From the NCBI RefSeq assembly GCF_024519435.1, contig NZ_JALJRZ010000001.1:806001-870000 (forward strand): a DNA stretch of 64,000 nucleotides, in the 5' to 3' direction. Position 1 is the first letter of the stretch; each line of letters opens with the position of its first letter. Source of the DNA: Terrabacter sp. Ter38. GTDB taxonomy: Bacteria > Actinomycetota > Actinomycetes > Actinomycetales > Dermatophilaceae. Under the pieces are notes generated by a model. It was not told the DNA's origin. It worked only from the letters and a program-made list of their open reading frames with translations, and searched no databases. Positions 1-64,000 of the stretch are shown piece by piece. Both the position numbers and the translations under genes were made by a program.

Positions 1-352
1 GGTTGCCGAGCGGGTCGACGACGCGACCGAGGAAGTCGTCACCGACCGGGACCGAGAGGACCTCGCCCGTGCGCTTGACGGTCTGGCCCTCCTCGATGCC
101 GGCGAAGTCACCGAGGACGACGACGCCGATCTCGTGGACGTCGAGGTTGAGCGCGAGGCCGAGCGTGCCGTCCTCGAACTGGAGCAGCTCGTTGGTCATG
201 GCCGAGGGCAGACCCTCGACGTGAGCGATGCCGTCACCGGCGTCGGTGACGCGGCCGACCTCTTCGCGGGAGGCCGCGCCGGGCTCGTAGGACTGGACGA
301 ACGAGTCCAGTGCGTCCCGGATCTCCTCCGGACGGATCGAAAGCTCCGTCAT
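1..352 (-). CDS. atpA: ATP synthase F1 subunit alpha (N-terminal part, cut by window edge)
   Basis: Alpha subunit of the F1 catalytic head of the proton ATP synthase, a cytoplasmic peripheral complex. Only about 117 N-terminal residues are present; the gene runs off the left edge. It starts [15 protein letters not shown] and contains the alpha N-terminal beta-barrel signature ([19 protein letters not shown], then [16 protein letters not shown]). The ATG at 352 is the first start after the atpH stop, 69 bases upstream. It is the fifth gene of atpB-atpE-atpF-atpH-atpA, so atpG, atpD and atpC should follow outside the window. Identity is essentially certain; the nucleotide-binding P-loop lies beyond the window and cannot be checked. 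Confidence 0.97.
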
Positions 353-421
353 GTCAGATCTTCTCCTCGGTTTCGACCCGCAGGACGGGCCGGTGGTTGA
401 TCACAGCTGGTGGTGGGTGCC

Positions 422-1234
422 TCAGGCACCCATGGCCCGGCGGGCCGCGTCGAGCTTGCGGATGACGGTTCCGTCGATGAGCTCGTCACCGATCTCGACC
501 TTGACCCCGCCCATGACCCGGGGGTCCACGACGGTGTTGACGTGGACCGTGCCGCCGTAGATGGCAGCCAGGCCCGCTGCGAGGCGGGCACGGTCGTCGT
601 CGGTGAGCGGGACGGCCGAGGTGACGGTGGCCGTCTGCTGCTCGCGGCGGCTCGAGGCCGTCTCGAGGTACTTCTCGAGGACCCGGTCGAAGCGCAGGCC
701 GCGCGGGGCGACCACGGCCTGACGGGCCAGCACGAGGGTCTCGGGTGCGACCTTCTCCCGAAGGAGCGAGGACACGAGGTCGGCCCGCTTGTCGGCGGGC
801 GCCTGCGAGTCGGCCAGCGCCGAGCGCAGCGGGGCGTCGGCCGCCACGATGCGCTCGAAGCGGAACAGCTCGTCCTCGACGCGGTCGGCGCGACCCTGGG
901 TCTCCGCCTCGGCGATGACGGCCTCGACGGCATACGACTCGACGGTGTCGGTCAGGTCACGCTCGGAGCTCCAACGCTGCCCGAAGGCACCCTTGAGCAC
1001 GACGAGCGTCTCGGCGCTGACCTTGCCCGCGAAGAGACGCTCGGCGAGCTGGGCCTTGTCGACACCGTCGCGGGACGGATCGGCCACGGCGCGACGCAGG
1101 GTCGCGCTGCCGTCGATGATCCCGACGACCGCGAAGAGCTCCTCGGCCAACCGCGAACGGTCGGCACCGGCAGCGAGGACGCCGGTGAGAGCCTCGCGGC
1201 TCGCCGCCGCTGCTGCGCGTGAGGGTCCCTGCAT
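422..1234 (-). CDS. atpH: ATP synthase F1 subunit delta
   Basis: Delta subunit, the peripheral-stalk cap joining F1 to subunit b. The 270 residues fit the longer actinobacterial form of the family (about 180 in E. coli, about 270 here). The C-terminal stretch with VTSAVPLTDDDRARL, then VVDPRVMGGVKVEIGDELIDGTV is the conserved delta/OSCP signature. The ATG at 1234 shares one base with the TGA of atpF (TGATG), implying coupled translation. In mycobacteria b and delta are partly fused (b-delta); here they are separate genes. Confidence 0.96.
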   Translation of the reverse strand: MQGPSRAAAAASREALTGVLAAGADRSRLAEELFAVVGIIDGSATLRRAVADPSRDGVDKAQLAERLFAGKVSAETLVVLKGAFGQRWSSERDLTDTVESYAVEAVIAEAETQGRADRVEDELFRFERIVAADAPLRSALADSQAPADKRADLVSSLLREKVAPETLVLARQAVVAPRGLRFDRVLEKYLETASSRREQQTATVTSAVPLTDDDRARLAAGLAAIYGGTVHVNTVVDPRVMGGVKVEIGDELIDGTVIRKLDAARRAMGA

Positions 1235-1836
1235 CAGGCGTCCCCGCCCTGGCTGCCGGCGGCGCCGCCGACCTTCTCGCGCACGACGTCGCCCGACTCG
1301 AGCTCGGCGAGGAAACGCTCGACGATGCCCTTCTGACGGGTCTCCTCGTGCAGGGACTCGCCGACGATGCGGCTCGCGAGGTCGGTCGAGATGCGGCCGA
1401 CGTCACTGCGGAGCGAGACGACCGCCTGCTGGCGCTCGGCCTCGATCTGCTTGTGCGCCGTCTCGGTGATCCGAGAGGCCTCGGACGCCGCGTGCTCGCG
1501 CATCTCGGCGATGATCTGCGCGCCCTGGGCCTTCGCGTCCTCACGGATGCGGGCGGCCTCGGAGCGGGCCTCGACGAGCTGCGCCTGGTACTGCTCGAGC
1601 GCGGCCTGGGCCTGCGCCTGGGCCTCCTCGGCCTTGTTCATCCCGCCCTCGATCGCAGCAGTGCGCTCGGCGTAGATCTGCTCGAGGCGCGGCACGACCT
1701 TCTGCTTCACGACGACGTAGAGAATCGCGAAGCACGCCAGGCCGAAGAAGAACTCGAGCGGGTGCGGGATGATCGGTGCCGCGGTGGCCCAGAAGCCGCC
1801 CTCGCCGCCCTCGGCGGTCACGGTCACTGCTTGCAT
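1234..1836 (-). CDS. atpF: ATP synthase F0 subunit b
   Basis: Peripheral-stalk subunit b, membrane-anchored, binding delta and alpha. A short N-terminal segment is followed by one membrane helix at about residues 22-45 (PLEFFFGLACFAILYVVV), then a long charged, Ala/Glu/Arg-rich coiled coil (IYAERTAAIEGGMNKAEEA onward) to residue about 190. Length 200 residues is usual for an actinobacterial b subunit. GGAG lies six bases before the ATG, with spacer AACCTC. Its stop overlaps the atpH start by one base. Confidence 0.96.
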   Translation of the reverse strand: MQAVTVTAEGGEGGFWATAAPIIPHPLEFFFGLACFAILYVVVKQKVVPRLEQIYAERTAAIEGGMNKAEEAQAQAQAALEQYQAQLVEARSEAARIREDAKAQGAQIIAEMREHAASEASRITETAHKQIEAERQQAVVSLRSDVGRISTDLASRIVGESLHEETRQKGIVERFLAELESGDVVREKVGGAAGSQGGDA

Positions 1837-1892
1837 GAGGTTCTCCTAGAGAGAAAGACGATCGATGCTTCGGGCTGCCCCGGAAAGGGGCG

Positions 1893-2102
1893 TCAGCCCT
1901 TGAAGACGAACGCGAGCGCGATACCGAAGATGGCGAGCGCCTCGGTGATGGCCATGCCCAGGAAGGCGATCGGCTGCAGCATGCCGCGAGCCTCGGGCTG
2001 ACGGGCGACGCCGTTGATGTAGGCGGCGAAGATCAGACCGACACCGATACCGGGGCCGATGGCGGAGAGGCCGTAACCGAGGATGGCGATGTTGCCAGTC
2101 AT
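1893..2102 (-). CDS. atpE: ATP synthase F0 subunit c
   Basis: Proteolipid c subunit forming the rotor ring. The 69 residues make two membrane helices joined by the polar loop [11 protein letters not shown]. The ion-carrying acid is Glu in [12 protein letters not shown] of helix 2. The first helix has the glycine-rich packing motif [11 protein letters not shown]. No Na+-type extra polar ligands are obvious, so proton coupling is inferred. ATG at 2102 follows an AAGGAA-type ribosome site. This is the target family of bedaquiline-type inhibitors, which is family knowledge only. Confidence 0.97.
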
Positions 2103-2228
2103 GTTTATTCCATTCCTTCTTGTCTTGTCCGGCTGGCGGTTACCAGACGGGCGGGGGCGAAGCTGGGGTGTGGTGCTTGTGCGGTGGTGCAGTTCGTGGG
2201 GCGCCGGAGGCGCAGGGAGACCGCTGCC

Positions 2229-3011
2229 TCAGTGCTCGTCGGCGACCGCGCCGCCGATGTAGAGGGCGGCCAGCAGGGTGAAGACGTAGGCCTGGAGGAA
2301 CTGGACCAGGATCTCGAAGAGCGTCATGACGAAGGCGAAGATCCACGTGACGCCGCCGGCGAGGACGAGGATGCCGCCGTTGGTGAGCATGTACCAGCCA
2401 CCCGTGATGAACAGGACGATGAGGATGTGGCCGGCGAACATGTTGCCGAAGAGTCGCAGGGCGAGGGTGACCGGGCGCGTGAAGAGGTCGGTGATGAGCT
2501 CGAGGAAGAAGATCGCGGGGATCATGGCCTTGGGAAGACCGGCGGGCACGAGCGACTTCCAGTAGCCGATGAAGCCGTGCTTGCGCATGCCGACGACGTG
2601 GAAGACGACCCACACGATGAGCGACAGCGCGATCGGGAAGCCGATACGGCTCATCGTCGGGTAGCTCATCGGCGGGATGACGCCGAACAGGTTGTTGACG
2701 AGGATCGTCGTGAAGAGCGCGAAGAGCAGCGGGACGAACCGCATGAACTCCTTGCTGCCGATGAGGTCCTTGGCGATGCCGTTGCGCACGAGGCCGTAGA
2801 CGGCCTCCGTGCCCATCTGGCCGCGGCCGGGCACGAGAGCCTTCTTCTTCGTCGTGGCGAGCAGGAACCACGCGACGAGGCCGGTGGCCAGGACCATGAG
2901 CAGGATCGGGCGGGTGATCGCGAACGGCCCGTCGGTCCCGAAGAGGGGCTGCCAGAACTCCTCGATGCCGGGGGCGGTGTAGTCCGTCGGGGCGGCGGCC
3001 ACGATGCTCAC
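2229..3011 (-). CDS. atpB: ATP synthase F0 subunit a
   Basis: Stator channel subunit a, polytopic (about five to six membrane helices), forming the two proton half-channels against the c ring. The essential arginine is in LALRLFGNMFAGH, followed by the conserved hydrophobic C-terminal helices and LLAALYIGGAV. The 260 residues are normal for the family. GTG start at 3011 is chosen because AAAGGAG sits six bases upstream (spacer TAACCC). About 150 bases without a gene separate it from the AtpZ-like gene. Confidence 0.96.
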   Translation of the reverse strand: MSIVAAAPTDYTAPGIEEFWQPLFGTDGPFAITRPILLMVLATGLVAWFLLATTKKKALVPGRGQMGTEAVYGLVRNGIAKDLIGSKEFMRFVPLLFALFTTILVNNLFGVIPPMSYPTMSRIGFPIALSLIVWVVFHVVGMRKHGFIGYWKSLVPAGLPKAMIPAIFFLELITDLFTRPVTLALRLFGNMFAGHILIVLFITGGWYMLTNGGILVLAGGVTWIFAFVMTLFEILVQFLQAYVFTLLAALYIGGAVADEH

Positions 3012-3159
3012 GGGTTACTCCTTTGTAGGTTCTGGGCACTTCGGCTGACGACCTGCGTCAGGGATGGAGAGTCGGTGCTCGGGAGCGGGCTCCCGGTGGG
3101 GCTCCAGGTCGGCGGGCCGGCGGGCGACGCGCTGACGTGCGGCACGGGGGCCGTCGGGC

Positions 3160-3453
3160 TCAATGGGTACCGTATCGGAACCAGATCAGGTAGAGCGACA
3201 GGGCCATTCCACCCACGATCCCTACCCCGACGAGCCAGGTCGTGCCCAGCCAGTGGTCGGCCAGGGCACCGAGACCGCCGTAGATGAGCGGACCCGTGAG
3301 CATGTACGCGACGGCACGCCAGGCGGAGTCCTGCTCGCGGGTGTTGAACCGGCGCAGCTCCTCGGCCTTGTCCTCCGCAGAGGGCTCGCTCGGCTCGCTG
3401 GGCGCCGTGGGCTCGCTCGAGTCGCCGGGCTCCGGCGTCGGTGGTGTGGTCAT
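3160..3453 (-). CDS. AtpZ/AtpI-family small membrane protein
   Basis: Small protein (97 residues from the chosen start) with a Ser/Pro/Glu-rich N-terminus (EPTAPSEPSEPSAEDKAEE) and two membrane helices (about YMLTGPLIYGGLGALADHWLG and LVGVGIVGGMALSLYLIWF). Helix-GxxG-helix with ADHWLG is typical of AtpZ/AtpI proteins next to F0 genes, proposed to help c-ring assembly or Mg2+/Ca2+ uptake (family knowledge). ATG at 3453 has GGGAGG five bases upstream and is preferred. An upstream in-frame GTG at 3471 would overlap the atpI stop as GTGA and add six residues. Confidence 0.8.
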   Translation of the reverse strand: MTTPPTPEPGDSSEPTAPSEPSEPSAEDKAEELRRFNTREQDSAWRAVAYMLTGPLIYGGLGALADHWLGTTWLVGVGIVGGMALSLYLIWFRYGTH

Positions 3454-3467
3454 GTCGACCTCCCGTG

Positions 3468-3989
3468 TCACGGCTCATCACGCGGCTCCCGGTGGGGTGC
3501 CGCCTCGGGCGTCGAGTCGGGCGTCGAGTCGGGCGTCGCGTCGGGCGTCGCGTCGAGCGAGGCCGCGCCGTCGGGGTCGTACGCGAAGATCCGCAGGCGC
3601 TTGTAGGCGCGCATCTCGAAGAAGAGCCAGACGACGGCGCACACCGTGATCGACAGGCCGATCGCGAAGCCCGAGGCCCACGTGACGTCGCGCAGCGCGA
3701 ACATGACGACGCCGAGCACCAGCACCTTGACGGTGTAGGTGACCATGACGATCATCATCGTCGTCGTGGGCGGCAGGTCGGCCGTGCGCTTCATGACGAG
3801 CAGCGTCAGGCTGAAGAAGAAGAGGACGATGGCGGCGCCGAGCGCGGCCGACCAGGCGGCCTTGGGGCTCGAGACGAGCCCGACGACGACGCAGACGAGG
3901 CCGGCCACGGCCGTCGGCAGCAGGGAGCCCCGGAGGAGCTGCGCGAAGGCATCTGACTGTGATGCGTCGCGTGCCGGTGTGGCGCTCAA
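3468..3989 (-). CDS. atpI: AtpI-like ATP synthase accessory membrane protein
   Basis: First gene of the ATP synthase operon, in the position of Rv1303. The 173-residue protein has four predicted membrane helices (about 22-42, 48-66, 82-102, 107-128), ending in FFEMRAYKRLRIFAYDPDG. A repetitive acidic tail DATPDATPDSTPDSTPEAAP follows, encoded by 12-base tandem repeats at about 3509-3556, and is probably disordered. The start is a TTG at 3989 with a CAGGCAGG ribosome site. Likely role is in assembly of the F0 sector; the fold is clear, the exact function is not. Confidence 0.78.
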   Translation of the reverse strand: MSATPARDASQSDAFAQLLRGSLLPTAVAGLVCVVVGLVSSPKAAWSAALGAAIVLFFFSLTLLVMKRTADLPPTTTMMIVMVTYTVKVLVLGVVMFALRDVTWASGFAIGLSITVCAVVWLFFEMRAYKRLRIFAYDPDGAASLDATPDATPDSTPDSTPEAAPHREPRDEP

Positions 3990-4120
3990 GAAAACCTGCC
4001 TGGGTGCGTCGTGAGGCGTAGTGCGGGCGGGGTTCGGGCTGATCCGGATGGTGCTCGGATCGCTTGCGTGGAAAGGACTTCCGGGCTCCTGTGGCGGTCT
4101 TCCCAGACTCCCCTCAGGTG

Positions 4121-4140
4121 CTTGTGAATGCTATCACAAG
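4121..4140 (-). promoter_or_regulatory. CRP/GlxR-type operator upstream of the atp operon
   Basis: A perfect inverted repeat CTTGTGA-N6-TCACAAG. The inner TGTGA-N6-TCACA is the canonical binding site of CRP/GlxR/Cmr cAMP-receptor regulators. It lies about 130 bases upstream of the atpI TTG start and overlaps the wecA stop codon (TGA at 4136-4134). It could serve a promoter internal to this long leftward gene string. The match is seen directly; regulation by a cAMP receptor is inferred. Confidence 0.7.
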
Positions 4141-5231
4141 CGCTCGGAGGGCCTCCACCGCGGAAGCCAGACGGTGAGCACGACACCCATCGCGGCGGCC
4201 GCCCCCACGACCGCGAGCGGACGGGGGCCGTCCCAGATGACGAAGGACACCGAACCCAGGGCGACGATGGCGGCCCACAGGTAGAGGATGAGCACGGCAC
4301 GGCGGTGGCCGTGGCCGATGCGCAGCATGCGGTGGTGCAGGTGCATCGCGTCGGGGTGCCACGGTCGCTGGCCGGCACGGGTGCGCCGGACCACGGCGAG
4401 CAGCATGTCGAGCAGCGGCAGCAGCAGGACCGCGAGCGGGACGAGGATCGGCAGGAAGGCGGCCGACACGTCGTTGGCGCTGACCTCTCCCGGGTCGACG
4501 TTGCCGGTCAGGGTGATCGTCGCGGCCGACAGCAGCAGGCCCAGGGTCAGCGCTCCCGAGTCGCCCATGAAGAGTCGCGCCGGATGGAAGTTGTGCGGCA
4601 GGAAGCCGGCACAGCAGCCCACGAGGGCGGCCGAGATGAAGGTCGCGGTCGAGAACACGTTGGCCGGCACGAACGACCGCGACACGATGTAGCTGTAGAC
4701 GAAGAAGGCGAATGCCGCGATGCAGACGACCCCCGCGGCGAGCCCGTCGAGCCCGTCGATGAAGTTGACGGCGTTCGTCGAGGCGATGACGACGAGCACC
4801 GTGAAGAGCACGAGGACCGGGGTCGGCAGGATGGTCGTGCCGAAGATCGGAAGTGACAGCAGCTGCACCCCGGTGTAGGCCATCAGGCCCGCGGCGAGCA
4901 TCTGTCCCGCCAGCTTGGTCAGCCAGTCGAGCTCACGGATGTCGTCGAACGCCCCGAGCAGGCACACGATGCCGGCTGCGGCGACGACGCCGAAGATCTG
5001 TTTCGTCGAGAAGAGCGTCCCGAGGTAGGGCAGCGCCCTGGCCACGAGCGCCGCGGCCACGAAGCCGATGTAGATCCCGACTCCCCCGAGCCGCGGGATC
5101 GGGGTCGTGTGGACGTCGCGCTCACGGACGGCCGTGAACGCCCCGGTCGCGACGGCGAGGCTCCGGACGAAGGGTGTGGCGAGGTACGTGACCGCAGCGG
5201 CCACGATGAGGACGAGGACGTACTCGTGCAC
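4134..5231 (-). CDS. wecA: WecA/MraY-family undecaprenyl-phosphate sugar-1-phosphate transferase
   Basis: Integral membrane enzyme (365 residues, about ten or eleven helices) transferring a sugar-1-phosphate, probably GlcNAc-1-P, from a UDP-sugar to a polyprenyl phosphate to start cell-wall polymer synthesis. Family motifs are present in order: GAFDDIRELDWLTK, NAVNFIDGLDGLAAG, LFMGDSGALTLG, and the basic HLHHRMLRIGHGHRR loop near residues 320-335. GTG start at 5231, with AAGG seven bases upstream. It lies directly before the atp operon, as Rv1302 does in M. tuberculosis, which favours a WecA (mycolyl-arabinogalactan-type) rather than MraY assignment. Substrate is inferred. Confidence 0.88.
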   Translation of the reverse strand: MHEYVLVLIVAAAVTYLATPFVRSLAVATGAFTAVRERDVHTTPIPRLGGVGIYIGFVAAALVARALPYLGTLFSTKQIFGVVAAAGIVCLLGAFDDIRELDWLTKLAGQMLAAGLMAYTGVQLLSLPIFGTTILPTPVLVLFTVLVVIASTNAVNFIDGLDGLAAGVVCIAAFAFFVYSYIVSRSFVPANVFSTATFISAALVGCCAGFLPHNFHPARLFMGDSGALTLGLLLSAATITLTGNVDPGEVSANDVSAAFLPILVPLAVLLLPLLDMLLAVVRRTRAGQRPWHPDAMHLHHRMLRIGHGHRRAVLILYLWAAIVALGSVSFVIWDGPRPLAVVGAAAAMGVVLTVWLPRWRPSERL

Positions 5232-5274
5232 CTACCGACCTTCGCTCGGGCGCCGACGCTGGCGGGGGACTGAC

Positions 5275-6552
5275 TCAGCGAGGGTATGCCGGGAAGCGCG
5301 TCACGAGATCGGTGACCTCCGCACGGACGTCCTTGCTCACCGCGTGGTCGGGGTCGGCGTCACCCTCGGTGACGGCGCGGTGGATGAGCGAGGCGATCTG
5401 CTTCATCTCCTCCAGGCCCATGCCCTGGGTCGTGACCGACGGCGTGCCGACGCGGATACCCGAGGCGATGTTGGGCTTCTGCGGGTCGAAGGGGATGGCG
5501 TTCTTGTTCAGCACGATGCCCGCCGCGTCGGCCCGCTCCTCGGCCTCCTTGCCGGTGACACCGACCCCCTGGAGGTCGAGCAGCGCCAGGTGGGTGTCGG
5601 TGCCGCCCGTCGTCGGTCGGATGCCGAGCTCCAGCAGGCTGGCCGCGAGCTGCTGGCTGTTGGCGATGACGTCCGTGGCGTACTGGGCGTACTCGGGCGT
5701 CGCGGCCTCCTTGAAGTTGACCGCCTTGGCCGCGATGGTGTGCATCTGCGGGCCGCCCTGCATCATCGGGAAGATCGCCTTGTCCATGGCGGCCGCGTGC
5801 TCGGCCTTGCAGACGAGGGCGCCGGAGCGCGGGCCGCGCAGCACCTTGTGCGTCGTGAAGGTGACGACGTCGGCGTACGGCACGGGTGAGGGGATGGCCT
5901 TGCCCGCGACGAGACCGATGAAGTGGGCGGCGTCGACCCAGAGGATCGCGCCGACCTCGTCGGCGATGGCGCGGAAGCGCTCGAAGTCGATGAGACGCGG
6001 GATGGCCGAGCCGCCGGCACAGATGACCTTGGGACGGTGCTCACGGGCGAGCGCCTCGACCTGGTCGTAGTCGATGTTCTCGGTCTGCTGGTCGACCCCG
6101 TAGTGCACGGCGTTGAACCACTTGCCGGAGAAGGAGACCTTGGTGCCGTGCGTCAGGTGGCCGCCCATCGGCAGCGCCATCGCGAGGATCGTGTCGCCAG
6201 GTGCCATGAAGGCGCCGTAGACGGCCTGGTTGGCGCTCGCGCCGGAGTGCGCCTGGACGTTGGCGTGGTCGGCGCCGAAGAGGGCCTTGGCGCGCTCGAT
6301 CGCGATCGACTCGGCCTTGTCGACCTCGGAGCAGCCGCCGTAGTAGCGGCGCCCGGGGTAGCCCTCGGCGTACTTGTTCGACAACGTCGACCCGAGCGCC
6401 GTCAGGACCGCGGGCGAGCTGATGTTCTCGCTCGCGATGAGCTGCAGTCCTCCGCGGATGCGGTCGAGCTCCGAGATGAGCACCCCGGCGATGTCGGGGT
6501 CGAAGGACTGCAGGGCACCGAAGTCGGAGCCGTAGAACGTGTCGTCAGCCAT
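5275..6552 (-). CDS. glyA: serine hydroxymethyltransferase
   Basis: Cytosolic PLP enzyme interconverting serine plus tetrahydrofolate with glycine plus methylene-THF. The 425 residues are the usual length. Visible signatures are LIASENISSPAV, GYPGRRYYGGCSEVD, SGASANQAVYGAF, the cofactor region WVDAAHFIGL, and the PLP-lysine segment TFTTHKVLRGPRSG. ATG at 6552 with a GGAG ribosome site eight bases ahead. It sits between sua5 and wecA in the same direction, an insertion relative to the mycobacterial order that is common in other Actinomycetota. Confidence 0.96.
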   Translation of the reverse strand: MADDTFYGSDFGALQSFDPDIAGVLISELDRIRGGLQLIASENISSPAVLTALGSTLSNKYAEGYPGRRYYGGCSEVDKAESIAIERAKALFGADHANVQAHSGASANQAVYGAFMAPGDTILAMALPMGGHLTHGTKVSFSGKWFNAVHYGVDQQTENIDYDQVEALAREHRPKVICAGGSAIPRLIDFERFRAIADEVGAILWVDAAHFIGLVAGKAIPSPVPYADVVTFTTHKVLRGPRSGALVCKAEHAAAMDKAIFPMMQGGPQMHTIAAKAVNFKEAATPEYAQYATDVIANSQQLAASLLELGIRPTTGGTDTHLALLDLQGVGVTGKEAEERADAAGIVLNKNAIPFDPQKPNIASGIRVGTPSVTTQGMGLEEMKQIASLIHRAVTEGDADPDHAVSKDVRAEVTDLVTRFPAYPR

Positions 6553-6600
6553 GGGAGTTCTCCGGGTGGGTCGGGAGTGGGGCGCGAGCGCGAGCCAACT

Positions 6601-7536
6601 CTATTGCGTCGTGCTGGCACCGTCGGACGGCCGCTCGGTCGTGGCCACGTCGTGCCACTCACCGAGCGTCTCGGCAGGCTCGTCCGACATGGCCTCGGCA
6701 GGCTCGTCCGACATGGCCTCGGCAGGCTCGTCCGACGTGGACTCGACGAGCACGTCATCGGCTGGCACGGAGGCCTCCGCCGGTGTCTGGCCTCCCGGCT
6801 CGACGTCGGCCTCCGGGTCCGGCTCGGTCGCGGGGTCCGCCGCGGGCGTCGCGTCGGCCTCGGCGGCCGGCACGGCGTCGGGCTCGGGCGCCTCGAGGAC
6901 GGGGTCGGGCACGAGGGCCTCGTCGAGCTCCTCCTGGCTCACGGCACCGAGCCGCAGGGTGACGGGGGTCTCCCCGGTGCAGTCGACGATGGTCGACGGC
7001 TGTCCCTCGCCGGCCGGGCCGCCGTCGAGGTAGACCCCGACGGACTCGCCGAGCATCCCGACGGCCTCGTCGACCGTGCGGGCCGCGGGGTCGCCGGTCG
7101 TGTTGGCGCTCGTGACCGCCATGGGACCGATGTCGCCGAGCAGCTCGAGGGTGAGCTCGTGAGCGGGCACGCGCAGGGCCACGGTCCCGTTGGTCTCGCC
7201 GAGGTCCCAGTGCAGCGACGTCTGCGCCTTGAGCACGAGCGTCAGCGGTCCGGGCCAGAACTTCTCCATGAGCCGCTGGGCGTAGTCGGGCACCTGCGTC
7301 GCGAGACCTTGCGCCGTGCGCGCCGTCGGGATGAGGACCGGCGGCGGCATGTCGCGGCCGCGGCCCTTGGCCGCGAGGACGGACGCGACGGCAGTCGCGT
7401 CGAAGGCGTCGCAGCCGATGCCGTAGACCGTGTCGGTCGGCAGGACGACGATCTCGCCGCGTCGGACGGCCGAGGCCGCGGCCGGGATGCCCTCGGCACG
7501 GCCCTCGGGGTCGGTGCAGTCGTAGCGCTCGCTCAC
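6601..7536 (-). CDS. sua5: L-threonylcarbamoyladenylate synthase with long acidic tail
   Basis: YrdC/Sua5-family enzyme making the threonylcarbamoyl-AMP used for the t6A37 tRNA modification. The catalytic domain spans about residues 1-210 (IVVLPTDTVYGIGCDAF, LIPTARTAQ, FWPGPLTLVL, VALRVPAH, MAVTSANTTGDPA, STIVDCTG). The remaining about 100 residues are an Ala/Pro/Glu/Asp-rich tail, not the usual Sua5 domain, and include three copies of an eight-residue SDEPAEAM unit. GTG start at 7536. It follows prmC in the same transcript, as in M. tuberculosis Rv1301. The tail is probably disordered; its role is unknown. Confidence 0.93.
   Translation of the reverse strand: MSERYDCTDPEGRAEGIPAAASAVRRGEIVVLPTDTVYGIGCDAFDATAVASVLAAKGRGRDMPPPVLIPTARTAQGLATQVPDYAQRLMEKFWPGPLTLVLKAQTSLHWDLGETNGTVALRVPAHELTLELLGDIGPMAVTSANTTGDPAARTVDEAVGMLGESVGVYLDGGPAGEGQPSTIVDCTGETPVTLRLGAVSQEELDEALVPDPVLEAPEPDAVPAAEADATPAADPATEPDPEADVEPGGQTPAEASVPADDVLVESTSDEPAEAMSDEPAEAMSDEPAETLGEWHDVATTERPSDGASTTQ
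6670..6741. repeat. 24-bp tandem repeat, three copies, in the sua5 tail
   Basis: Three head-to-tail 24-base units at 6670-6693, 6694-6717 and 6718-6741. The first two are identical and the third differs only near its end. Each encodes one SDEPAEAM octapeptide on the minus strand, so copy-number change would keep the sua5 frame. The arrangement suggests recent slippage expansion. Confidence 0.92.
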
Positions 7537-7591
7537 GGGCAGAGCCTACTGGGGCGCGTTCGACCCGCCGGGCGGCGGGCCGACCCGCGGG

Positions 7592-8461
7592 TCAGACCGA
7601 GCGGCGCGCCACGGTGACCCGCGGCCGGCCGGACAGGTCGTGGTGGTCGGTGACGTCGGTCCACTCCCCCGTCGCCGCGAGGCGGCGCGGCAGGCTCTCG
7701 CCCTGCGAGTCGGCGTGCTCGACGAGGACGAGGCCACCGGGACGGAGCAGCCGGGCGGCCGTGCGGGCCACCGCGAGCGGGATCGCGAGCCCGTCCTCGC
7801 TGCCGCCGTAGAGCGCGACATCGGGGTCGTGGTCACGCACCTCGGGGTCGACGGGCACGGCACCGACGGGAATGTACGGCGGGTTGACGGTCACGACGTC
7901 GACGGCACGCGACCAGTCCTCGAAGCAGGGCTGCGTCGCGTCGCCTCGCTCGAGCCGGACGTCGAGGCCCAGGCGGTCGCGGTTGGCCACCGACCAGGCG
8001 CAGGCGTCGGGCGACAGCTCGAGACCGCGCACGTCGGTCTCCGGCCGCTCCGCCTTGACGGACAGGGCAATCGCGCCGGAGCCCGAGCAGAGGTCGACGA
8101 GCCGGACGGCCTCGGCGCCCCCTGCCGACAGCCGGTCGACCTCGACGAGCGCGAGGTCGACGAGGACCTCGGTCTCGGGCCGGGGCACGAAGACCCCCGG
8201 GCCCACCGACAGGGTCAGCCTGCGGAAGTGCGCACGGCCCGTCAGGTGCTGCAGCGGGACGCGGCGGGCCCGCTCGTCGACGAGGACGGCATACGACCCG
8301 GGAAGGGTGCGGCCGCCGAGCACCATGAGCCGCCGGACCTCGGAAGCGTCGACCTGGAGCACGTGGGCCGCGAGCTCGACCGCGTCGACGTCGGCGGAGG
8401 CCACGCCCGCGTCGCGGAGCCGCGCGGCGGCGGCGCGGACACCCTGACGCAGGTCCGTCAC
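7592..8461 (-). CDS. prmC: release factor glutamine N5-methyltransferase
   Basis: SAM-dependent methyltransferase acting on the GGQ glutamine of RF1/RF2. The 289 residues have an N-terminal helical RF-binding domain and a Rossmann-fold domain. Motifs are [26 protein letters not shown] (SAM binding) and the catalytic [11 protein letters not shown] at 8461 overlaps the prfA TGA as GTGA, so the enzyme is translationally coupled to its own substrate gene. Same order as Rv1299-Rv1300. Confidence 0.95.
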
Positions 8462-9549
8462 GCGCGCGGCCCGTCACCCTCGGCGAGCGCCGCGAGCTTG
8501 GCGGCCTCGTCGGCGTCGAGCGCCGACTGCACGACCGGGTCGAGGTCGCCGTCGAGCACCGAGTCGAGGTTGTAGGACTTGTAGCCGGTGCGGTGGTCCG
8601 AGATCCGGTTCTCGGGGAAGTTGTAGGTCCGGATGCGCTCCGACCGGTCGACGGTGCGCACCTGCGAACGGCGGGCGGCGCTCGCCTCCGCGTCGGCCTC
8701 GTCCTTGGCCATCTGGTGCAGCCGCGCCCGGAGCACGCGCATCGCGGCCTCCTTGTTCTGCAGCTGCGACTTCTCGTTCTGGCACGACACGACGAGGCCC
8801 GAGGGTAGGTGGGTGATGCGCACCGCCGAGTCGGTCGTGTTGACGCTCTGTCCGCCGGGCCCGCTGCTGCGGTAGACGTCGATGCGCAGGTCGTTGGGGT
8901 CGATCGTCACCTCGACCTCCTCGGCCTCCGGCATGACGAGGACCCCGGCCGCCGAGGTGTGGATGCGCCCCTGGCTCTCGGTGACCGGCACGCGCTGGAC
9001 CCGGTGGACGCCGCCCTCGTACTTGAGGCGGGCCCACGGCCCCTCCCCCAGCCCGGGAGCGCTCTTGGCGCGCACCGAGACCCGGACGTCCTTGTAGCCA
9101 CCCAGGTCGCTCTCGGTCGCGTCCTCGACGGCGGTGCGCCAGCCGCGCTGCTCGGCGTAACGGAGGTACATCCGCAGCAGATCGCCCGCGAACAATGCGG
9201 ACTCGTCGCCGCCCTCTCCCGCCTTGACCTCGAGGATGACGTCCCGGTCGTCGTCGGGGTCGCGGGGCACGAGCATCCGCAGCAGGTGCTCCTCGGCCGC
9301 GGCGCGGCGGGCCTCGAGCGAGGGCACCTCCTCGGCGAACGACTCGTCGTCGGCAGCGAGCTCACGTGCGGCCGCGAGGTCGTCACCGGCGGCCGTCCAC
9401 TCGCGGGCGGCGGCGACGGTCGGCGCCAGGGCGGCATACCGCTTGTTGAGGGTGCGGACGAGGTCCTGGTCACCGTGGACGGCGGGGTCGGCGAGCTGCA
9501 GCTCGAGCTCGGCGTACTCGTCGAGGATCGACTGGACGGATTCGAGCAC
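8458..9549 (-). CDS. prfA: peptide chain release factor 1
   Basis: Class I release factor for UAA/UAG. The 363 residues match the family. It carries the peptidyl-hydrolysis motif [18 protein letters not shown] and the flanking [16 protein letters not shown] and [14 protein letters not shown] motifs. GTG start at 9549. It lies 89 bases downstream of the rpmE stop, with a strong hairpin between them. PrmC, its methyltransferase, is the next gene. Confidence 0.96.
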
Positions 9550-9590
9550 GGCGGGCCCTTCGGCTCAGGGGACGGGTCGGGGTAAGACGA

Positions 9591-9629
9591 ACGCCGGCTC
9601 CCGACGACCGAAGTCGTGGGAGCCGGCGT
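9591..9629 (-). terminator. hairpin between rpmE and prfA
   Basis: A 12-13 bp perfect stem (9591-9602 with 9618-9629, left arm ACGCCGGCTCCC) with a 15-base loop region, placed 10 bases past the rpmE stop. The downstream minus-strand sequence is not a clean T-run, so it may only partly terminate or protect the rpmE mRNA end. Confidence 0.6.
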
Positions 9630-9638
9630 GCGGGAGAC

Positions 9639-9854
9639 CTACTTGGCGGCCTTCTTGCCGTAACGGGCCTCGAACCGGGCCACGCGGCCACCGGTGTCGA
9701 GGATCTTCTGCTTGCCCGTGTAGAACGGGTGGCACTGCGAGCAGACGTCGGCAGAGATCTTGCCGGAGGTCTCGGTGCTGCGCGTGACGAACGTGCTGCC
9801 ACAGGTGCAGGTCACCGTGGTCTCGACGTACTCGGGGTGAAGGTCCTTCTTCAA
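9639..9854 (-). CDS. rpmE: 50S ribosomal protein L31 (zinc-binding type)
   Basis: Ribosomal protein of 71 residues starting [19 protein letters not shown]. Four cysteines (C16, C18, C38, C41; CTC and CSQC) form the zinc site of the C+ L31 type. The TTG at 9854 is chosen because it is the family N-terminus and has AAGGAG six bases upstream (spacer ACAACG). A longer in-frame extension to 10046 has no family counterpart. First gene after the rho-rpmE interruption; its promoter should lie in 9855-10095, shared divergently with the lipoprotein gene. Confidence 0.95.
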
Positions 9855-10095
9855 CGTTGTCTCCTTGAGGTAGTCGGCCGGGTCGGTGTCATCGCTGCTC
9901 ACGCTGGGGAGCTGCTCTCCCGTGAACCGGTCCAAAGGAAGAGTGTGCCAGAAAGGCGCACCTCCTCCCAAACGCACGGGAGGCCCTCGGCATTCCCCGC
10001 GCGACCCCTCGGCGGCCGGCGCGACGTGCATCGATCCGGTCCCCACAGGTGTCTTTCATCGACGACGGGGGGGGACCGGCGACAGGGAGGCAGTC

Positions 10096-11079
10096 ATGAT
10101 GGTCAGGGCCAGAGTGGCCCGCCACCGCGCGGCGGTGGTCGGAGCGGTCGCCGTGCTGCTCGCGGCCACGGCCTGCTCGGGCGCGGACTGCGCCTTCGAC
10201 GACTGTCCCGACGTGCCTGCCGCCGAGGCCGGACGCCTCACCGGCACCGACCCGTCCGGCGCGGTCCGTTGGACGACGACGGTGGCCGACCTGCTCTCGG
10301 AGCCCCCGGTCGTCAGCAACGGGCACGTCCTCGTCGTCGGCTGTCACGCCACCCACGTCGTCGACGTCGCCTCCGGTGCCGTCTCGACGCCGTCCGACCT
10401 CGTCCAGGTCATCGGCGTCGTCCAGAGGTATGCCGTCGGGACACCTGCCGAGGGCGACGCGATCGTGGCCGCCGAGCGGCTCGACGGCGCCGTGGGCGGC
10501 TGGTCGTGGCAGGGGTCGCCGCCGGACGAGGACGCAGACCTGGGCTACCGCTCGTCGGCCGTCGTCACCCGCGGCGGGATCGTGGGGGTGCGGGGTCAGT
10601 CGCTCGTCGCCTGGTCACCCGGGTCCGACTCATGGGACTCCGTCGAGGTCCCGCTCCCCGTCGGGGCCTGGCGCCTGCAGCGCCTCGTGGCTGCCGACGA
10701 GACGCACGTCGTCGTCCCCGGCTCCGACGGCTCGGTCCTCGGCGTGGACCTCGGCTCCCGCTCGGTGACCTGGCGCTCGCTCCCGACCCGCCCCGCCGCC
10801 CCCGCAGACGTCAGCGTGCGGCGCGTGGGCCGCGACGTGCAGGTCGAGGTGTGGTACCCGCGGACGACGGTTGCGGCGATCACCGGGGAGGCCGTCTGGG
10901 ACACCGAGCGGTGGTCCCTCGACGCACGCACGGGCGCGGCCCGCTCACCCCGGACGACGAGCACCGGGCCGCGGTCGACGACGCGCAGGGCGCCGTCCCC
11001 GACGGTGCTGCACGACCCGTCGACCGGATGGACGGTCACGCTGGGACTGCGCGAGCGCCCGAGAGGTGGTTGCTTCTGA
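10096..11079 (+). CDS. putative lipoprotein with PQQ-like beta-propeller repeats
   Basis: A 327-residue exported protein of unknown function. The N-terminus is a lipoprotein signal (MMVRARVARHRAAVVGAVAVL, then a lipobox-like AATAC with Cys at about 33). The body has repeated Trp/Asp/Gly strands (RWTTTVADLLSEPPVVSNG, VLGVDLGSRSVTWRSLP) typical of PQQ-like or WD-type propellers. ATG at 10096 is preferred, with GGGAGG five bases upstream. It is the only rightward gene in the first 25 kb and converges on the histidine kinase gene. A bulged hairpin at 11081-11103 may end its transcript. Confidence 0.7.
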   Translation: MMVRARVARHRAAVVGAVAVLLAATACSGADCAFDDCPDVPAAEAGRLTGTDPSGAVRWTTTVADLLSEPPVVSNGHVLVVGCHATHVVDVASGAVSTPSDLVQVIGVVQRYAVGTPAEGDAIVAAERLDGAVGGWSWQGSPPDEDADLGYRSSAVVTRGGIVGVRGQSLVAWSPGSDSWDSVEVPLPVGAWRLQRLVAADETHVVVPGSDGSVLGVDLGSRSVTWRSLPTRPAAPADVSVRRVGRDVQVEVWYPRTTVAAITGEAVWDTERWSLDARTGAARSPRTTSTGPRSTTRRAPSPTVLHDPSTGWTVTLGLRERPRGGCF

Positions 11080-11140
11080 ACGCCCGGCAGCCACGCCGGG
11101 GCGTCGCCGGCCCGCTACCAGGACGCGACTCGAGCCCGTT

Positions 11141-13297
11141 TCACCGCCGCGCCGGGACGGCAGCCGGCTGGGCGACGGGGAGCACGACCTGCATCGTGGT
11201 CCCCTCCCCCTCGACCGACGCGATGACGAGCTCGCCGCCGTGGCCCTCGACGATGGCACGCACGATCGCGAGTCCGAGGCCGGTGCCGGGGATGGCCGCG
11301 GCCGTGGCGTTGCCGGCGCGGAAGAAACGCTCCGACAGGCGCGCGAGGTCGCTGGCCGGGATGCCGATGCCGGTGTCGTGCACGGAAATGATCGTGGAGT
11401 CACCGGAGCGCTCGGCCGACAGCAGCACCTGGCCGCCCTCGGGGGTGAACTTCACGGCGTTGGAGCCGAGGTTGATCAGCGCCCGCTCCACCTGTCCTCG
11501 GTCGACCCGGACGACGAGGTCGTCGGGCACGTCGGTGCAGAGCAGCTGCACTCCCCCGGCGGCGGCCACCGGCTCCATCGTCTCGGTGACCGTGCGCAGG
11601 AGGTCACGGACGGCAACCTCCTCGGACACTGCCTGCAGGCCGCTGATCTCGATCTTGTTGAGGACGAGGAGGTCCTCGATGAGCCCGCGCAGCCGGGTCG
11701 CGTTGCGCCCGATGATGTCGAGGGCGACGTGCTGGCCGTCGGAGACCTCGCCGAAGTCGCCATCGACGAGCAGCTCGAGGTAGCCGCTGATCGAGGTCAG
11801 CGGGGTGCGCAGCTCGTGGCTGACGGTCGCCATGAAGTCGGTCTTCTGACGGTCGAGCTCGGTGAGGCGTCGCACCTGCTCGTCCTGCATCTGCGACAGG
11901 CGCAGGGCAACGATCGACTGGGCGGCGATGGCCGCGCACTGCTGCGCGGCCTGGATCTCGTGGCGGTGCCAGCGGCGCGGCGCGCTCACCATCATCACCG
12001 ACAGGATGCCGAGGCCGCGGCCGCCCGTGCCGACCGGGAGCATGAGCAGGGACCGGGCCCCGGTGGCGCGGTGGAAGGCGCGGGAACGCTCGTCGTCGTA
12101 GGCCTGGTGGGCCAGCAGGTCCCCGAGGTCGAAGAAGCCCACGTCGCGGCGCAGCTCGTCGTTGACGGCACCCACCTGCTGGGCGAGCGAGCGCGGCAGC
12201 GGCGGCAGGTCGGGCAGGTCGTCGGTGTGCCACTGGAGGCGGTCCTCGATCGTCTGTCCGTCGTCGCCCAGCGTGTAGAGGAGCACGCGGTCGGCGCCCA
12301 GACCCGCACCGAGCTTGGTGGTGACCCGCTGCAGCGCCTCGTGGACGTCGACGGCCGACCGCGCGCCCCGGCCGACGTCGAGGACGAGCTCCTGCATCTC
12401 GAGCACCGCGGCCTGCTGGTCGACGAGGCGGGCGTTGGCGCGCGTCAGGTCGTTGAAGTCGCGCGCGAGCATGCGGACCTCGAGCGCGCCCTCCTCCTGG
12501 TTGGCCATCGCGATGACGTCCTCCTCGGCCTGCCGGCGCACGACCTCACGCAGTCGGGCGAGCGGGAGGCCGACCGCACGGTCCATGCCGAAGCCCGCCG
12601 CGATCAGCACGAGGACGACGACGGCCGCGACGGCGATGATGACGCCCGACGTGATGCCGGTCGCCTCGCGCGACTCGACCCGGGCGGTGTCGCGCTGGGA
12701 GCGGATGGCTTCCTCGAGCGCGCCGTTGGCGCTCTGGAAGGCGGCGTATGCCGTCTCGACCCGCGTGCGCTGCTGCGCCTCGGGGGTGGTCGGTGCGGTG
12801 CCGGTGCTTGCCGGCGCGGGGGTGCTGGGCGGCGGTCCCGTCGGGGTCGCTGTCGGAGGACCGCTGGGGACGTTCGCGAGCGAGGCCTCGGCGGCGGTGT
12901 ACCAGCCCTCCACGGCGGTGCGCTGCGCCGCGACGAGCGGTGCGAACCTGGCCCGGTCCTCGGCTGCGAGCTCCAGGTGCTGCGTGCCCGTCTCGACGTC
13001 GGCCAGCTCCTGCTCGATCGGGGCGCGCAGGGAGAGCGGGTCGAGGGGGGCCGGGACGCCGACGACCTTCTCGCGCCAGGCGCCCTCGGCGCGGGTCATG
13101 TCGAGCAGCACCGCACTGTTGGCCTCGCGCGCCGGGCCCAGCGCGAGCGTCAGGGCGCGCACCGAGGCTCCCTGCGAGTGGATCGTGGCCACCGAGATGA
13201 TGGCGCCGATCGGCACGAGGACGACGAGGATGCCGATGAGCAGCCGGATCTGGCTGCCGACGGAACGCCTCGAGACGACCGGCAGGCCGCCCGTCAC
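11141..13297 (-). CDS. membrane sensor histidine kinase (GAF-HisKA-HATPase)
   Basis: 718 residues. Order: membrane helix about 19-39, extracytoplasmic domain with a Pro/Thr/Ser-rich stretch (about 142-170), helix about 213-236, HAMP-like linker, GAF domain (about 275-435), HisKA with phosphoacceptor H494 in ATVSHELRTPL, then HATPase_c with N-box NLGSNAVKFTPEGG, DTGIGIP and GTGLGLAIV. GTG at 13297 overlaps the glycosyltransferase TGA (GTGA). Last gene of the RR-HEAT-GT2-HK operon. Its partner is presumably the stand-alone receiver encoded first in the operon. The signal is unknown; an envelope or polysaccharide cue is inferred from context. Confidence 0.9.
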   Translation of the reverse strand: MTGGLPVVSRRSVGSQIRLLIGILVVLVPIGAIISVATIHSQGASVRALTLALGPAREANSAVLLDMTRAEGAWREKVVGVPAPLDPLSLRAPIEQELADVETGTQHLELAAEDRARFAPLVAAQRTAVEGWYTAAEASLANVPSGPPTATPTGPPPSTPAPASTGTAPTTPEAQQRTRVETAYAAFQSANGALEEAIRSQRDTARVESREATGITSGVIIAVAAVVVLVLIAAGFGMDRAVGLPLARLREVVRRQAEEDVIAMANQEEGALEVRMLARDFNDLTRANARLVDQQAAVLEMQELVLDVGRGARSAVDVHEALQRVTTKLGAGLGADRVLLYTLGDDGQTIEDRLQWHTDDLPDLPPLPRSLAQQVGAVNDELRRDVGFFDLGDLLAHQAYDDERSRAFHRATGARSLLMLPVGTGGRGLGILSVMMVSAPRRWHRHEIQAAQQCAAIAAQSIVALRLSQMQDEQVRRLTELDRQKTDFMATVSHELRTPLTSISGYLELLVDGDFGEVSDGQHVALDIIGRNATRLRGLIEDLLVLNKIEISGLQAVSEEVAVRDLLRTVTETMEPVAAAGGVQLLCTDVPDDLVVRVDRGQVERALINLGSNAVKFTPEGGQVLLSAERSGDSTIISVHDTGIGIPASDLARLSERFFRAGNATAAAIPGTGLGLAIVRAIVEGHGGELVIASVEGEGTTMQVVLPVAQPAAVPARR

Positions 13298-14742
13298 GCC
13301 GGGTCCTCGTCGAAGCCCGTGCGAGTCATGACTCCCCAGACGTGCTTCTTCCCGCGCAGGCTCGACCACCACCCCTCGAGGCGCCACCACACGGTGGCCT
13401 GGCGGTAGCCGATGTTCTCGAGGATCGAGGCCGCGATGGTCTGCCAGACGGCACGCCACCGGTCGTGCTTGTGGAAGGCCCACTCGTCGACGACCATCGC
13501 AGCCAGCGTGACGAGCACGGCATACCCGTAGGCGAGCACGAGGAAGAGGATCGCGAAGGGCACGTTGACGATGCCGAGCGCCAGCGCGAGCGGCACGATG
13601 ATGATCCCGAAGAGCTCGAGCAGCGGTGCGAACAGCTCGAAGAGCCAGTAGTAGGGCAGCGCGAGCCAGCCGATGCGGCCGTACTTCGGGCGGAAGAGCA
13701 TCGAGCGGTAGGCCCAGAGCGTCTCCCAGAGACCCCGGTGCCACCGGCGGCGCTGGTTGCGCAGCACCTTCGCGGTGACCGGGACCTCGGTCCAGGACAC
13801 CGGCTCGGGCACGAACTCGATGGAGTAGTCGCGGCCCTCGTCGCGCAGTCGCTTGTGGATGCGCATGACGAGCTCGAAGTCCTCGCCGATGCTGTTCGGG
13901 TCGAGACCGCCGACCTCGACGACGACGTCGCGCCGGAAGAGACCGAAGGCCCCGCTGATGAGGATGAGACCGCCGAGGCGCGACCACCCGGTGCGGCCGA
14001 GGAGGAAGGCCCGGAGGTACTCGACGAGCTGGATGCGGGGGATCCACGTCTGCGGCATCTCGACGCGCACGATGCGGCCCGACACCACCCGGCTGCCGTT
14101 GACCGGCCGGATGGCGCCACCGGTCGCGACCATGCGCGTGGGGTCGTCGGCGAAAGGACGGGTGACGTGGAGCAGGCCGTCGGGCTCGAGGATGGAGTCC
14201 CCGTCGATCATGGCGACGAGCGGCTCGCTCGCGGCGTTGATCGCGACGTTGATCGCCTCCGAGCGGCCGGAGTTCTCCTTGCGGACGACGACGAGGCGCG
14301 TGCGGCCGTCGCGCGGGACGAAGATGCCGAGCACCTTGGCCCGGATCGGGATCTCGTGCGGCAGCTCGCGCGGGACCTGCACGAGGTCGAAGGCCTCCGC
14401 GAGGCGGGCGAAGGTCTGGTCGCTGCTGCCGTCGTCGACGACGACGACCTCGTGCCGCGGGTAGCGCAGCGTGAGGAACGACTTGACCGCCATGACGATG
14501 CCGGCCTCCTCGTTGTAGGCCGGGACGAGGAGCGACACCCCGGGGGCCAGGCCCGCTCCCTGCCACGTGACCGCCGTCGACCGACGACGCTGCTGGGCGC
14601 GGAACCCGAGGTAGGCCAGCACGATGAGCACGAGCAGCGAGGTGTTGATGAGGATGAAGTAGACGATGATCGGCACCGCGGTGACGTCCATGCTCCACAG
14701 GACGAAGGACCGCAGCCCCTCGACGAAGCCGTCCCAGCTCAT
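13294..14742 (-). CDS. processive GT2 membrane glycosyltransferase
   Basis: 482-residue beta-glycosyltransferase of the cellulose/PNAG/hyaluronan-synthase type. One helix at about 22-46 is followed by a cytosolic GT-A domain with LLVPAYNEEA, VVDDGSSD (D103/D104), MIDGDS (D180/D182), SIGEDFEL (E287/D288 as catalytic-base region) and the processivity motif QRRRW (330-334). Several C-terminal helices lie at about 360-440. ATG at 14742 overlaps the HEAT-protein TGA. It probably polymerises and exports a polysaccharide; the sugar cannot be told. Embedded in an operon with signalling genes, so regulated synthesis (biofilm or capsule) is a reasonable inference. No separate PilZ gene is seen. Confidence 0.88.
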   Translation of the reverse strand: MSWDGFVEGLRSFVLWSMDVTAVPIIVYFILINTSLLVLIVLAYLGFRAQQRRRSTAVTWQGAGLAPGVSLLVPAYNEEAGIVMAVKSFLTLRYPRHEVVVVDDGSSDQTFARLAEAFDLVQVPRELPHEIPIRAKVLGIFVPRDGRTRLVVVRKENSGRSEAINVAINAASEPLVAMIDGDSILEPDGLLHVTRPFADDPTRMVATGGAIRPVNGSRVVSGRIVRVEMPQTWIPRIQLVEYLRAFLLGRTGWSRLGGLILISGAFGLFRRDVVVEVGGLDPNSIGEDFELVMRIHKRLRDEGRDYSIEFVPEPVSWTEVPVTAKVLRNQRRRWHRGLWETLWAYRSMLFRPKYGRIGWLALPYYWLFELFAPLLELFGIIIVPLALALGIVNVPFAILFLVLAYGYAVLVTLAAMVVDEWAFHKHDRWRAVWQTIAASILENIGYRQATVWWRLEGWWSSLRGKKHVWGVMTRTGFDEDPA

Positions 14743-15797
14743 GCAGATGCCTTCTGCAGGCTTGCCAGCAGGCGCGCGGAGCGCACGGCGGGGTCGTTCT
14801 CGTGGCCCGCCAAGGCGTCGCGGCCGCCGGGACCCATCGACAGCAGGGCCGTCGCGGCGAGCTCGGCCAGGCGCGGGTCCGAGTCGTCGAGCAGGACGGC
14901 GAGCGCGGGGATCGCCTCCGCCTCACCGAGGTCGCCGAGGGCGATGACGCAGGCCCGGCGCAGCTCCAGCGGCTCGGAGGGCACCGTGTGGCGCACGAGG
15001 ATGCCGACGTCCTCACGTCGGCCGAGGCGGCCGATGGCCGATGCGCTCGTCTCGCGGACCGTCAGGTCGGGGTCGGCGTCGAGCAGTCCACGCAGCTCCG
15101 GGAGCCCACGGGTGAAGCTGCGTTCGCCGCTGAGGTGGGCGGCGACCATGCGGGTGCGGGCGTTGGGGTCGGCCATCCCGTCGCGCAGCACCTCGGAGAT
15201 GCCGACCCCCATCGACTGCAGGGCCTCGGCTGCCGTCGCCGCAGGCAGCCCGCGGTCGGGCGCACCGATCGCGGCCAGCACCGGCCCGGCGGCCGCAGGG
15301 TCGCCGATGAGCCCGAGGGCGTAGGCGGCGCTGTTGCGCACCTCGACCGCCTCGTCGCCCAGAGCATCGATGAGGAGCGGGACCGTCTGTCCGGCACGCG
15401 CGAGCCCGAGCAGCTGGGCGGCCCGGGCTCGCTTGACGGCGGAACGGCTCGACATCTCCGCCACGGCGGCGTCGACCGCGCCATGGACCTCGAGCACGTG
15501 GACGAGCTGCTCGGCGGGGACGCCGCGGATCTTGGTGAGCAGCTCGACGATGTTGCGATCGAGCACGGCGCGCGAGACGCCGGCCGCCCACGTCAGCTGC
15601 TCTGCGGCCGCACCGTCGTCGTCCTCGCCCGAGGCCACCGTGATGAGGGGCCGCCGGAGCGGAGAGAGCAGCATCTCGTCGCGCTGGGTGCGGCTGTGCC
15701 GTCGCGCGCGGACCGCGACGACGGCGAGGATGAGCAACAGGCACCCGCCGAGGATGACGACCGTGGCACCGACGAGCAGCGCCCCGCCGATGATCAC
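14739..15797 (-). CDS. membrane-anchored HEAT-repeat protein
   Basis: 352 residues: an N-terminal membrane helix (about 5-28, ALLVGATVVILGGCLLLILAV), a basic stop-transfer RARRHSRTQR, a linker, then about seven HEAT/PBS-lyase-type helical repeats to the C-terminus (e.g. LIDALGDEAVEVRNSAAYALG, TVRETSASAIGRLGRRED, VIALGDLGEAEAIPALAVLL). Such solenoids are protein-interaction scaffolds. GTG at 15797 lies 13 bases after the response-regulator stop, and its stop overlaps the glycosyltransferase start (ATGA). Placed between a receiver and a GT2, it may transmit the signal to the synthase; this is inference. Confidence 0.82.
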   Translation of the reverse strand: MIIGGALLVGATVVILGGCLLLILAVVAVRARRHSRTQRDEMLLSPLRRPLITVASGEDDDGAAAEQLTWAAGVSRAVLDRNIVELLTKIRGVPAEQLVHVLEVHGAVDAAVAEMSSRSAVKRARAAQLLGLARAGQTVPLLIDALGDEAVEVRNSAAYALGLIGDPAAAGPVLAAIGAPDRGLPAATAAEALQSMGVGISEVLRDGMADPNARTRMVAAHLSGERSFTRGLPELRGLLDADPDLTVRETSASAIGRLGRREDVGILVRHTVPSEPLELRRACVIALGDLGEAEAIPALAVLLDDSDPRLAELAATALLSMGPGGRDALAGHENDPAVRSARLLASLQKASA

Positions 15798-15810
15798 GAC
15801 GGCCCGCCCC

Positions 15811-16212
15811 TCATCGGGCCCGGGCGAGCATGCCGTTGACGCGATGGAGCAGCTCGCGCGGGCTGAACGGCTTGATGACGTAGTCGTCGGCCCCGACCGC
15901 GAAACCGGTGTCGACGTCGGAGTCGCGCGACTTGGCGCTGAGCAGCAGCACCGGGACCGTGGAGAACTCGCTCTCGCGGATCTTGCGGAGGACGTCGATG
16001 CCGGACAGGCCGGGCATCATGACGTCGAGCACCGCCAGCTGCGGCGGGTTGGCTGCGAATGCCTCCCACGCGCTGATGCCGTCGGAAACAGCCTCGACGG
16101 CATACCCCGCCTGGGTCAGCTTGAACTCGACGAGGTCTCGGATGTCTGCGTCGTCATCGGCCACGAGGACACGGACGGGGCTGGCATCAGGGTCGCCGGC
16201 GGGCGCAGACAT
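15811..16212 (-). CDS. stand-alone response regulator receiver
   Basis: 133-residue CheY-like single-domain regulator with no output domain. Key residues: acidic pair D20/D21 in VADDDADIRD, phosphoacceptor D63 in AVLDVMMPGLSG, S92 in LLLSAKS and K114 in DDYVIKPFSPREL. ATG at 16212 with GGAG upstream. First gene of the RR-HEAT-GT2-HK operon. Lacking a DNA-binding domain, it presumably acts by protein contact, possibly with the adjacent HEAT protein. Confidence 0.92.
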   Translation of the reverse strand: MSAPAGDPDASPVRVLVADDDADIRDLVEFKLTQAGYAVEAVSDGISAWEAFAANPPQLAVLDVMMPGLSGIDVLRKIRESEFSTVPVLLLSAKSRDSDVDTGFAVGADDYVIKPFSPRELLHRVNGMLARAR

Positions 16213-16224
16213 GGTTCTCCATGG

Positions 16225-16251
16225 TGGATTCGGGGTGGTGAATCCATTTTA
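16225..16251 (-). promoter_or_regulatory. candidate promoter and operator of the RR-HEAT-GT2-HK operon
   Basis: An AT-rich patch between the rho terminator and the receiver gene contains a -10-like TAAAAT (16251-16246 on the minus strand). Abutting it downstream is an inverted repeat TGGATTC-N8-GAATCCA (16225-16246). No convincing -35 is seen. The repeat sits where a repressor would block initiation. Both elements are seen in the sequence; function is inferred. Confidence 0.45.
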
Positions 16252-16286
16252 GGAACATTTGGCCCGAATAGCCCATGAAACGCCGA

Positions 16287-16318
16287 ACGGGGACGGCGCC
16301 GATTGGCGCCGTCCCCGT
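16287..16318 (-). terminator. rho gene terminator hairpin
   Basis: A perfect 14-bp stem (16287-16300 with 16305-16318, core ACGGGGACGGCGCC) with a GATT loop, about 12 bases past the rho stop. On the minus strand it is followed by a short TTT-containing stretch. It separates rho from the downstream receiver-kinase operon, supporting an independent promoter there. Confidence 0.8.
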
Positions 16319-16329
16319 CCGGTGGTCGG

Positions 16330-18411
16330 TCAGGACTCGTCGTCGAGCTTGGAGCCGCTCGTCTGCTGGACCTGGGTGAGGAACTCGTAGTTCGTCCGCG
16401 TCTTCTTGAGGCGGTCGATGAGCAGCTCGATGGCCTGCTGCGCGTCGAGGCCGCCGAGGACCCTGCGTAGCTTCCACATGATCTTCAGCTCCTCGCTCGC
16501 GAGGAGGATCTCCTCGCGGCGCGTGCCCGAGCTGTTGATGTCGACGGCCGGGAAGATCCGGCGGTTGGCCAGGTCGCGGCTCAGGCGCAGCTCCATGTTG
16601 CCGGTGCCCTTGAACTCCTCGAAGATCACCTCGTCCATCTTCGAGCCGGTCTCGACGAGGGCCGTCGCGAGGATCGTGAGCGAGCCGCCGTTCTCGATGT
16701 TGCGCGCGGCCCCGAAGAACTTCTTCGGCGGGTAGAGCGCAGCCGAGTCGACACCACCGGAGAGGATCCGGCCGCTCGCCGGCGCGGCGAGGTTGTAGGC
16801 ACGGCCCAGCTTGGTGATCGAGTCGAGGAGCACGACGACGTCGTGCCCGAGCTCGACGAGGCGCTTGGCGCGCTCGATGGCGAGCTCGGCGACCGTCGTG
16901 TGGTCCTCGGCCGGCCGGTCGAAGGTCGAGGAGATGACCTCGCCCTTGACGGCGCGCTGCATGTCGGTGACCTCCTCCGGGCGCTCGTCGACGAGGACGA
17001 CCATGAGGTGGCACTCCGGGTTGTTCGTCGTGATCGCGTTGGCGAGGGTCTGCATGATCATCGTCTTGCCGGCCTTGGCCGGGGCGACGATGAGGCCGCG
17101 CTGGCCCTTGCCGATGGGCGCGACGAGATCGATGATCCGCGTCGTCAGGACGTTGGGCTCGGTCTCGAGGCGCAGCCGCTGCTGCGGGTAGAGCGGCGTC
17201 AGCTTGCCGAAGTCGACGCGCTTGGCGGCCTCCTCCGGCGTCTGGCCGTTGACCGTGTCGAGGCGGACGAGCGCGTTGAACTTCTGGCGTCCGACGTTGC
17301 CCGAGGGCTGCTCGCCGTCGCGCAGCGCCTTGACGGCTCCGGTGACCGCGTCGCCCTTGCGCAGACCGTTCTTCTTGACCATGCCCAGCGGCACGTAGAC
17401 GTCGTTCGGACCGGCGAGGTAGCCGGACGTGCGGACGAAGGCGTAGTTGTCGAGGACGTCGAGGATGCCGCCGACGGGGACGAGCACGTCATCGTCGCCG
17501 ACCTGCAGGTCGGCGTCGTTCCAGTCCTGCCCACCCTCACGCCCGCGGCCACGCTTGCGGTCCCGGCTGCGCTGGCGGTTGCGGCTGCGACGGCTGCCAC
17601 CCTCGTCGTCGTACGGCGACTGCTGACCACGGCCCTGGTCGTTCACGTCGCCCTGCTGGCGGTCCTGGCGGTCCTGCTGACGGTCGCCCTGCTGGCGGTC
17701 CTGGCGGTCCTGCTGACGGTCGCCCTGCTGACGGTCGCCCTGCTGACGCGACTGCTGACGGTCGCCCTGCTGACGGTCGCCCTGCTGACGATCCTGCTGA
17801 CGCGACTGCTGACGGTCGCCCTGCTGACGGTCGCCCTGCTGACCGCGGTCGGACTGCTGTCCGCGACTCCGGTCACCCTGACGACCCTCGTGGTCGTCAC
17901 CGTCGGACGCCTGCTGGTCGCCGGCGTCGGCCCGCTCGGACGACGTGGGGTCCTGGGCGTCCGCACGCGACGCACGGTTCTCACGGGAGCCGCGGGCACC
18001 TCGCTCGGCACGCGGGGCCCGGTCCCCGGACGGGACCTCTTCCCGGCTCTGTGCGCGATCGTCGACGGGCGCCTGGCCGGCCGACTCGGTGGACGTCGTG
18101 GTGGAGGACTCGGTAGTCGCCTCGGCCTTCGTGGCGGAGCCCGCCGGGCGGCTGACCCGGCGCGAGGCACGGGCCGGGGCGGCCTCCGTGGCGGCCTCGG
18201 CGTCGGAGCCCGTCGGCAACGACGAGGGCGCCGACGAGGGCGTCGACGGAGCTGAGGAGCCGCCCGACTGGCGCGCCTTGATCGCTTCGACGAGGTCGCT
18301 CTTGCGCATCTTCGTCGTGCCGGTGATGCCCATCGACGACGCGACGCCCTTGAGCTCGTCCAGCTTCATGGCCGACAGGCCAGAGAGCGGACGGGTGGTT
18401 GTTTCTGACAC
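16330..18411 (-). CDS. rho: transcription termination factor Rho with long N-terminal insert
   Basis: Hexameric RNA helicase ending transcription. 693 residues versus about 420 in E. coli. Order: Rho_N SAP-like domain (about 8-45, LSAMKLDELKGVASSMGI), a 250-residue low-complexity insert, cold-shock RNA-binding domain (DVLVPVGGILDVLDNYAFVR), then the ATPase with Walker A VAPAKAGKTMI, Walker B LMVVLVDERPEEV and the Q/R loops. The insert carries many GDRQQ/DRQQ units. GTG at 18411 is chosen for its family-like SETTTRPLSGLSAMK N-terminus and AAGGA six bases upstream. Long N-terminal inserts are known for actinobacterial Rho; the Gln/Arg/Asp repeat is extreme here. Confidence 0.95.
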   Translation of the reverse strand: MSETTTRPLSGLSAMKLDELKGVASSMGITGTTKMRKSDLVEAIKARQSGGSSAPSTPSSAPSSLPTGSDAEAATEAAPARASRRVSRPAGSATKAEATTESSTTTSTESAGQAPVDDRAQSREEVPSGDRAPRAERGARGSRENRASRADAQDPTSSERADAGDQQASDGDDHEGRQGDRSRGQQSDRGQQGDRQQGDRQQSRQQDRQQGDRQQGDRQQSRQQGDRQQGDRQQDRQDRQQGDRQQDRQDRQQGDVNDQGRGQQSPYDDEGGSRRSRNRQRSRDRKRGRGREGGQDWNDADLQVGDDDVLVPVGGILDVLDNYAFVRTSGYLAGPNDVYVPLGMVKKNGLRKGDAVTGAVKALRDGEQPSGNVGRQKFNALVRLDTVNGQTPEEAAKRVDFGKLTPLYPQQRLRLETEPNVLTTRIIDLVAPIGKGQRGLIVAPAKAGKTMIMQTLANAITTNNPECHLMVVLVDERPEEVTDMQRAVKGEVISSTFDRPAEDHTTVAELAIERAKRLVELGHDVVVLLDSITKLGRAYNLAAPASGRILSGGVDSAALYPPKKFFGAARNIENGGSLTILATALVETGSKMDEVIFEEFKGTGNMELRLSRDLANRRIFPAVDINSSGTRREEILLASEELKIMWKLRRVLGGLDAQQAIELLIDRLKKTRTNYEFLTQVQQTSGSKLDDES
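17648..17870. repeat. degenerate 15/18-bp tandem repeats encoding GDRQQ units in rho
   Basis: About 220 bases made of recurring CTGCTGACGGTCGCC-type units (some with an extra CTGGCGGTC), encoding alternating GDRQQ, SRQQ and DRQDRQQ on the minus strand. All copies keep frame. They also create a long uninterrupted frame on the other strand, which is a shadow. Confidence 0.85.
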
Positions 18412-18436
18412 GAAGGATCCTTCCCCCTCGTTTGCG

Positions 18437-18480
18437 GCCCGGGACATTCCAGCGGGCCGGACTTGGACCAGGTGACCTGG
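18437..18480 (-). other. rho leader inverted repeats
   Basis: The 230 bases between thrB and rho hold two adjacent symmetrical elements: GGCCCG...CGGGCC (about 18437-18459) and CCAGGT-G-ACCTGG (18468-18480). Rho genes are often autoregulated through their leaders, so these could be RNA structure. No protein is recognisable in 18412-18641. Confidence 0.35.
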
Positions 18481-18641
18481 CCGTCTGAGATCCACTTCGG
18501 CGCAGAACGCGCCCAGAGACAAAGGATTTCGCCTCAGTGTGGGGGTGGTGCACCGGCCTGCGGTGTCGCGGCGAGTGGTGCGGGCTCAGAATACCACCCA
18601 GGGGCCTTCCCGCGGGTGAGGGAGGTCACGGATGTCGCGCC

Positions 18642-19619
18642 TCAGCGAACGTGCACCGTGGCGCCGCGTGCCGGCACGCCGGGCGTGAGCCGCTCCCACC
18701 GGGCGGCGAGGGGCCCAGCCTGCACGTCGACCGCGGCATGGGTCGTCGTGAGGACGAGGACGCTCGGACCGGCCCCCGACACGACGGCAGCGTGCCCCTG
18801 CGAGCGGAGGAGGTCGACGAGCTCCATCGTGGCCGGATAGGAGGGGCGCCGGGCCTCCTGGTGGAGCCAGTCGCGGGTCGCGGCATGCAGGTGCGAGGGG
18901 TCGGCCGTCAGTGCATGCACGAGCAGGGCGGCGCGTCCGGCGCCGGCGGCAGCCGCCGCGAGCGAGACCCTGGCGGGCAGCACGGCGCGGGCCGAGCGCG
19001 TCGCGAGCTGGGTCTCGGGGACGAAGACGACGACCTCGACGTCGGGGTGCGGGTCGAGACAGGCCGTGACGGTGCGTTCGCCGCGGTCGAGGCCACTGCC
19101 GTCCGGCATCCAGCTCACCGTGAGGCGGCCGTGCACGCTTGCGGACGCATTGTCGGGGTGCCCCTCGAGCTCGCTCGACAGGTGCGTCGCCAGCCCGAGG
19201 TCGACGGGCACGGTGGCACCGGGAGCCGGCCACGCGGCATACCCGTTCCCCTCTGCGCCCCACGAAAGCGCTTGTGCGGCAATAACGCCCGCGACGATCG
19301 CCGTCGCCGACGAACCCAGCCCGCGGCTGTGCGGGACACCGTTGGTGGCCTGGATGTGCAGGCCCGGGGGCGGCTCGGCCCCGAGTGCGCGCCACGTGTG
19401 CTGCATGGTGGCGTGCACGAGGTGCCGCCCGTCGGTGGGCACGTCGGCCGCACCCTCGCCGGTGACCTCGATGTCGAGACCGGCTTCCTCGGACGTCGAG
19501 ACGACGTAGTCGTCCCAGAGGCCGAGGGCCAGGCCGATGGAGTCGAAGCCCGGACCGAGGTTGGCGCTGCTCGCCGGCACCCGCACGCTGACGGAGCGGC
19601 CCGCGGGCACCCGGCTCAC
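18642..19619 (-). CDS. thrB: homoserine kinase
   Basis: GHMP-family kinase, ATP plus homoserine to phosphohomoserine, in threonine synthesis. The 325 residues include the N-terminal VRVPASSANLGPGFDSIG, the ATP-binding PHSRGLGSSATAI loop and the C-terminal VVSGAGPSVLVL. GTG at 19619 lies four bases past the thrC TGA with GAGGG upstream. A longer in-frame start within thrC has no support. Same order (hom-thrC-thrB) as M. tuberculosis Rv1294-Rv1296. Confidence 0.95.
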   Translation of the reverse strand: MSRVPAGRSVSVRVPASSANLGPGFDSIGLALGLWDDYVVSTSEEAGLDIEVTGEGAADVPTDGRHLVHATMQHTWRALGAEPPPGLHIQATNGVPHSRGLGSSATAIVAGVIAAQALSWGAEGNGYAAWPAPGATVPVDLGLATHLSSELEGHPDNASASVHGRLTVSWMPDGSGLDRGERTVTACLDPHPDVEVVVFVPETQLATRSARAVLPARVSLAAAAAGAGRAALLVHALTADPSHLHAATRDWLHQEARRPSYPATMELVDLLRSQGHAAVVSGAGPSVLVLTTTHAAVDVQAGPLAARWERLTPGVPARGATVHVR

Positions 19620-19623
19620 GCGG

Positions 19624-20721
19624 TCAGCCCTCGAGACCCAGGGCCTGGGCCGCCGAGAAGGCATCGACCGAGACGCGGGTCGGCACGACGTCGCTCCCGT
19701 CGGCGGTGCGCAGCGCCCACTGGGGGTCCTTGAGCCCGTGGCCGGTCACGGTGCACACGATGCGCGCCCCGGACGGCACGAGCCCCGCGGCGTGGCTCGC
19801 CAGCAGGCCGGCGACCGACGCAGCCGAGCCGGGCTCGACGAAGACACCCTCCTGCGACGAGAGGTAGCGATGGGCGTCGAGGATCTGCTCGTCGGTGACG
19901 GCCTCGATGCGGCCCCCTGACTCGTCGCGGGCGGCGACCGCCTGCTCCCACGAGGCGGGGTTGCCGATGCGGATCGCGGTCGCGATCGTCTCGGGGTGGT
20001 CGACCGGGTGGCCGAGGACGATCGGCGCGGCACCGGCGGCCTGGAAGCCCCACATCCTCGGCAGGTGCGTGGCCGGTCCCGCGGGCGCGTCGGTGACGGG
20101 CTGGGCGAGGTACTCGCGGTAGCCACGCCAGTACGCCGTGATGTTGCCGGCGTTGCCGACCGGGAGGCAGTGGATGTCCGGGGCGTCGCCGAGCGCGTCG
20201 ACGACCTCGAAGCTCGCGGTCTTCTGGCCCTCGATGCGGGCGGGGTTGACCGAGTTGACGAGCTCGACGGGATAGGCCTCGGCGAGCTTGCGCGCCAGGG
20301 TGAGGCAGTCGTCGAAGTTGCCGTCCACCTGCAGCAACGTGGCCCCGTGGGCGATCGCCTGGCTCAACTTGCCCATCGCGATCTTGCCGTCGGGCACCAG
20401 GACGCCGCACGTCATGCCGGCCTTCGTGGCGTAGGCGGCGGCCGACGCACTCGTGTTGCCCGTGCTCGCACAGATGACGGCCTTGGCCCCCTTGCGGGCG
20501 GCGACGCTGATCGCCGTGGTCATGCCGCGGTCCTTGAACGAGCCGGTGGGGTTGAGGCCCTCGTACTTGAGGTGCACCTCGGCGCCGACGAGCTCGGAGA
20601 GCTTCTCCGCGTGGATGAGCGGCGTCCCACCCTCGTGGAGCGTGACGACGGGCGCGCCCTCGAGCATGGGGAGGCGGTCGGCGTACTCGCGGATCACTCC
20701 GCGCCACTGGTGGGCCATCAC
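19624..20721 (-). CDS. thrC: threonine synthase
   Basis: PLP enzyme converting O-phosphohomoserine to threonine. 365 residues. The PLP lysine is in [15 protein letters not shown], with [15 protein letters not shown] and the glycine-rich phosphate loop [18 protein letters not shown] at 20721 overlaps the hom TGA as GTGA; an ATG follows at 20718. Cytosolic, middle gene of hom-thrC-thrB. Confidence 0.96.
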
Positions 20722-22034
20722 GAACCTTCCACGCGCATGACGGAGTTGACGCCACGGACGACGTCGAGCGTGCGCAGGCGCTCGACCGTGGACGAGAGCG
20801 CGGCGTCGCTCGCCGTGTGCGTGACGATGATGAGGTTGGCCCTGGCCGCCTCGCCGTCGCCGGCGGGGACGAGCTGCTGGCGCACCGTCTCGATCGACAC
20901 GTCGTGGTCGGCGAAGGCGGCTGCGACCTGGGCGAGGACACCCGACCGGTCCTCGACGTCGAGGCTGATGTGGTACCTCGTCTGGGCGTCGCCCATCGCC
21001 AGGACGGGCAGGTCGGCATAGCTCGACTCCCCCGGCCCGAGGCCACCCCCGACGCGGTGGCGCGCGACGGCGACGAGGTCACCGAGCACCGCCGAGGCCG
21101 TCGGGTCGCCGCCGGCGCCCCTGCCGTAGAACATCAGCTCACCGGCGGCGTCCGCCTCGACGAAGACGGCGTTGAACGCCTCGCGGACCCCCGCCAGCGG
21201 GTGCGAGCGCGGGATCATCGCCGGGTGCACGCGGACGCTGACGCCCTTGTCGGTGTGCTCGCAGATCGCCAGGAGCTTGACGACGGAGTCCATCTCGCGT
21301 GCCGCCGCGACGTCGGCCGCCGACACCTCGGTGATGCCCTCGCGGTAGACGTCGGTGCCCGAGACCCGGGTGTGGAAGGCGAGCGAGGCGAGGATGGCGG
21401 CCTTGGCCGCGGCGTCGAAGCCCTCGACGTCGGCGGTCGGGTCGGCCTCGGCGTAGCCGAGGGCCTGGGCCTGCTCGACGGCGTCGGCGAACCCGGCACC
21501 GGTCGTGTCCATCTTGTCGAGGACGTAGTTGGTCGTGCCGTTGACGATGCCGAGAACCTTGCGCACCTCGTCGCCGGCGAGCGACTCGCGCAGCGGGCGC
21601 AGCAGCGGGATCGCCCCGGCGACGGCGGCCTCGTAGTAGAGGTCGACGCCGTGTCGGGCGGCGGCGTCGTAGAGGGCGGGGCCGTCCTCGGCAAGGAGCG
21701 CCTTGTTGGCCGTGACGACCGAGGCGCCGTGCTCCATGGCGCGCAGGATGAGCGATCGGGCCGGCTCGATGCCGCCGATGACCTCGACGACGACGTCGGC
21801 CCGGGTCACGAGCTCCTCGGCGTCGGTCGTGAAGAGAGCGGGGTCGACCCCGAGGGCGGCACGGTCGCGGCCGGCGCGACGGACCGCGATGCCCACGATC
21901 TCGAGCGGCGCCCCGACGCGGGCCGCCATGTCGCCCGCGTGCTCGGTGAGCAGGCGTGCGACGGCTCCGCCCACGACGCCGGCCCCGAGCAGGGCGACGC
22001 GCAACGGCTGGGGGTCACTCACGGCGCTGTCCAC
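20718..22034 (-). CDS. hom: homoserine dehydrogenase with ACT domain
   Basis: NAD(P)H-dependent reduction of aspartate semialdehyde to homoserine. 438 residues: Rossmann domain ([16 protein letters not shown]), substrate region with [22 protein letters not shown] and [12 protein letters not shown], then a C-terminal ACT domain (about 350-425) implying feedback control by threonine. GTG at 22034 with AGGA eight bases upstream; a second GTG lies four codons in. Confidence 0.95.
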
Positions 22035-22118
22035 GGCGGCAATCCTGCCGCCTGTCCGGGTGCTGGACGGTCATTGTTTCGCCATCCGGACGTCCGTGGC
22101 GCAGGATCTGCAGATCCA

Positions 22119-23537
22119 TCAGACGTCGAGCGCGAGCAGGTCGTCGATGGTCTCACGCCGCACGATGACCCGGGCGACCCCGTCGCGGACCGCGACGACG
22201 GGTGGGCGCGGCGTGTGGTTGTACTGGCTCGACAGGGAGCGGCAGTAGGCGCCCGTGCCGGGGACGGCGATGAGGTCACCCGCGCCGACGTCGGCAGGCA
22301 GGAACTCGTCCTTGACGACGATGTCGCCGCTCTCGCAGTGCCTGCCGACGACGCGGGCGAGCACCGGAGGAGCCGTCGAGGCCCGACTCGCGAGCGTGCA
22401 CGAGTAGTTGGCGTCGTAGAGCGCGGTGCGGACGTTGTCGCTCATGCCGCCGTCGACGGAGACGTAGACGCGCTCCGCTCCCCCGTCGAGGTCGACCGGC
22501 TTGACCGTGCCGACCTCGTAGAGGGTGAAGGTCGTCGGGCCCGCGATGGCGCGTCCCGGCTCGACCGAGATGCGCGGCACCGCGACCTCCTCGGCCCGGC
22601 ACTCGCGCTCGATGATCTCGGCCATGCCGGCCGCGAGGTTCTTCGGCGGCAGCGGGTCGTGCTCGGTCGTGTACGCGATGCCGAAGCCCCCGCCGAGGTC
22701 GAGCTCGGGCAGCTCGACGCCGAGCTCGCGCGCGATGCGGGTGTGCAGTCCGACGATGCGGCGGGCCGACACCTCGAAGCCGGCGGTGTCGAAGATCTGA
22801 GAGCCGATGTGGCTGTGCAGACCGAGGAGGCGTAGCGACTCGGGCCGGTCGAGGATGCGGCGCGCGGCCTCGAAGGCGTGTCCGCCGGACAGCGACAGGC
22901 CGAACTTCTGGTCCTCGTGGGCCGTCGCGATGAACTCGTGCGTGTGCGCCTCGACCCCGACGGTGACGCGGATGAGGACCGGTGCGACGACGCCGAGCTC
23001 TGCGGCGACCGCGGCGACGCGCTCGATCTCGTCGAAGGAGTCGATGACGATGCGGCTCACGCCGTAGTCGAGGGCGTCGCGGATCTCGGCGACGCTCTTG
23101 TTGTTGCCGTGCAGGCCGATCCGGTCGCCTGGGATGCCGGCCCGCTTGGCCACCGCCAGCTCGCCGCCGGTGCAGACGTCCAGGTGCAGGCCCTCGTCGT
23201 GGACCCACCGCGCCACCTCGGTGCAGAGGAAGGCCTTGCCGGCGTAGAACACGTCAGCGCCGCCCGACAGTCCGTCGAACACCTCGGCGTACGTTCGCTT
23301 GAAGTCCCTTGCGCGCGAACGGAAGTCGTCTTCGTCAATGATGTATGCCGGGGTGCCGAACTCGCGCGCCAGCTCGGTCACGCTCACCCCCCCGACTGTG
23401 AGGACACCGTCGGCGCCCCGCCCGACCGAGGTCGCCCAGAGGGACGGGACGAGGGCGTTGACGTCGACGGGGGTCTGGAGCCACGCGGGGCCGCGATAGC
23501 CCTCGGCGTGCAGCGCTCCTGCTTCGTGTGCGCGCAT
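22119..23537 (-). CDS. lysA: diaminopimelate decarboxylase
   Basis: Last step of lysine synthesis; PLP fold-III decarboxylase of 472 residues. The PLP lysine is in VFYAGKAFLC; the dimer-partner active-site cysteine motif is GRHCESGDIV; the HxGSQ-type motif is LHSHIGSQIFD. ATG at 23537 is two bases after the nrtL stop. The long in-frame extension upstream is read-through of nrtL in another frame and is rejected. Divergence of the aspartate pathway (lysA, hom, thrC, thrB) is thus encoded contiguously. Confidence 0.96.
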   Translation of the reverse strand: MRAHEAGALHAEGYRGPAWLQTPVDVNALVPSLWATSVGRGADGVLTVGGVSVTELAREFGTPAYIIDEDDFRSRARDFKRTYAEVFDGLSGGADVFYAGKAFLCTEVARWVHDEGLHLDVCTGGELAVAKRAGIPGDRIGLHGNNKSVAEIRDALDYGVSRIVIDSFDEIERVAAVAAELGVVAPVLIRVTVGVEAHTHEFIATAHEDQKFGLSLSGGHAFEAARRILDRPESLRLLGLHSHIGSQIFDTAGFEVSARRIVGLHTRIARELGVELPELDLGGGFGIAYTTEHDPLPPKNLAAGMAEIIERECRAEEVAVPRISVEPGRAIAGPTTFTLYEVGTVKPVDLDGGAERVYVSVDGGMSDNVRTALYDANYSCTLASRASTAPPVLARVVGRHCESGDIVVKDEFLPADVGAGDLIAVPGTGAYCRSLSSQYNHTPRPPVVAVRDGVARVIVRRETIDDLLALDV

Positions 23538-23539
23538 GA

Positions 23540-24334
23540 CTACATCCTCTCGGGGGCGGCCGCGTCCAGGCGGGCGAGTCCATTGCGCAAGACGATGCGG
23601 ACGGCGTCGGCGAGGAGCAGCCGAGCCCCGTGGACGGACTGCGGGTGCACCCCGACGACCGTCGGTCGCACCGGATGGTCCCAGGCATCGGCGAGCGCCG
23701 CGAGGTCGGTCACGGCCCGACGCTGCTGGATCCCGTCGCCGACGTGGGTCGCAAGGCGCTGCGGCAGGTCCGCGAGGGCGACGAGCAGATGGCGTTCGGC
23801 CACGTGGGTCAGCTCGCCGAGCCGGTTCGGCGGACGCCGGTCGACCCCTGCGGCCTCGGCGTTGCGGATGATGCGGCACACCCGGGCGTGCGCGAGCTGG
23901 GCGGAGCGGACGGGGTCGTCGACGGCCCGGGTGCCTGGCGCCTCGACGAGGTCGCGCCTACCCTCGCCCGCTGCGAGGGCGTAGTGGTCCTGGTCCTCGA
24001 TGACGAGCGGGACGATCGCCGAGCGCGCGGAGTCCTCCAGGGTGAGGGCGATGAGGCCGCTGGGCGCCACCTCGACGGCCGCGACCGGCTTCTGCAGGGT
24101 CAGCCCCTGGGCGAGCACGCGCGCCAGGTCGCGCGGCTCGAGGTCGATCTGCGGCGCCCACCGCTGGGCGACCGGTGTGACCCAGTCGGCGACGACGCCG
24201 GCGACGCGAGTGTCCGTGGGGCGGAAGAGCGGGCCGGCGGGTGGGCCGGCCTGCGCCTCGTCGGGCAGCTCCCCGGTCCGGGCCGCCTGCGCGGCGACCT
24301 CCTCGAGGAGGGCGCGCAGCTGCTCCGGCGTCAT
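23540..24334 (-). CDS. ArgRS-related anticodon-binding protein without catalytic domain (NrtL-like)
   Basis: A 264-residue protein in the place where argS precedes lysA in mycobacteria. The C-terminal half shows the DALR anticodon-binding fold of arginyl-tRNA synthetase (DDPVRSAQLAHARVCRIIRNA). No HIGH or KMSKS motif is present, so it cannot aminoacylate. Actinobacterial genomes carry ArgS-related anticodon-binding proteins at this locus (named NrtL in some annotations, from memory). ATG at 24334 has no clear ribosome site. It lies 170 bases downstream of a co-oriented tRNA-Arg. Function unknown; tRNA-Arg binding is a reasonable inference. Confidence 0.72.
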   Translation of the reverse strand: MTPEQLRALLEEVAAQAARTGELPDEAQAGPPAGPLFRPTDTRVAGVVADWVTPVAQRWAPQIDLEPRDLARVLAQGLTLQKPVAAVEVAPSGLIALTLEDSARSAIVPLVIEDQDHYALAAGEGRRDLVEAPGTRAVDDPVRSAQLAHARVCRIIRNAEAAGVDRRPPNRLGELTHVAERHLLVALADLPQRLATHVGDGIQQRRAVTDLAALADAWDHPVRPTVVGVHPQSVHGARLLLADAVRIVLRNGLARLDAAAPERM

Positions 24335-24365
24335 GCGGCCGAGTCTACGAGTCCGCCCTACGGCT

Positions 24366-24396
24366 CCCCGGATGCCCCGGATGCCCCGGATGCCCG
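24366..24396. repeat. 9-bp tandem repeat upstream of nrtL-like gene
   Basis: About 3.5 copies of a 9-base ATGCCCCGG unit in the leader between the tRNA terminator and the nrtL-like start. No coding function is supported here. Confidence 0.75.
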
Positions 24397-24448
24397 GACG
24401 CCCCCGGTCGTCGGAGCCCTGACAGGACTCCGACGCTGACTGGCACAC

Positions 24449-24498
24449 GAAAAGGCCCAGCCGTGGACCGCGCTTCGCGTCGGTCCAGGGCTGGGCCT
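24449..24498 (-). terminator. Rho-independent terminator of tRNA-Arg
   Basis: A long stem: 24453-24462 with 24489-24498 (AGGCCCAGCC/GGCTGGGCCT), one G.G mismatch, then 24464-24470 with 24481-24487, loop of ten bases containing TTCG. On the minus strand it is followed by TTTTCGTG. Placed six bases after the tRNA 3' end. Confidence 0.9.
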
Positions 24499-24504
24499 GG
24501 AAGG

Positions 24505-24576
24505 TGCCCCCGGCAGGATTCGAACCTGCGCTCCCGCCTCCGGAGGGCGGTGCTCTATCCCCTGAGCTACGGGGGC
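24505..24576 (-). tRNA. tRNA-Arg (anticodon CCG)
   Basis: 72-nt cloverleaf on the minus strand: acceptor GCCCCCG/CGGGGGC with discriminator A, D-arm GCTC-AGGGGATA-GAGC, anticodon stem CCGCC/GGCGG with loop CTCCGGA giving anticodon CCG (reads CGG), T-arm GCAGG-TTCGAAT-CCTGC. The 3' end continues CCT, so CCA is not fully encoded. Followed by its own terminator. Confidence 0.96.
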
Positions 24577-24786
24577 GGCGCGCACTTTCGTGCGCCCCGG
24601 TGAGATTAGCAGCAGACCGCGGCGGACGCGGAATGCACCCCCGCGTCGGGCACCTGGCACCCGACGACCTACCGCGCCGACGATGGCCGGGCGACGCGTC
24701 ACGACGACATCGACTGGTGCGCTCTCGAGGGGGCGGGCGTCCGCCGATAGTGCCCGCCGTACGCCCGCGTCGGCCGGACTGCGTCG

Positions 24787-25154
24787 ATGCAGCCCACGAT
24801 CCGCCGGCTCGTGCGGGACGCCGGCCGCCACCGCACCGTCGGCCTCGCCCTCGGGGCCGTCAACCAGCGGTACTGGGCCGCCCGGTGCCACGGGGGCACC
24901 GACAAGACGACACACGGCCACCTGGCGCTCTACGCCCGGCACCTCGGCCCGATCCCGATGCGGCGCAACGTCGTCCTCGACCGCAGCCCGACGTGCTCGT
25001 CCTGCCCGACGTGGCGGAGGTGCACGTGCCCCCCGGAATCGCTTTCATCCGCAAGGCCGCCCGGGCCCTGACCACGGCCGGGGGCCCGTCGCACGAGGAC
25101 GTATGCGTGCGGACGGGCGAGCGCGCCACCGCCGCCCCGCACGTGCCACGATGA
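24787..25154 (+). pseudogene. frameshifted small gene of unknown function
   Basis: Two open segments with strong GC3 bias join across a frame change at about 24985-24990. Frame 1 begins at ATG 24787 (QPTIRRLVRDAGRHRTVGLA) and stays coding-like to about NVVLDRS. It then becomes Cys/Ser-rich and non-coding-like, while the other frame takes over (DVLVLPDVAEVHVPPGIAF) and ends at TGA 25154. The joined product would be about 120 residues. No family recognised. It could be a decayed gene, a sequencing error or chance. The preceding bases 24577-24786 hold nothing I can support. Confidence 0.45.
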
Positions 25155-25158
25155 GGTC

Positions 25159-25776
25159 GTGCTCATCTCCAAGCCCGTGGCCGAGGCCATCCGTGCCGGC
25201 ACGGTGACGCAGGCCTTCCGCCGGTGGGACGCCCCACGGGTCAAGGTGGGCGGGTTGCAGCTGACCGCGGCCGGCATCGTCCGCTTCGACACCGTCAGCC
25301 GGGTGCGGGACCCGGACAAGCTCACCGAGCGCGACGCGCGCACGGCCGGTGTCAAGGACCTCGCCACCCTCCAGCGGTTCCTCGCTCCGAGGGAGAGCAA
25401 GCCCTCGCCTCGAGGCGGCAAGGGCGGTGACACCGTCTACCGCATCCGGCTCAGCTGGGCCGGTGAGGACCCGCGGATCGCCTTGCGAGAGAGCATGCCC
25501 GACGACGAGTCGCTGAGCGACATCGCGGCTCGGCTCCGACGGCTCGACGCGCGGCCGACCGGTCCGTGGACCCGCGAGATCCTCGAGTGGATCCGCGACA
25601 ACCCGCACGTCGTCTCGAAGGAGCTGGCGGCCCTGCGCGGTGTCGAGCTGCTCCCGATGAAGGTCGACATCCGCAAGCTCAAGGCCATCGGGCTGACGAT
25701 CAGCCACGACGTCGGCTACGAGCTCTCACCGCGCGGGACGGCATACCTCGAGTGGCTGGGGCGGCAGCCCGGCTGA
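25159..25776 (+). CDS. ASCH/PUA-like domain protein
   Basis: 205-residue soluble protein. The first about 100 residues (ISKPVAEAIRAGTVTQAFRRWDAPRVKVGG, then RFDTVSRV and TVYRIRLSWAGEDPRIALRE) resemble ASCH-type PUA-fold proteins, which bind RNA or modified nucleic acids. The C-terminal part (about 130-205; WTREILEWIRDNPHVVSKELAALRG) looks like a winged-helix. GTG start at 25159, four bases after the frameshifted gene. Not linked to any pathway; assignment by pattern only. Confidence 0.6.
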   Translation: MLISKPVAEAIRAGTVTQAFRRWDAPRVKVGGLQLTAAGIVRFDTVSRVRDPDKLTERDARTAGVKDLATLQRFLAPRESKPSPRGGKGGDTVYRIRLSWAGEDPRIALRESMPDDESLSDIAARLRRLDARPTGPWTREILEWIRDNPHVVSKELAALRGVELLPMKVDIRKLKAIGLTISHDVGYELSPRGTAYLEWLGRQPG

Positions 25777-25816
25777 GCAGGACCGCTCGACCCCGACGGC
25801 TCGACCCGACGGCAGG

Positions 25817-26854
25817 TCAGCGCTGGGTCGTGTCGGTGACCTCGCCGACGAGCTCCTCGAGCACGTCCTCGAGGAAGACGACCCCCGTCACCACGGCGTC
25901 GTCGTCGATGACGCGCGCGAGGTGGGCGCCCGTCAGCTGCATCGTGGCGAGCACGTCCTCGATGTCGTCGTCCTCGCGCACGGTGGCGAGTCGACGGACC
26001 CGCTTGGGCGGGATCGGCTGCTCGTGCCGCTCGTCGTCGGCGTAGAGGATGTCCTTGAGGTGCAGGTAGCCGGCGATCTCGCCCGCCGCGTCCCGGACCG
26101 GGTAGCGCGAGAAGCCCTGCTTGGCGACGAGGCGCTCGATGTCGGCGGGCGTCGCGCCCAGCTCGACGGTCGTCAGCGACCGCCGGTCGACCGCCACCTC
26201 GCGGGCGCGCTTGTCGGAGAACTCGAGCGTCTTGGCGACGAGCCCGTGGCGCTCCTCCTCGATGAGGCCCTCCCGACGGGACTCCCCGACGATGTGCGCC
26301 ACCTCCTCGACGGTGAACGCCGACGTGATCTCGTCCTTGGGCTCGACCCCGAAGAGGCGCACCAAGGCCTTCGCGACCGCCTCCATGGCGTGGATGATCG
26401 GGCGCAGCGCGCTGGCGATGAAGAAGAGCGCCGGCACGAGGACGAGCGCCGCGCGGTCGGGCCCCGCGATCGCGAGGTTCTTCGGGATCATCTCGCCGAC
26501 GACCACGTGGAGGTAGGACACGATGAGCAGCGCGAGCGCCAGGGCCACGCCGCTCGCCCACGCGTCGGAGAGGCCCCAGCCGTGGAAGATCGGCTCGAGC
26601 AGGTGGTGCAGCGCCGCCTCGGCCAGCGCACCGAGGCCGACCGAGCACACGGTGATGCCGAGCTGGGCGGTCGCGAGCATCGACCCGAGGCGCTCGAGCG
26701 CGAGCAGGCACGACTGGGCGCGCTTGCTGCCCGCGTCGGCCAGCGGCTCGAGCGTCGAGCGTCGCACCGCCATGGCGGCGAACTCGGCGCCGACGAAGAA
26801 GGCGTTGCCGAGCAGGAGGAGGACAGACACGAGGTAGACCCAGGCGCCGCTCAC
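25817..26854 (-). CDS. CNNM/CBS-pair membrane protein (CorC/TlyC-like), second of two
   Basis: 345 residues: CNNM (DUF21) domain with three to four helices at about 1-190 (LLLGNAFFVGAEFAAMAVRR, VVGEMIPKNLAIAGPD), then two CBS domains (about 205-335). It lacks the C-terminal CorC_HlyC domain of its neighbour. GTG at 26854 overlaps the upstream gene's stop (GTGA). Family members export or regulate Mg2+/Co2+; the older hemolysin name is misleading. A tandem pair of one long and one short paralogue is common in Actinomycetota and may form a heteromer. Confidence 0.9.
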   Translation of the reverse strand: MSGAWVYLVSVLLLLGNAFFVGAEFAAMAVRRSTLEPLADAGSKRAQSCLLALERLGSMLATAQLGITVCSVGLGALAEAALHHLLEPIFHGWGLSDAWASGVALALALLIVSYLHVVVGEMIPKNLAIAGPDRAALVLVPALFFIASALRPIIHAMEAVAKALVRLFGVEPKDEITSAFTVEEVAHIVGESRREGLIEEERHGLVAKTLEFSDKRAREVAVDRRSLTTVELGATPADIERLVAKQGFSRYPVRDAAGEIAGYLHLKDILYADDERHEQPIPPKRVRRLATVREDDDIEDVLATMQLTGAHLARVIDDDAVVTGVVFLEDVLEELVGEVTDTTQR

Positions 26855-28257
26855 GACCTCTCCCCCGTCTCCAGCGTGGACGGCATACGTCCATCCCCGT
26901 CCGGCTGGCTGGACGCCGCGGACGCGTCGCGTGCGTCCCCACCGTCGCCCGGGGGCAGTGACTCAGGGTCGGGCACGAAGCGCAGGCGGTCGACGCGGCG
27001 GCCCTCCATGCCGACGACGTTGATGCGCCAGCCGGGCACCCGGACGACGTCACCGACCACGGGCACCCGGCCCAGGCTCGTCATGACGAAGCCGCCCATC
27101 GTCTCGTAGGTCGACCCGTCAGGGACGTCGGCGTCGAAGGCGTCGCGCACCTCGTCGGGGCGCCACAGACCGGGCACGGTCCACGACCCGTCGATGAGCT
27201 CGCGGCCACCCTGCCGGCTGCGGTCGTGCTCGTCGGAGACCTCGCCGACGATCTCCTCGACGACGTCCTCGAGCGTGACGATGCCCGAGGTGCCGCCGTA
27301 CTCGTCGACGACGACGGCCATCTGGAAGCCGCCCTCGCGCAGCTCGCGCAGGAGGGGGTCGAGCCGGATCGTCTCCGGCACGACGAGGCGGTCGGACATC
27401 AGCGCCGAGACGGGCACGTCCTTGCGCCGCTCGTGGGGCACGGCCATCGCCTTCTTGACGTGGACGACCCCGTCGATGTCGTCCCAGTCCTCGCCGAGCA
27501 CCGGGAAGCGCGAGTGCCCCGTGCGCCGCGAGAGTCGCAGCACGTCGTCGGCGGACTCCTCACGGTGGATGCCGGTGCACCGCACGCGCGGCGTCATGAC
27601 GTCGTCCGCCGTGCGCTCGCCGAAACCGAGCGAGCGCGTCAGCATCCGCGCGGTCGTGACGTCGAGGGTGCCCGCCTCGGCCGAGCGCTGCACGAGGCTC
27701 GCGAGCTCCTGTGGCGTGCGCGCGCCCGACAGCTCCTCCTGCGGCTCGATCCCGAACGCGCGGAGGAAGGCGTTGGCCGAGCCGTTGAGCACGATGATGA
27801 GGGGCTTGGCGATGACGGCGAAGACGCGCACGGGCAGGGCCACGACCTTGGCCGTCGCGAGCGGCGCGGAGATGCCGAGGAACTGCGGCAGCAGCTCGCC
27901 GAAGACCATCGAGAAGATCGTGGCCAGCAGGAGTGCGAGGGTGCTCGAGACGGCCTCCACCGCACCGGGGCCGAGGCCGAGGGCCTCGAGAGGCCCGGCG
28001 ACGAGGACCCCGATCGAGGGCTGCGCGAGGTAGCCGACGACGAGGGTCGTGATCGTGATGCCGACCTGGGCCGCCGACAGCTGCGTCGAGAGCTGCTTGA
28101 GCGACTGGAGCACGACGCGGGCCCGCGAGTCCCCGGCGTCGATGGCCCGCTGGACCGTGGGCCGGTCGAGGGCCACGAGGGAGAACTCGGCGGCGACGAA
28201 GAGGGCGGTTCCGGCCGTGAGCAGCACGGCGCCGAGGACGAGGAGCCACTCGGTCAC
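26851..28257 (-). CDS. CNNM/CBS/CorC_HlyC membrane protein, first of two
   Basis: 468 residues: CNNM transmembrane domain (about 1-200; LFVAAEFSLVALDRPTVQRA, MVFGELLPQFLGISAPL), a CBS pair (about 215-335, ending GTSGIVTLEDVVEEIVGEVSDEHDR), and a CorC_HlyC FAD-like fold C-terminal domain (about 350-440). Probable Mg2+ (or Co2+) efflux or homeostasis protein. GTG at 28257 has no ribosome site but overlaps the stop of a 32-codon upstream ORF (GTGA), implying coupled translation. Confidence 0.9.
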   Translation of the reverse strand: MTEWLLVLGAVLLTAGTALFVAAEFSLVALDRPTVQRAIDAGDSRARVVLQSLKQLSTQLSAAQVGITITTLVVGYLAQPSIGVLVAGPLEALGLGPGAVEAVSSTLALLLATIFSMVFGELLPQFLGISAPLATAKVVALPVRVFAVIAKPLIIVLNGSANAFLRAFGIEPQEELSGARTPQELASLVQRSAEAGTLDVTTARMLTRSLGFGERTADDVMTPRVRCTGIHREESADDVLRLSRRTGHSRFPVLGEDWDDIDGVVHVKKAMAVPHERRKDVPVSALMSDRLVVPETIRLDPLLRELREGGFQMAVVVDEYGGTSGIVTLEDVVEEIVGEVSDEHDRSRQGGRELIDGSWTVPGLWRPDEVRDAFDADVPDGSTYETMGGFVMTSLGRVPVVGDVVRVPGWRINVVGMEGRRVDRLRFVPDPESLPPGDGGDARDASAASSQPDGDGRMPSTLETGERS

Positions 28258-28352
28258 GGCCGGGCCACCCGTCGAGGGGTGCCCGCGGTCACGGGAGCGG
28301 AGACCTGGCTGGTGGCGGGGGTGGCCGGACCCTGGTCGCGGAGGGAGGTCAT
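28254..28352 (-). CDS. proline-rich upstream ORF (leader peptide) of the CNNM pair
   Basis: ATG at 28352, 32 codons, TGA at 28256-28254 overlapping the GTG start of the CNNM gene. The product starts MTSLRDQGPATPATSQ and has five prolines, ending RRVARP. A -10-like TATAGT lies at 28368-28363, ten bases before the ATG. Pro-rich leaders (mgtL, corL) control Mg2+ transporters in enterobacteria, so a similar attenuator is possible; here that is inference. Confidence 0.5.
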   Translation of the reverse strand: MTSLRDQGPATPATSQVSAPVTAGTPRRVARP

Positions 28353-28501
28353 GGTGCGCTCAACTATAGGGAGCCGCACCGGCCCGCCGCGGCGGGACCG
28401 CTCGCCCGACCTCCGTGTGGACGGGGTACGCCGTGTGGTTGAGTTGGGCGCATCACGGCGGGGCCGTGGCGCCCACGTGGGCCGACGGAGGGAGCACGGT
28501 G

Positions 28502-29554
28502 GTGCACGGACGACCGGAGTTCACCGGGCACATCGAGGTGCGCGGGCTGACGAAGCGGTTCGGCTCCTTCACTGCCGTCGACCAGCTCGACTTCGATGTC
28601 GAGCCCGGGCGGGTGACCGGCTTCCTCGGGCCCAACGGCAGCGGCAAGACGACGACCCTGCGCATGCTGCTCGGCCTCGTCCGGGCCACGGGCGGCACGG
28701 CGACGATCGACGGCCACCGCTACTCCGAGATCCCCAACCCGCTCACCGTCGTCGGTTCCGCCCTCGAGGCGACGAACTTCCACCCCGGCCGCACGGGACG
28801 CAACCACCTCCGCGTGCAGGCTGCGGTCGCCGGTGTCCCCGACTCGCGCGTCGACGAGCTGCTCGAGCTCGTCGGCATCCCGGCCGCAGCCCGCAAGCGG
28901 GCCGGCGGCTACTCCATGGGCATGCGCCAGCGGCTCGGCCTCGCAGGCGCCCTGATCGGCGACCCGCGCGTCATCATCCTCGACGAGCCGGCCAACGGCC
29001 TCGACCCCGAGGGCATCCGCTGGCTGCGCGGCTTCCTGCGCCACCTCGCCGACGAGGGTCGCACGCTGCTCATCTCGAGCCACATGCTCTCCGAGGTCGA
29101 GCAGACGGTCGACGACGTCGTCATCATCGCCAACGGCCAGCGCGTCGCCCAGGGCACCGTCGCCGAGCTGCGCGGCGAGCCCACGGCATACGTCCGCACG
29201 TCCGACCCCGACCGGCTGTCCGAGGCGCTCCGCGGTCGCGGCCTCGCGGTCACGCCGAGCGGGCGGGGCCTGCGCGTCACCACCGAGGACCTCGCCGTGG
29301 TCGGGGACGTGGCGCACGCCAGCGACGTCGCGATCCACGAGCTGCGCAGCGAGCAGACCCACCTCGAGGAGCTCTTCTTCAACCTCACCGAGAGTGACGC
29401 GCACCGCAACCGCAACCTCGGGCTCGACGCGCCAGCAGATGGCGGCACGCACCCCGACCTCCCGCCGCCGAGCGGACCCCCCATCGACCCTGCCCTGCTG
29501 GCCGAGCCCGCGCCGGTGGCGGGTCCGGCTGACCGCGAAGGAGACCCGCGATGA
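28502..29554 (+). CDS. ABC transporter ATP-binding protein
   Basis: 350-residue ATPase of an ABC-2 exporter. Walker A GPNGSGKT (43-50), signature YSMGMRQRLGLAGAL (about 137-151), Walker B VIILDEPANGLDP (D161, E162), switch His in LLISSHMLSEVEQ. The last 50 residues are a Pro/Asp-rich tail. The GTG at 28502 (or 28499) is chosen because GGAGGGAG lies just upstream; the 29-residue extension beyond has no family match. Its stop overlaps the permease ATG. Substrate unknown. Confidence 0.9.
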   Translation: MHGRPEFTGHIEVRGLTKRFGSFTAVDQLDFDVEPGRVTGFLGPNGSGKTTTLRMLLGLVRATGGTATIDGHRYSEIPNPLTVVGSALEATNFHPGRTGRNHLRVQAAVAGVPDSRVDELLELVGIPAAARKRAGGYSMGMRQRLGLAGALIGDPRVIILDEPANGLDPEGIRWLRGFLRHLADEGRTLLISSHMLSEVEQTVDDVVIIANGQRVAQGTVAELRGEPTAYVRTSDPDRLSEALRGRGLAVTPSGRGLRVTTEDLAVVGDVAHASDVAIHELRSEQTHLEELFFNLTESDAHRNRNLGLDAPADGGTHPDLPPPSGPPIDPALLAEPAPVAGPADREGDPR

Positions 29555-30354
29555 CCGCGGCGGTGCGGGCCGAGCTCCGCAAGCTCTTCACGACCCGCCT
29601 CTGGTGGGGCATGGCCATCGCCGTGTTCGTCAGCGGCGCCGCCTTCGCCGTCCTCTTCGCCTTCGTGTTCACGAGCGACGCCCTGCGCGGGCCGCAGGCT
29701 GCGGCGGCCCCCACCACCGACGTCGCCATCGCCAAGGCCGTCTTCACCGGCGGCCTGCAGGTGGGCTACCTCCTCACGTTGTCGATCGGCGTGCTCACGA
29801 TCGGTTCGGAGTACCGCCACCAGACCATCACCGCGACCTTCCTGGCGATCCCCCGGCGCGGTCGCGTCATGGCGGCCAAGGTCATCTCGCTGCTCGTGAT
29901 CGGCGTGCTCTACGGCCTGCTGTCGCTCGCGGGCGCCGTCGGGGCGGGCACCCTCGTGCTGACGTCCAAGGGTGTCGCTCCCTTCGCCGACCCGGCGATC
30001 TGGCGCACCCTCGCGCTCTCCCTGCTCGTGCTGGGCCTCTGGGCCCTCATCGGCCTCGGCGCCGGCATCCTCATCCCCAACCAGGTCGCCGCGCTGCTCA
30101 TCTCCGTCGCCGTGGCGTGGATCGTCGAGCCGGTCCTCGGGCTCGTGCTCGCCCTGACCGACTGGGGCAAGAGCATCTCCCCCTACCTCCCGAGTCGCGC
30201 CACGAGCGCGATGCTCGAGTCGACGAGCAGCGGCTTCGACGGCCAGCCGGTCGACCAGCTCTCCTGGTGGGCGGGAGCGCTCGTGCTCATGGCGTATGCC
30301 GCCGTGATGGCCGGTCTCGGCACGTGGCGGACGCTGCGCGCCGACATCAGCTGA
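29551..30354 (+). CDS. ABC-2 type permease
   Basis: 267 residues with six predicted membrane helices (about 18-42, 70-90, 110-135, 152-175, 180-200, 238-258) and the ABC-2 N-terminus AAVRAELRKLFTTRLWW. The conserved EYRHQTITATFLAIPRRGRVMAAK is the coupling segment after helix 2. ATG at 29551 overlaps the ATPase stop (ATGA), so the two form one exporter. Cargo cannot be inferred. Confidence 0.88.
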   Translation: MTAAVRAELRKLFTTRLWWGMAIAVFVSGAAFAVLFAFVFTSDALRGPQAAAAPTTDVAIAKAVFTGGLQVGYLLTLSIGVLTIGSEYRHQTITATFLAIPRRGRVMAAKVISLLVIGVLYGLLSLAGAVGAGTLVLTSKGVAPFADPAIWRTLALSLLVLGLWALIGLGAGILIPNQVAALLISVAVAWIVEPVLGLVLALTDWGKSISPYLPSRATSAMLESTSSGFDGQPVDQLSWWAGALVLMAYAAVMAGLGTWRTLRADIS

Positions 30355-30451
30355 CGCGAGCGTCCAGCAGGCACAGGCGGTACCCGACGACGCCCCCGAG
30401 GGCCAGCCCCGCGGACGTGAGGAACGCCTCGTCGACGGTCGGGCTCGACAT
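30347..30451 (-). CDS. possible small membrane protein (34 residues)
   Basis: ATG 30451 to TGA 30347, convergent with and overlapping the end of the permease gene by eight bases. The product [20 protein letters not shown] is followed by [14 protein letters not shown], one hydrophobic segment. Third codon positions are nearly all G/C, suggesting real or formerly real coding. No clear ribosome site and no family recognised. Confidence 0.3.
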
Positions 30452-30546
30452 CCGAGCCCCCGTCCGGTACGAGAGCATTCGGGTCTAGGCTTGACCCCTG
30501 TATAGGCAACGACGCACCCGAGCCAAACGAAAGAGGCGCATTCGCC

Positions 30547-33500
30547 GTGTCCGATCAGTCCACGTCCGGTGACCCGATTGCAGCATTCGGGCCGAACGAA
30601 TGGCTCGTCGACGAGCTCTACCAGCAGTTCCTGACCGACAAGACGTCGGTCGACAAGGCCTGGTGGGGGTACTTCGAGGACTACCGGCCGGGTGAGACCG
30701 ACACGAGCGCGGCCCCGGGCCGCACGGCGACCGCGACGAAGCCGCAGACGACGCGCGCGCCGGCCAACCCCTCGCCCACGGGGTCCACCAACGGGTCGGC
30801 CAACGGCGCCCCCGTGAAGGCCCCGACGACCCCGGCGCAGAGCCCCGCCCCGGCGGCGGCCGCGACCACCCGTCCGAAGGTGGCGCCCGCGCCTCCTGTC
30901 CAGGCTCCCGCCGCACCGGCCGCCAAGGCCGAGCCCAAGACCGAGGCGAAGACCGAGCCCAAGACCGAGGCGAAGACCGAGGCGAAGACCGAGGCGAAGA
31001 CCGAGCCCAAGGCGGCACCCAAGGACGAGCCCGCCGCCGAGACCCCCAAGCCGCGCGACATCCCCGCGGTCAAGGGCACCGGCCCGGTCAACGACGACCG
31101 GGTGACCCCGCTGCGCGGCGCGTCCTCCCGCGTCGTGGCCAACATGGAGGTCTCCCTCACCGTCCCGACCGCGACGAGCGTGCGCGCCGTCCCGGCCAAG
31201 CTGCTCATCGACAACCGCGTCGTCATCAACAACCACCTGGCCCGCTCGCGCGGCGGCAAGGTGAGCTTCACCCACCTCATCGGCTACGCCATGGTCAAGG
31301 CCCTGGCGCTCATGCCCGAGATGAACAACGGCTTCACCGAGAAGGACGGCAAGCCCGCCCTCGTCGTGCCGGCCCACGTCAACTTCGGCCTGGCCATCGA
31401 CCTCCAGAAGGACGACGGCAGCCGCACGCTCGTCGTGCCCTCGATCAAGTCGGCCGAGGAGATGGACTTCGTCCACTTCTGGACCGCCTACGAGGACATC
31501 GTCCGCAAGGCCCGCGCCAACAAGCTGACCGTCGAGGACTTCCAGGGCACGACGATCTCGTTGACCAACCCGGGCGGCATCGGCACGGTGCACTCGGTTC
31601 CGCGCCTCATGAAGGGCCAGGGCGCCATCATCGGCGTCGGCGCCCTCGACTACCCCGCCGAGTGGCAGGGCGCGAGCACCGAGACCCTCAACCGCAACGC
31701 CGTGAGCAAGATCCTCACGCTCACCTCGACGTACGACCACCGCATCATCCAGGGCGCCCAGTCCGGCGACTACCTGCGGATCATGCATCAGCTGCTCCTG
31801 GGCGACAACCGCTTCTACGACGAGATCTTCGAGTCGCTGCGCATCCCCTACGAGCCGATCCGCTGGATCCAGGACGTCGACTCCTCGCACGACGACGACA
31901 TCAACAAGGTCGCCCGCGTCCAGGAGCTCATCCACGCCTACCGCGTGCGCGGCCACCTCATGGCCGACACCGACCCGCTCGAGTACAAGCAGCGCCGCCA
32001 CCACGACCTCGACGTCACGACGCACGGCCTGAGCCTGTGGGACCTCGACCGCACCTTCGCGACCGGCGGCTTCGGCGGCTACCCGTTCCTCAAGCTGCGC
32101 AAGATCCTCGGCATCCTGCGTGACTCGTACTGCCGCACCGTCGGCATCGAGTACATGCACATCCAGGACCCCGAGCAGCGCAAGTGGATCCAGAACAAGG
32201 TCGAGCGGCCCTACGAGAAGGCCAACCGCGACGAGCAGATGCGGATCATGCGCCGCCTCAACGCCGCCGAGGCCTTCGAGACCTTCCTCCAGACGAAGTT
32301 CGTCGGGCAGAAGCGCTTCTCGCTCGAGGGCGGCGAGTCCGTCATCGCGCTCCTCGACCGCATCCTGTGCCGCGCCGCGAGCGAGAACCTCGACGAGGTC
32401 TGCATCGGCATGCCGCACCGTGGCCGCCTCAACGTCCTGGCCAACATCGCGGGCAAGTCCTACGGCCAGATCTTCCGCGAGTTCGAGGGCACCCAGGACC
32501 CCAAGTCGGTCCAGGGCTCGGGCGACGTGAAGTACCACCTCGGCACCGAGGGCGAGTTCGTCTCCGAGGACGGCAGCAAGACAAAGGTCTACCTCGCCGC
32601 CAACCCGAGCCACCTCGAGGCCGTCAACCCGGTGCTCGAGGGCATCGTCCGGGCCAAGCAGGACCGGCTCAACCTCGCGGGCGAGTCGTTCACCGTGCTG
32701 CCCGTGCTCATGCACGGCGACGCCGCGTTCGCCGGGCAGGGCGTCGTGGCCGAGACGCTCAACCTCTCGCAGCTGCGCGGCTACCGCACGGGCGGCACCA
32801 TCCACGTCGTCATCAATAACCAGGTCGGGTTCACGACCTCGCCGAGCAGCTCGCGCTCGTCGGTCTACTCGACCGACGTCGCCCGCATGATCCAGGCGCC
32901 GATCTTCCACGTGAACGGCGACGACCCCGAGGCCTGCGTGCGCGTGGCCGAGCTGGCCTACGAGTTCCGCCAGGAGTTCAACAAGGACGTCGTCATCGAC
33001 ATGGTGTGCTACCGCCGACGCGGTCACAACGAGGGCGACGACCCGTCGATGACCCAGCCGCTCATGTACAACCTCATCGAGGCCAAGCGCTCGGTCCGCA
33101 AGCTCTACACGGAGTCGCTCATCGGCCGCGGCGACATCAGCGTCGAGGACGCCGAGGCCGCGCTGCGCGACTACCAGCAGCAGCTCGAGCGCGTCTTCGT
33201 CGAGACCCGCGAGGCGAAGAAGGCCCAGGCCGCCACACCGGCCCCGCCGACCGACCGCGACTCCGACGCCCCGGACAACGCCGGTCTCGAGCGCCCCACG
33301 GCGCAGGTCCAGGACGACGAGGCGCCGGTACGCTCCGCGACCGAGACCGGCGTCGAGGCGAGCGAGCTCGTCCACATCGGGGAGACCTTCGCGAGCCCGC
33401 CCGAGGGCTTCACGATCCACCCGAAGCTCAAGCAGCTCATGGACAAGCGCGCCCAGATGGTCCACGAGGGCGGCATCGACTGGCCGATGGCCGAGCTGCT

Positions 33501-34506
33501 CGCCTTCGGCACGCTCCTCAAGGAGGGCACCCCGATCCGGCTCGCCGGTCAGGACAGCCGCCGCGGCACGTTCGTGCAGCGCCACGCGGTGCTCATCGAC
33601 AAGAACAACGCGGAGGAGTGGACGCCGCTGCTCTACCTCGGTGAGGGCCAGGCCCGCTTCTGGGTCTACGACTCGCTGCTGTCCGAGTACGCCGCGATGG
33701 GCTTCGAGTACGGCTACTCCGTCGAGCGTCCCGACGCCCTCGTGCTGTGGGAGGCGCAGTTCGGCGACTTCGGCAACGGTGCACAGACGATCGTCGACGA
33801 GTTCATCAGCAGCTCCGAGCAGAAGTGGGGCCAGCGCAGCTCGGTCGTGCTGCTCCTGCCGCACGGCTACGAGGGCCAGGGTCCCGACCACAGCTCGGCG
33901 CGCATCGAGCGCTACCTGCAGCTCTGCGCCGAGAACAACATGACGGTCGCCTACCCGTCCACCGCTGCGAGCTACTTCCACCTCCTGCGTCGACAGGCCT
34001 ACGCCCGCCCGCGCACACCGCTCGTCGTCTTCACCCCGAAGTCGATGCTGCGCAGCAAGGCGGCAGCCAGCTCGGTCGAGGCCTTCACGCAAGGCGGCTT
34101 CCAGCCGGTCCTGGCCGACCACGAGGGCGTCACCCAGGACGTCACGCGGGTGCTCTTCGCCAGCGGCAAGATCGTCCACGAGCTCGACGCCGAGCGCGAG
34201 AAGCGCGGCGACACCTCCACGGCCGTCATCCGCGTCGAGCAGCTCTACCCCATTCCCGAGAAGGAGATCATCGACGCCGCCTCGAGGTACCCCGGCGCCG
34301 AGCTCGTGTGGGTGCAGGACGAGCCGCGCAACCAGGGTGCGTGGCCGCTCATGGCCCAGTGGCTGCACGAGGACCTCTGCGACCTCGGCGAGACCCGTCC
34401 GTGGCGCGTCGTGGCCCGCAAGGCCGCGGCCTCGCCGGCCACCGGCTCGTCGAAGAAGCACGCGGCCGAGCAGGCCGAGCTCATGGAGCGCGCGTTCGGG
34501 CGCTGA
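30547..34506 (+). CDS. kgd: multifunctional 2-oxoglutarate dehydrogenase E1/E2-like (Kgd)
   Basis: 1319-residue fusion typical of Actinobacteria. Order: N-terminal E1 interaction segment ([27 protein letters not shown]), a 120-residue Ala/Pro/Lys/Glu linker, an E2 acyltransferase domain without lipoyl domain (catalytic His398 in [15 protein letters not shown]), then the ThDP E1 domain ([37 protein letters not shown]) and transketolase C-terminal domains. Catalyses 2-oxoglutarate decarboxylation and succinyl transfer with separate E2/E3. GTG start at 30547 with AAAGAGG upstream. Counterpart of Rv1248c; usually inhibited by GarA/OdhI-type FHA proteins (not in window). Slightly longer than usual because of the linker repeat. 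Confidence 0.96.
30931..31011. repeat. 12-bp tandem repeats in the kgd linker
   Basis: Six or seven copies of AAGACCGAGGCG or AAGACCGAGCCC, encoding KTEA/KTEP units in the disordered linker between the N-terminal helix segment and the E2 domain of Kgd. In frame throughout. Confidence 0.9.
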
Positions 34507-34551
34507 GCCCGCACACACGCCGTACACGCCCGCACGGGCACACCGAGCACC

Positions 34552-34584
34552 CGAGGGACCCCGCCACGACGGCGGGGTCCCTCG
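34552..34584 (+). terminator. kgd terminator hairpin
   Basis: A perfect 14-bp stem CGAGGGACCCCGCC (34552-34565) with 34571-34584, loop ACGAC, 45 bases past the kgd stop. No T-run follows, as is common for GC-rich actinobacterial terminators. Confidence 0.75.
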
Positions 34585-34701
34585 CTGCGTCCCCGGCGTG
34601 ACGGCATACGCAGGCGGTGGTCCCGACGGCACGCAGGCCGATGTGCCCGGTCCTCGGCCCGCCTCCGCCAGCCCCACCCCGGCACGCGATAACCTCCCCT
34701 C

Positions 34702-34878
34702 GTGTACTTCACCGACAGGGGCATCGAGGAGCTGGCGGCGCGCCGCGGCGAGGACCAGGTCACCATCGAGTGGCTCGCCGAGCAGCTGCGCACGTTCGTC
34801 GACCTCAACCCCGAGTTCGAGGTGCCGGTCGAGCGACTCGCGACATGGCTCGCCCGGCTGGACGACGACGAGGACTGA
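34702..34878 (+). CDS. DUF6104 family small protein
   Basis: 58-residue acidic protein starting MYFTDRGIEELAARRGEDQ, with EWLAEQLRTFVDLNPEFE and ending DDDED. This matches the small DUF6104 proteins encoded after kgd in many Actinobacteria (recognised from memory). GTG at 34702. A -10-like TAACCT (34690-34695) sits six bases upstream, so the transcript may be leaderless. Function unknown. Confidence 0.75.
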   Translation: MYFTDRGIEELAARRGEDQVTIEWLAEQLRTFVDLNPEFEVPVERLATWLARLDDDED

Positions 34879-34881
34879 GCA

Positions 34882-35742
34882 GTGAGTGACCGCAGCGACA
34901 GGGCCCAGACGCACGGCGAGGCTCCGAGGGAGCCCTACGGCGTAGGGCCCGCCTACCCCTCGTCCCACACCCAGTTCACGACCGACGCCCCAGGGCGGTA
35001 TGCCGCCGTGTCGGCTGCCGCGCCCACCCCGGAGCCCGCTGCCCCCACCGCAGCGGACGCACCCGCGCCGCCCGAGCAGGCTCCGGCCGACGTGGCCCCG
35101 ACGGACGACCCGTACTACGCCCCGAGCGCCGAGTTCACCGTCGCCGAGGGCATCCGCGACGTCGGCATGGTGTTCGTCGGCGCCTCGATGACGGCCGGCT
35201 ACGGCGACCCCAAGGGCCTGGGCTGGGTCGGGCGCGTCGTGGCCCGCACGCAGCACCCCGACCTCGACCTGACGGCCTACAACCTCGGCGTCCGCGGCAA
35301 CACCTCGGGCGACGTCGTCACCCGCTGGGGCGCCGAGTGCCACCCACGCTGGAAGGGTCGCGCAGAGCGACGTCTCGTGCTCAACGTGGGCACCAACGAC
35401 GTGCTGTCGGGCATGACGATGGCCCGCTCGAGGCTCAACCTCGCCAACGTCCTCGACGAGGCCACCAACGCCGGTATCGGTGTCTTTGTCGTCGGCCTGA
35501 CGCCGACGCTCGACGACGAGATGAACCGCAAGATCGAGGCGCTCGCCGAGGCCCAGGCCGACGTGTGCTCACGGCGCGGCATCACCTACGTCGACTGCTA
35601 CCGCCCCCTCGCGACGCACGACCAGTGGATGGCCGACCTCGCGGCCAGCCCCGACCGGGCCCACCCCGGGCAGGCCGGCTACGGCCTCATCGCCTGGCTC
35701 GTGCTCCACAACGGGTGGAACGACTGGCTCTCGCTCAGCTGA
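34882..35742 (+). CDS. SGNH/GDSL-type hydrolase with N-terminal Pro/Ala region
   Basis: 286 residues. The first about 85 are Pro/Ala-rich and probably disordered. The SGNH fold follows with S102 in FVGASMTAGYGD (GAS instead of GDS), G in NLGVRGNTS, N172 in NVGTNDV and the D258-x-x-H261 pair in SPDRAHPGQAGYG. Likely esterase, lipase or acyltransferase. No signal peptide. GTG at 34882, three bases after the DUF6104 stop. Overlaps the convergent membrane-protein gene by eight bases. Confidence 0.85.
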   Translation: MSDRSDRAQTHGEAPREPYGVGPAYPSSHTQFTTDAPGRYAAVSAAAPTPEPAAPTAADAPAPPEQAPADVAPTDDPYYAPSAEFTVAEGIRDVGMVFVGASMTAGYGDPKGLGWVGRVVARTQHPDLDLTAYNLGVRGNTSGDVVTRWGAECHPRWKGRAERRLVLNVGTNDVLSGMTMARSRLNLANVLDEATNAGIGVFVVGLTPTLDDEMNRKIEALAEAQADVCSRRGITYVDCYRPLATHDQWMADLAASPDRAHPGQAGYGLIAWLVLHNGWNDWLSLS

Positions 35743-36163
35743 CGACGTCCGTGTCGCGCTCGCCGTCCGGGCGGCCGTCGGTCCGGCGTCCCGGAGCCGA
35801 CACGGCGGCCACGATGCTGGCCACCGCGACGAGGCCGACGGTCAGGGCCACGGGGGTGCGGTCCGACTCGTGGAGCGACCACGCGACCGGCAGCAGGAGG
35901 GCGTTCCAGAGCACTGTCGGCGTGCGCGGCCAGTCGGCGGCCCGGGCCCAGCCCCGGGCCAGCGCGAGCAGGCCCAGCCCGAAGACGAGGATGAGGGTCC
36001 CGGAGGTCGCCGCCCGGGTGACGTCGTCTGTGGCGCCCGTCACCATCTCGTAGACGTAGAAGCCGGCGAAGCCGAGGACGGCGAGGGCCTCGAGGAGCGT
36101 GAGCAGCCCTGCGGCGCGGTGGGATCCGCGCACCTCGCGGCTCGGAGAGGTCGATTCGGTCAC
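35735..36163 (-). CDS. hypothetical membrane protein, four helices
   Basis: 142 residues with four predicted membrane helices (about 17-38, 52-72, 83-98, 104-124) and a charged, polar tail (GRRTDGRPDGERDTDVV). ATG at 36163. Convergent overlap with the SGNH gene. No family recognised with confidence. Confidence 0.7.
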   Translation of the reverse strand: MTESTSPSREVRGSHRAAGLLTLLEALAVLGFAGFYVYEMVTGATDDVTRAATSGTLILVFGLGLLALARGWARAADWPRTPTVLWNALLLPVAWSLHESDRTPVALTVGLVAVASIVAAVSAPGRRTDGRPDGERDTDVVS

Positions 36164-36505
36164 CTCGCCAGCCTAGCGATCCGGCTGATCTCGACCGTCC
36201 GGGAGGGTCCCGGACCCCACGGACGGGCCGGAGGTCTGGAACTGGGAGCCGTCTGCCGATAGACTCAATCCTTGGTGTGATCCGCGCCTAGGCGTTGAAC
36301 ACGGACATGGTTGCTGGTCACACTGGTTCATGGCCCTCAACGCGTACGGAACAACTTCGTGCGCGTTTCCGTTGGTCAGGGGGTCATCCCCGCACGACGA
36401 CACCATGACTTGGCTCCGACAACGACGCTGGCGCCCCGAGCACATGCACTGCGACCGATACCCGGCGTCGGTGCGAACCGAGATACATGAAGGAGCACGA
36501 TCCAC
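36164..36505 (+). other. whiB1 upstream region with long leader
   Basis: 342 bases without a convincing gene. A promoter candidate is TGGAAC (36237-36242), 17-base spacer, TAGACT (36260-36265), which would give a leader of about 230 nt. The leader contains a 33-codon ORF starting at ATG 36309 (VAGHTGSWPSTRTEQ...) ending in TGA before whiB1, and half CRP-like motifs (TGTGA at about 36277) without proper partners. No riboswitch recognised. Confidence 0.4.
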
Positions 36506-36754
36506 ATGGATTGGCGCGACCGCGCTGCCTGCCTGGAGGCCGATCCGGAGCTGTTCTTCCCGATCGGGAACACCGGCCCGGCCATCCTGCAGATCGAGGA
36601 GGCGAAGGCTGTGTGCCGGACCTGCCCGGTCATGGACACCTGCCTCAAGTGGGCCCTCGAGACCGGCCAGGATGCCGGCGTCTGGGGCGGCCTCTCCGAG
36701 GACGAGCGCCGCGCCCTGAAGCGCCGCAACGCGCGGGCTCGCCGCGCCGGCTGA
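36506..36754 (+). CDS. whiB1: WhiB-family iron-sulfur regulator (WhiB1-like)
   Basis: 82-residue 4Fe-4S transcription factor binding the RNA polymerase sigma factor. Cysteines C9, C37, C40 and C46 (CLEADP; CRTCPVMDTC), the GVWGG turn (58-62) and a basic tail ERRALKRRNARARRAG that contacts DNA. The length and MDWRDRAAC start fit WhiB1/WblE. ATG at 36506 with AAGGAG ten bases upstream. Next to pdtaS, as Rv3219-Rv3220c in M. tuberculosis, where WhiB1 is essential and NO-responsive (family knowledge). Confidence 0.95.
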   Translation: MDWRDRAACLEADPELFFPIGNTGPAILQIEEAKAVCRTCPVMDTCLKWALETGQDAGVWGGLSEDERRALKRRNARARRAG

Positions 36755-36777
36755 GCCCCGCACGACCATCGTCGTCG

Positions 36778-36809
36778 AGCCCGGTGACCTGTCAGGTCGC
36801 CGGGCTTTT
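36778..36809 (+). terminator. whiB1 Rho-independent terminator
   Basis: AGCCCGG (36778-36784) and GACCTG pair with CAGGTC and CCGGGCT (36800-36806), followed by TTTT (36806-36809). It lies 24 bases past the whiB1 stop and before the convergent pdtaS stop. Confidence 0.92.
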
Positions 36810-36856
36810 GGCTGCCTCCGCAGGCCGTCCGGCGACGATCGAAGTGTTCGGGCCCC

Positions 36857-38344
36857 TCAGGTGATGGGGCGCAGGCTCGCGGTGAACCGGGCCCGGGTGC
36901 CGTGCGGCACGACGGGCTCCCACGAGATGCGCCCCTGGAGGTCGCTGACGAGGGACTGGACGATCTGGGTCCCGAGACCCGAGCCGGGCCGGCGGGCCGG
37001 ATCGATGCCCTTGCCGTCGTCCTCGACCGAGACGACGACCATCTGCTGTCCGCGCTCGTCGGCCTGACGGTCGATGAAGATGCGCACCTCTCCCCCGGCG
37101 TCGCCGAGGCCGTGCTCGATGGCGTTCTGGACGAGCTCGCTCATGATCATCGCGAGCGACGTCGCGTCCTCGGCGCGCAGGCGTCCGAAGGATCCCTCCG
37201 TGACGGTGTGGACCGGCGCACCGTTCGCCGAGACCTCGACGACGGCGTTGAGCCCGCGCTGGGCGATGGTGTCGAACTCCACCGTCTCGTCGAAGCCCTG
37301 ACTCAGCTGGTCGTGCACCATGGCGATGGTCCCGACCCGGCGCTCGGCCTCGGCGAGCGCGACCTTGGCCTCGCCGTCGGGGAGCCGGCGCGACTGCAGG
37401 CGGAGCAGCGCGGCCACGGACTGGAGGTTGTTCTTGACGCGGTGGTGGATCTCGCGGATCGTCGCGTCCTTGGTCATGAGCTCGCGCTCGCGGCGGCGCA
37501 GCTCGCCGACGTCGCGCATGAGCACGATGGCCCCGAACCGCTGCCCGGCCTCGGTCAGCGGGATCGCCCGCATCGAGACGGTCGTGCCGCCCGCCACGAC
37601 CTCGGTGCGCCAGGGCTGACGTCCCGTGACGACGAGCGGCAGCCCCTCGTCGACGGGATAGGTCTCGCGGATGTTGTCGGTGACGATCTGGGCGAGGCTC
37701 GCCCCGACCACCTCGCCGAGGTGCCCGAGCCGGTGCAGGGCGGAGACGGCATTCGGGCTCGCGTAGGTGACGATGCCGTCGACGTCGAGTCGGATGACAC
37801 CGTCGCCGACCCGGGGTGCTCCGCGCCGCAGGCCCGTCGGGGCGCCGCTGTGCGGGAACTCTCCCCCCGTGACCATCCGGCACAGGGCGTCGGCCGTGGC
37901 GAGGTAGGTCAGCTCGAGGCGGCTCGGGGTGCGGGTCGTCCAGAGGTTCGTGTGGCGGGTCAGGACGGCGACGACGTGGCCACCACGGACGACGGGGATG
38001 TACTCCTCGCGCACCGACTGGTCGGCGCCGTGCTCGTGCGGGACGACGACCTGGCGCACGCGCAGGATGCGCTGCTCGGCCGCCGCCTCGTCGAGCAGGT
38101 CGCGGGTGCGGCCGGGATCGGCGATGCGGCCCACCTGGTCGTCGACGAAGACGAGCTGGCCCGTCGTCGGGCGCACGTGGGCGACGGCCTCCCAGCGGTC
38201 GCTGGTCGACCGGACCCAGAGCACGAGGTCGGCGAACGAGAGGTCGGCGACGAGCTGCCAGTCGCCGACGAGCAGCTGCAGCCACTCGACGTCATGGTCG
38301 GGCAGGTTCGTCCGCCCGCGCAGGAGCTCGCTCAGGGTTGCCAC
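36857..38344 (-). CDS. pdtaS: PdtaS-like cytosolic sensor histidine kinase
   Basis: 495-residue soluble kinase: N-terminal GAF-like domain (about 1-155), PAS domain (about 180-285), HisKA_2 with EIHHRVKNNLQS (H301 as likely phosphoacceptor, H300 adjacent) and HATPase_c with SELVQNAIEHG, EDDGKGIDP and GSGLGTQIVQSL. In mycobacteria it phosphorylates the ANTAR RNA-binding regulator PdtaR; no pdtaR is in this window. GTG at 38344. Convergent with whiB1. Confidence 0.93.
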   Translation of the reverse strand: MATLSELLRGRTNLPDHDVEWLQLLVGDWQLVADLSFADLVLWVRSTSDRWEAVAHVRPTTGQLVFVDDQVGRIADPGRTRDLLDEAAAEQRILRVRQVVVPHEHGADQSVREEYIPVVRGGHVVAVLTRHTNLWTTRTPSRLELTYLATADALCRMVTGGEFPHSGAPTGLRRGAPRVGDGVIRLDVDGIVTYASPNAVSALHRLGHLGEVVGASLAQIVTDNIRETYPVDEGLPLVVTGRQPWRTEVVAGGTTVSMRAIPLTEAGQRFGAIVLMRDVGELRRRERELMTKDATIREIHHRVKNNLQSVAALLRLQSRRLPDGEAKVALAEAERRVGTIAMVHDQLSQGFDETVEFDTIAQRGLNAVVEVSANGAPVHTVTEGSFGRLRAEDATSLAMIMSELVQNAIEHGLGDAGGEVRIFIDRQADERGQQMVVVSVEDDGKGIDPARRPGSGLGTQIVQSLVSDLQGRISWEPVVPHGTRARFTASLRPIT

Positions 38345-38382
38345 GTCCCGAGCCTAGTGAGCCGCGCCGTCCCCGGTCGCGT

Positions 38383-38431
38383 GGGTCGAGGTGATGCCGT
38401 CGCGACCCGGCGCGACGGCACACCTCGACCC
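38383..38431 (-). terminator. large hairpin between gdh and pdtaS
   Basis: Two stacked stems: GGGTCGAGGTG (38383-38393) with 38421-38431, and GCCGTCGCG (38396-38404) with 38411-38419, separated by a small AT/A bulge, loop of six. About 20 bp in total, 18 bases past the gdh stop. Probable gdh terminator or attenuator before pdtaS; no T-run. Confidence 0.75.
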
Positions 38432-38448
38432 GCGGAGCGGGCGTCAGG

Positions 38449-41400
38449 TCAGCTGCGGGAGCCGGCGCTGGCCCGAGGTGCCGCCTTCTTCGCCCGCACC
38501 TTGGTCGCCGCGGTCTTCTCCGCCGGCTTGGTCGCCGCCTCTTTCGTCGCTGTCCTGGTGGCGGCCTTCTTCGTGGCAGCCTTCGTCGTGGCAGCCTTCG
38601 TCGTGGCAGCCTTCTTCGTGGCAGCCTTCGTCGTGGCAGCCTTCTTCGTGGCTGCCTTCTTCGCCGGCGCGGGCCGGGCCGAGGACGGCGTCGGGGCGGC
38701 CGCGGGGGCACCCGACGAGGCCGGCTTGGTCACGGTGCGCAGCGTGCGCAGGGCGACCGAGAGCGCAGCGATGCCGGCGTGGCTCATCCGCTCGATCCCG
38801 CCGAGGGCGGCTCGGGCCCGACCGAGCGCGTCGGCATTGAGCTCGGACCACTCGGCGAGTCGGGCCGCGGCGTCGTGGCGCGGGTTGCTCACCTCGAGCA
38901 CCGACCGGGTCAGGCTCTCGAGGACGGCGTAGAGGTCGTCGCGCAGCGCGCCGCGGGCCATGGCGTCCCAGCGGTCGTCGCGCGGCAGCATCGTGACCCG
39001 CGTCAGCATCGCGTCGATGGAGAACGTCTCAGAGGTCAGGAAGTAGACGCCGACGACGTCGTCGAGCTTCTCACCGGAGTCCTCGGCGATCTCGATGCAG
39101 TCGAGCAGCGAGTAGAGGTCGAGCAGCGACGCGGCGGCGAGCGCGAGCTCCTCCGGCACGCCCTTGCCCTCGAGCTCGCGGGCCCGCCGCTGCAGGCGCG
39201 TGCGCTCACTGCCCTGGAGCAGCTCGGCGATGCGGCCGGAGAAGGCCTCGATGCCGGGGCGGAAGCGCGCCACCTCGGCCGCGATGTCGAGCGTCGCCGG
39301 ACGCGAGGTGAGGAACCAGCGCACGGAGCGGTCGATGAGTCGACGGAACTCGAGGTAGAGCGCGGTCTGTGCGGCCGTGCTCACGACGTTGTCGGTGGCC
39401 TCCACACCCCGCACGAAGCCGGCGAGGTCGAACACCTCACGGCAGACGACGTACGCGCGGGCGACCTGTTCCGGGGTGGCGCCGGTCTCCTCTCCCGCCC
39501 GGTAGGCGAAGGTGATGCCGCCGCGGTTCACCATCGAGTTCGCCACCGCGTTGGTGATGATCTCGCGGCGGAGCGGGTGGGCTGCGATCTCGTCGGCGTG
39601 CTTGGCGCGCAACGGCTTCGGGAAGTACTCGGCGAGGGTCGACTCGAACCACGGGTCGTCGGGCAGCGACGTCGTGATGAGCTGGTTCTTGAGGTAGAGC
39701 TTCGCGTAGGCGACGAGCACCGAGAACTCTGGCGAAGCGAGGCCCAGTCCGTCCTTCTGTCGTCGTGCGATCTCGGCGTCGCTCGGGAGGAACTCGAGCG
39801 AGCGGTCGAGGTCGCCGTTCGCCTCGAGGAACTGGATGAGGCGCTCGTGCACGCCCAACATCGCGTGCTGCTGCGCGCGGGCGTTGCCGAGCAGGACGTT
39901 CTGCTCGTAGTTGTCGCGCAGCACCTGCTCGGCGACCTCGTCGGTCATCGAGGCGAGGAGCGTGTTGCGACGCTTCGTCGTCAGCTCGCCGGAGCGGGTC
40001 AGCTCGGTGAGCAGGATCTTGATGTTGACCTCGTGGTCGGAGGTGTCGACGCCGGCACTGTTGTCGATGGCGTCGGTGTTGATCCGGACACCCGCCAGTG
40101 CGGCCTCGATGCGGCCGAGCTGGCTCGCCCCGAGGTTGCCGCCCTCACCGACGACCTTGCAGCGCAGGTCGCTGCCGTTGACGCGGATGGCGTCGTTGGC
40201 CCGGTCGCCGATCTCGGAGTTCGTCTCGGCCGCCGCCTTGACGTAGGTGCCGATCCCGCCGTTCCACAGCAGGTCGACCGGCGCGAGGAGGATCGCCTTC
40301 ATGAGCTCGGCAGGCGTCATCGACTTCGTGCCCGAGCGCAGACCCAGGGCCGCGACCATCTGCGGGCTCACCGGCACCGACTTGGCCGATCGCGGGAAGA
40401 TGCCGCCACCCTTGCTGATGAGCTTCTCGTCGTAGTCGGCCCACGACGAGCCGGGAAGGTCGAACATCCGCCGGCGCTCGGCATACGACGTCGCGGCGTC
40501 CGGGTCGGGGTCGACGAAGATGTGCCGGTGGTCGAAGGCCGCGAGCAGGCGGATGTGCTCGGAGAGCAGCATCCCGTTGCCGAAGACGTCGCCGCTCATG
40601 TCGCCGACGCCGACGACGGTGAACTCCTGGGTCTGCGTGTCGACCCCGAGCTCGCGGAAGTGGCGCTTGACCGACTCCCAGGCGCCGCGCGCCGTGATGC
40701 CCATGCCCTTGTGGTCGTAGCCGGCCGAGCCGCCGGACGCGAAGGCGTCGTCGAGCCAGAAGCCGTAGTCGGCGGAGATGCCGTTGGCGATGTCGGAGAA
40801 CTTCGCGGTGCCCTTGTCAGCGGCCACGACGAGATAGGTGTCGTCCTCGTCGTGGCGCACGACCCGGTGCGGTGGCACGGCGGCACCCGAGACGAGGTTG
40901 TCTGTGAGGTCCAGCAGCCCGGAGATGAAGAGCTTGTAGGACGCGATGCCCTCGTCCATCCACGCCGCGCGGTCGACGGCGGGGTCGGGCAGCTGCTTGG
41001 CGTAGAAGCCACCCTTGCTGCCGGTCGGCACGATGACGGCATTCTTGACCATCTGCGCCTTGACGAGTCCGAGGACCTCGGTGCGGAAGTCCTCGCGTCG
41101 GTCCGACCAGCGCAGCCCGCCGCGCGCGACCTTGCCGAAGCGCAGGTGCACGCCCTCGACCCGTGGGCTGTACACCCAGATCTCGAACATCGGGCGCGGG
41201 GCCGGGAGGTCGGGGACCTTCTTCGGGTTCAGCTTGAGCGACACGTACGACTTGTCGCGGCCGTTCTCGTCGGGCTGGTAGAAGTTCGTGCGCAGGCTGG
41301 CCTGGATGACCCCGAGCAGGGCACGCACGATGCGGTCGTGGTCGAGGCTCGCGACGTCGTCGAGCGCCTCCTTGATGCGCGTGACGACCTGCTTCTGCCG

Positions 41401-43632
41401 CGACGCCCGCTTGTCGTGACCGGACTCGGTCTCGGGGAAGGCGTCGGGATCGAAGCGCGCCTCGAAGAGCTCGACGAGGCTGCGCGCGATGCCGGTGTTC
41501 GCGGCGAACGCCGACTCGACGTAGTCCTGCGAGAAGGTCGAGCCCGTTTGACGGAGGTACTTCGCCACGGTGCGCAGGATGACGACCTGCCGCCAGGTGA
41601 GACCGGCGGCGAGCACGAGGGCGTTGAAGCCGTCGGACTCGGCCCGGCCGTCCCAGACGGCACGGAAGGCCTCCTCGAAGCGGTCGCGGACGTCGGCCGA
41701 GAGGGCTGCGTCGCCGGACCCCCACGTGCGGGCGTCGGCGCACAGGCCGAAGTCGAAGATGTGCAGCGTGCGGCCGTCGGGTCCGGGCACCTCGTAGGGG
41801 CGCTCGTCGGTCACCTCGACGCCGAGGTGGGTGAAGAGCGGCAGCACCTGCGTCAGCGACAGGTCGGCGCGACGGTAGAGCTTGAAGCGCCGCTCGCGCG
41901 GGTCGTCGGACGCCGGGTCGTCGTAGAGGTGCAGGCCGGTCGTGCGGTCACCGTCGCCGAGCGCGTCGATGCGGTCGAGGTCCTCGACCGCCGTCTCGAC
42001 GTCGAAGTCCTCCTTGTACGCCTCGGGCAGGGCCTTGGCGTAGGCCGCCATCGTGCGGGCCGCGCCCTCGAGACCGCGGGCCTGACCGAGCGCCTCGGAG
42101 AGGTCCTCGTCCCAGGTGCGGGTCGCGTCGATGACGCGCTTCTCGAGCTCCGCCTCGTCGATGTCGGGGATGTCGGCGCCTGCCGGCATCCGCACGACGA
42201 AGTGGAGGCGCGCGAGCGTCGACTCGCTGACCCGCGTCGTGTTGTCGATGTTCTCGCCGCCGAAGGCCTCGAGCAGGATCGCCTCGATGCGCAGGCGGAC
42301 CGTGGTGTTGTAGCGGTCGCGCGGGAGGTAGACGAGGCACGAGACGAAACGGCCGAACTCGTCGTGACGCAGGAAGAGCTTGGTCTTGCGGCGCTCCTGC
42401 AGGTGCAGGACGCTCGTCGCGATCTCGGCCAGCTGCGCGGGGCTCGTCTGGAAGAGCTCGTCGCGCGGGTAGGTCTCGAGGATCTGGAGGATGTCCTTGC
42501 CGGAGTGGCTGTCGGCGCTGAGCCCGGTGAGGCGCAGCACCTCCTGCGCCCGCACGTCGATGAGCGGGATGTCGTGGATCGTGTCGTTGTAGGCGGCCGA
42601 GGCGTAGAGGCCGAGGAAGCGCTGCTCGCCGACGCACTCGCCGCGGGCGTCGAAGCGCTTGACCGAGATGTAGTCGAGGTAGACGTCGCGGTGGACCGTC
42701 GCGCGCGAGTTGGCCTTGGTGATGATGAGGATGGTGGAGTCGCGAGCGGCTCGGCTGGCAGCCGGCGTGAGCACGAGTCCCTTTCCGGCAGAAGGCCGGT
42801 CGTAACGCAGCAGCCCGAGACCCGTGCCCGGCACCTGGCGCGAGACGTCCGTGCCGTTCTCGTTCGAGAGGGAGTACTCGCGGTAGCCGAGGAACGTGAA
42901 GTTGTTGTGGGCGAGCCACTCGAGGAAGCGGCTCGCCTCGCGCGCCTGGTGCGGGTCGGTGCCCGGCGGCGTCGCGGAGCGGAGCTCGCTCGCGATGGTC
43001 AGCGCGTGGGCGCGCATCTTGGGCCAGTCCTCGACGGAGTCACGGACGTTCTCGAGGACGTGCCGCAGCCGGGCCTCGACGTCGGGCAGGGCATCGGCCG
43101 GCAGGCGGTCGATCTCGAGGTGCATCCACGACTCGCGCACGAGCCCGAGCGAGCTGGACGCTACGGTCGTGGAGCCGTCGGTGATGACCGACCTGAGCTC
43201 ACCGGTGATCGTGCGAGAGACGGTCATCTGCGGGTGCACGATGAGGTGGACGCCGCGGTCGAAACCGCCGAGCGCGGCGACGACGGAGTCGACGAGGAAC
43301 GGCATGTCGTCGACGACGATCTGCACGACGGAGTGGCCCGTTGACCAGCCCTCGTCGTCGGCGGTCGGGTTGAAGGCGCGCACGTTGAACGTGCCGACCG
43401 GGCGCTCCTGGGCGAAGGCCCGGTGCTCGGTGGCGATGGTGGCGAGCTCGCGCGCCGGGCGGGCGAGCAGGTCCTCGGTGGCGACCAGACGGTAGTACGC
43501 GAGGAGGAACTCCTCGAGGTCGCGGGCCGCGGCGCCGCCGGATCGGCCTCGACCCCGTCGAGAGGGAGGCGCCACTGCCGCGGCAGCGGCCTTCATGACG
43601 TCGATTCGAGTCTGTTCGAGTGACGCTGACAT
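38449..43632 (-). CDS. gdh: NAD-specific glutamate dehydrogenase, large (180-kDa) type, with Lys/Ala-rich tail
   Basis: 1727 residues (family about 1600). Oxidative deamination of glutamate to 2-oxoglutarate. N-terminal ACT-like domains (VGTFNVRAF...VQIVVDDMPFLVDSV), a central helical domain, catalytic core with LRWSDRREDFRTEV, GSKGGFYAKQLPDP and the NAD region GVGDMSGDVFGNGMLLS, and helical C-terminal domains. It then has an extra tail of about 85 residues of (K/T)KAAT pentapeptides ending in APRASAGSRS. ATG at 43632 (MSASLEQTRIDVMKAAA) chosen as the most likely start; 43674 is possible. Counterpart of Rv2476c. Supplies 2-oxoglutarate for Kgd. Confidence 0.94.
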   Translation of the reverse strand: MSASLEQTRIDVMKAAAAAVAPPSRRGRGRSGGAAARDLEEFLLAYYRLVATEDLLARPARELATIATEHRAFAQERPVGTFNVRAFNPTADDEGWSTGHSVVQIVVDDMPFLVDSVVAALGGFDRGVHLIVHPQMTVSRTITGELRSVITDGSTTVASSSLGLVRESWMHLEIDRLPADALPDVEARLRHVLENVRDSVEDWPKMRAHALTIASELRSATPPGTDPHQAREASRFLEWLAHNNFTFLGYREYSLSNENGTDVSRQVPGTGLGLLRYDRPSAGKGLVLTPAASRAARDSTILIITKANSRATVHRDVYLDYISVKRFDARGECVGEQRFLGLYASAAYNDTIHDIPLIDVRAQEVLRLTGLSADSHSGKDILQILETYPRDELFQTSPAQLAEIATSVLHLQERRKTKLFLRHDEFGRFVSCLVYLPRDRYNTTVRLRIEAILLEAFGGENIDNTTRVSESTLARLHFVVRMPAGADIPDIDEAELEKRVIDATRTWDEDLSEALGQARGLEGAARTMAAYAKALPEAYKEDFDVETAVEDLDRIDALGDGDRTTGLHLYDDPASDDPRERRFKLYRRADLSLTQVLPLFTHLGVEVTDERPYEVPGPDGRTLHIFDFGLCADARTWGSGDAALSADVRDRFEEAFRAVWDGRAESDGFNALVLAAGLTWRQVVILRTVAKYLRQTGSTFSQDYVESAFAANTGIARSLVELFEARFDPDAFPETESGHDKRASRQKQVVTRIKEALDDVASLDHDRIVRALLGVIQASLRTNFYQPDENGRDKSYVSLKLNPKKVPDLPAPRPMFEIWVYSPRVEGVHLRFGKVARGGLRWSDRREDFRTEVLGLVKAQMVKNAVIVPTGSKGGFYAKQLPDPAVDRAAWMDEGIASYKLFISGLLDLTDNLVSGAAVPPHRVVRHDEDDTYLVVAADKGTAKFSDIANGISADYGFWLDDAFASGGSAGYDHKGMGITARGAWESVKRHFRELGVDTQTQEFTVVGVGDMSGDVFGNGMLLSEHIRLLAAFDHRHIFVDPDPDAATSYAERRRMFDLPGSSWADYDEKLISKGGGIFPRSAKSVPVSPQMVAALGLRSGTKSMTPAELMKAILLAPVDLLWNGGIGTYVKAAAETNSEIGDRANDAIRVNGSDLRCKVVGEGGNLGASQLGRIEAALAGVRINTDAIDNSAGVDTSDHEVNIKILLTELTRSGELTTKRRNTLLASMTDEVAEQVLRDNYEQNVLLGNARAQQHAMLGVHERLIQFLEANGDLDRSLEFLPSDAEIARRQKDGLGLASPEFSVLVAYAKLYLKNQLITTSLPDDPWFESTLAEYFPKPLRAKHADEIAAHPLRREIITNAVANSMVNRGGITFAYRAGEETGATPEQVARAYVVCREVFDLAGFVRGVEATDNVVSTAAQTALYLEFRRLIDRSVRWFLTSRPATLDIAAEVARFRPGIEAFSGRIAELLQGSERTRLQRRARELEGKGVPEELALAAASLLDLYSLLDCIEIAEDSGEKLDDVVGVYFLTSETFSIDAMLTRVTMLPRDDRWDAMARGALRDDLYAVLESLTRSVLEVSNPRHDAAARLAEWSELNADALGRARAALGGIERMSHAGIAALSVALRTLRTVTKPASSGAPAAAPTPSSARPAPAKKAATKKAATTKAATKKAATTKAATTKAATKKAATRTATKEAATKPAEKTAATKVRAKKAAPRASAGSRS
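38510..38665. repeat. 15-bp tandem repeats encoding KKAAT/TKAAT tail of GDH
   Basis: About nine imperfect 15-base units (GTGGCAGCCTTCNTC on the plus strand), each encoding one KAAT(K/T) pentapeptide on the minus strand. All in frame. Confidence 0.9.
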
Positions 43633-43833
43633 GCGGTCGTCGGATTCCTCACCGTGTGGCCCGTACGGCGGCACGTCGTTGTGCCGCCCATCTCACCATG
43701 TGAGCCTATCCCCGTCGGCGTCCACGCCCGAACCACCCCCGCCGGACACTGCAGGACTGTGACGCGAGTGATGGACGGGACAGGCGGTGGAGAACTCCGG
43801 GGTGCCCGGACGCGCAGTCCCTAGAGTGGTGCC

Positions 43834-44145
43834 ATGACGGAGGGGAGCCGGGTGGCGGGCGCTGCGGACCCTGCGACGCTCCGAGCCCTCGCCGCCGGCC
43901 GGTCGACGACGCGGACGCTCTCCGACGACGTGCTGACGCACCTTCCCGACCTCGGCGACCTGCCCACGCAGCGTGCGCTCGACACCTGGGTCGAGCAGGC
44001 AGCCGACACCCTCCGGGCCCTCTCGGAGGCGCTCGAGGAGCGGCTGCTCGACCTCGGCACCGGCCCCGGGCGCGCACCCGCCGGTGCCGACGAGCACCTG
44101 ACGCGAGACGACCGTCCGGCCACGCAGGTGGGTGACACACGATGA
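43834..44145 (+). CDS. hypothetical helical protein
   Basis: 103 residues, mostly helical (ADPATLRALAAGRSTTRTLSD, then WVEQAADTLRALSEALEERL) with a disordered polar tail. No family recognised. ATG at 43834 with a -10-like TAGAGT at 43822-43827, six bases ahead, suggesting a leaderless mRNA. Its stop overlaps the next start (ATGA), so the two are co-translated. Confidence 0.65.
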   Translation: MTEGSRVAGAADPATLRALAAGRSTTRTLSDDVLTHLPDLGDLPTQRALDTWVEQAADTLRALSEALEERLLDLGTGPGRAPAGADEHLTRDDRPATQVGDTR

Positions 44146-44633
44146 GCCTCTCCCCGGGCGACCCAGGCTCGACGTCGGCGCTCGGCGGCGCCCTGCGCAC
44201 CCAGGCCCACCAGCTCGCCGACCTCGTCGTCGACCTCGACGCGGCCGCGCGGCGGGCCGGGCGCACCGGGGCGCTCGATCCCACGGGCCACGAGCGCGAT
44301 CTCGTGACCCGCGTCGCCACCGAGCTCGACCGGATCGGCGGCCTGCTCCAGTCCTGGACCACGACCGCCGTCGAGTCGGCGGCCCGGGTCCGCGCGCTCG
44401 AGCCCGCGCTGACGCGCTGCGACCTGACCATCGACGGCCGGCTCGTCGTCGAGCGTTCAGGCCCGAGCCGCGTCGAGCCGGGCGAGCGCCTCGCCGAGCG
44501 CGAGCGGCTCCAGGAGCTGCTCAACCGCGTGACAGCCTTCCGCTCGCGCGAGCTGGCCCGGCTCCGCCGCGAGCTCGAGACGTCCAGCACGACCCTCGCG
44601 ACCCTGTCCGACCGCGCCCGTTCCGGCCCCTGA
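44142..44633 (+). CDS. hypothetical helical protein, partner of the preceding gene
   Basis: 163 residues, strongly helical with heptad-like Leu/Ala/Arg patterns (ALRTQAHQLADLVVDLDAAARRAG; ERLQELLNRVTAFRSRELARL). Central QSWTTT resembles the Trp-containing turn of WXG100-like proteins, but the evidence is weak. No signal peptide. ATG at 44142 coupled to the preceding stop. Function unknown. Confidence 0.65.
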   Translation: MSLSPGDPGSTSALGGALRTQAHQLADLVVDLDAAARRAGRTGALDPTGHERDLVTRVATELDRIGGLLQSWTTTAVESAARVRALEPALTRCDLTIDGRLVVERSGPSRVEPGERLAERERLQELLNRVTAFRSRELARLRRELETSSTTLATLSDRARSGP

Positions 44634-44716
44634 GCGAAACTCCGCGTCGCGCAGGTGACCCCGCCGCCCGGCATACGTCCTCGGGACGTGGTGGACGGTG
44701 CAATAACGTGTCGGCC

Positions 44717-45214
44717 ATGAAGATCTCCGAGACGATCACGTATGCCGCCCCGCCCGAGACCGTCTACGCCATGGTCACCGACGTGGCCTTCCAGGAGCGC
44801 AAGTGCGTCGAGGCCCACGCCCGACGGCACGAGGCCGCGGTCAGCCCGGCAGGTGAGGGCGCCCGCGTCGTGACGAAGCGCGACCTGCCTGCCGACGACC
44901 TGCCCGACTTCGCGAAGTCGATCGTCGGCCCGACCCTCTCGGTGACGGAGACCTACGAGTGGGGTGGGGCCGCCGGTGACGGCACCCGGACCGGCACCCT
45001 CACGGTCGAGGTGGCCGGCGCTCCTGTCGCGATGCGGTCGAGCGTCCGGCTGGCCCCGGCCTCCGGCGGCACGCAGATCAGCATCGACGGCGACCTCAAG
45101 GCCTCGATCCCGCTCTTCGGTGGCAAGGTCGAGAAGGCCGCCGCCCCTGCCGTCATCGACGCGATCCGCAGCGAGCAGCGCACCGGCACCGCATGGCTGT
45201 CCGAGCGCGCCTGA
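44717..45214 (+). CDS. DUF2505 domain protein (SRPBCC-like fold)
   Basis: 165-residue protein starting MKISETITYAAPPETVYAMV, the START/SRPBCC hydrophobic-pocket fold of DUF2505, with a C-terminal helix KVEKAAAPAVIDAIRSEQRTG. Common in Actinobacteria, probably a lipid or small-ligand binder; ligand unknown. ATG at 44717; no strong ribosome site. Monocistronic, ending at a bidirectional terminator. Confidence 0.82.
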   Translation: MKISETITYAAPPETVYAMVTDVAFQERKCVEAHARRHEAAVSPAGEGARVVTKRDLPADDLPDFAKSIVGPTLSVTETYEWGGAAGDGTRTGTLTVEVAGAPVAMRSSVRLAPASGGTQISIDGDLKASIPLFGGKVEKAAAPAVIDAIRSEQRTGTAWLSERA

Positions 45215-45224
45215 CGTGCCTGCA

Positions 45225-45266
45225 CGGCGTTGGGCCCGCCTCCTGACGGAGACGGGCCCAACGCCG
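45225..45266. terminator. bidirectional terminator between DUF2505 and pruA genes
   Basis: A perfect 14-bp stem CGGCGTTGGGCCCG (45225-45238) with 45253-45266 and a 14-base loop, lying between two convergent stops. The symmetry allows it to serve both strands. Confidence 0.88.
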
Positions 45267-45283
45267 CACGTGCTCGGGGCAGG

Positions 45284-46912
<1,629 letters not shown>

Positions 46913-47034
46913 CAAGTTCTCCTGCTGTTGGCACGGGGTCTCGCCCGGTGCAGGCGAGTGGGGTGGTCCGCCTCGTGGGCGGAGCCACCCCATCGTTCCA
47001 TGCCGGCCACCGTGCCCGTCAGCCCTGCGGAGGC

Positions 47035-47433
47035 TCAGTGCAGGACGGGGATGCTCCACGGGTAGTGGAAGCTCTCTCCCCGGCTGGCCGCCATCGCCGC
47101 CCTGATGTGGAACCACAGCGCGGCCACGACGGCGACGATCCACAGGATGATGGCGACCGGGATGAGGATCACGGTGAAGAGCATGACCCAGCCGGCGATG
47201 ATCGCTGCCCAGACGGCGAGGTTGAAGTTGAAGGAGTCGGCGGCGGCCTTGCGGACGAAGGCGCTGCGGTCCTTGTAGACGGCCCAGATGAGCAGGGGGC
47301 CGACGAAGCTGAGCCAGCCGACGGAGATGACGGCGGCGACGATGGCGGCGAGGTGGCCGAGGACGGCCCACGTGCGCTCGTCGCTCGTCGGGGTCAGGGA
47401 CTGGCCGGACGGGTTCGGGATCGGTTGTGTCAT
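47035..47433 (-). CDS. DUF4870 domain membrane protein
   Basis: 132-residue membrane protein with the DUF4870 pattern: TSDERTWAVLGHLAAIVAAV, FVGPLLIWAVYKDRSAFVR, ADSFNFNLAVWAAIIAGW and two further hydrophobic stretches (about four helices). N-terminal 15 residues are polar and disordered. ATG at 47433. Function of the family unknown. Confidence 0.88.
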   Translation of the reverse strand: MTQPIPNPSGQSLTPTSDERTWAVLGHLAAIVAAVISVGWLSFVGPLLIWAVYKDRSAFVRKAAADSFNFNLAVWAAIIAGWVMLFTVILIPVAIILWIVAVVAALWFHIRAAMAASRGESFHYPWSIPVLH

Positions 47434-47563
47434 GACTCCATCGTCGCGTCACTTCGGCCGTGGCGCTGCCGGGGAGCGCCCTGACCAGACCCTGAGCCGC
47501 CCCTGAGCGACGCCGCCCGCCGTCGGGGTGGAGGCGTTGTGGGGTCGGGGTGGCCCGGCGCCG

Positions 47564-48277
47564 TCAGGCGGTCGCGCCGACGGCGTCGCCGACGACGAGG
47601 GAGCAGACCTCGCTCGTGGGGTCGGCGACGCCGATGGCCGACAGCAGGGTGAGGGTGAGCCGGTGGTGCCCTCGCGCGCCGGGGTGGAACGAGTCGTCGA
47701 GCCACCCGTCGGGCGCCACGTCCCGGCCGGCGTCAGCCGCGTCCGCCTCCCACGCGGCAGCATGGTCGACGACGAGCACCCCGAGGTCGCGCGCGACCTC
47801 GCGCACTGCCTCGGCGTAGAGGGCGATGAGGCCGGGGCCGCGGCCGCCGTCCTCGAGCACCGGCGGGGGCGTCTGGAGCACGACCGTGGCTCCGACGTCG
47901 CGGGAGCGCTGGACGATCTGGTCCAGGCGGTAACGGAAGCCGCGCACGCCGTCCTCCCCCGCCAGGATGTCATTGGTCCCGAACATGACGAAGACCACGT
48001 CGGGCGCGAATCGTCCTGCCCGCCAGTGGAACTCGGGCAGCAGGTCCTCGGTCGTGGCCCCCGACACGCCGGAGTTGATGACGGCGTCGCCACGACGGCC
48101 GAGCTCGCCACGGACGCGCTCGGCGAAGTGCTCGACGTAGCCGCGGCGGCCGTGCGTGTGCACGACACCCTGCGTGATGCTGTCGCCGAGGAAGACCCAC
48201 GTCACGGGTGGTCCGGCGAGGATCTCGCGGAGACGGTCGGCATCGCGGCGGGCGTACTCGTCAGCGGTGAAGTCCAT
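47564..48277 (-). CDS. SGNH/GDSL-type hydrolase
   Basis: 237-residue cytosolic esterase/lipase-like enzyme with all four blocks: S33 in FLGDSITQG, G in NSGVSGATT, N102 in MFGTNDI and D195-x-x-H198 in DDSFHPGARGH. ATG at 48277. Unlike the first SGNH protein in this window it has the canonical GDS and no disordered N-terminus. Substrate unknown. Confidence 0.9.
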   Translation of the reverse strand: MDFTADEYARRDADRLREILAGPPVTWVFLGDSITQGVVHTHGRRGYVEHFAERVRGELGRRGDAVINSGVSGATTEDLLPEFHWRAGRFAPDVVFVMFGTNDILAGEDGVRGFRYRLDQIVQRSRDVGATVVLQTPPPVLEDGGRGPGLIALYAEAVREVARDLGVLVVDHAAAWEADAADAGRDVAPDGWLDDSFHPGARGHHRLTLTLLSAIGVADPTSEVCSLVVGDAVGATA

Positions 48278-48337
48278 CCGCGCAACGTAACAAGGGATGA
48301 CGCGCCCGCGACTCCCCCGGACCAGCCTGTGGGACGG

Positions 48338-49351
48338 TCAGGCCGCTCCGGCGCGGGCGCGCACGCCGGTTGCCGAACGGTCGTGGGCGTCCCCGTCCGG
48401 CCATGGCTGGGGACGGTCGTCGCCGTGCAGGGTGGCCTCCAGCGGGAGGCGATCGACGAAGCGAGCGACGGCGCCCCCGACCGCGGCGTCCGCGAGCACC
48501 CGACGATGCCCGAGGCCGGCGGTCGTGAGGAGCTCGGCCCCCGGCCAGGAATGCACGAGGCGCGCCGAGGGCGCGTGCGGCACCTCTCGGTCGAGCAGGT
48601 CGTGGACGACGAGCAGCTCGGGCCGATCGCGCCGATCGAGCGAGGTCGCGATGGTCACGAGGTCGAGCTCGTCGGGCGCGTAGCCGGTGCGGAGGCGGAC
48701 GCGCTCGACGAGCCGGCGCGTCGTCCGCGCGCCCAGCCCCAGCTCGCCCCGAAGGCGCACGAGCAGGTCGGGTATGCCGCTCGGCGGGGCGATGAGGACG
48801 AGCCGCTCCGTCGCCACCCAGCCGTCCCGGATCGCCAGCAGCGCGGACAGGGCACCCATCGAGTGTGCGACGACGGCGCGGGCCGGCCCATGACGCGCGG
48901 CGACGGCGTCGAGCGACCGACCGAGCTCGACGGCATCGGAGGAGCCGGAGCCGCGGACCCCCGGGTCCGAGCGGCCGTGACCGAGCCCGTCGAACGCGAT
49001 GACCTGCAGGCCACGGTCGAGCAGGGGCGCGACGAGCGGGGTCAGCTGCTCGAGCGAGCCGCCCCAGCCGTGCACGAGGTAGACGACCGGCCCTTCGCCC
49101 CAGACCCAGCCCCGCACGGAGCGGCCGCGGAGCGCAACCTCGAAGGCCGCGCCGAGCAGCTCCCGGATCGGCGTCTCCCCCGGGGCCGCGGCCTTCGAGG
49201 GTCTGGTCGGGGGCAGTCGGAACCAGAGCCGTTCGGCGCCCTGCGCTCCCACGCGGGGCGCGAGCGCTTCGGAGATCCGGAACGCCACGTGAGCGGCGAT
49301 GGACTGAACAGACCGATCGTTCGTGCTTTTCTGTGGCGACATGAGGACCAT
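48338..49351 (-). CDS. alpha/beta-hydrolase controlled by adjacent TetR
   Basis: 337 residues. Oxyanion/HG motif YLVHGWGGS, nucleophile elbow S164 in VAHSMGALSAL, acid probably in VVHDLLDREVP and catalytic His in GLGHRRVLAD. Likely esterase or lipase. ATG at 49351 has AGAAGGAG five bases upstream and is well supported. A TetR operator copy lies inside codons 8-15, so control may act after initiation, or the promoter may lie unusually. It follows tetR by 62 bases on the same strand. Confidence 0.88.
   Translation of the reverse strand: MVLMSPQKSTNDRSVQSIAAHVAFRISEALAPRVGAQGAERLWFRLPPTRPSKAAAPGETPIRELLGAAFEVALRGRSVRGWVWGEGPVVYLVHGWGGSLEQLTPLVAPLLDRGLQVIAFDGLGHGRSDPGVRGSGSSDAVELGRSLDAVAARHGPARAVVAHSMGALSALLAIRDGWVATERLVLIAPPSGIPDLLVRLRGELGLGARTTRRLVERVRLRTGYAPDELDLVTIATSLDRRDRPELLVVHDLLDREVPHAPSARLVHSWPGAELLTTAGLGHRRVLADAAVGGAVARFVDRLPLEATLHGDDRPQPWPDGDAHDRSATGVRARAGAA
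49308..49330 (-). promoter_or_regulatory. TetR-type operator copy 1 (within 5' end of the hydrolase gene)
   Basis: Reads on the minus strand AAAAGCACGAACGATCGGTC plus TGT. It differs from copy 2 at only a few positions and keeps the CGAACGATCG core. Located 21-43 bases inside the hydrolase reading frame. Confidence 0.7.
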
Positions 49352-49413
49352 GACTGCTCCTTCTGGGTGGTGGATCGGGATGGGTGGTCCGCGCAGGACC
49401 GGAGGTGTGGCGG

Positions 49414-50016
49414 TCAGGCCGAGCGGGCGACGGCCCGACAGTCGTCGATGAGGCGGTCGAAGGCCCGGCGCGCCCGCTCCTCGGCCCGACCGTCGCGCAT
49501 CAACCGACGCGCATGGTGGTGCGCGAGCACGATGCCCTCGAGCTCGTAGGCGAACTGCTCGGGATCGACGTCGGCACGGAAGTGCCCCTCGCCCACCGCG
49601 GTGCCGACGATGAGGGTCAGGGACTCGAGCTTGTCGCGCTCGGCGCGCACCAGCTCGTCTCGGACCGGCCCCTCCTGGTCGTCGAACTCGCTTGCTGCGT
49701 CGACGAAGATGCAGCCGCCATCGAAGGCGGTGGATTGCCAGGTGATCCAGCGGTCGAAGAACTCGCGCACGCGCGGCTCGCCACGGGGCGTGGCCACGGT
49801 CGGACGCATGACGACGTCGGTGAACCGCTCGCGGGCGTGCTGGAGCACCTCGACCTGCAGCGCCTCCTTGGAGGCGAAGTGGGCGTAGAGCCCGCTCTTG
49901 CTCAGCTTCGTCGCCGCGGCCAGCGTGCCGATGGTCAGCCCACCGAGCCCGACGAGCGACGCGAGCTCGGTGGCCTCGTCGAGGATCGCGGTCCTCGTGC
50001 TCTCACCCTTGCCCAT
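49414..50016 (-). CDS. TetR-family repressor
   Basis: 200 residues: N-terminal TetR helix-turn-helix (about 8-54; TRTAILDEATELASLVGLGGL, then KLSKSGLYAHFASKEALQ) and a ligand-binding domain with GGCIFVDAASEFDDQEGPVRD, the TetR_C type seen in lipid/aromatic-responsive regulators. ATG at 50016. An operator copy sits 10 bases upstream, overlapping a -10-like TATAGA, indicating autorepression. It likely also controls the hydrolase downstream. Confidence 0.93.
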   Translation of the reverse strand: MGKGESTRTAILDEATELASLVGLGGLTIGTLAAATKLSKSGLYAHFASKEALQVEVLQHARERFTDVVMRPTVATPRGEPRVREFFDRWITWQSTAFDGGCIFVDAASEFDDQEGPVRDELVRAERDKLESLTLIVGTAVGEGHFRADVDPEQFAYELEGIVLAHHHARRLMRDGRAEERARRAFDRLIDDCRAVARSA

Positions 50017-50025
50017 GACGTCTAT

Positions 50026-50048
50026 AAAAGCACGATCGTTCGGTCAGA
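50026..50048 (-). promoter_or_regulatory. TetR-type operator copy 2 (tetR promoter)
   Basis: Plus-strand AAAAGCACGATCGTTCGGTC plus AGA, with the central palindrome ACGATCGT. Located immediately upstream of tetR and overlapping its probable promoter (TATAGA at 50026-50021 on the minus strand). Paired with the near-identical copy at 49308-49330. Confidence 0.75.
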
Positions 50049-50077
50049 ACAAGAGTGAAGCCACGGCACCACGCCCG

Positions 50078-51382
50078 TCAGGCGCCGCGCCACCAGAGCA
50101 GACGGGAGACCACGACCTCAAGGTCGTGTGCGAGCGCAGGGGACGGGTCAACGTCCACGGTCTCGGGGTACGCGACGTCGTGGTGGGCGTCGAACCACGG
50201 CGCGAGCGCCCACCAGGCCCGGGCCCTGGCCCTCGTGTCGTCGTCCACGCCGGACGCCACAGCATCGGCGAAGGCGACGGATGTCGCGTTGAGCGCCCAC
50301 GCGAGGTCGACAGCGGGGTCGGTGACCCGGGCGTCGCCCCAGTCGATGACCCCGGACAGCCGCCCGTCTCGCGCGAGGACGTGCTCGGTCACGAGGTCCC
50401 CGTGGCACAGGGCCTGCTCACCGACAGTCGCCACCCGCTCGAGCAGCGCCTCCGCGGTCGAGCGGTGCTCGGGCGGCAGGAGGGGCAGCACGACGAGCCC
50501 GAGCCGCTCCACCCGGACGGTTCGTTCGACGTGGTCGTCCGCTGCCGACGGGCACCCCGCGTCGGCCGCGAGGGGAAGCGGGGTGGCGTGCAGCACCTCG
50601 AGGAAGGCCGCGAAGACCTCGCCGTCCGCGGAGGTCAGGCGTGTCGGATCGACGGCCTCGCCCGCCACGAGGGCGTGCCGCAGCCGCAGCGGCGCCCGGT
50701 CGAGCACGACCGGGCGGGGCACCTCCACCGGAAGCCCGTCCGCGATCGCCGGGAGCAGGACCGCCTCGGCGAGCAGGGCCGTCTCGACCTCGGGCCTGCG
50801 CGCGGTGCGGTCGACCCAGCGCTGTTCCACGAGCGTCGCCACGCTGTCCCAGCCCTGGCGGAGCGGGACCCGGTCGGCATGCCATCCGCGCACCAGGGAC
50901 GACCACACCGCCACGCTGTCCGGCACGATGCTGTCGGCCTCGTCGTCGAACCGACGCACGAGCTCCTCGACCGTCACCCACTCGCCCCATGACACCTCCT
51001 CGGGCTGCCATCGGATCGGGCCGTCCCACGTCACGACGAAGCGGAAGGCCCGGTAGCGCGTGTGCTCGTCGGCGTAGTCCGCCACGCCGAGGGGCTGGAG
51101 CGGGACCCCGGCGACACCGAGCTCCTCGTCGACCTCGCGTACCGCGCCCACAGCAGGATCCTCCCCCGCCAGGACGACCCCGCCGGCCGCGAGGTCGAGC
51201 AGACCCGGGTAGACGTCCTTCGTCGTCGTGCGGCGGTGGAGGTAGACGCGGCCGAGCGAGTCACGCACGACGATCGACGACGCCGCGTGTCGCAGGTTGC
51301 GGGCGCGCATCACCGAGCGCGGTGACGATCCCGACACCTGACCGGCCTCGTCGTAGAGCGCGACCACCTCGTCGTCGGCCAT
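50078..51382 (-). CDS. NUDIX hydrolase fused to APH-type phosphotransferase
   Basis: 434 residues. N-terminal NUDIX domain (about 30-150) with a complete NUDIX box from G68 to V90 (GVVLAGE, REVDEELGV). C-terminal aminoglycoside/choline-kinase-like domain (about 200-430) with catalytic H327-G-D329 in LCHGDLVTEHVL and the metal-binding VIDWGDARVTDPAVDLAW. The usual Asn of HGDxxxxN is His here. ATG at 51382, eight bases from the DUF6912 stop (same strand). It may hydrolyse a nucleotide derivative and phosphorylate a small molecule; substrates unknown. Confidence 0.88.
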   Translation of the reverse strand: MADDEVVALYDEAGQVSGSSPRSVMRARNLRHAASSIVVRDSLGRVYLHRRTTTKDVYPGLLDLAAGGVVLAGEDPAVGAVREVDEELGVAGVPLQPLGVADYADEHTRYRAFRFVVTWDGPIRWQPEEVSWGEWVTVEELVRRFDDEADSIVPDSVAVWSSLVRGWHADRVPLRQGWDSVATLVEQRWVDRTARRPEVETALLAEAVLLPAIADGLPVEVPRPVVLDRAPLRLRHALVAGEAVDPTRLTSADGEVFAAFLEVLHATPLPLAADAGCPSAADDHVERTVRVERLGLVVLPLLPPEHRSTAEALLERVATVGEQALCHGDLVTEHVLARDGRLSGVIDWGDARVTDPAVDLAWALNATSVAFADAVASGVDDDTRARARAWWALAPWFDAHHDVAYPETVDVDPSPALAHDLEVVVSRLLWWRGA

Positions 51383-51389
51383 GCGCGAC

Positions 51390-51830
51390 TCAGCCGAAGA
51401 AGGAACGCACGTCGTCGAGCTCGGTGACGTCGTACCAGAGCAGCTCGTCGGCCTCCTCGTCGACGTCGCCGGTCACCACGTCGTCGACGTGGAAGGACGC
51501 GACGCGAGAGAGTGGCACCGGGGCCGTGAGCACGACCTTCGACAGCGGAGCGCCGTCGCGCGGTGAGACCCACGTGGCGTCCGCGTCGGCGGCCGCGACG
51601 ACGCGGCGGTCCGAGCGCCCGGACCGCAGCCCGCCCGCAGCCTCGACGGCGTCGCTGAATGCGGCGTACTCGAGGTCCTCGACGTCGAGGCCCGGCGCGG
51701 CCCGTTCGAGACCCGACGTGACCGCGAACGCCGTCCTGGGGGTGCCCGGGCCGGCAGCGAGCGCGCCTGCGGTCGCGAGCTCCTCGAGGCCTGCCCGCCC
51801 CACCGGCACGTAGACGCGTACGACGGGCAT
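51390..51830 (-). CDS. DUF6912 family protein
   Basis: 146-residue protein starting MPVVRVYVPVGRAGLEELA, with AVTSGLERAAPGLDVEDLEYAAFSDA and VVLTAPVPLSRVASFHVDD; this matches actinobacterial DUF6912 proteins. ATG at 51830 overlaps the TGA of the acyltransferase (TGATG). Function unknown; conserved next to WS/DGAT genes only by impression. Confidence 0.75.
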   Translation of the reverse strand: MPVVRVYVPVGRAGLEELATAGALAAGPGTPRTAFAVTSGLERAAPGLDVEDLEYAAFSDAVEAAGGLRSGRSDRRVVAAADADATWVSPRDGAPLSKVVLTAPVPLSRVASFHVDDVVTGDVDEEADELLWYDVTELDDVRSFFG

Positions 51831-53251
51831 CAGGACTCCCTCCCGCTCGTCAGCTCGGCGAGAGACTCGACGATGGACTGTCCGAGCACGTCGACGTCGG
51901 GCATCGCGTCGCGGTCGGCGTTGAGGCCGAAGTAGACCCCGCCGTTGTACGACGTGATGCCGATCGAGAGGGCCTGTCCCTTGGCGAGCGGTGTCACCGG
52001 ATAGGTCGAGAGCATCTCGGCGTCCCCGGCATAGAGCGGAGTCTGCGGCCCCGGCACGTTGGTGATCATGACGTTGTAGAGGCGGCGCGACATCGCGGAG
52101 CCGAGGCGCGCCCCGAGGGCGTGCAAGGTCGGCGGAGCGAAGCCCGCGAGGTTGGCGAGCGACGTCGCCCCGACCGCCTGGCCGCCCTCCATCTGCTGCC
52201 GCATCGCGAACGCGATCTGGTGCAGGCGCATCGAGGCGCCGGGCTCGCCGACCGGGAGGTTGACCACACAGGCCATGACCTGGTTGGCGTACATCCCCGC
52301 CGGGTCGTCGCCGTAGATGCTGACCGGCACCATGGCACGCACCGACGTGTGGGGGCTGACGGCCTCGCCACGCCCGAGCAGCCACGCCCGGAAGCCGCCC
52401 GCGATCGTCGCGAGCACGACGTCGTTGATCGTCACGTCCTCGGCGTACGCACCGCGGGCCAGCCGCTTGCGCACGAGGCGGTAGTCCTCGAGATCGGTCG
52501 CGATCATGACCCACCGGCGGGCCGAGCCGATCTCGGCGTTGAGGGGCGAGTCGGGCGCGGGGCGCGCTGCGGTGCGCGCCACCGTCGAGAGCACCTGACC
52601 GGCCGACTCGACCGCACGCAGGCCGACGTTGAGGGCGTCGTTGAGCCCGCCACGGACCAGGTCGACGAGCTGCGTCGGGCGGCGCACCGCGTCGATGACG
52701 GCCCCCGTGACGAGCTCGACCGACGACGGCGACCGGCTCGGCTCCCACGGCGCGACGACATCGTCCTGGCCCTCACCCTTGACGGCGTCGACGATGACGT
52801 GGGCGATGTCGAGGGCGTTGACGCCGTCGATGAGCGCGTGGTGGGTCTTCGTGACGATCGCGAACCGCCGGTCGTGCAGGCCCTCGACGAGATAGACCTC
52901 CCACAGCGGGCGGGTGCGGTCGAGCTTGCGCGGCTGGACCCGGGCGACGAAGTCCTGCAGCTGCCGGTCACTTCCCGGTCGTGGAAGGCCCGCGCGGCGC
53001 ACGTGGTAGCCCATGTCGAAGGCCTCGTCGTCGACCCACACGGGGTTGCCGATCCGGCCCGGCACGTCGCGGACCTTCTGCCGGAAGCGCGGGATCGCCC
53101 CGATCCGGCTCTCGATGATGCGGACGAGCTGGTCGTAGTCGAAGCCGTCGCGAGGCGGCTGGAAGACCATGACCGATCCGACGTGCATCGACGTGGTGGA
53201 CTCCTCGAGGTAGAGGAACGACGCGTCGAGCGAGGTCAGGCGGTCAGACAT
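51830..53251 (-). CDS. wax ester synthase/diacylglycerol acyltransferase (WS/DGAT)
   Basis: 473 residues. Bifunctional acyl-CoA:alcohol/diacylglycerol acyltransferase, making neutral lipid (triacylglycerol or wax) at the membrane. Catalytic HHxxxDG is HHALIDG (H137, H138, D142, G143). C-terminal DUF1298 region has NVMITNVPGPQTPLYAGDAEM. N-terminus SDRLTSLDASFLYLEESTTSMHVG is typical. ATG at 53251 is the family start; upstream extension is a shadow of the divergent gene. Suggests storage-lipid capacity. Confidence 0.93.
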   Translation of the reverse strand: MSDRLTSLDASFLYLEESTTSMHVGSVMVFQPPRDGFDYDQLVRIIESRIGAIPRFRQKVRDVPGRIGNPVWVDDEAFDMGYHVRRAGLPRPGSDRQLQDFVARVQPRKLDRTRPLWEVYLVEGLHDRRFAIVTKTHHALIDGVNALDIAHVIVDAVKGEGQDDVVAPWEPSRSPSSVELVTGAVIDAVRRPTQLVDLVRGGLNDALNVGLRAVESAGQVLSTVARTAARPAPDSPLNAEIGSARRWVMIATDLEDYRLVRKRLARGAYAEDVTINDVVLATIAGGFRAWLLGRGEAVSPHTSVRAMVPVSIYGDDPAGMYANQVMACVVNLPVGEPGASMRLHQIAFAMRQQMEGGQAVGATSLANLAGFAPPTLHALGARLGSAMSRRLYNVMITNVPGPQTPLYAGDAEMLSTYPVTPLAKGQALSIGITSYNGGVYFGLNADRDAMPDVDVLGQSIVESLAELTSGRES

Positions 53252-53291
53252 GCTCACACTCTGCCAGAAGCCCGTGAATAGGATCGTGGCC

Positions 53292-53678
53292 ATGCGTTCG
53301 TTTCGCGCCCTCCCGTATGCCGTGTGCGCCCTCGCGCTCGTCGGTGCCGCCGCCTGCTCGTCGGGCACCCCCGATCCCGGGCCGGGCGGAGGCACCGGCG
53401 TCGTCTCGACCGGCAGCGTCAAGCGCCTCGAGGTGACCGTCACCGGGACGACCGTGACGCCCGCCCCGGCGCAGGTCGACCTGTCGATCGGCTCGACGCT
53501 CGAGCTCGTCGTGACGAGCGACCACGACGACGAGCTGCACGCCCACGGCTTCGACGTCGAGGCGACGCTCAAGGCCGGCACCCCGACGACCCTCCGCCTC
53601 ACCGGCACCGAGGCCGGCCTCTACGAGGTCGAGACCCACGAGCCGGCCCTGACCCTGCTCACGGTCGCTGTCCGCTGA
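53292..53678 (+). CDS. cupredoxin-like lipoprotein
   Basis: 128 residues with a lipoprotein signal (MRSFRALPYAVCALALVGAA then AC) and a cupredoxin-like beta domain. HAHGFD and YEVETHEPALTLLTV correspond to the metal-ligand strands of cupredoxins, though no ligand Cys is present. ATG at 53292, AGGA eight bases upstream. Two bases separate its stop from the next gene, a polytopic membrane protein. Confidence 0.75.
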   Translation: MRSFRALPYAVCALALVGAAACSSGTPDPGPGGGTGVVSTGSVKRLEVTVTGTTVTPAPAQVDLSIGSTLELVVTSDHDDELHAHGFDVEATLKAGTPTTLRLTGTEAGLYEVETHEPALTLLTVAVR

Positions 53679-53680
53679 CC

Positions 53681-55063
53681 GTGGCGTCCCTCGCGGCCGC
53701 CCTCGCCACCGCCCTCCCTCCAGCCCTCGGCCAGGGCTTCGTCCCGGCTGTCGTCCCCGCCCACGGCGTCGGTAGCCGCGGCGACCTCCCCCTGCCGTTC
53801 ACCGCCCTCGTCATCGCGGCGGTCGCGGCGCTCGTCATCTCGTTCGTGGCCATCGGCACGCTGTGGCGCGAGCCGCGGCTGCGCGACACCGACGGGGTGC
53901 TGCTGCCCGGACCGGTCGCCGCTCTCCTCGACTCGCACTGGCTGCGCGTCGTGGCTCGAGTCCTCACCTGGATCGTCACGGTGTGGACCCTCGCCGCGCT
54001 CGTGCTCGGACCCGACACGGCCCGCAACCCGGTGCCCCACGTCGTCTACGTGTGGCTGTGGGTGGGGCTCGCCTTCTCCTCGATGCTCCTCGGCCCGGTG
54101 TGGCGGGTCGTCAACCCGCTCCGCGCGCTGCACGCCGGTCTGCTCCGCCTCGCCCGGGTCTCGCCCGATCTCGCGGCCCTGCCGTACCGCTGGGGCCTGT
54201 GGCCCGCGGCCCTGGGGCTCGGGACCTTCACGTGGGTCGAGCTCGTCGCCGAGGACAACACGTCGCTCGGCTTCCTCCGCCTGCTCGTCGCAGGCTTCGT
54301 CGCCGTGTCCCTGCTCGGCGCGGCGGTCTTCGGTCGCACGTGGTTCGACCACGCGGACCCTTTCGAGGCATGGTCACGGCTGCTCGGCCTGCTCTCGCCC
54401 CTCGGCCGGCGCCGCGATGGTCGCTGGGTGCTGCGCACCCCACTGCACGGTGTCAACGGCCTGCGCGGCCAGCGGGGTCTCGTGCCCACGGTCGCCGTCA
54501 TGCTCGGCGGGACGGCATACGACGGCTTCTCGGCCAACCTCTCGTGGGCGACGTTCGTGCAGTCCTCCCCCGTGCCGTCGGCACTGCTCAGGACGGCCAC
54601 CCTTCTCGCCTTCTTCGGCTTCGTGGCCGTGACGATCTGGCTGGCGTCGGTCGTGTCGGTGAGGCTCGCCGGCGAGCCCTTCTCCCGCTCGTTCTCCTTC
54701 GTCAGCGACGTCGCCCCGTCGCTGATCCCCATCGCCGGCGGGTACGTCATCGCGCACTACTGGTCGCTCTGGGTGTACCAGGGGCAGTACGCGTGGCGCC
54801 TGCTCAGCGACCCGCTCGGCACGGGCGCCGACCTGCTCGGGACCGCGGACCTGACTCCGAACGACCTGCTCATCCAGCCGACGCTCGTCGCGACCATCCA
54901 GGCCCTGAGCATCGTCGTCGGGCACCTGCTCGGCGTCCTCGCCGCCCACGAGCGGGCGATCACGGTCCTCGACCGTCGCGCCGCCGTCATCGGTCAGGTT
55001 CCGCTCATGGTGGTCATGGTCTTCTACACGCTCGGTGGCCTGACGATCCTCTTCGCGCCCTGA
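53681..55063 (+). CDS. polytopic membrane protein, partner of cupredoxin lipoprotein
   Basis: 460 residues with about ten to eleven membrane helices and few soluble loops (HADPFEAWSRLLGLLSPLG; GYVIAHYWSLWVYQGQYAW with conserved His/Trp). GTG at 53681. Similar actinobacterial proteins are sometimes annotated fenitrothion hydrolase, a label I cannot justify from sequence. The two-base gap to the cupredoxin gene suggests a metal-linked or redox membrane pair. Function unknown. Confidence 0.7.
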   Translation: MASLAAALATALPPALGQGFVPAVVPAHGVGSRGDLPLPFTALVIAAVAALVISFVAIGTLWREPRLRDTDGVLLPGPVAALLDSHWLRVVARVLTWIVTVWTLAALVLGPDTARNPVPHVVYVWLWVGLAFSSMLLGPVWRVVNPLRALHAGLLRLARVSPDLAALPYRWGLWPAALGLGTFTWVELVAEDNTSLGFLRLLVAGFVAVSLLGAAVFGRTWFDHADPFEAWSRLLGLLSPLGRRRDGRWVLRTPLHGVNGLRGQRGLVPTVAVMLGGTAYDGFSANLSWATFVQSSPVPSALLRTATLLAFFGFVAVTIWLASVVSVRLAGEPFSRSFSFVSDVAPSLIPIAGGYVIAHYWSLWVYQGQYAWRLLSDPLGTGADLLGTADLTPNDLLIQPTLVATIQALSIVVGHLLGVLAAHERAITVLDRRAAVIGQVPLMVVMVFYTLGGLTILFAP

Positions 55064-55078
55064 CCGGGCGCGTTGCCC

Positions 55079-56533
55079 TCAGGCGCCGACGGCACTCGAC
55101 GATCGGCGCCCATGGCCCCGGCGGCGGCCTCGCTCTCTCCGCTCGCCGCGCTCGGTCGGCGCCACCGTCCACGGCAGCAGACCGGTCGCGAGGTCGGCCA
55201 CCGCATGACGGACGGGCGAGTCCGGCGCGTGCTCGACGATCGAGCGCCCCGCGAGCAGGGCCGCGTCGACGGCGGCGGCGTCGTCGGGCACGAAGCGCAC
55301 GGACGCCAGCCCGGCGAACCGCAGGAGCGAGTCGGCGATGCGGGACTGGGGACGGGACCCGACCGCGCCGCTGCGCACCCGGTTGACGACGGGCACGGGC
55401 TCGCCGGACGGCACCGTGCCGAGCTCCTGCAGGCCCCGGACGAAACGCTGGAGCGCGACCGGGTCGGCGCCGCCCACCGCGACGACGAGGTCGGAGGCGG
55501 CCAAGGACGTCAGCGTGGCCTCGTTGCGTCGCGGGGCCACGGTGTCGTAGCTGAGCTCCTCGTCGTCCTCGAGGCAGAAGCCGCAGTCGACGACGACGAC
55601 GTGCACGAGCGACCGGCTCAGCTCGAGGACCCGCTCGAGTGCCGCGGCGCGCACCTCGGGCCACCGCTCGGCCTTGGGGAGGCCGGTCAGGACGCGCAGT
55701 CCCGGGACGACCGCCGGGGCGATGCGTGCGAGAGCGGGCAGGTCGAGCAGGCCCTGGTCGGCCGCACGGCAGGCCGCCGCGACACCCGGCGCCTCGTCGA
55801 GCAGCCCGAGGGTCTGGGCCACGCAGCCCCCGTAGGTGTCGGCGTCGATGAGCAGCACCTCGACGCCACGGGCGGCGAGCTCGGCGGCCAAGGTGGTCGC
55901 GACGGTCGTGCGACCGGGTGCGCCGGTGGGCCCCCAGACCGCGATGACGGGCGCGCGCTCCGGGCCAGGCCGGGAACCGGTCACTCGCCCCACGCCCGCG
56001 TCGTCAACGGACGGGTCGTCGTCCTCGAGCGAGCCGACGCGCTCACGGCCACCGGTGAGGCCACCGGAGCCAGCAGGACGCCAGCCCGCGCCACCGTCGG
56101 TCGCGGCCTCGGGGTGGTCGGGTGGCGCTTGCTGGACGGCGCCGGAGGCGAGCTCGCCGCTCAGGGTCGCCTCGAGGTCGTCGGCCGCGCCGCCCTCCTG
56201 CAGCGACACCTCCCACCGGTCCGTCCCCGCGTCGACGGGTAGCGTCACCGTGATCGTCAGCTGCCGCAGGTGGCGCTCGGCGGGCTCGTCGTCGGCGGGG
56301 TGCACCCCGATCACCCGGATCCGGTTGGCGCGGAGGCGATTCACCACGGCGAGGTCGAGGCCGCGCAGGTCGGAGGAGACGACGGCGGTGTCGCCGAGAC
56401 CCGCGTCGGCCACCGACAGCAGCTCGGACACGTCGGCACACCGCCGCGTCACGGTGACGTCACGCAGACCCTCGAGCGTCGTCGCGACCGACGACTCCCA
56501 CTGGTGGCTGAGGGCGGTCAGGACCTCGGTCAT
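55079..56533 (-). CDS. CpaE/MinD-like P-loop ATPase, P-loop Lys replaced by Arg
   Basis: 484 residues: N-terminal receiver-like domain (about 1-100, as in CpaE), a 90-residue disordered linker, then a ParA/MinD ATPase fold (about 195-450) with LLIDADTYGGC and VVVDCGFCLEDDEEL. The Walker A is GPTGAPGRTT: the deviant-Walker lysine is absent and the P-loop lysine is R208. The C-terminal 30 residues are Arg/Gly-rich (RGERRERGRRRGHGRR). ATG at 56533 overlaps the preceding stop (ATGA). It may be a non-hydrolysing relative; no CpaF/TadA genes nearby. Confidence 0.85.
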   Translation of the reverse strand: MTEVLTALSHQWESSVATTLEGLRDVTVTRRCADVSELLSVADAGLGDTAVVSSDLRGLDLAVVNRLRANRIRVIGVHPADDEPAERHLRQLTITVTLPVDAGTDRWEVSLQEGGAADDLEATLSGELASGAVQQAPPDHPEAATDGGAGWRPAGSGGLTGGRERVGSLEDDDPSVDDAGVGRVTGSRPGPERAPVIAVWGPTGAPGRTTVATTLAAELAARGVEVLLIDADTYGGCVAQTLGLLDEAPGVAAACRAADQGLLDLPALARIAPAVVPGLRVLTGLPKAERWPEVRAAALERVLELSRSLVHVVVVDCGFCLEDDEELSYDTVAPRRNEATLTSLAASDLVVAVGGADPVALQRFVRGLQELGTVPSGEPVPVVNRVRSGAVGSRPQSRIADSLLRFAGLASVRFVPDDAAAVDAALLAGRSIVEHAPDSPVRHAVADLATGLLPWTVAPTERGERRERGRRRGHGRRSSSAVGA

Positions 56534-57195
56534 GCGCCGCCGCCGGTGACCGCCCCGACGGAGGGGACGAGGGTCAGCTTCGCCTCGCCGTCCACGGCCT
56601 CGACGAGCGGCTGGACCTTGTCGGCCGGGACGTAGATCTGCACCGACGTCATCGAGCCCGCGCCGAAGCCTCCGCTGCTCGTCATCACCGCGGCCACCGC
56701 GGCGGACTCGAGGACCTTCTTCGTCGGGGTGGTGGTGGCTGTGTCGCCCGTCGACGGGGCCTTGGGGGTGACGAAGACGTCGACGCGGCTCCCCCGCGCC
56801 AGACCGGTCGTCGACATCGCGTCGGCGCGGACCGTGACGCGCTGCACGGCGACGGCATCAGCGCCGCCGACGGCAGACACGGGCACCAGCTCACCCGCGC
56901 GCACGTCACGCACCATGAACGAGCCGGTCGGCGCCGGAGCGTCGGCAGCGAGGTAGGCGTTCATCCCATCCGCGAGCCGCACGTCAGCCCGCACGAAAGA
57001 GGTCTCCGCGACCTCGTCGCCGGCCACGAGGTTGCTCGCCGCGACCCACACCGGCACGCGGTCGTCGGCACTGGCGACGGCCTTGGCCCCCAGCGTCGCG
57101 GCGACGACGACGAGCAGCACACCGACGACGAGGCGGCTGTCACGCCAGGACGGTCGTTGCAGGCGCTTGGCGCTGGGACTGGCCAGCTCGGTCAT
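56530..57195 (-). CDS. SAF-domain CpaB-like protein
   Basis: 221 residues: N-terminal membrane helix (about 22-42, RLVVGVLLVVVAATLGAKAVA), then an SAF domain (VWVAASNLVAGDEVAETSFVR ... FMVRDVRAGELVPVSAVGG) and a RcpC/CpaB-like beta region (VQIYVPADKVQPLVEAVDG). ATG at 57195. Coupled to the CpaE-like gene. CpaB normally works in Tad pili, but no other Tad component is here. Confidence 0.85.
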   Translation of the reverse strand: MTELASPSAKRLQRPSWRDSRLVVGVLLVVVAATLGAKAVASADDRVPVWVAASNLVAGDEVAETSFVRADVRLADGMNAYLAADAPAPTGSFMVRDVRAGELVPVSAVGGADAVAVQRVTVRADAMSTTGLARGSRVDVFVTPKAPSTGDTATTTPTKKVLESAAVAAVMTSSGGFGAGSMTSVQIYVPADKVQPLVEAVDGEAKLTLVPSVGAVTGGGA

Positions 57196-57480
57196 GTGGG
57201 CCCCCTGTGGTCCGGTCGGTGATGGCTGCGACCCGCCGCACGACACGGGACGGACGCGGCAACATCTTGCATCAACCGGGCGCACACCGCCCGTCCAGGT
57301 GCACGGCTGGGGACGACGAGCGATGACCACGGCCCGGATCCCTAGGATGGAGCCGTTCCCTGCCCCCGACCCTCGAGCCCGTGCCGGAGTCCGGGTGGCA
57401 CCGCCCGTGGACGGACGCGCTGCGGCGGGTACGGGTGTGGTCGACGCCGTCAAGAGACGGCGCCCAGAGGAGGAGTCAAC

Positions 57481-57708
57481 GTGGCCCAGCGGTTCCTGCA
57501 GCTCGCCGAGGTGTCGGAGATCCTCAACATCTCCTCCGCCCAGGCGTACGCCCTCGTGCGCTCGGGCGAGCTGCCGGCCATCAAGATCGGTGGACGGGGC
57601 CAGTGGCGCGTCGAGGCCACCGAGCTCGAGGGCTACATCCAGCGGATGTACGCCGAGACGAAGTCGTTCGTGCAGGCACACCCGTTCGGAGGCTCCGCCG
57701 AGGAGTGA
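57481..57708 (+). CDS. BldC/excisionase-type helix-turn-helix protein
   Basis: 75-residue MerR-like winged-helix protein (QLAEVSEILNISSAQAYALVRSGELPAIKIGG, GQWRVEATELEGYIQRMYAET), close in layout to BldC. GTG at 57481 with AGGAG a few bases upstream. Alone on the plus strand, between a CpaB-like gene and a convergent unknown. Likely a developmental or housekeeping regulator, not a phage excisionase. Confidence 0.85.
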   Translation: MAQRFLQLAEVSEILNISSAQAYALVRSGELPAIKIGGRGQWRVEATELEGYIQRMYAETKSFVQAHPFGGSAEE

Positions 57709-57717
57709 GGCCAGTCC

Positions 57718-57745
57718 GGTCCCGGCTCCTCAGAGCCGGCGGACC
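57718..57745. terminator. hairpin between convergent genes
   Basis: CCGGCTC (57722-57728) pairs with GAGCCGG (57733-57739), loop CTCA, with imperfect flanking GGT/ACC pairing. It overlaps the last codons of the minus-strand gene and lies ten bases past the HTH gene stop. Confidence 0.45.
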
Positions 57746-58275
57746 GAGCCGAGTGACCAGAAGGGCACGAGCGACCGCCCGGTGACGTTGGCTGCTCGAC
57801 GGGCCTCGTCGGCCGCGTGCTCGGCGATCTCGAGGTGGTCGGACCCCACGACGTCGATCGTCCCCGTGGATGCGTGACCGTCCACGTCCACGACCTCCAC
57901 GACGGCACGGTCGCGACTCACCGCGCGAAGGGCCGCCCCCAGGCGGAACCGCCGGGCCACGACGGAGGGCGTCCGAGCTCCCGGCGCCAGTCCCGTCACC
58001 CCGCGGACCGCGGGGAGAGCCACGAGGACGGGCCGTCCGGGAGCGGTCTCGACGAGGGCCCAGTCGGGCCCGACGTCGACGAGCCGACCTGTGAGCACGC
58101 GGTCGCGCACCCGCAGCCCCACGTGCGTCGCACCGACGTTCGCGAGCAGCCGCGTGTGGACGTCGAGCAGCGCGCGCTCGCGCCGGGTGCGTTCGGCGAC
58201 CTCGGCCTCGAGCTCGCGCACGTCGCCCAGCGCGAGCTGCGCCTCGAGGTCGTCGAAGAGCCGGTCCCAGCGCAT
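57730..58275 (-). CDS. hypothetical protein with N-terminal coiled region
   Basis: 181 residues. N-terminal helix (LFDDLEAQLALGDVRELEAEVAERTRRERALL) and a beta-rich rest with two similar segments (HVGLRVRDRVLTGRLVDVGPDW; VVEVVDVDGHASTGTIDVVGSDHLEI), possibly a small-barrel fold. ATG at 58275 with GGAGAGG seven bases upstream. Often mislabelled as a Fis-type regulator; I see no HTH. Function unknown. Confidence 0.7.
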   Translation of the reverse strand: MRWDRLFDDLEAQLALGDVRELEAEVAERTRRERALLDVHTRLLANVGATHVGLRVRDRVLTGRLVDVGPDWALVETAPGRPVLVALPAVRGVTGLAPGARTPSVVARRFRLGAALRAVSRDRAVVEVVDVDGHASTGTIDVVGSDHLEIAEHAADEARRAANVTGRSLVPFWSLGSVRRL

Positions 58276-58321
58276 GCGCACACCCTCTCCTGCCCCGACG
58301 TCGCGGGCCACCCGACGATTC

Positions 58322-58366
58322 TTGACCAACACCATACTTGACCAAACACAAGCAAACTGCATTGAA
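58322..58366 (+). promoter_or_regulatory. candidate promoter with direct repeat before LysM gene
   Basis: Two copies of TTGACCAA (58322-58329 and 58338-58345) at 16-base spacing in an unusually AT-rich gap. The second TTGACC can act as -35, with a 17-base spacer to ATTGAA (58361-58366). Transcription would start at or next to the ATG at 58374. The first copy may be an activator or operator half. Confidence 0.5.
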
Positions 58367-58373
58367 TGAACGC

Positions 58374-59525
58374 ATGGACAGGGGACAGCAGTCATCGCGA
58401 GGACAGCAACCAGGAGCGCGCACCGCGGCGCGATGGGACGAGCGCGACCACCCGACGGGGCCACACCCCGCCCAGCGGCATCGGACGGGCCTGAACGGCC
58501 CGCGCCTGCGCGAGGTCGGGGCCGGCGCCGTCGGGCTGGCCGTCGCCGTCATCACCCTGCTGACGCTCGTGATGGTCGCACGGCGGGGCAGCCACACTGC
58601 TGACACCGCCCGACCGGACGACGTCCTCCTCCTCGCTCTCGCCTGGATCGGCGTCCTGCTCGCCGCGTGGCTCGCGCTCGGGTGCCTGTTCGCCGTCGCT
58701 TCCCTCCTGCCGGGTGCAGCAGGACGGGTGGCCCGCGAGGTCGCCGACCAAGTCACCCCGACCGCGGTGCGCAAGGTGCTGACCCTCACGCTCGGCGCCT
58801 CGGTCGGCTCGATCGCCCTGCCCCCAGCGCCTGTCTCGAGTGCCGGCACCGCTCCGACGGCACGCGGCCCCGAAGCTGAGCCGCCGTCCGCCGCCCGGAT
58901 CGCCACGCCAGGCCTGGCGCCCGGCTACACGCCCACCGACCTGACGCCGGGCTACTCTCCATCAGCCGGGTCTGCCAGATCTGCCGGGTCCGCCGGGCCT
59001 GCCAGTCCGTCGCCGTCGGCCGACTCGCCGCTCGCCGGCCTTCCCGACCTCCGCGGGCTCTCCGTCGATCCGGGCTACTCCCCCACGCCACTCACCCAGC
59101 AGGGCGTCGAGGCACCTGCGCCCCCGAGGCCGCCCGACGGGCCCGGCTACCTTCCGACGCAGCCCGTGTCGGTGCTCGACGCAGACCGGTCGCAGCTCAT
59201 GGCTCCGACCCCACGTCCCGCCGCATCGGCGCACGACCTCGTCACCGTGCGCCGTGGCGACTCGCTCTGGACGATCGCCGCTCGACACCTCGGTCCGGGC
59301 GCCTCTGACGCCCAGATCTCCCGCGAGTGGCCGAGGTGGTATGCCGCCAACCGGGACGTCGTGGGTGAGGACCCCGACCTGATCATGCCGGGAGTGCAGC
59401 TGCGTCCGCCCTCGAGCGCCCCGGCAGCGCCGGACACCCACGACGCCCGCGCTTCTGCGCCCCGACCGTCCAGCACCCACGTCGGCGCCGGCGACGGCTC
59501 CCCCGCGCAGCAGGGAGCCTCGTGA
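58374..59525 (+). CDS. LysM-domain membrane protein
   Basis: 383 residues: polar N-terminus, two membrane helices (about 50-70 and 88-112), a long Pro/Ala/Ser/Gly-rich extracytoplasmic region with repeated PGYSP/PGYTP motifs, and a C-terminal LysM domain (about 295-350, VTVRRGDSLWTIAARHLG ... WPRWYAANRDVVGEDPDLI) binding peptidoglycan. ATG at 58374 is favoured over the TTG at 58338, which lies in the promoter. Its stop overlaps the next start. Confidence 0.85.
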   Translation: MDRGQQSSRGQQPGARTAARWDERDHPTGPHPAQRHRTGLNGPRLREVGAGAVGLAVAVITLLTLVMVARRGSHTADTARPDDVLLLALAWIGVLLAAWLALGCLFAVASLLPGAAGRVAREVADQVTPTAVRKVLTLTLGASVGSIALPPAPVSSAGTAPTARGPEAEPPSAARIATPGLAPGYTPTDLTPGYSPSAGSARSAGSAGPASPSPSADSPLAGLPDLRGLSVDPGYSPTPLTQQGVEAPAPPRPPDGPGYLPTQPVSVLDADRSQLMAPTPRPAASAHDLVTVRRGDSLWTIAARHLGPGASDAQISREWPRWYAANRDVVGEDPDLIMPGVQLRPPSSAPAAPDTHDARASAPRPSSTHVGAGDGSPAQQGAS

Positions 59526-60070
59526 TGCGAGCGACCACGACGCCCGGCCAGACCGGCCCAGTCGGCACGTCCACCCGCGCCGGCTTCACCGTTCGGCGCA
59601 TCCCCCAGACGGCGCCTCGCATCATCAGCGCCGACGAGGCCTGGCACGGGGAGCCGCCCTACGCCCAGGACGCCCTCGCCCTCGACTTCTTCGGCGCGCG
59701 CGATGACGAGGACTTCGGCCGGCAGCCGACCCGCACGAGCCTGCTCCCGGACCCGGCCGAGCTCGTGGCCCGCCTCGCGCAGGCGATCGTCGAGGTCGTC
59801 TCGGGCCAGCGCCCCGCTCCCCAGCTCATCCGGCACACGGCGCCGACGATCTACTCGGTCATCGCCCGGCAGGCCATGGTCGCCGGCCGGCGCCGCACTC
59901 CCGGCCCTCGTCGCTCGGCGGTCGTGCGCCGGGTGCGCGTCTGCGAGCCGGCCGACGGCATCGTCGAGGCCTGCGCCGTCGTCGTGTCCCACGGGCGAGT
60001 CCGGGCCCTGGCACTACGGCTCGAAGGCCTCGACGGGCGGTGGCTCGTCACGGCGCTCACCATCGGCTGA
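59525..60070 (+). CDS. Rv3235-family protein (DUF6459)
   Basis: 181 residues with a disordered N-terminus (about 1-70) and a compact C-terminal domain (VARLAQAIVEVVSGQRPAPQL, RRVRVCEPADGIVEACAVV, ALALRLEGLDGRWLVTALTIG), as in the Rv3235 family near secA1. ATG at 59525 overlaps the LysM TGA (TGATG); GTG at 59522 is possible. Function unknown; location suggests a link to secretion. Confidence 0.82.
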   Translation: MRATTTPGQTGPVGTSTRAGFTVRRIPQTAPRIISADEAWHGEPPYAQDALALDFFGARDDEDFGRQPTRTSLLPDPAELVARLAQAIVEVVSGQRPAPQLIRHTAPTIYSVIARQAMVAGRRRTPGPRRSAVVRRVRVCEPADGIVEACAVVVSHGRVRALALRLEGLDGRWLVTALTIG

Positions 60071-60118
60071 CCCGCGACACCGGCGGCGCATCGGCTGACC
60101 GCGCGACACCGGCGGCCG
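60062..60118. repeat. 28-bp tandem duplication at the end of the Rv3235-family gene
   Basis: ATCGGCTGACCCGCGACACC with its following GGCGGCGC is repeated at once with one or two changes (60062-60089, 60090-60118). The first copy contains the stop codon, so the second lies just outside the gene. Confidence 0.85.
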
Positions 60119-60151
60119 CCGCCCCCGGTCCACGACCCATGAGGGCGGGCA

Positions 60152-60185
60152 GACGGCCCGGGCGCCTTCAGGGGCCCGGGCCGTC
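60152..60185. terminator. bidirectional terminator between Rv3235-family gene and secA
   Basis: A perfect 12-bp stem GACGGCCCGGGC (60152-60163) with GCCCGGGCCGTC (60174-60185), loop of ten bases, between two convergent stops. Confidence 0.85.
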
Positions 60186-60195
60186 GCGCGCCGCG

Positions 60196-63039
<2,844 letters not shown>

Positions 63040-63242
63040 CTGGTGATCTCACTCCCGACTGAACGTGTGGACTCGCCCGGTGGGCGGGCTCCATCGCCCG
63101 TGATGGGTCACGGGACCCGCCTAGGCTAGCCGCCTTCCGGACACAACGACCAACGCATCGGCGCCCGGCCCGGTTCCGGCACCGGCGCAGCCCGCGCCCC
63201 CTCCCGTCACCGACGGCGTATGCCGTGTGTCCGGGGGCGCGC

Positions 63243-64000
63243 TCAGCGGCTCGTGGCGGCGCCGGCCGGGGCGGGCGGCTCCGACGCGGTGCGCGCGTCG
63301 CCCGACGGGTCGAGGGGCAGGTCGACACGGCCGAGTCCGAGCCAGTCGGCCATCGACTCGAGGTTGGCGACCAGGGCGGGGCGGGCCTCGACGGGGGCCC
63401 CGGGCTCCCACGTGACCCGGTGGCAGCGCAGCACCCCCGCGACGCGGTCGGCCTTGAGGTCGCAGCGCGCGACGAGGGCGTCGCCGTACAGGAAGGGGAG
63501 GACGTAGTAGCCGTGCACGCGCTTCTGCGCCGGCGTGTAGATCTCGATGCGGTAGTGGAAGTCCCAGAGGGCGTGGATGCGCTCGCGCTGCCAGACGAGC
63601 GAGTCGAAGGGACTGACCAGGGCCTCGGCGTGCACGCGCCGGGGCAGCCGGGCCTCGGCGTGCAGCCAGGCGGGCTTCCAGCCCGGCACGCTGACCGGGA
63701 TGAGCTCGCCGTCGGCGACGAGGCGGGCGATGGCCGGGCGGGCGTCCTCGCGCCTGATCCGGAAGTAGTCGGCCAGGCACAGCTCGGTGCCGACGCCGTG
63801 GGCCCGAGCGGCGATCCGGACGAGCTCGAGGTAGCGGTCGGGGTCGGCCTCCGGTCCGGGACGGTCGATCCAGGTCGCCCGAAGCGGCGGCGGCGCGGTG
63901 GCTGCGAGCGCGGCGTACCGTCGCTCGAACTGGGACGTGCGCCCTGCCGAACTGATCTGTCCGGCCCAGAAGAGGTACTCGAGGGCCTGCTTGACGTCGG
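63243..64000 (-). CDS. YcaQ-family DNA glycosylase (C-terminal part, cut by window edge)
   Basis: The minus-strand frame is open from the right edge to 63243 (about 252 residues). It shows the winged-helix crosslink-repair glycosylase pattern: ALEYLFWAGQISSAGR, YLELVRIAARAHGVGTELCLADYF, the hallmark VSPFDSLVWQRERIHALWDF, YRIEIYTPAQKRVHGYY and VLPFLYGDALVARCDLKADR. The true start is outside the window. These enzymes unhook interstrand crosslinks or remove alkylated bases (family knowledge). Short Ala/Pro-rich C-terminus. The 200-base gap to secA holds its promoter region; nothing else seen. Confidence 0.88.
   Translation of the reverse strand, partial: DVKQALEYLFWAGQISSAGRTSQFERRYAALAATAPPPLRATWIDRPGPEADPDRYLELVRIAARAHGVGTELCLADYFRIRREDARPAIARLVADGELIPVSVPGWKPAWLHAEARLPRRVHAEALVSPFDSLVWQRERIHALWDFHYRIEIYTPAQKRVHGYYVLPFLYGDALVARCDLKADRVAGVLRCHRVTWEPGAPVEARPALVANLESMADWLGLGRVDLPLDPSGDARTASEPPAPAGAATSR

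Follow-up and report, generated by a model that had tools for sequence, protein, structure and literature searches.

How would a glycan synthase be controlled when its gene lies in one operon with a receiver and a histidine kinase? For synthase-dependent exopolysaccharides, the post-translational control that is known depends mostly on c-di-GMP. In the window, by which we mean the whole stretch of 64,000 nucleotides analysed from Terrabacter sp. Ter38, a GT2 gene is accompanied by genes for a stand-alone receiver (REC), a HEAT-repeat protein and a membrane histidine kinase (HK), and a literature search found no description of such a REC-HEAT-GT2 system. We lean towards reading this operon as a two-component-controlled, membrane-bound polysaccharide synthase, in which HEAT and GT2 would form one synthase gated by a docked phospho-REC.

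A four-gene cluster between rho and rpmE

The minus strand reads lysA, hom, thrC, thrB, rho, REC, HEAT, GT2, HK, rpmE, prfA and prmC (rho was named by Pfam, the other flanking genes by reading of the sequence), and it confirmed the four-gene cluster and the domains described in an earlier note on this DNA (receiver, membrane HEAT protein, GT2 and GAF kinase). The features are:

9639..9902, minus strand: rpmE, downstream flank, outside the system (gene call; relatives in 22/23 genomes)
10096..11079, plus strand: putative lipoprotein gene, tail-to-tail with HK, not counted in the system
11141..13297, minus strand: membrane histidine kinase HK, 718 aa (GAF, HisKA, HATPase_c; GTG start inside the GTGA overlap)
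13294..14742, minus strand: predicted processive-type GT2, 482 aa (PF13641/PF00535/PF13632; NCBIfam; alignment; PDB profile search)
14739..15797, minus strand: HEAT-repeat protein, 352 aa (PF13646, E 2.8e-25; one N-terminal transmembrane helix, 11-29, by hydropathy)
15811..16212, minus strand: stand-alone receiver REC, 133 aa (PF00072, E 5.9e-28, no other domain)
16289..16316, minus strand: GC-rich inverted repeat between rho and REC, without a T tract (sequence read by eye)
16330..18405, minus strand: rho, upstream flank, outside the system (PF00006, PF07497, PF07498)

The GTGA/ATGA overlaps said to join all four genes are present at the HEAT/GT2 (ATGA) and GT2/HK (GTGA) junctions, each of 4 nt, but REC and HEAT are separated by a gap of 13 nt. 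A rho terminator ahead of the operon was not recovered: a terminator scan gave no minus-strand site after rho, where the inverted repeat lacks a T tail. The lipoprotein gene had been described as divergent and PQQ-like; it lies tail-to-tail with HK and so converges on the operon, rpmE being the only neighbour from which it diverges, and neither Pfam nor NCBIfam gave its product a match at E<=0.01. It is found at the rho-rpmE site in only 4/7 same-genus loci (G003, G005, G007 and G008; absent from G001, G004 and G006), and we rejected it as a part of the system, outside of which it probably lies. The operon itself had been called an insertion between rho and rpmE, which is probably wrong: actinobacterial loci from three sub-clades of a quick tree share this site, so that the position looks ancestral and a recent insertion was judged less likely.

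The kinase carries HisKA (PF00512, E 1.6e-18) and HATPase_c (PF02518, E 9.2e-25) domains and two transmembrane helices by hydropathy (19-37 and 218-236), and alignments place in REC the acidic pair D19/D20, the phospho-acceptor D63 and K114, which together are the sequence features expected of a two-component pair. REC is PhoB-like, and its NCBIfam matches span only the receiver parts of PhoB-type regulators; with PF00072 as the sole domain in 133 aa, the earlier view of a receiver without DNA-binding output holds. Lacking an output domain, it is expected to act by protein contact. CheY and Spo0F are likewise stand-alone receivers that act in this way; the difference is that the target proposed here is the HEAT partner of a glycan synthase. 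The closest solved sequences to the HEAT protein are alphaRep/HEAT solenoids, and beyond its transmembrane helix it would be cytoplasmic by the positive-inside rule.

HEAT accompanies one GT2 clade in many phyla

Relatives were collected with two peptide patterns, and 80 of 379 confirmed relatives were kept, so the phylum spread reported here is a lower bound and not a prevalence. Among the loci kept, a clade was defined by GT2 scores of at least 341 to a profile, A1, that includes the window GT2 itself, all others scoring 204 or less; the window GT2 scores above 340 and has HEAT directly upstream. The clade sample comprises 82 loci, not all independent (three belong to the window's genus and two are near-identical Stutzerimonas loci), and 43 lower-scoring GT2 loci served as comparison. 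The clade was present in at least 12 phyla among the loci examined; Geodermatophilus pulveris, Stutzerimonas kunmingensis and Brevibacillus fortis are among its environmental carriers. E. coli YaiP, considered as a member, was rejected at 56.5 bits.

HEAT was fused to GT2 or directly upstream of it in 81/81 testable clade loci (82 were examined, and L064 starts at GT2), 72 by position and 9 as fusions, three of them weak (15-19 bits). Gene calls in the relatives came from a codon-usage caller, and several HEAT genes that it missed were recovered by six-frame search. An actinobacterial-only profile found HEAT in 61/82 clade loci; the counts from a second HEAT profile are partly circular, since its iteration drew on the genes that precede the GT2s. 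Among the lower-scoring loci HEAT appeared in 2/43, one cut by a contig end (L112) and one divergent (L110). In 14 ORFs the two are fused (L068, L070, L074, L084, L132, L133 and L140-L147), and all 13 fusion N-halves tested matched the stand-alone HEAT profile. Adjacency and natural fusions indicate that HEAT is dedicated to GT2; on these sequence grounds the partnership is well supported, and HEAT looks near-obligate in it. The earlier idea of HEAT as a coupler between receiver and synthase is refined accordingly: it would be a synthase partner and not merely a coupler.

A receiver is the usual, not the universal, partner

With a range of 4.5 kb on the upstream side and 1.2 kb on the downstream side, REC was found near the clade GT2 in 63/82 loci, vs 1/43 lower-scoring loci; it is a usual but not a universal partner. 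It lies directly before HEAT in 43/82 (40 by distance, and L074, L161 and L172 by gene order); the other 20 of the 63 have intervening sequence or genes (17) or REC only downstream (3). Co-occurrence outside the genus, the neighbourhood check set beforehand, was borne out in 18 actinobacterial loci (15 picked by GT2, 3 by HEAT): GT2, HEAT and REC stand on one strand in 18/18, with HK downstream in 12/18.

On a different reading, HEAT and GT2 would form a synthase complex that works constitutively, and REC-HK, though encoded next to it, would signal to another target. The 19/82 clade loci with no REC in range speak for it; four of these lie near a contig end (L055, L058, L064, L085), and in a Firmicutes group (L075, L076, L078-L080, L082, L083, L174, L175) the upstream genes are visible. 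So does a sister genus, where REC-HK stands intact at rho-rpmE without HEAT or GT2 (G014, L216), as well as a second genome with REC and pieces of HK (G013, L215), although both can be read as remnants after HEAT-GT2 loss. The contrast in receiver linkage between clade and lower-scoring loci argues against such independence, as does the finding that proteins of differing architecture, some of them REC fused to GGDEF, have REC as their last domain right before HEAT; we consider the constitutive complex rather unlikely. In the HEAT-GT2 fusions, the gene upstream ended in REC in 13/13 cases checked, with Glu replacing the phosphorylated Asp in 12. L070 and L160 are examples of loci whose receiver has a natural Glu.

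The GT2 resembles processive synthases

The GT2 carries D104, D180/D182, E287-D288 and QRRRW at 330-334, of which D104, D180, D182, E287-D288, Q330-R331 and R333-W334 are invariant in 19 aligned relatives. Alignment and hydropathy thereby give the set D, DxD, (T/G)ED and QxxRW plus transmembrane helices by which processive synthases are recognised, and this supports the earlier call of a processive-type enzyme. Its best NCBIfam match is PgaC/IcaA (TIGR03937), at 125.9 bits vs a cut-off of 422.3 and so below it, and positions 21-339 align by profile to the solved hyaluronan synthase 7sp6 (E 3.6e-12), a remote similarity.

Could the enzyme instead make no polymer at all, transferring single sugars to an acceptor (a lipid or the cell wall) while HEAT serves as a scaffold? 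A separate export partner is not apparent beside GT2 in the window, and the protein falls below the NCBIfam cut-offs of CelA and NodC as well as that of PgaC, as this reading would have it. The invariant motifs, the PgaC/IcaA match and the hyaluronan synthase alignment weigh against it, and so do the genes beside some relatives: YaiO barrels (L061, L062, L066, L071, L072, L176), a UDP-sugar dehydrogenase (L067) and CotH/VTC/DUF4956 genes (L082). Single-sugar transfer seems improbable to us.

Control need not go via c-di-GMP

Domain searches of the window genome gave 0 PilZ and 0 GGDEF proteins, so control need not go via c-di-GMP. The suggestion that the system acts in place of PilZ/c-di-GMP agrees with this genome but cannot be extended to the clade, where GGDEF proteins occur in 33/36 other clade-carrying genomes and some regulators are REC-GGDEF fusions. 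The view of the module as a c-di-GMP system at bottom, with a REC left over from GGDEF-REC regulators and a reduced form in the window, could draw on those genomes and on the GGDEF proteins with terminal REC before HEAT (L045, L060, with a canonical GGEEF, L065 and most fusion loci scanned), but is very improbable given the window genome, the lack of a GG[DE][DE]F motif in 13/13 fusion-linked proteins and in L045 and L065, and three clade genomes (L056, L062, L064; completeness not stated) that show no GGDEF.

A possible gating mechanism

In the two-component-controlled synthase that we favour, HK would detect a cue and phosphorylate REC at D63, as the intact domains and residues suggest. REC would then act by contact, its likeliest target being the HEAT solenoid in the cytoplasm; we infer this docking from gene linkage and from the receivers of differently built proteins that end right before HEAT. 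With HEAT serving as dedicated GT2 partner, the contact may gate GT2, and a putative polymer would be extended and exported, to judge from the GT2 motifs and the neighbours in relatives. The earlier reading keeps its processive-type synthase, its receiver without DNA-binding output and its wide linkage; the insertion and the clade-wide replacement of c-di-GMP fall away.

More tentatively, REC-HEAT might be a general docking port gating a polysaccharide synthase, into which receiver-ending sensors plug: a kinase-driven lone REC in Actinomycetota, and Hpt/REC/GGDEF proteins with terminal REC elsewhere. In the HEAT-GT2 fusions (Spirochaetota, Bacillota) a phosphomimic Asp-to-Glu receiver could hand control to the ODP and motif-less GGDEF domains that lie upstream of it. 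This is possible, and we would not put it higher.

If true, glycan synthesis would be under a widespread post-translational control parallel to PilZ/c-di-GMP; a conserved REC-HEAT-GT2 unit, spread over many phyla and present in a genome where neither GGDEF nor PilZ was detected, would amount to a second general control route. Many unassigned stand-alone receivers and HEAT genes would thereby gain a function, matrix polymers that have not been studied would come into view, and the natural Asp-to-Glu receivers are ready-made test variants.

Comparison with known systems

With PgaC/IcaA the window GT2 shares its core motifs and membrane helices, but it scores far below that family's cut-off and is adjoined by a HEAT partner. 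BcsA has similar processive motifs and a C-terminal PilZ domain; the window GT2 reaches 50.7 bits vs a cut-off of 699.1 (TIGR03030), and a Pfam search found no PilZ in it at E<=0.01, nor is there one in the genome. Class I hyaluronan synthase works as a single polypeptide, unlike the window system with its HEAT and REC partners. In the Gram-positive Pel cluster (PMC7112168) the accessory genes include CotH, a polyphosphate polymerase and DUF4956, and genes of these kinds also precede HEAT-GT2 in L082; its synthase genes, pelDEADAFG with a c-di-GMP-binding PelD, are unlike HEAT-GT2. For a Firmicutes neighbour family of 700 aa the sole match, to GH2, was weak (E 0.0055).

A receiver-HEAT-GT2-kinase locus between rho and rpmE

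The window has a G+C content of 71.7% and gene calls give the minus-strand order lysA-hom-thrC-thrB-rho-REC-HEAT-GT2-HK-rpmE-prfA-prmC. The four genes between rho and rpmE encode a receiver (REC, 133 aa), a HEAT protein (352 aa), a putative polysaccharide synthase (GT2, 482 aa) and a histidine kinase (HK, 718 aa), which all match Pfam above cut-offs. The earlier note described all four as overlapping; this holds for HEAT/GT2 (ATGA) and GT2/HK (GTGA), with 4 nt each, but REC and HEAT are separated by a 13-nt gap. REC is devoid of any second domain, its top NCBIfam matches being the receiver parts of RpaB/PhoB-type regulators, and it keeps the full receiver active site. By alignment, GT2 carries the catalytic and QxxRW residues, and a quick tree places it among Actinomycetota. 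Hydropathy predicts a single N-terminal TM segment in HEAT; because basic residues come right after it, the HEAT repeats should be cytoplasmic. The putative plus-strand lipoprotein gene between HK and rpmE, taken to be divergent in the earlier note, proved convergent with HK; it has zero profile matches and is found at this position in four of seven same-genus loci.

HEAT and GT2 are linked across phyla

A named-genome scan with the GT2 alignment took in 80 of 379 confirmed relatives. GT2 profile scores split in two among the matches listed, at 341 and above or at 204 and below, and the high-scoring group (hereafter the clade, 82 loci examined) carries, with other samples added, at least 12 phylum labels in the quick tree set:

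Clade phyla: Actinomycetota, Bacillota, Pseudomonadota, Bacteroidota, Spirochaetota, Acidobacteriota
Clade phyla, continued: Gemmatimonadota, Myxococcota, Thermodesulfobacteriota, Elusimicrobiota, Omnitrophota, Fidelibacterota

Phylum samples (centre included each time) gave GT2 in 8/149 Spirochaetota (E<=1e-50), in 12/295 for the phylum to which L074 belongs (E<=1e-70) and in 9/249 for that of L073, a Stutzerimonas locus (E<=1e-90). Using a HEAT profile iterated on genes upstream of GT2s (an actinobacterial-only profile gives 61/82), a HEAT match lies just upstream of GT2, by position, in 72/82 clade loci. Nine more are fusions with the match further N-terminal (three of them weak), and L064 starts at GT2. 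Thus, HEAT is upstream or fused in 81/81 testable clade loci. Among the other, lower-scoring GT2 loci, HEAT was found in 2/43: L112, truncated by a contig end, and L110, a Tenericutes locus with a divergent copy, whose long branch falls inside the clade in the quick tree.

Fused HEAT-GT2 ORFs number 14, including one that runs off its contig (L084); one further fusion (L148) is reported to contain a stop. All 13 fusion N-halves tested match the stand-alone HEAT profile, with E values between 1.3e-26 and 6.7e-6 when 13 sequences are searched. Comparing the profiles of fusion N-half and HEAT points the same way (E 2.4e-5 at 76% probability, E 4.9e-5 at 68%), and the two controls were null. HEAT and GT2 are best read as one unit, a putative synthase in which GT2 may synthesize a polymer. 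Open-access PMC literature on HEAT repeats with glycosyltransferases, polysaccharide synthases, receivers or c-di-GMP yielded no description of the system.

Conservation and probable loss in Actinomycetota

HEAT is present in 9/9 genomes of the genus, own included, in 0/15 from the family's remaining genera and in 5/14 other genomes of the order (14/38 over genus, family and order). GT2 (E<=1e-60) occurs in 16/296 genomes of the class, own included, two of the 16 being further genera of the family. Twenty actinobacterial loci were compared, 15 chosen via GT2, three via HEAT and two from the window's genus. Co-occurrence outside the genus was borne out: REC and HEAT share the strand of GT2 at 18/18 loci (with a gene of the opposite strand between REC and HEAT in L040), and HK lies downstream in 12/18. 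The rho-rpmE interval is the site of seven of the 18 (L031, L032, L034, L036, L042, L043 and L044); L047 is flanked by rho and prfA, and no rpmE was called there. Since rho-rpmE occupants fall in three actinobacterial sub-clades (quick tree, several forks open), this site is probably ancestral, with later losses and moves. In three loci of one family, REC is preceded by another short protein of receiver type (113-115 aa), which by alignment keeps Asp and Lys and differs after the phosphosite:

L035, 7303-7650
L037, 1973-2314
L038, 12660-13001

Two sister genera (genomes G013 and G014) have REC with HK or HK pieces, and no HEAT-GT2:

L216 (G014), 1687-5691: rho-REC-HK-rpmE contiguous
L215 (G013), 378-4171: REC, then HK pieces in separate open stretches

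In L216, REC and HK are both open frames with key motifs, and the rho-REC-HK-rpmE stretch lacks any HEAT or GT2 match; the broken HK of G013, a draft of 280 contigs, may reflect sequence errors. Neither genome holds a clade GT2 (one partial match of 113.6 bits in G014, none at E<=1e-30 in G013). HEAT and GT2 seem to have been lost jointly, both loci being likely remnants left by synthase loss, and REC-HK can persist without them.

REC as candidate regulator

Counted up to 4.5 kb on the upstream side and up to 1.2 kb on the downstream side, REC is in range at 63/82 clade loci vs 1/43 other GT2 loci. It directly precedes HEAT in 43 loci (40 by distance, three by gene order), lies further upstream in 17 and only downstream in three. 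Its carriers vary: REC stands alone, is paired with another receiver (L051, L052, L053), or is joined to Hpt, REC and GGDEF (L045, L060, L065) or to ODP and GGDEF, and is the last domain in these multi-domain carriers. REC, if phosphorylated, might contact HEAT and thereby gate GT2. PilZ and GGDEF gave 0 matches in the own genome, rated 100% complete by completeness estimate, unlike the 33/36 named genomes with GGDEF.

The gene directly upstream of a HEAT-GT2 fusion ends in REC at 13/13 loci checked. The phospho-acceptor is Glu in 12/13 of these receivers, Asp being kept in L074:

Glu receivers upstream of fused HEAT-GT2: L068, L070, L084, L160, L161, L167-L173

Glu also occupies this site in L052, L067 and L179. 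We take this Glu for a phosphomimic; just as well, it may be the sign of a degenerate receiver retained for structure. In most proteins with a fusion-linked Glu receiver, a GGDEF domain that lacks its motif precedes the receiver; GG[DE][DE]F is absent from 13/13 fusion-linked upstream proteins. The L060 protein does have GGEEF. An ODP domain, which may provide an oxygen-linked input, forms the N-terminus in eight of 11 fusion-linked proteins scanned, L074 included.

Genes adjoining HEAT-GT2 in relatives

The neighbours scanned at L061, L062, L066, L071, L072 and L176 include YaiO barrels, in some cases together with TPRs; among them are these YaiO-type outer-membrane barrels:

L062, 6138-7505
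L066, 10440-11726
L072, 7156-7932
L176, 8410-9168

Their adjacency to HEAT-GT2 suggests a role for YaiO proteins in glycan export. YaiP of E. coli, whose gene lies near yaiO, falls outside the clade by score. Among the open-access PMC papers listed for YaiO/YaiP, none is on a HEAT-GT2 system by title and abstract start. TPRs without YaiO occur in L052, L063 and L163; L057 has a LysM protein, L067 a UDP-sugar dehydrogenase, and L082 VTC, DUF4956 and CotH. In PMC7112168, CotH, polyphosphate polymerase, DUF4956 and DUF4832 are reported to adjoin Gram-positive Pel genes; it was the only paper found on CotH/VTC/DUF4956 in the open-access PMC literature.

In Firmicutes, HEAT-GT2 is adjoined by a conserved family of ~700-aa proteins whose N-terminal part includes a hydrophobic stretch (seven more in alignment A7):

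L051, 4676-6799
L067, 5537-7756
L082, 5414-7672

The three members scanned (L051, L067, L075) gave no Pfam match; the family has a weak GH2 match and a SEYG motif, which we take to resemble that of clan GH-A hydrolases.
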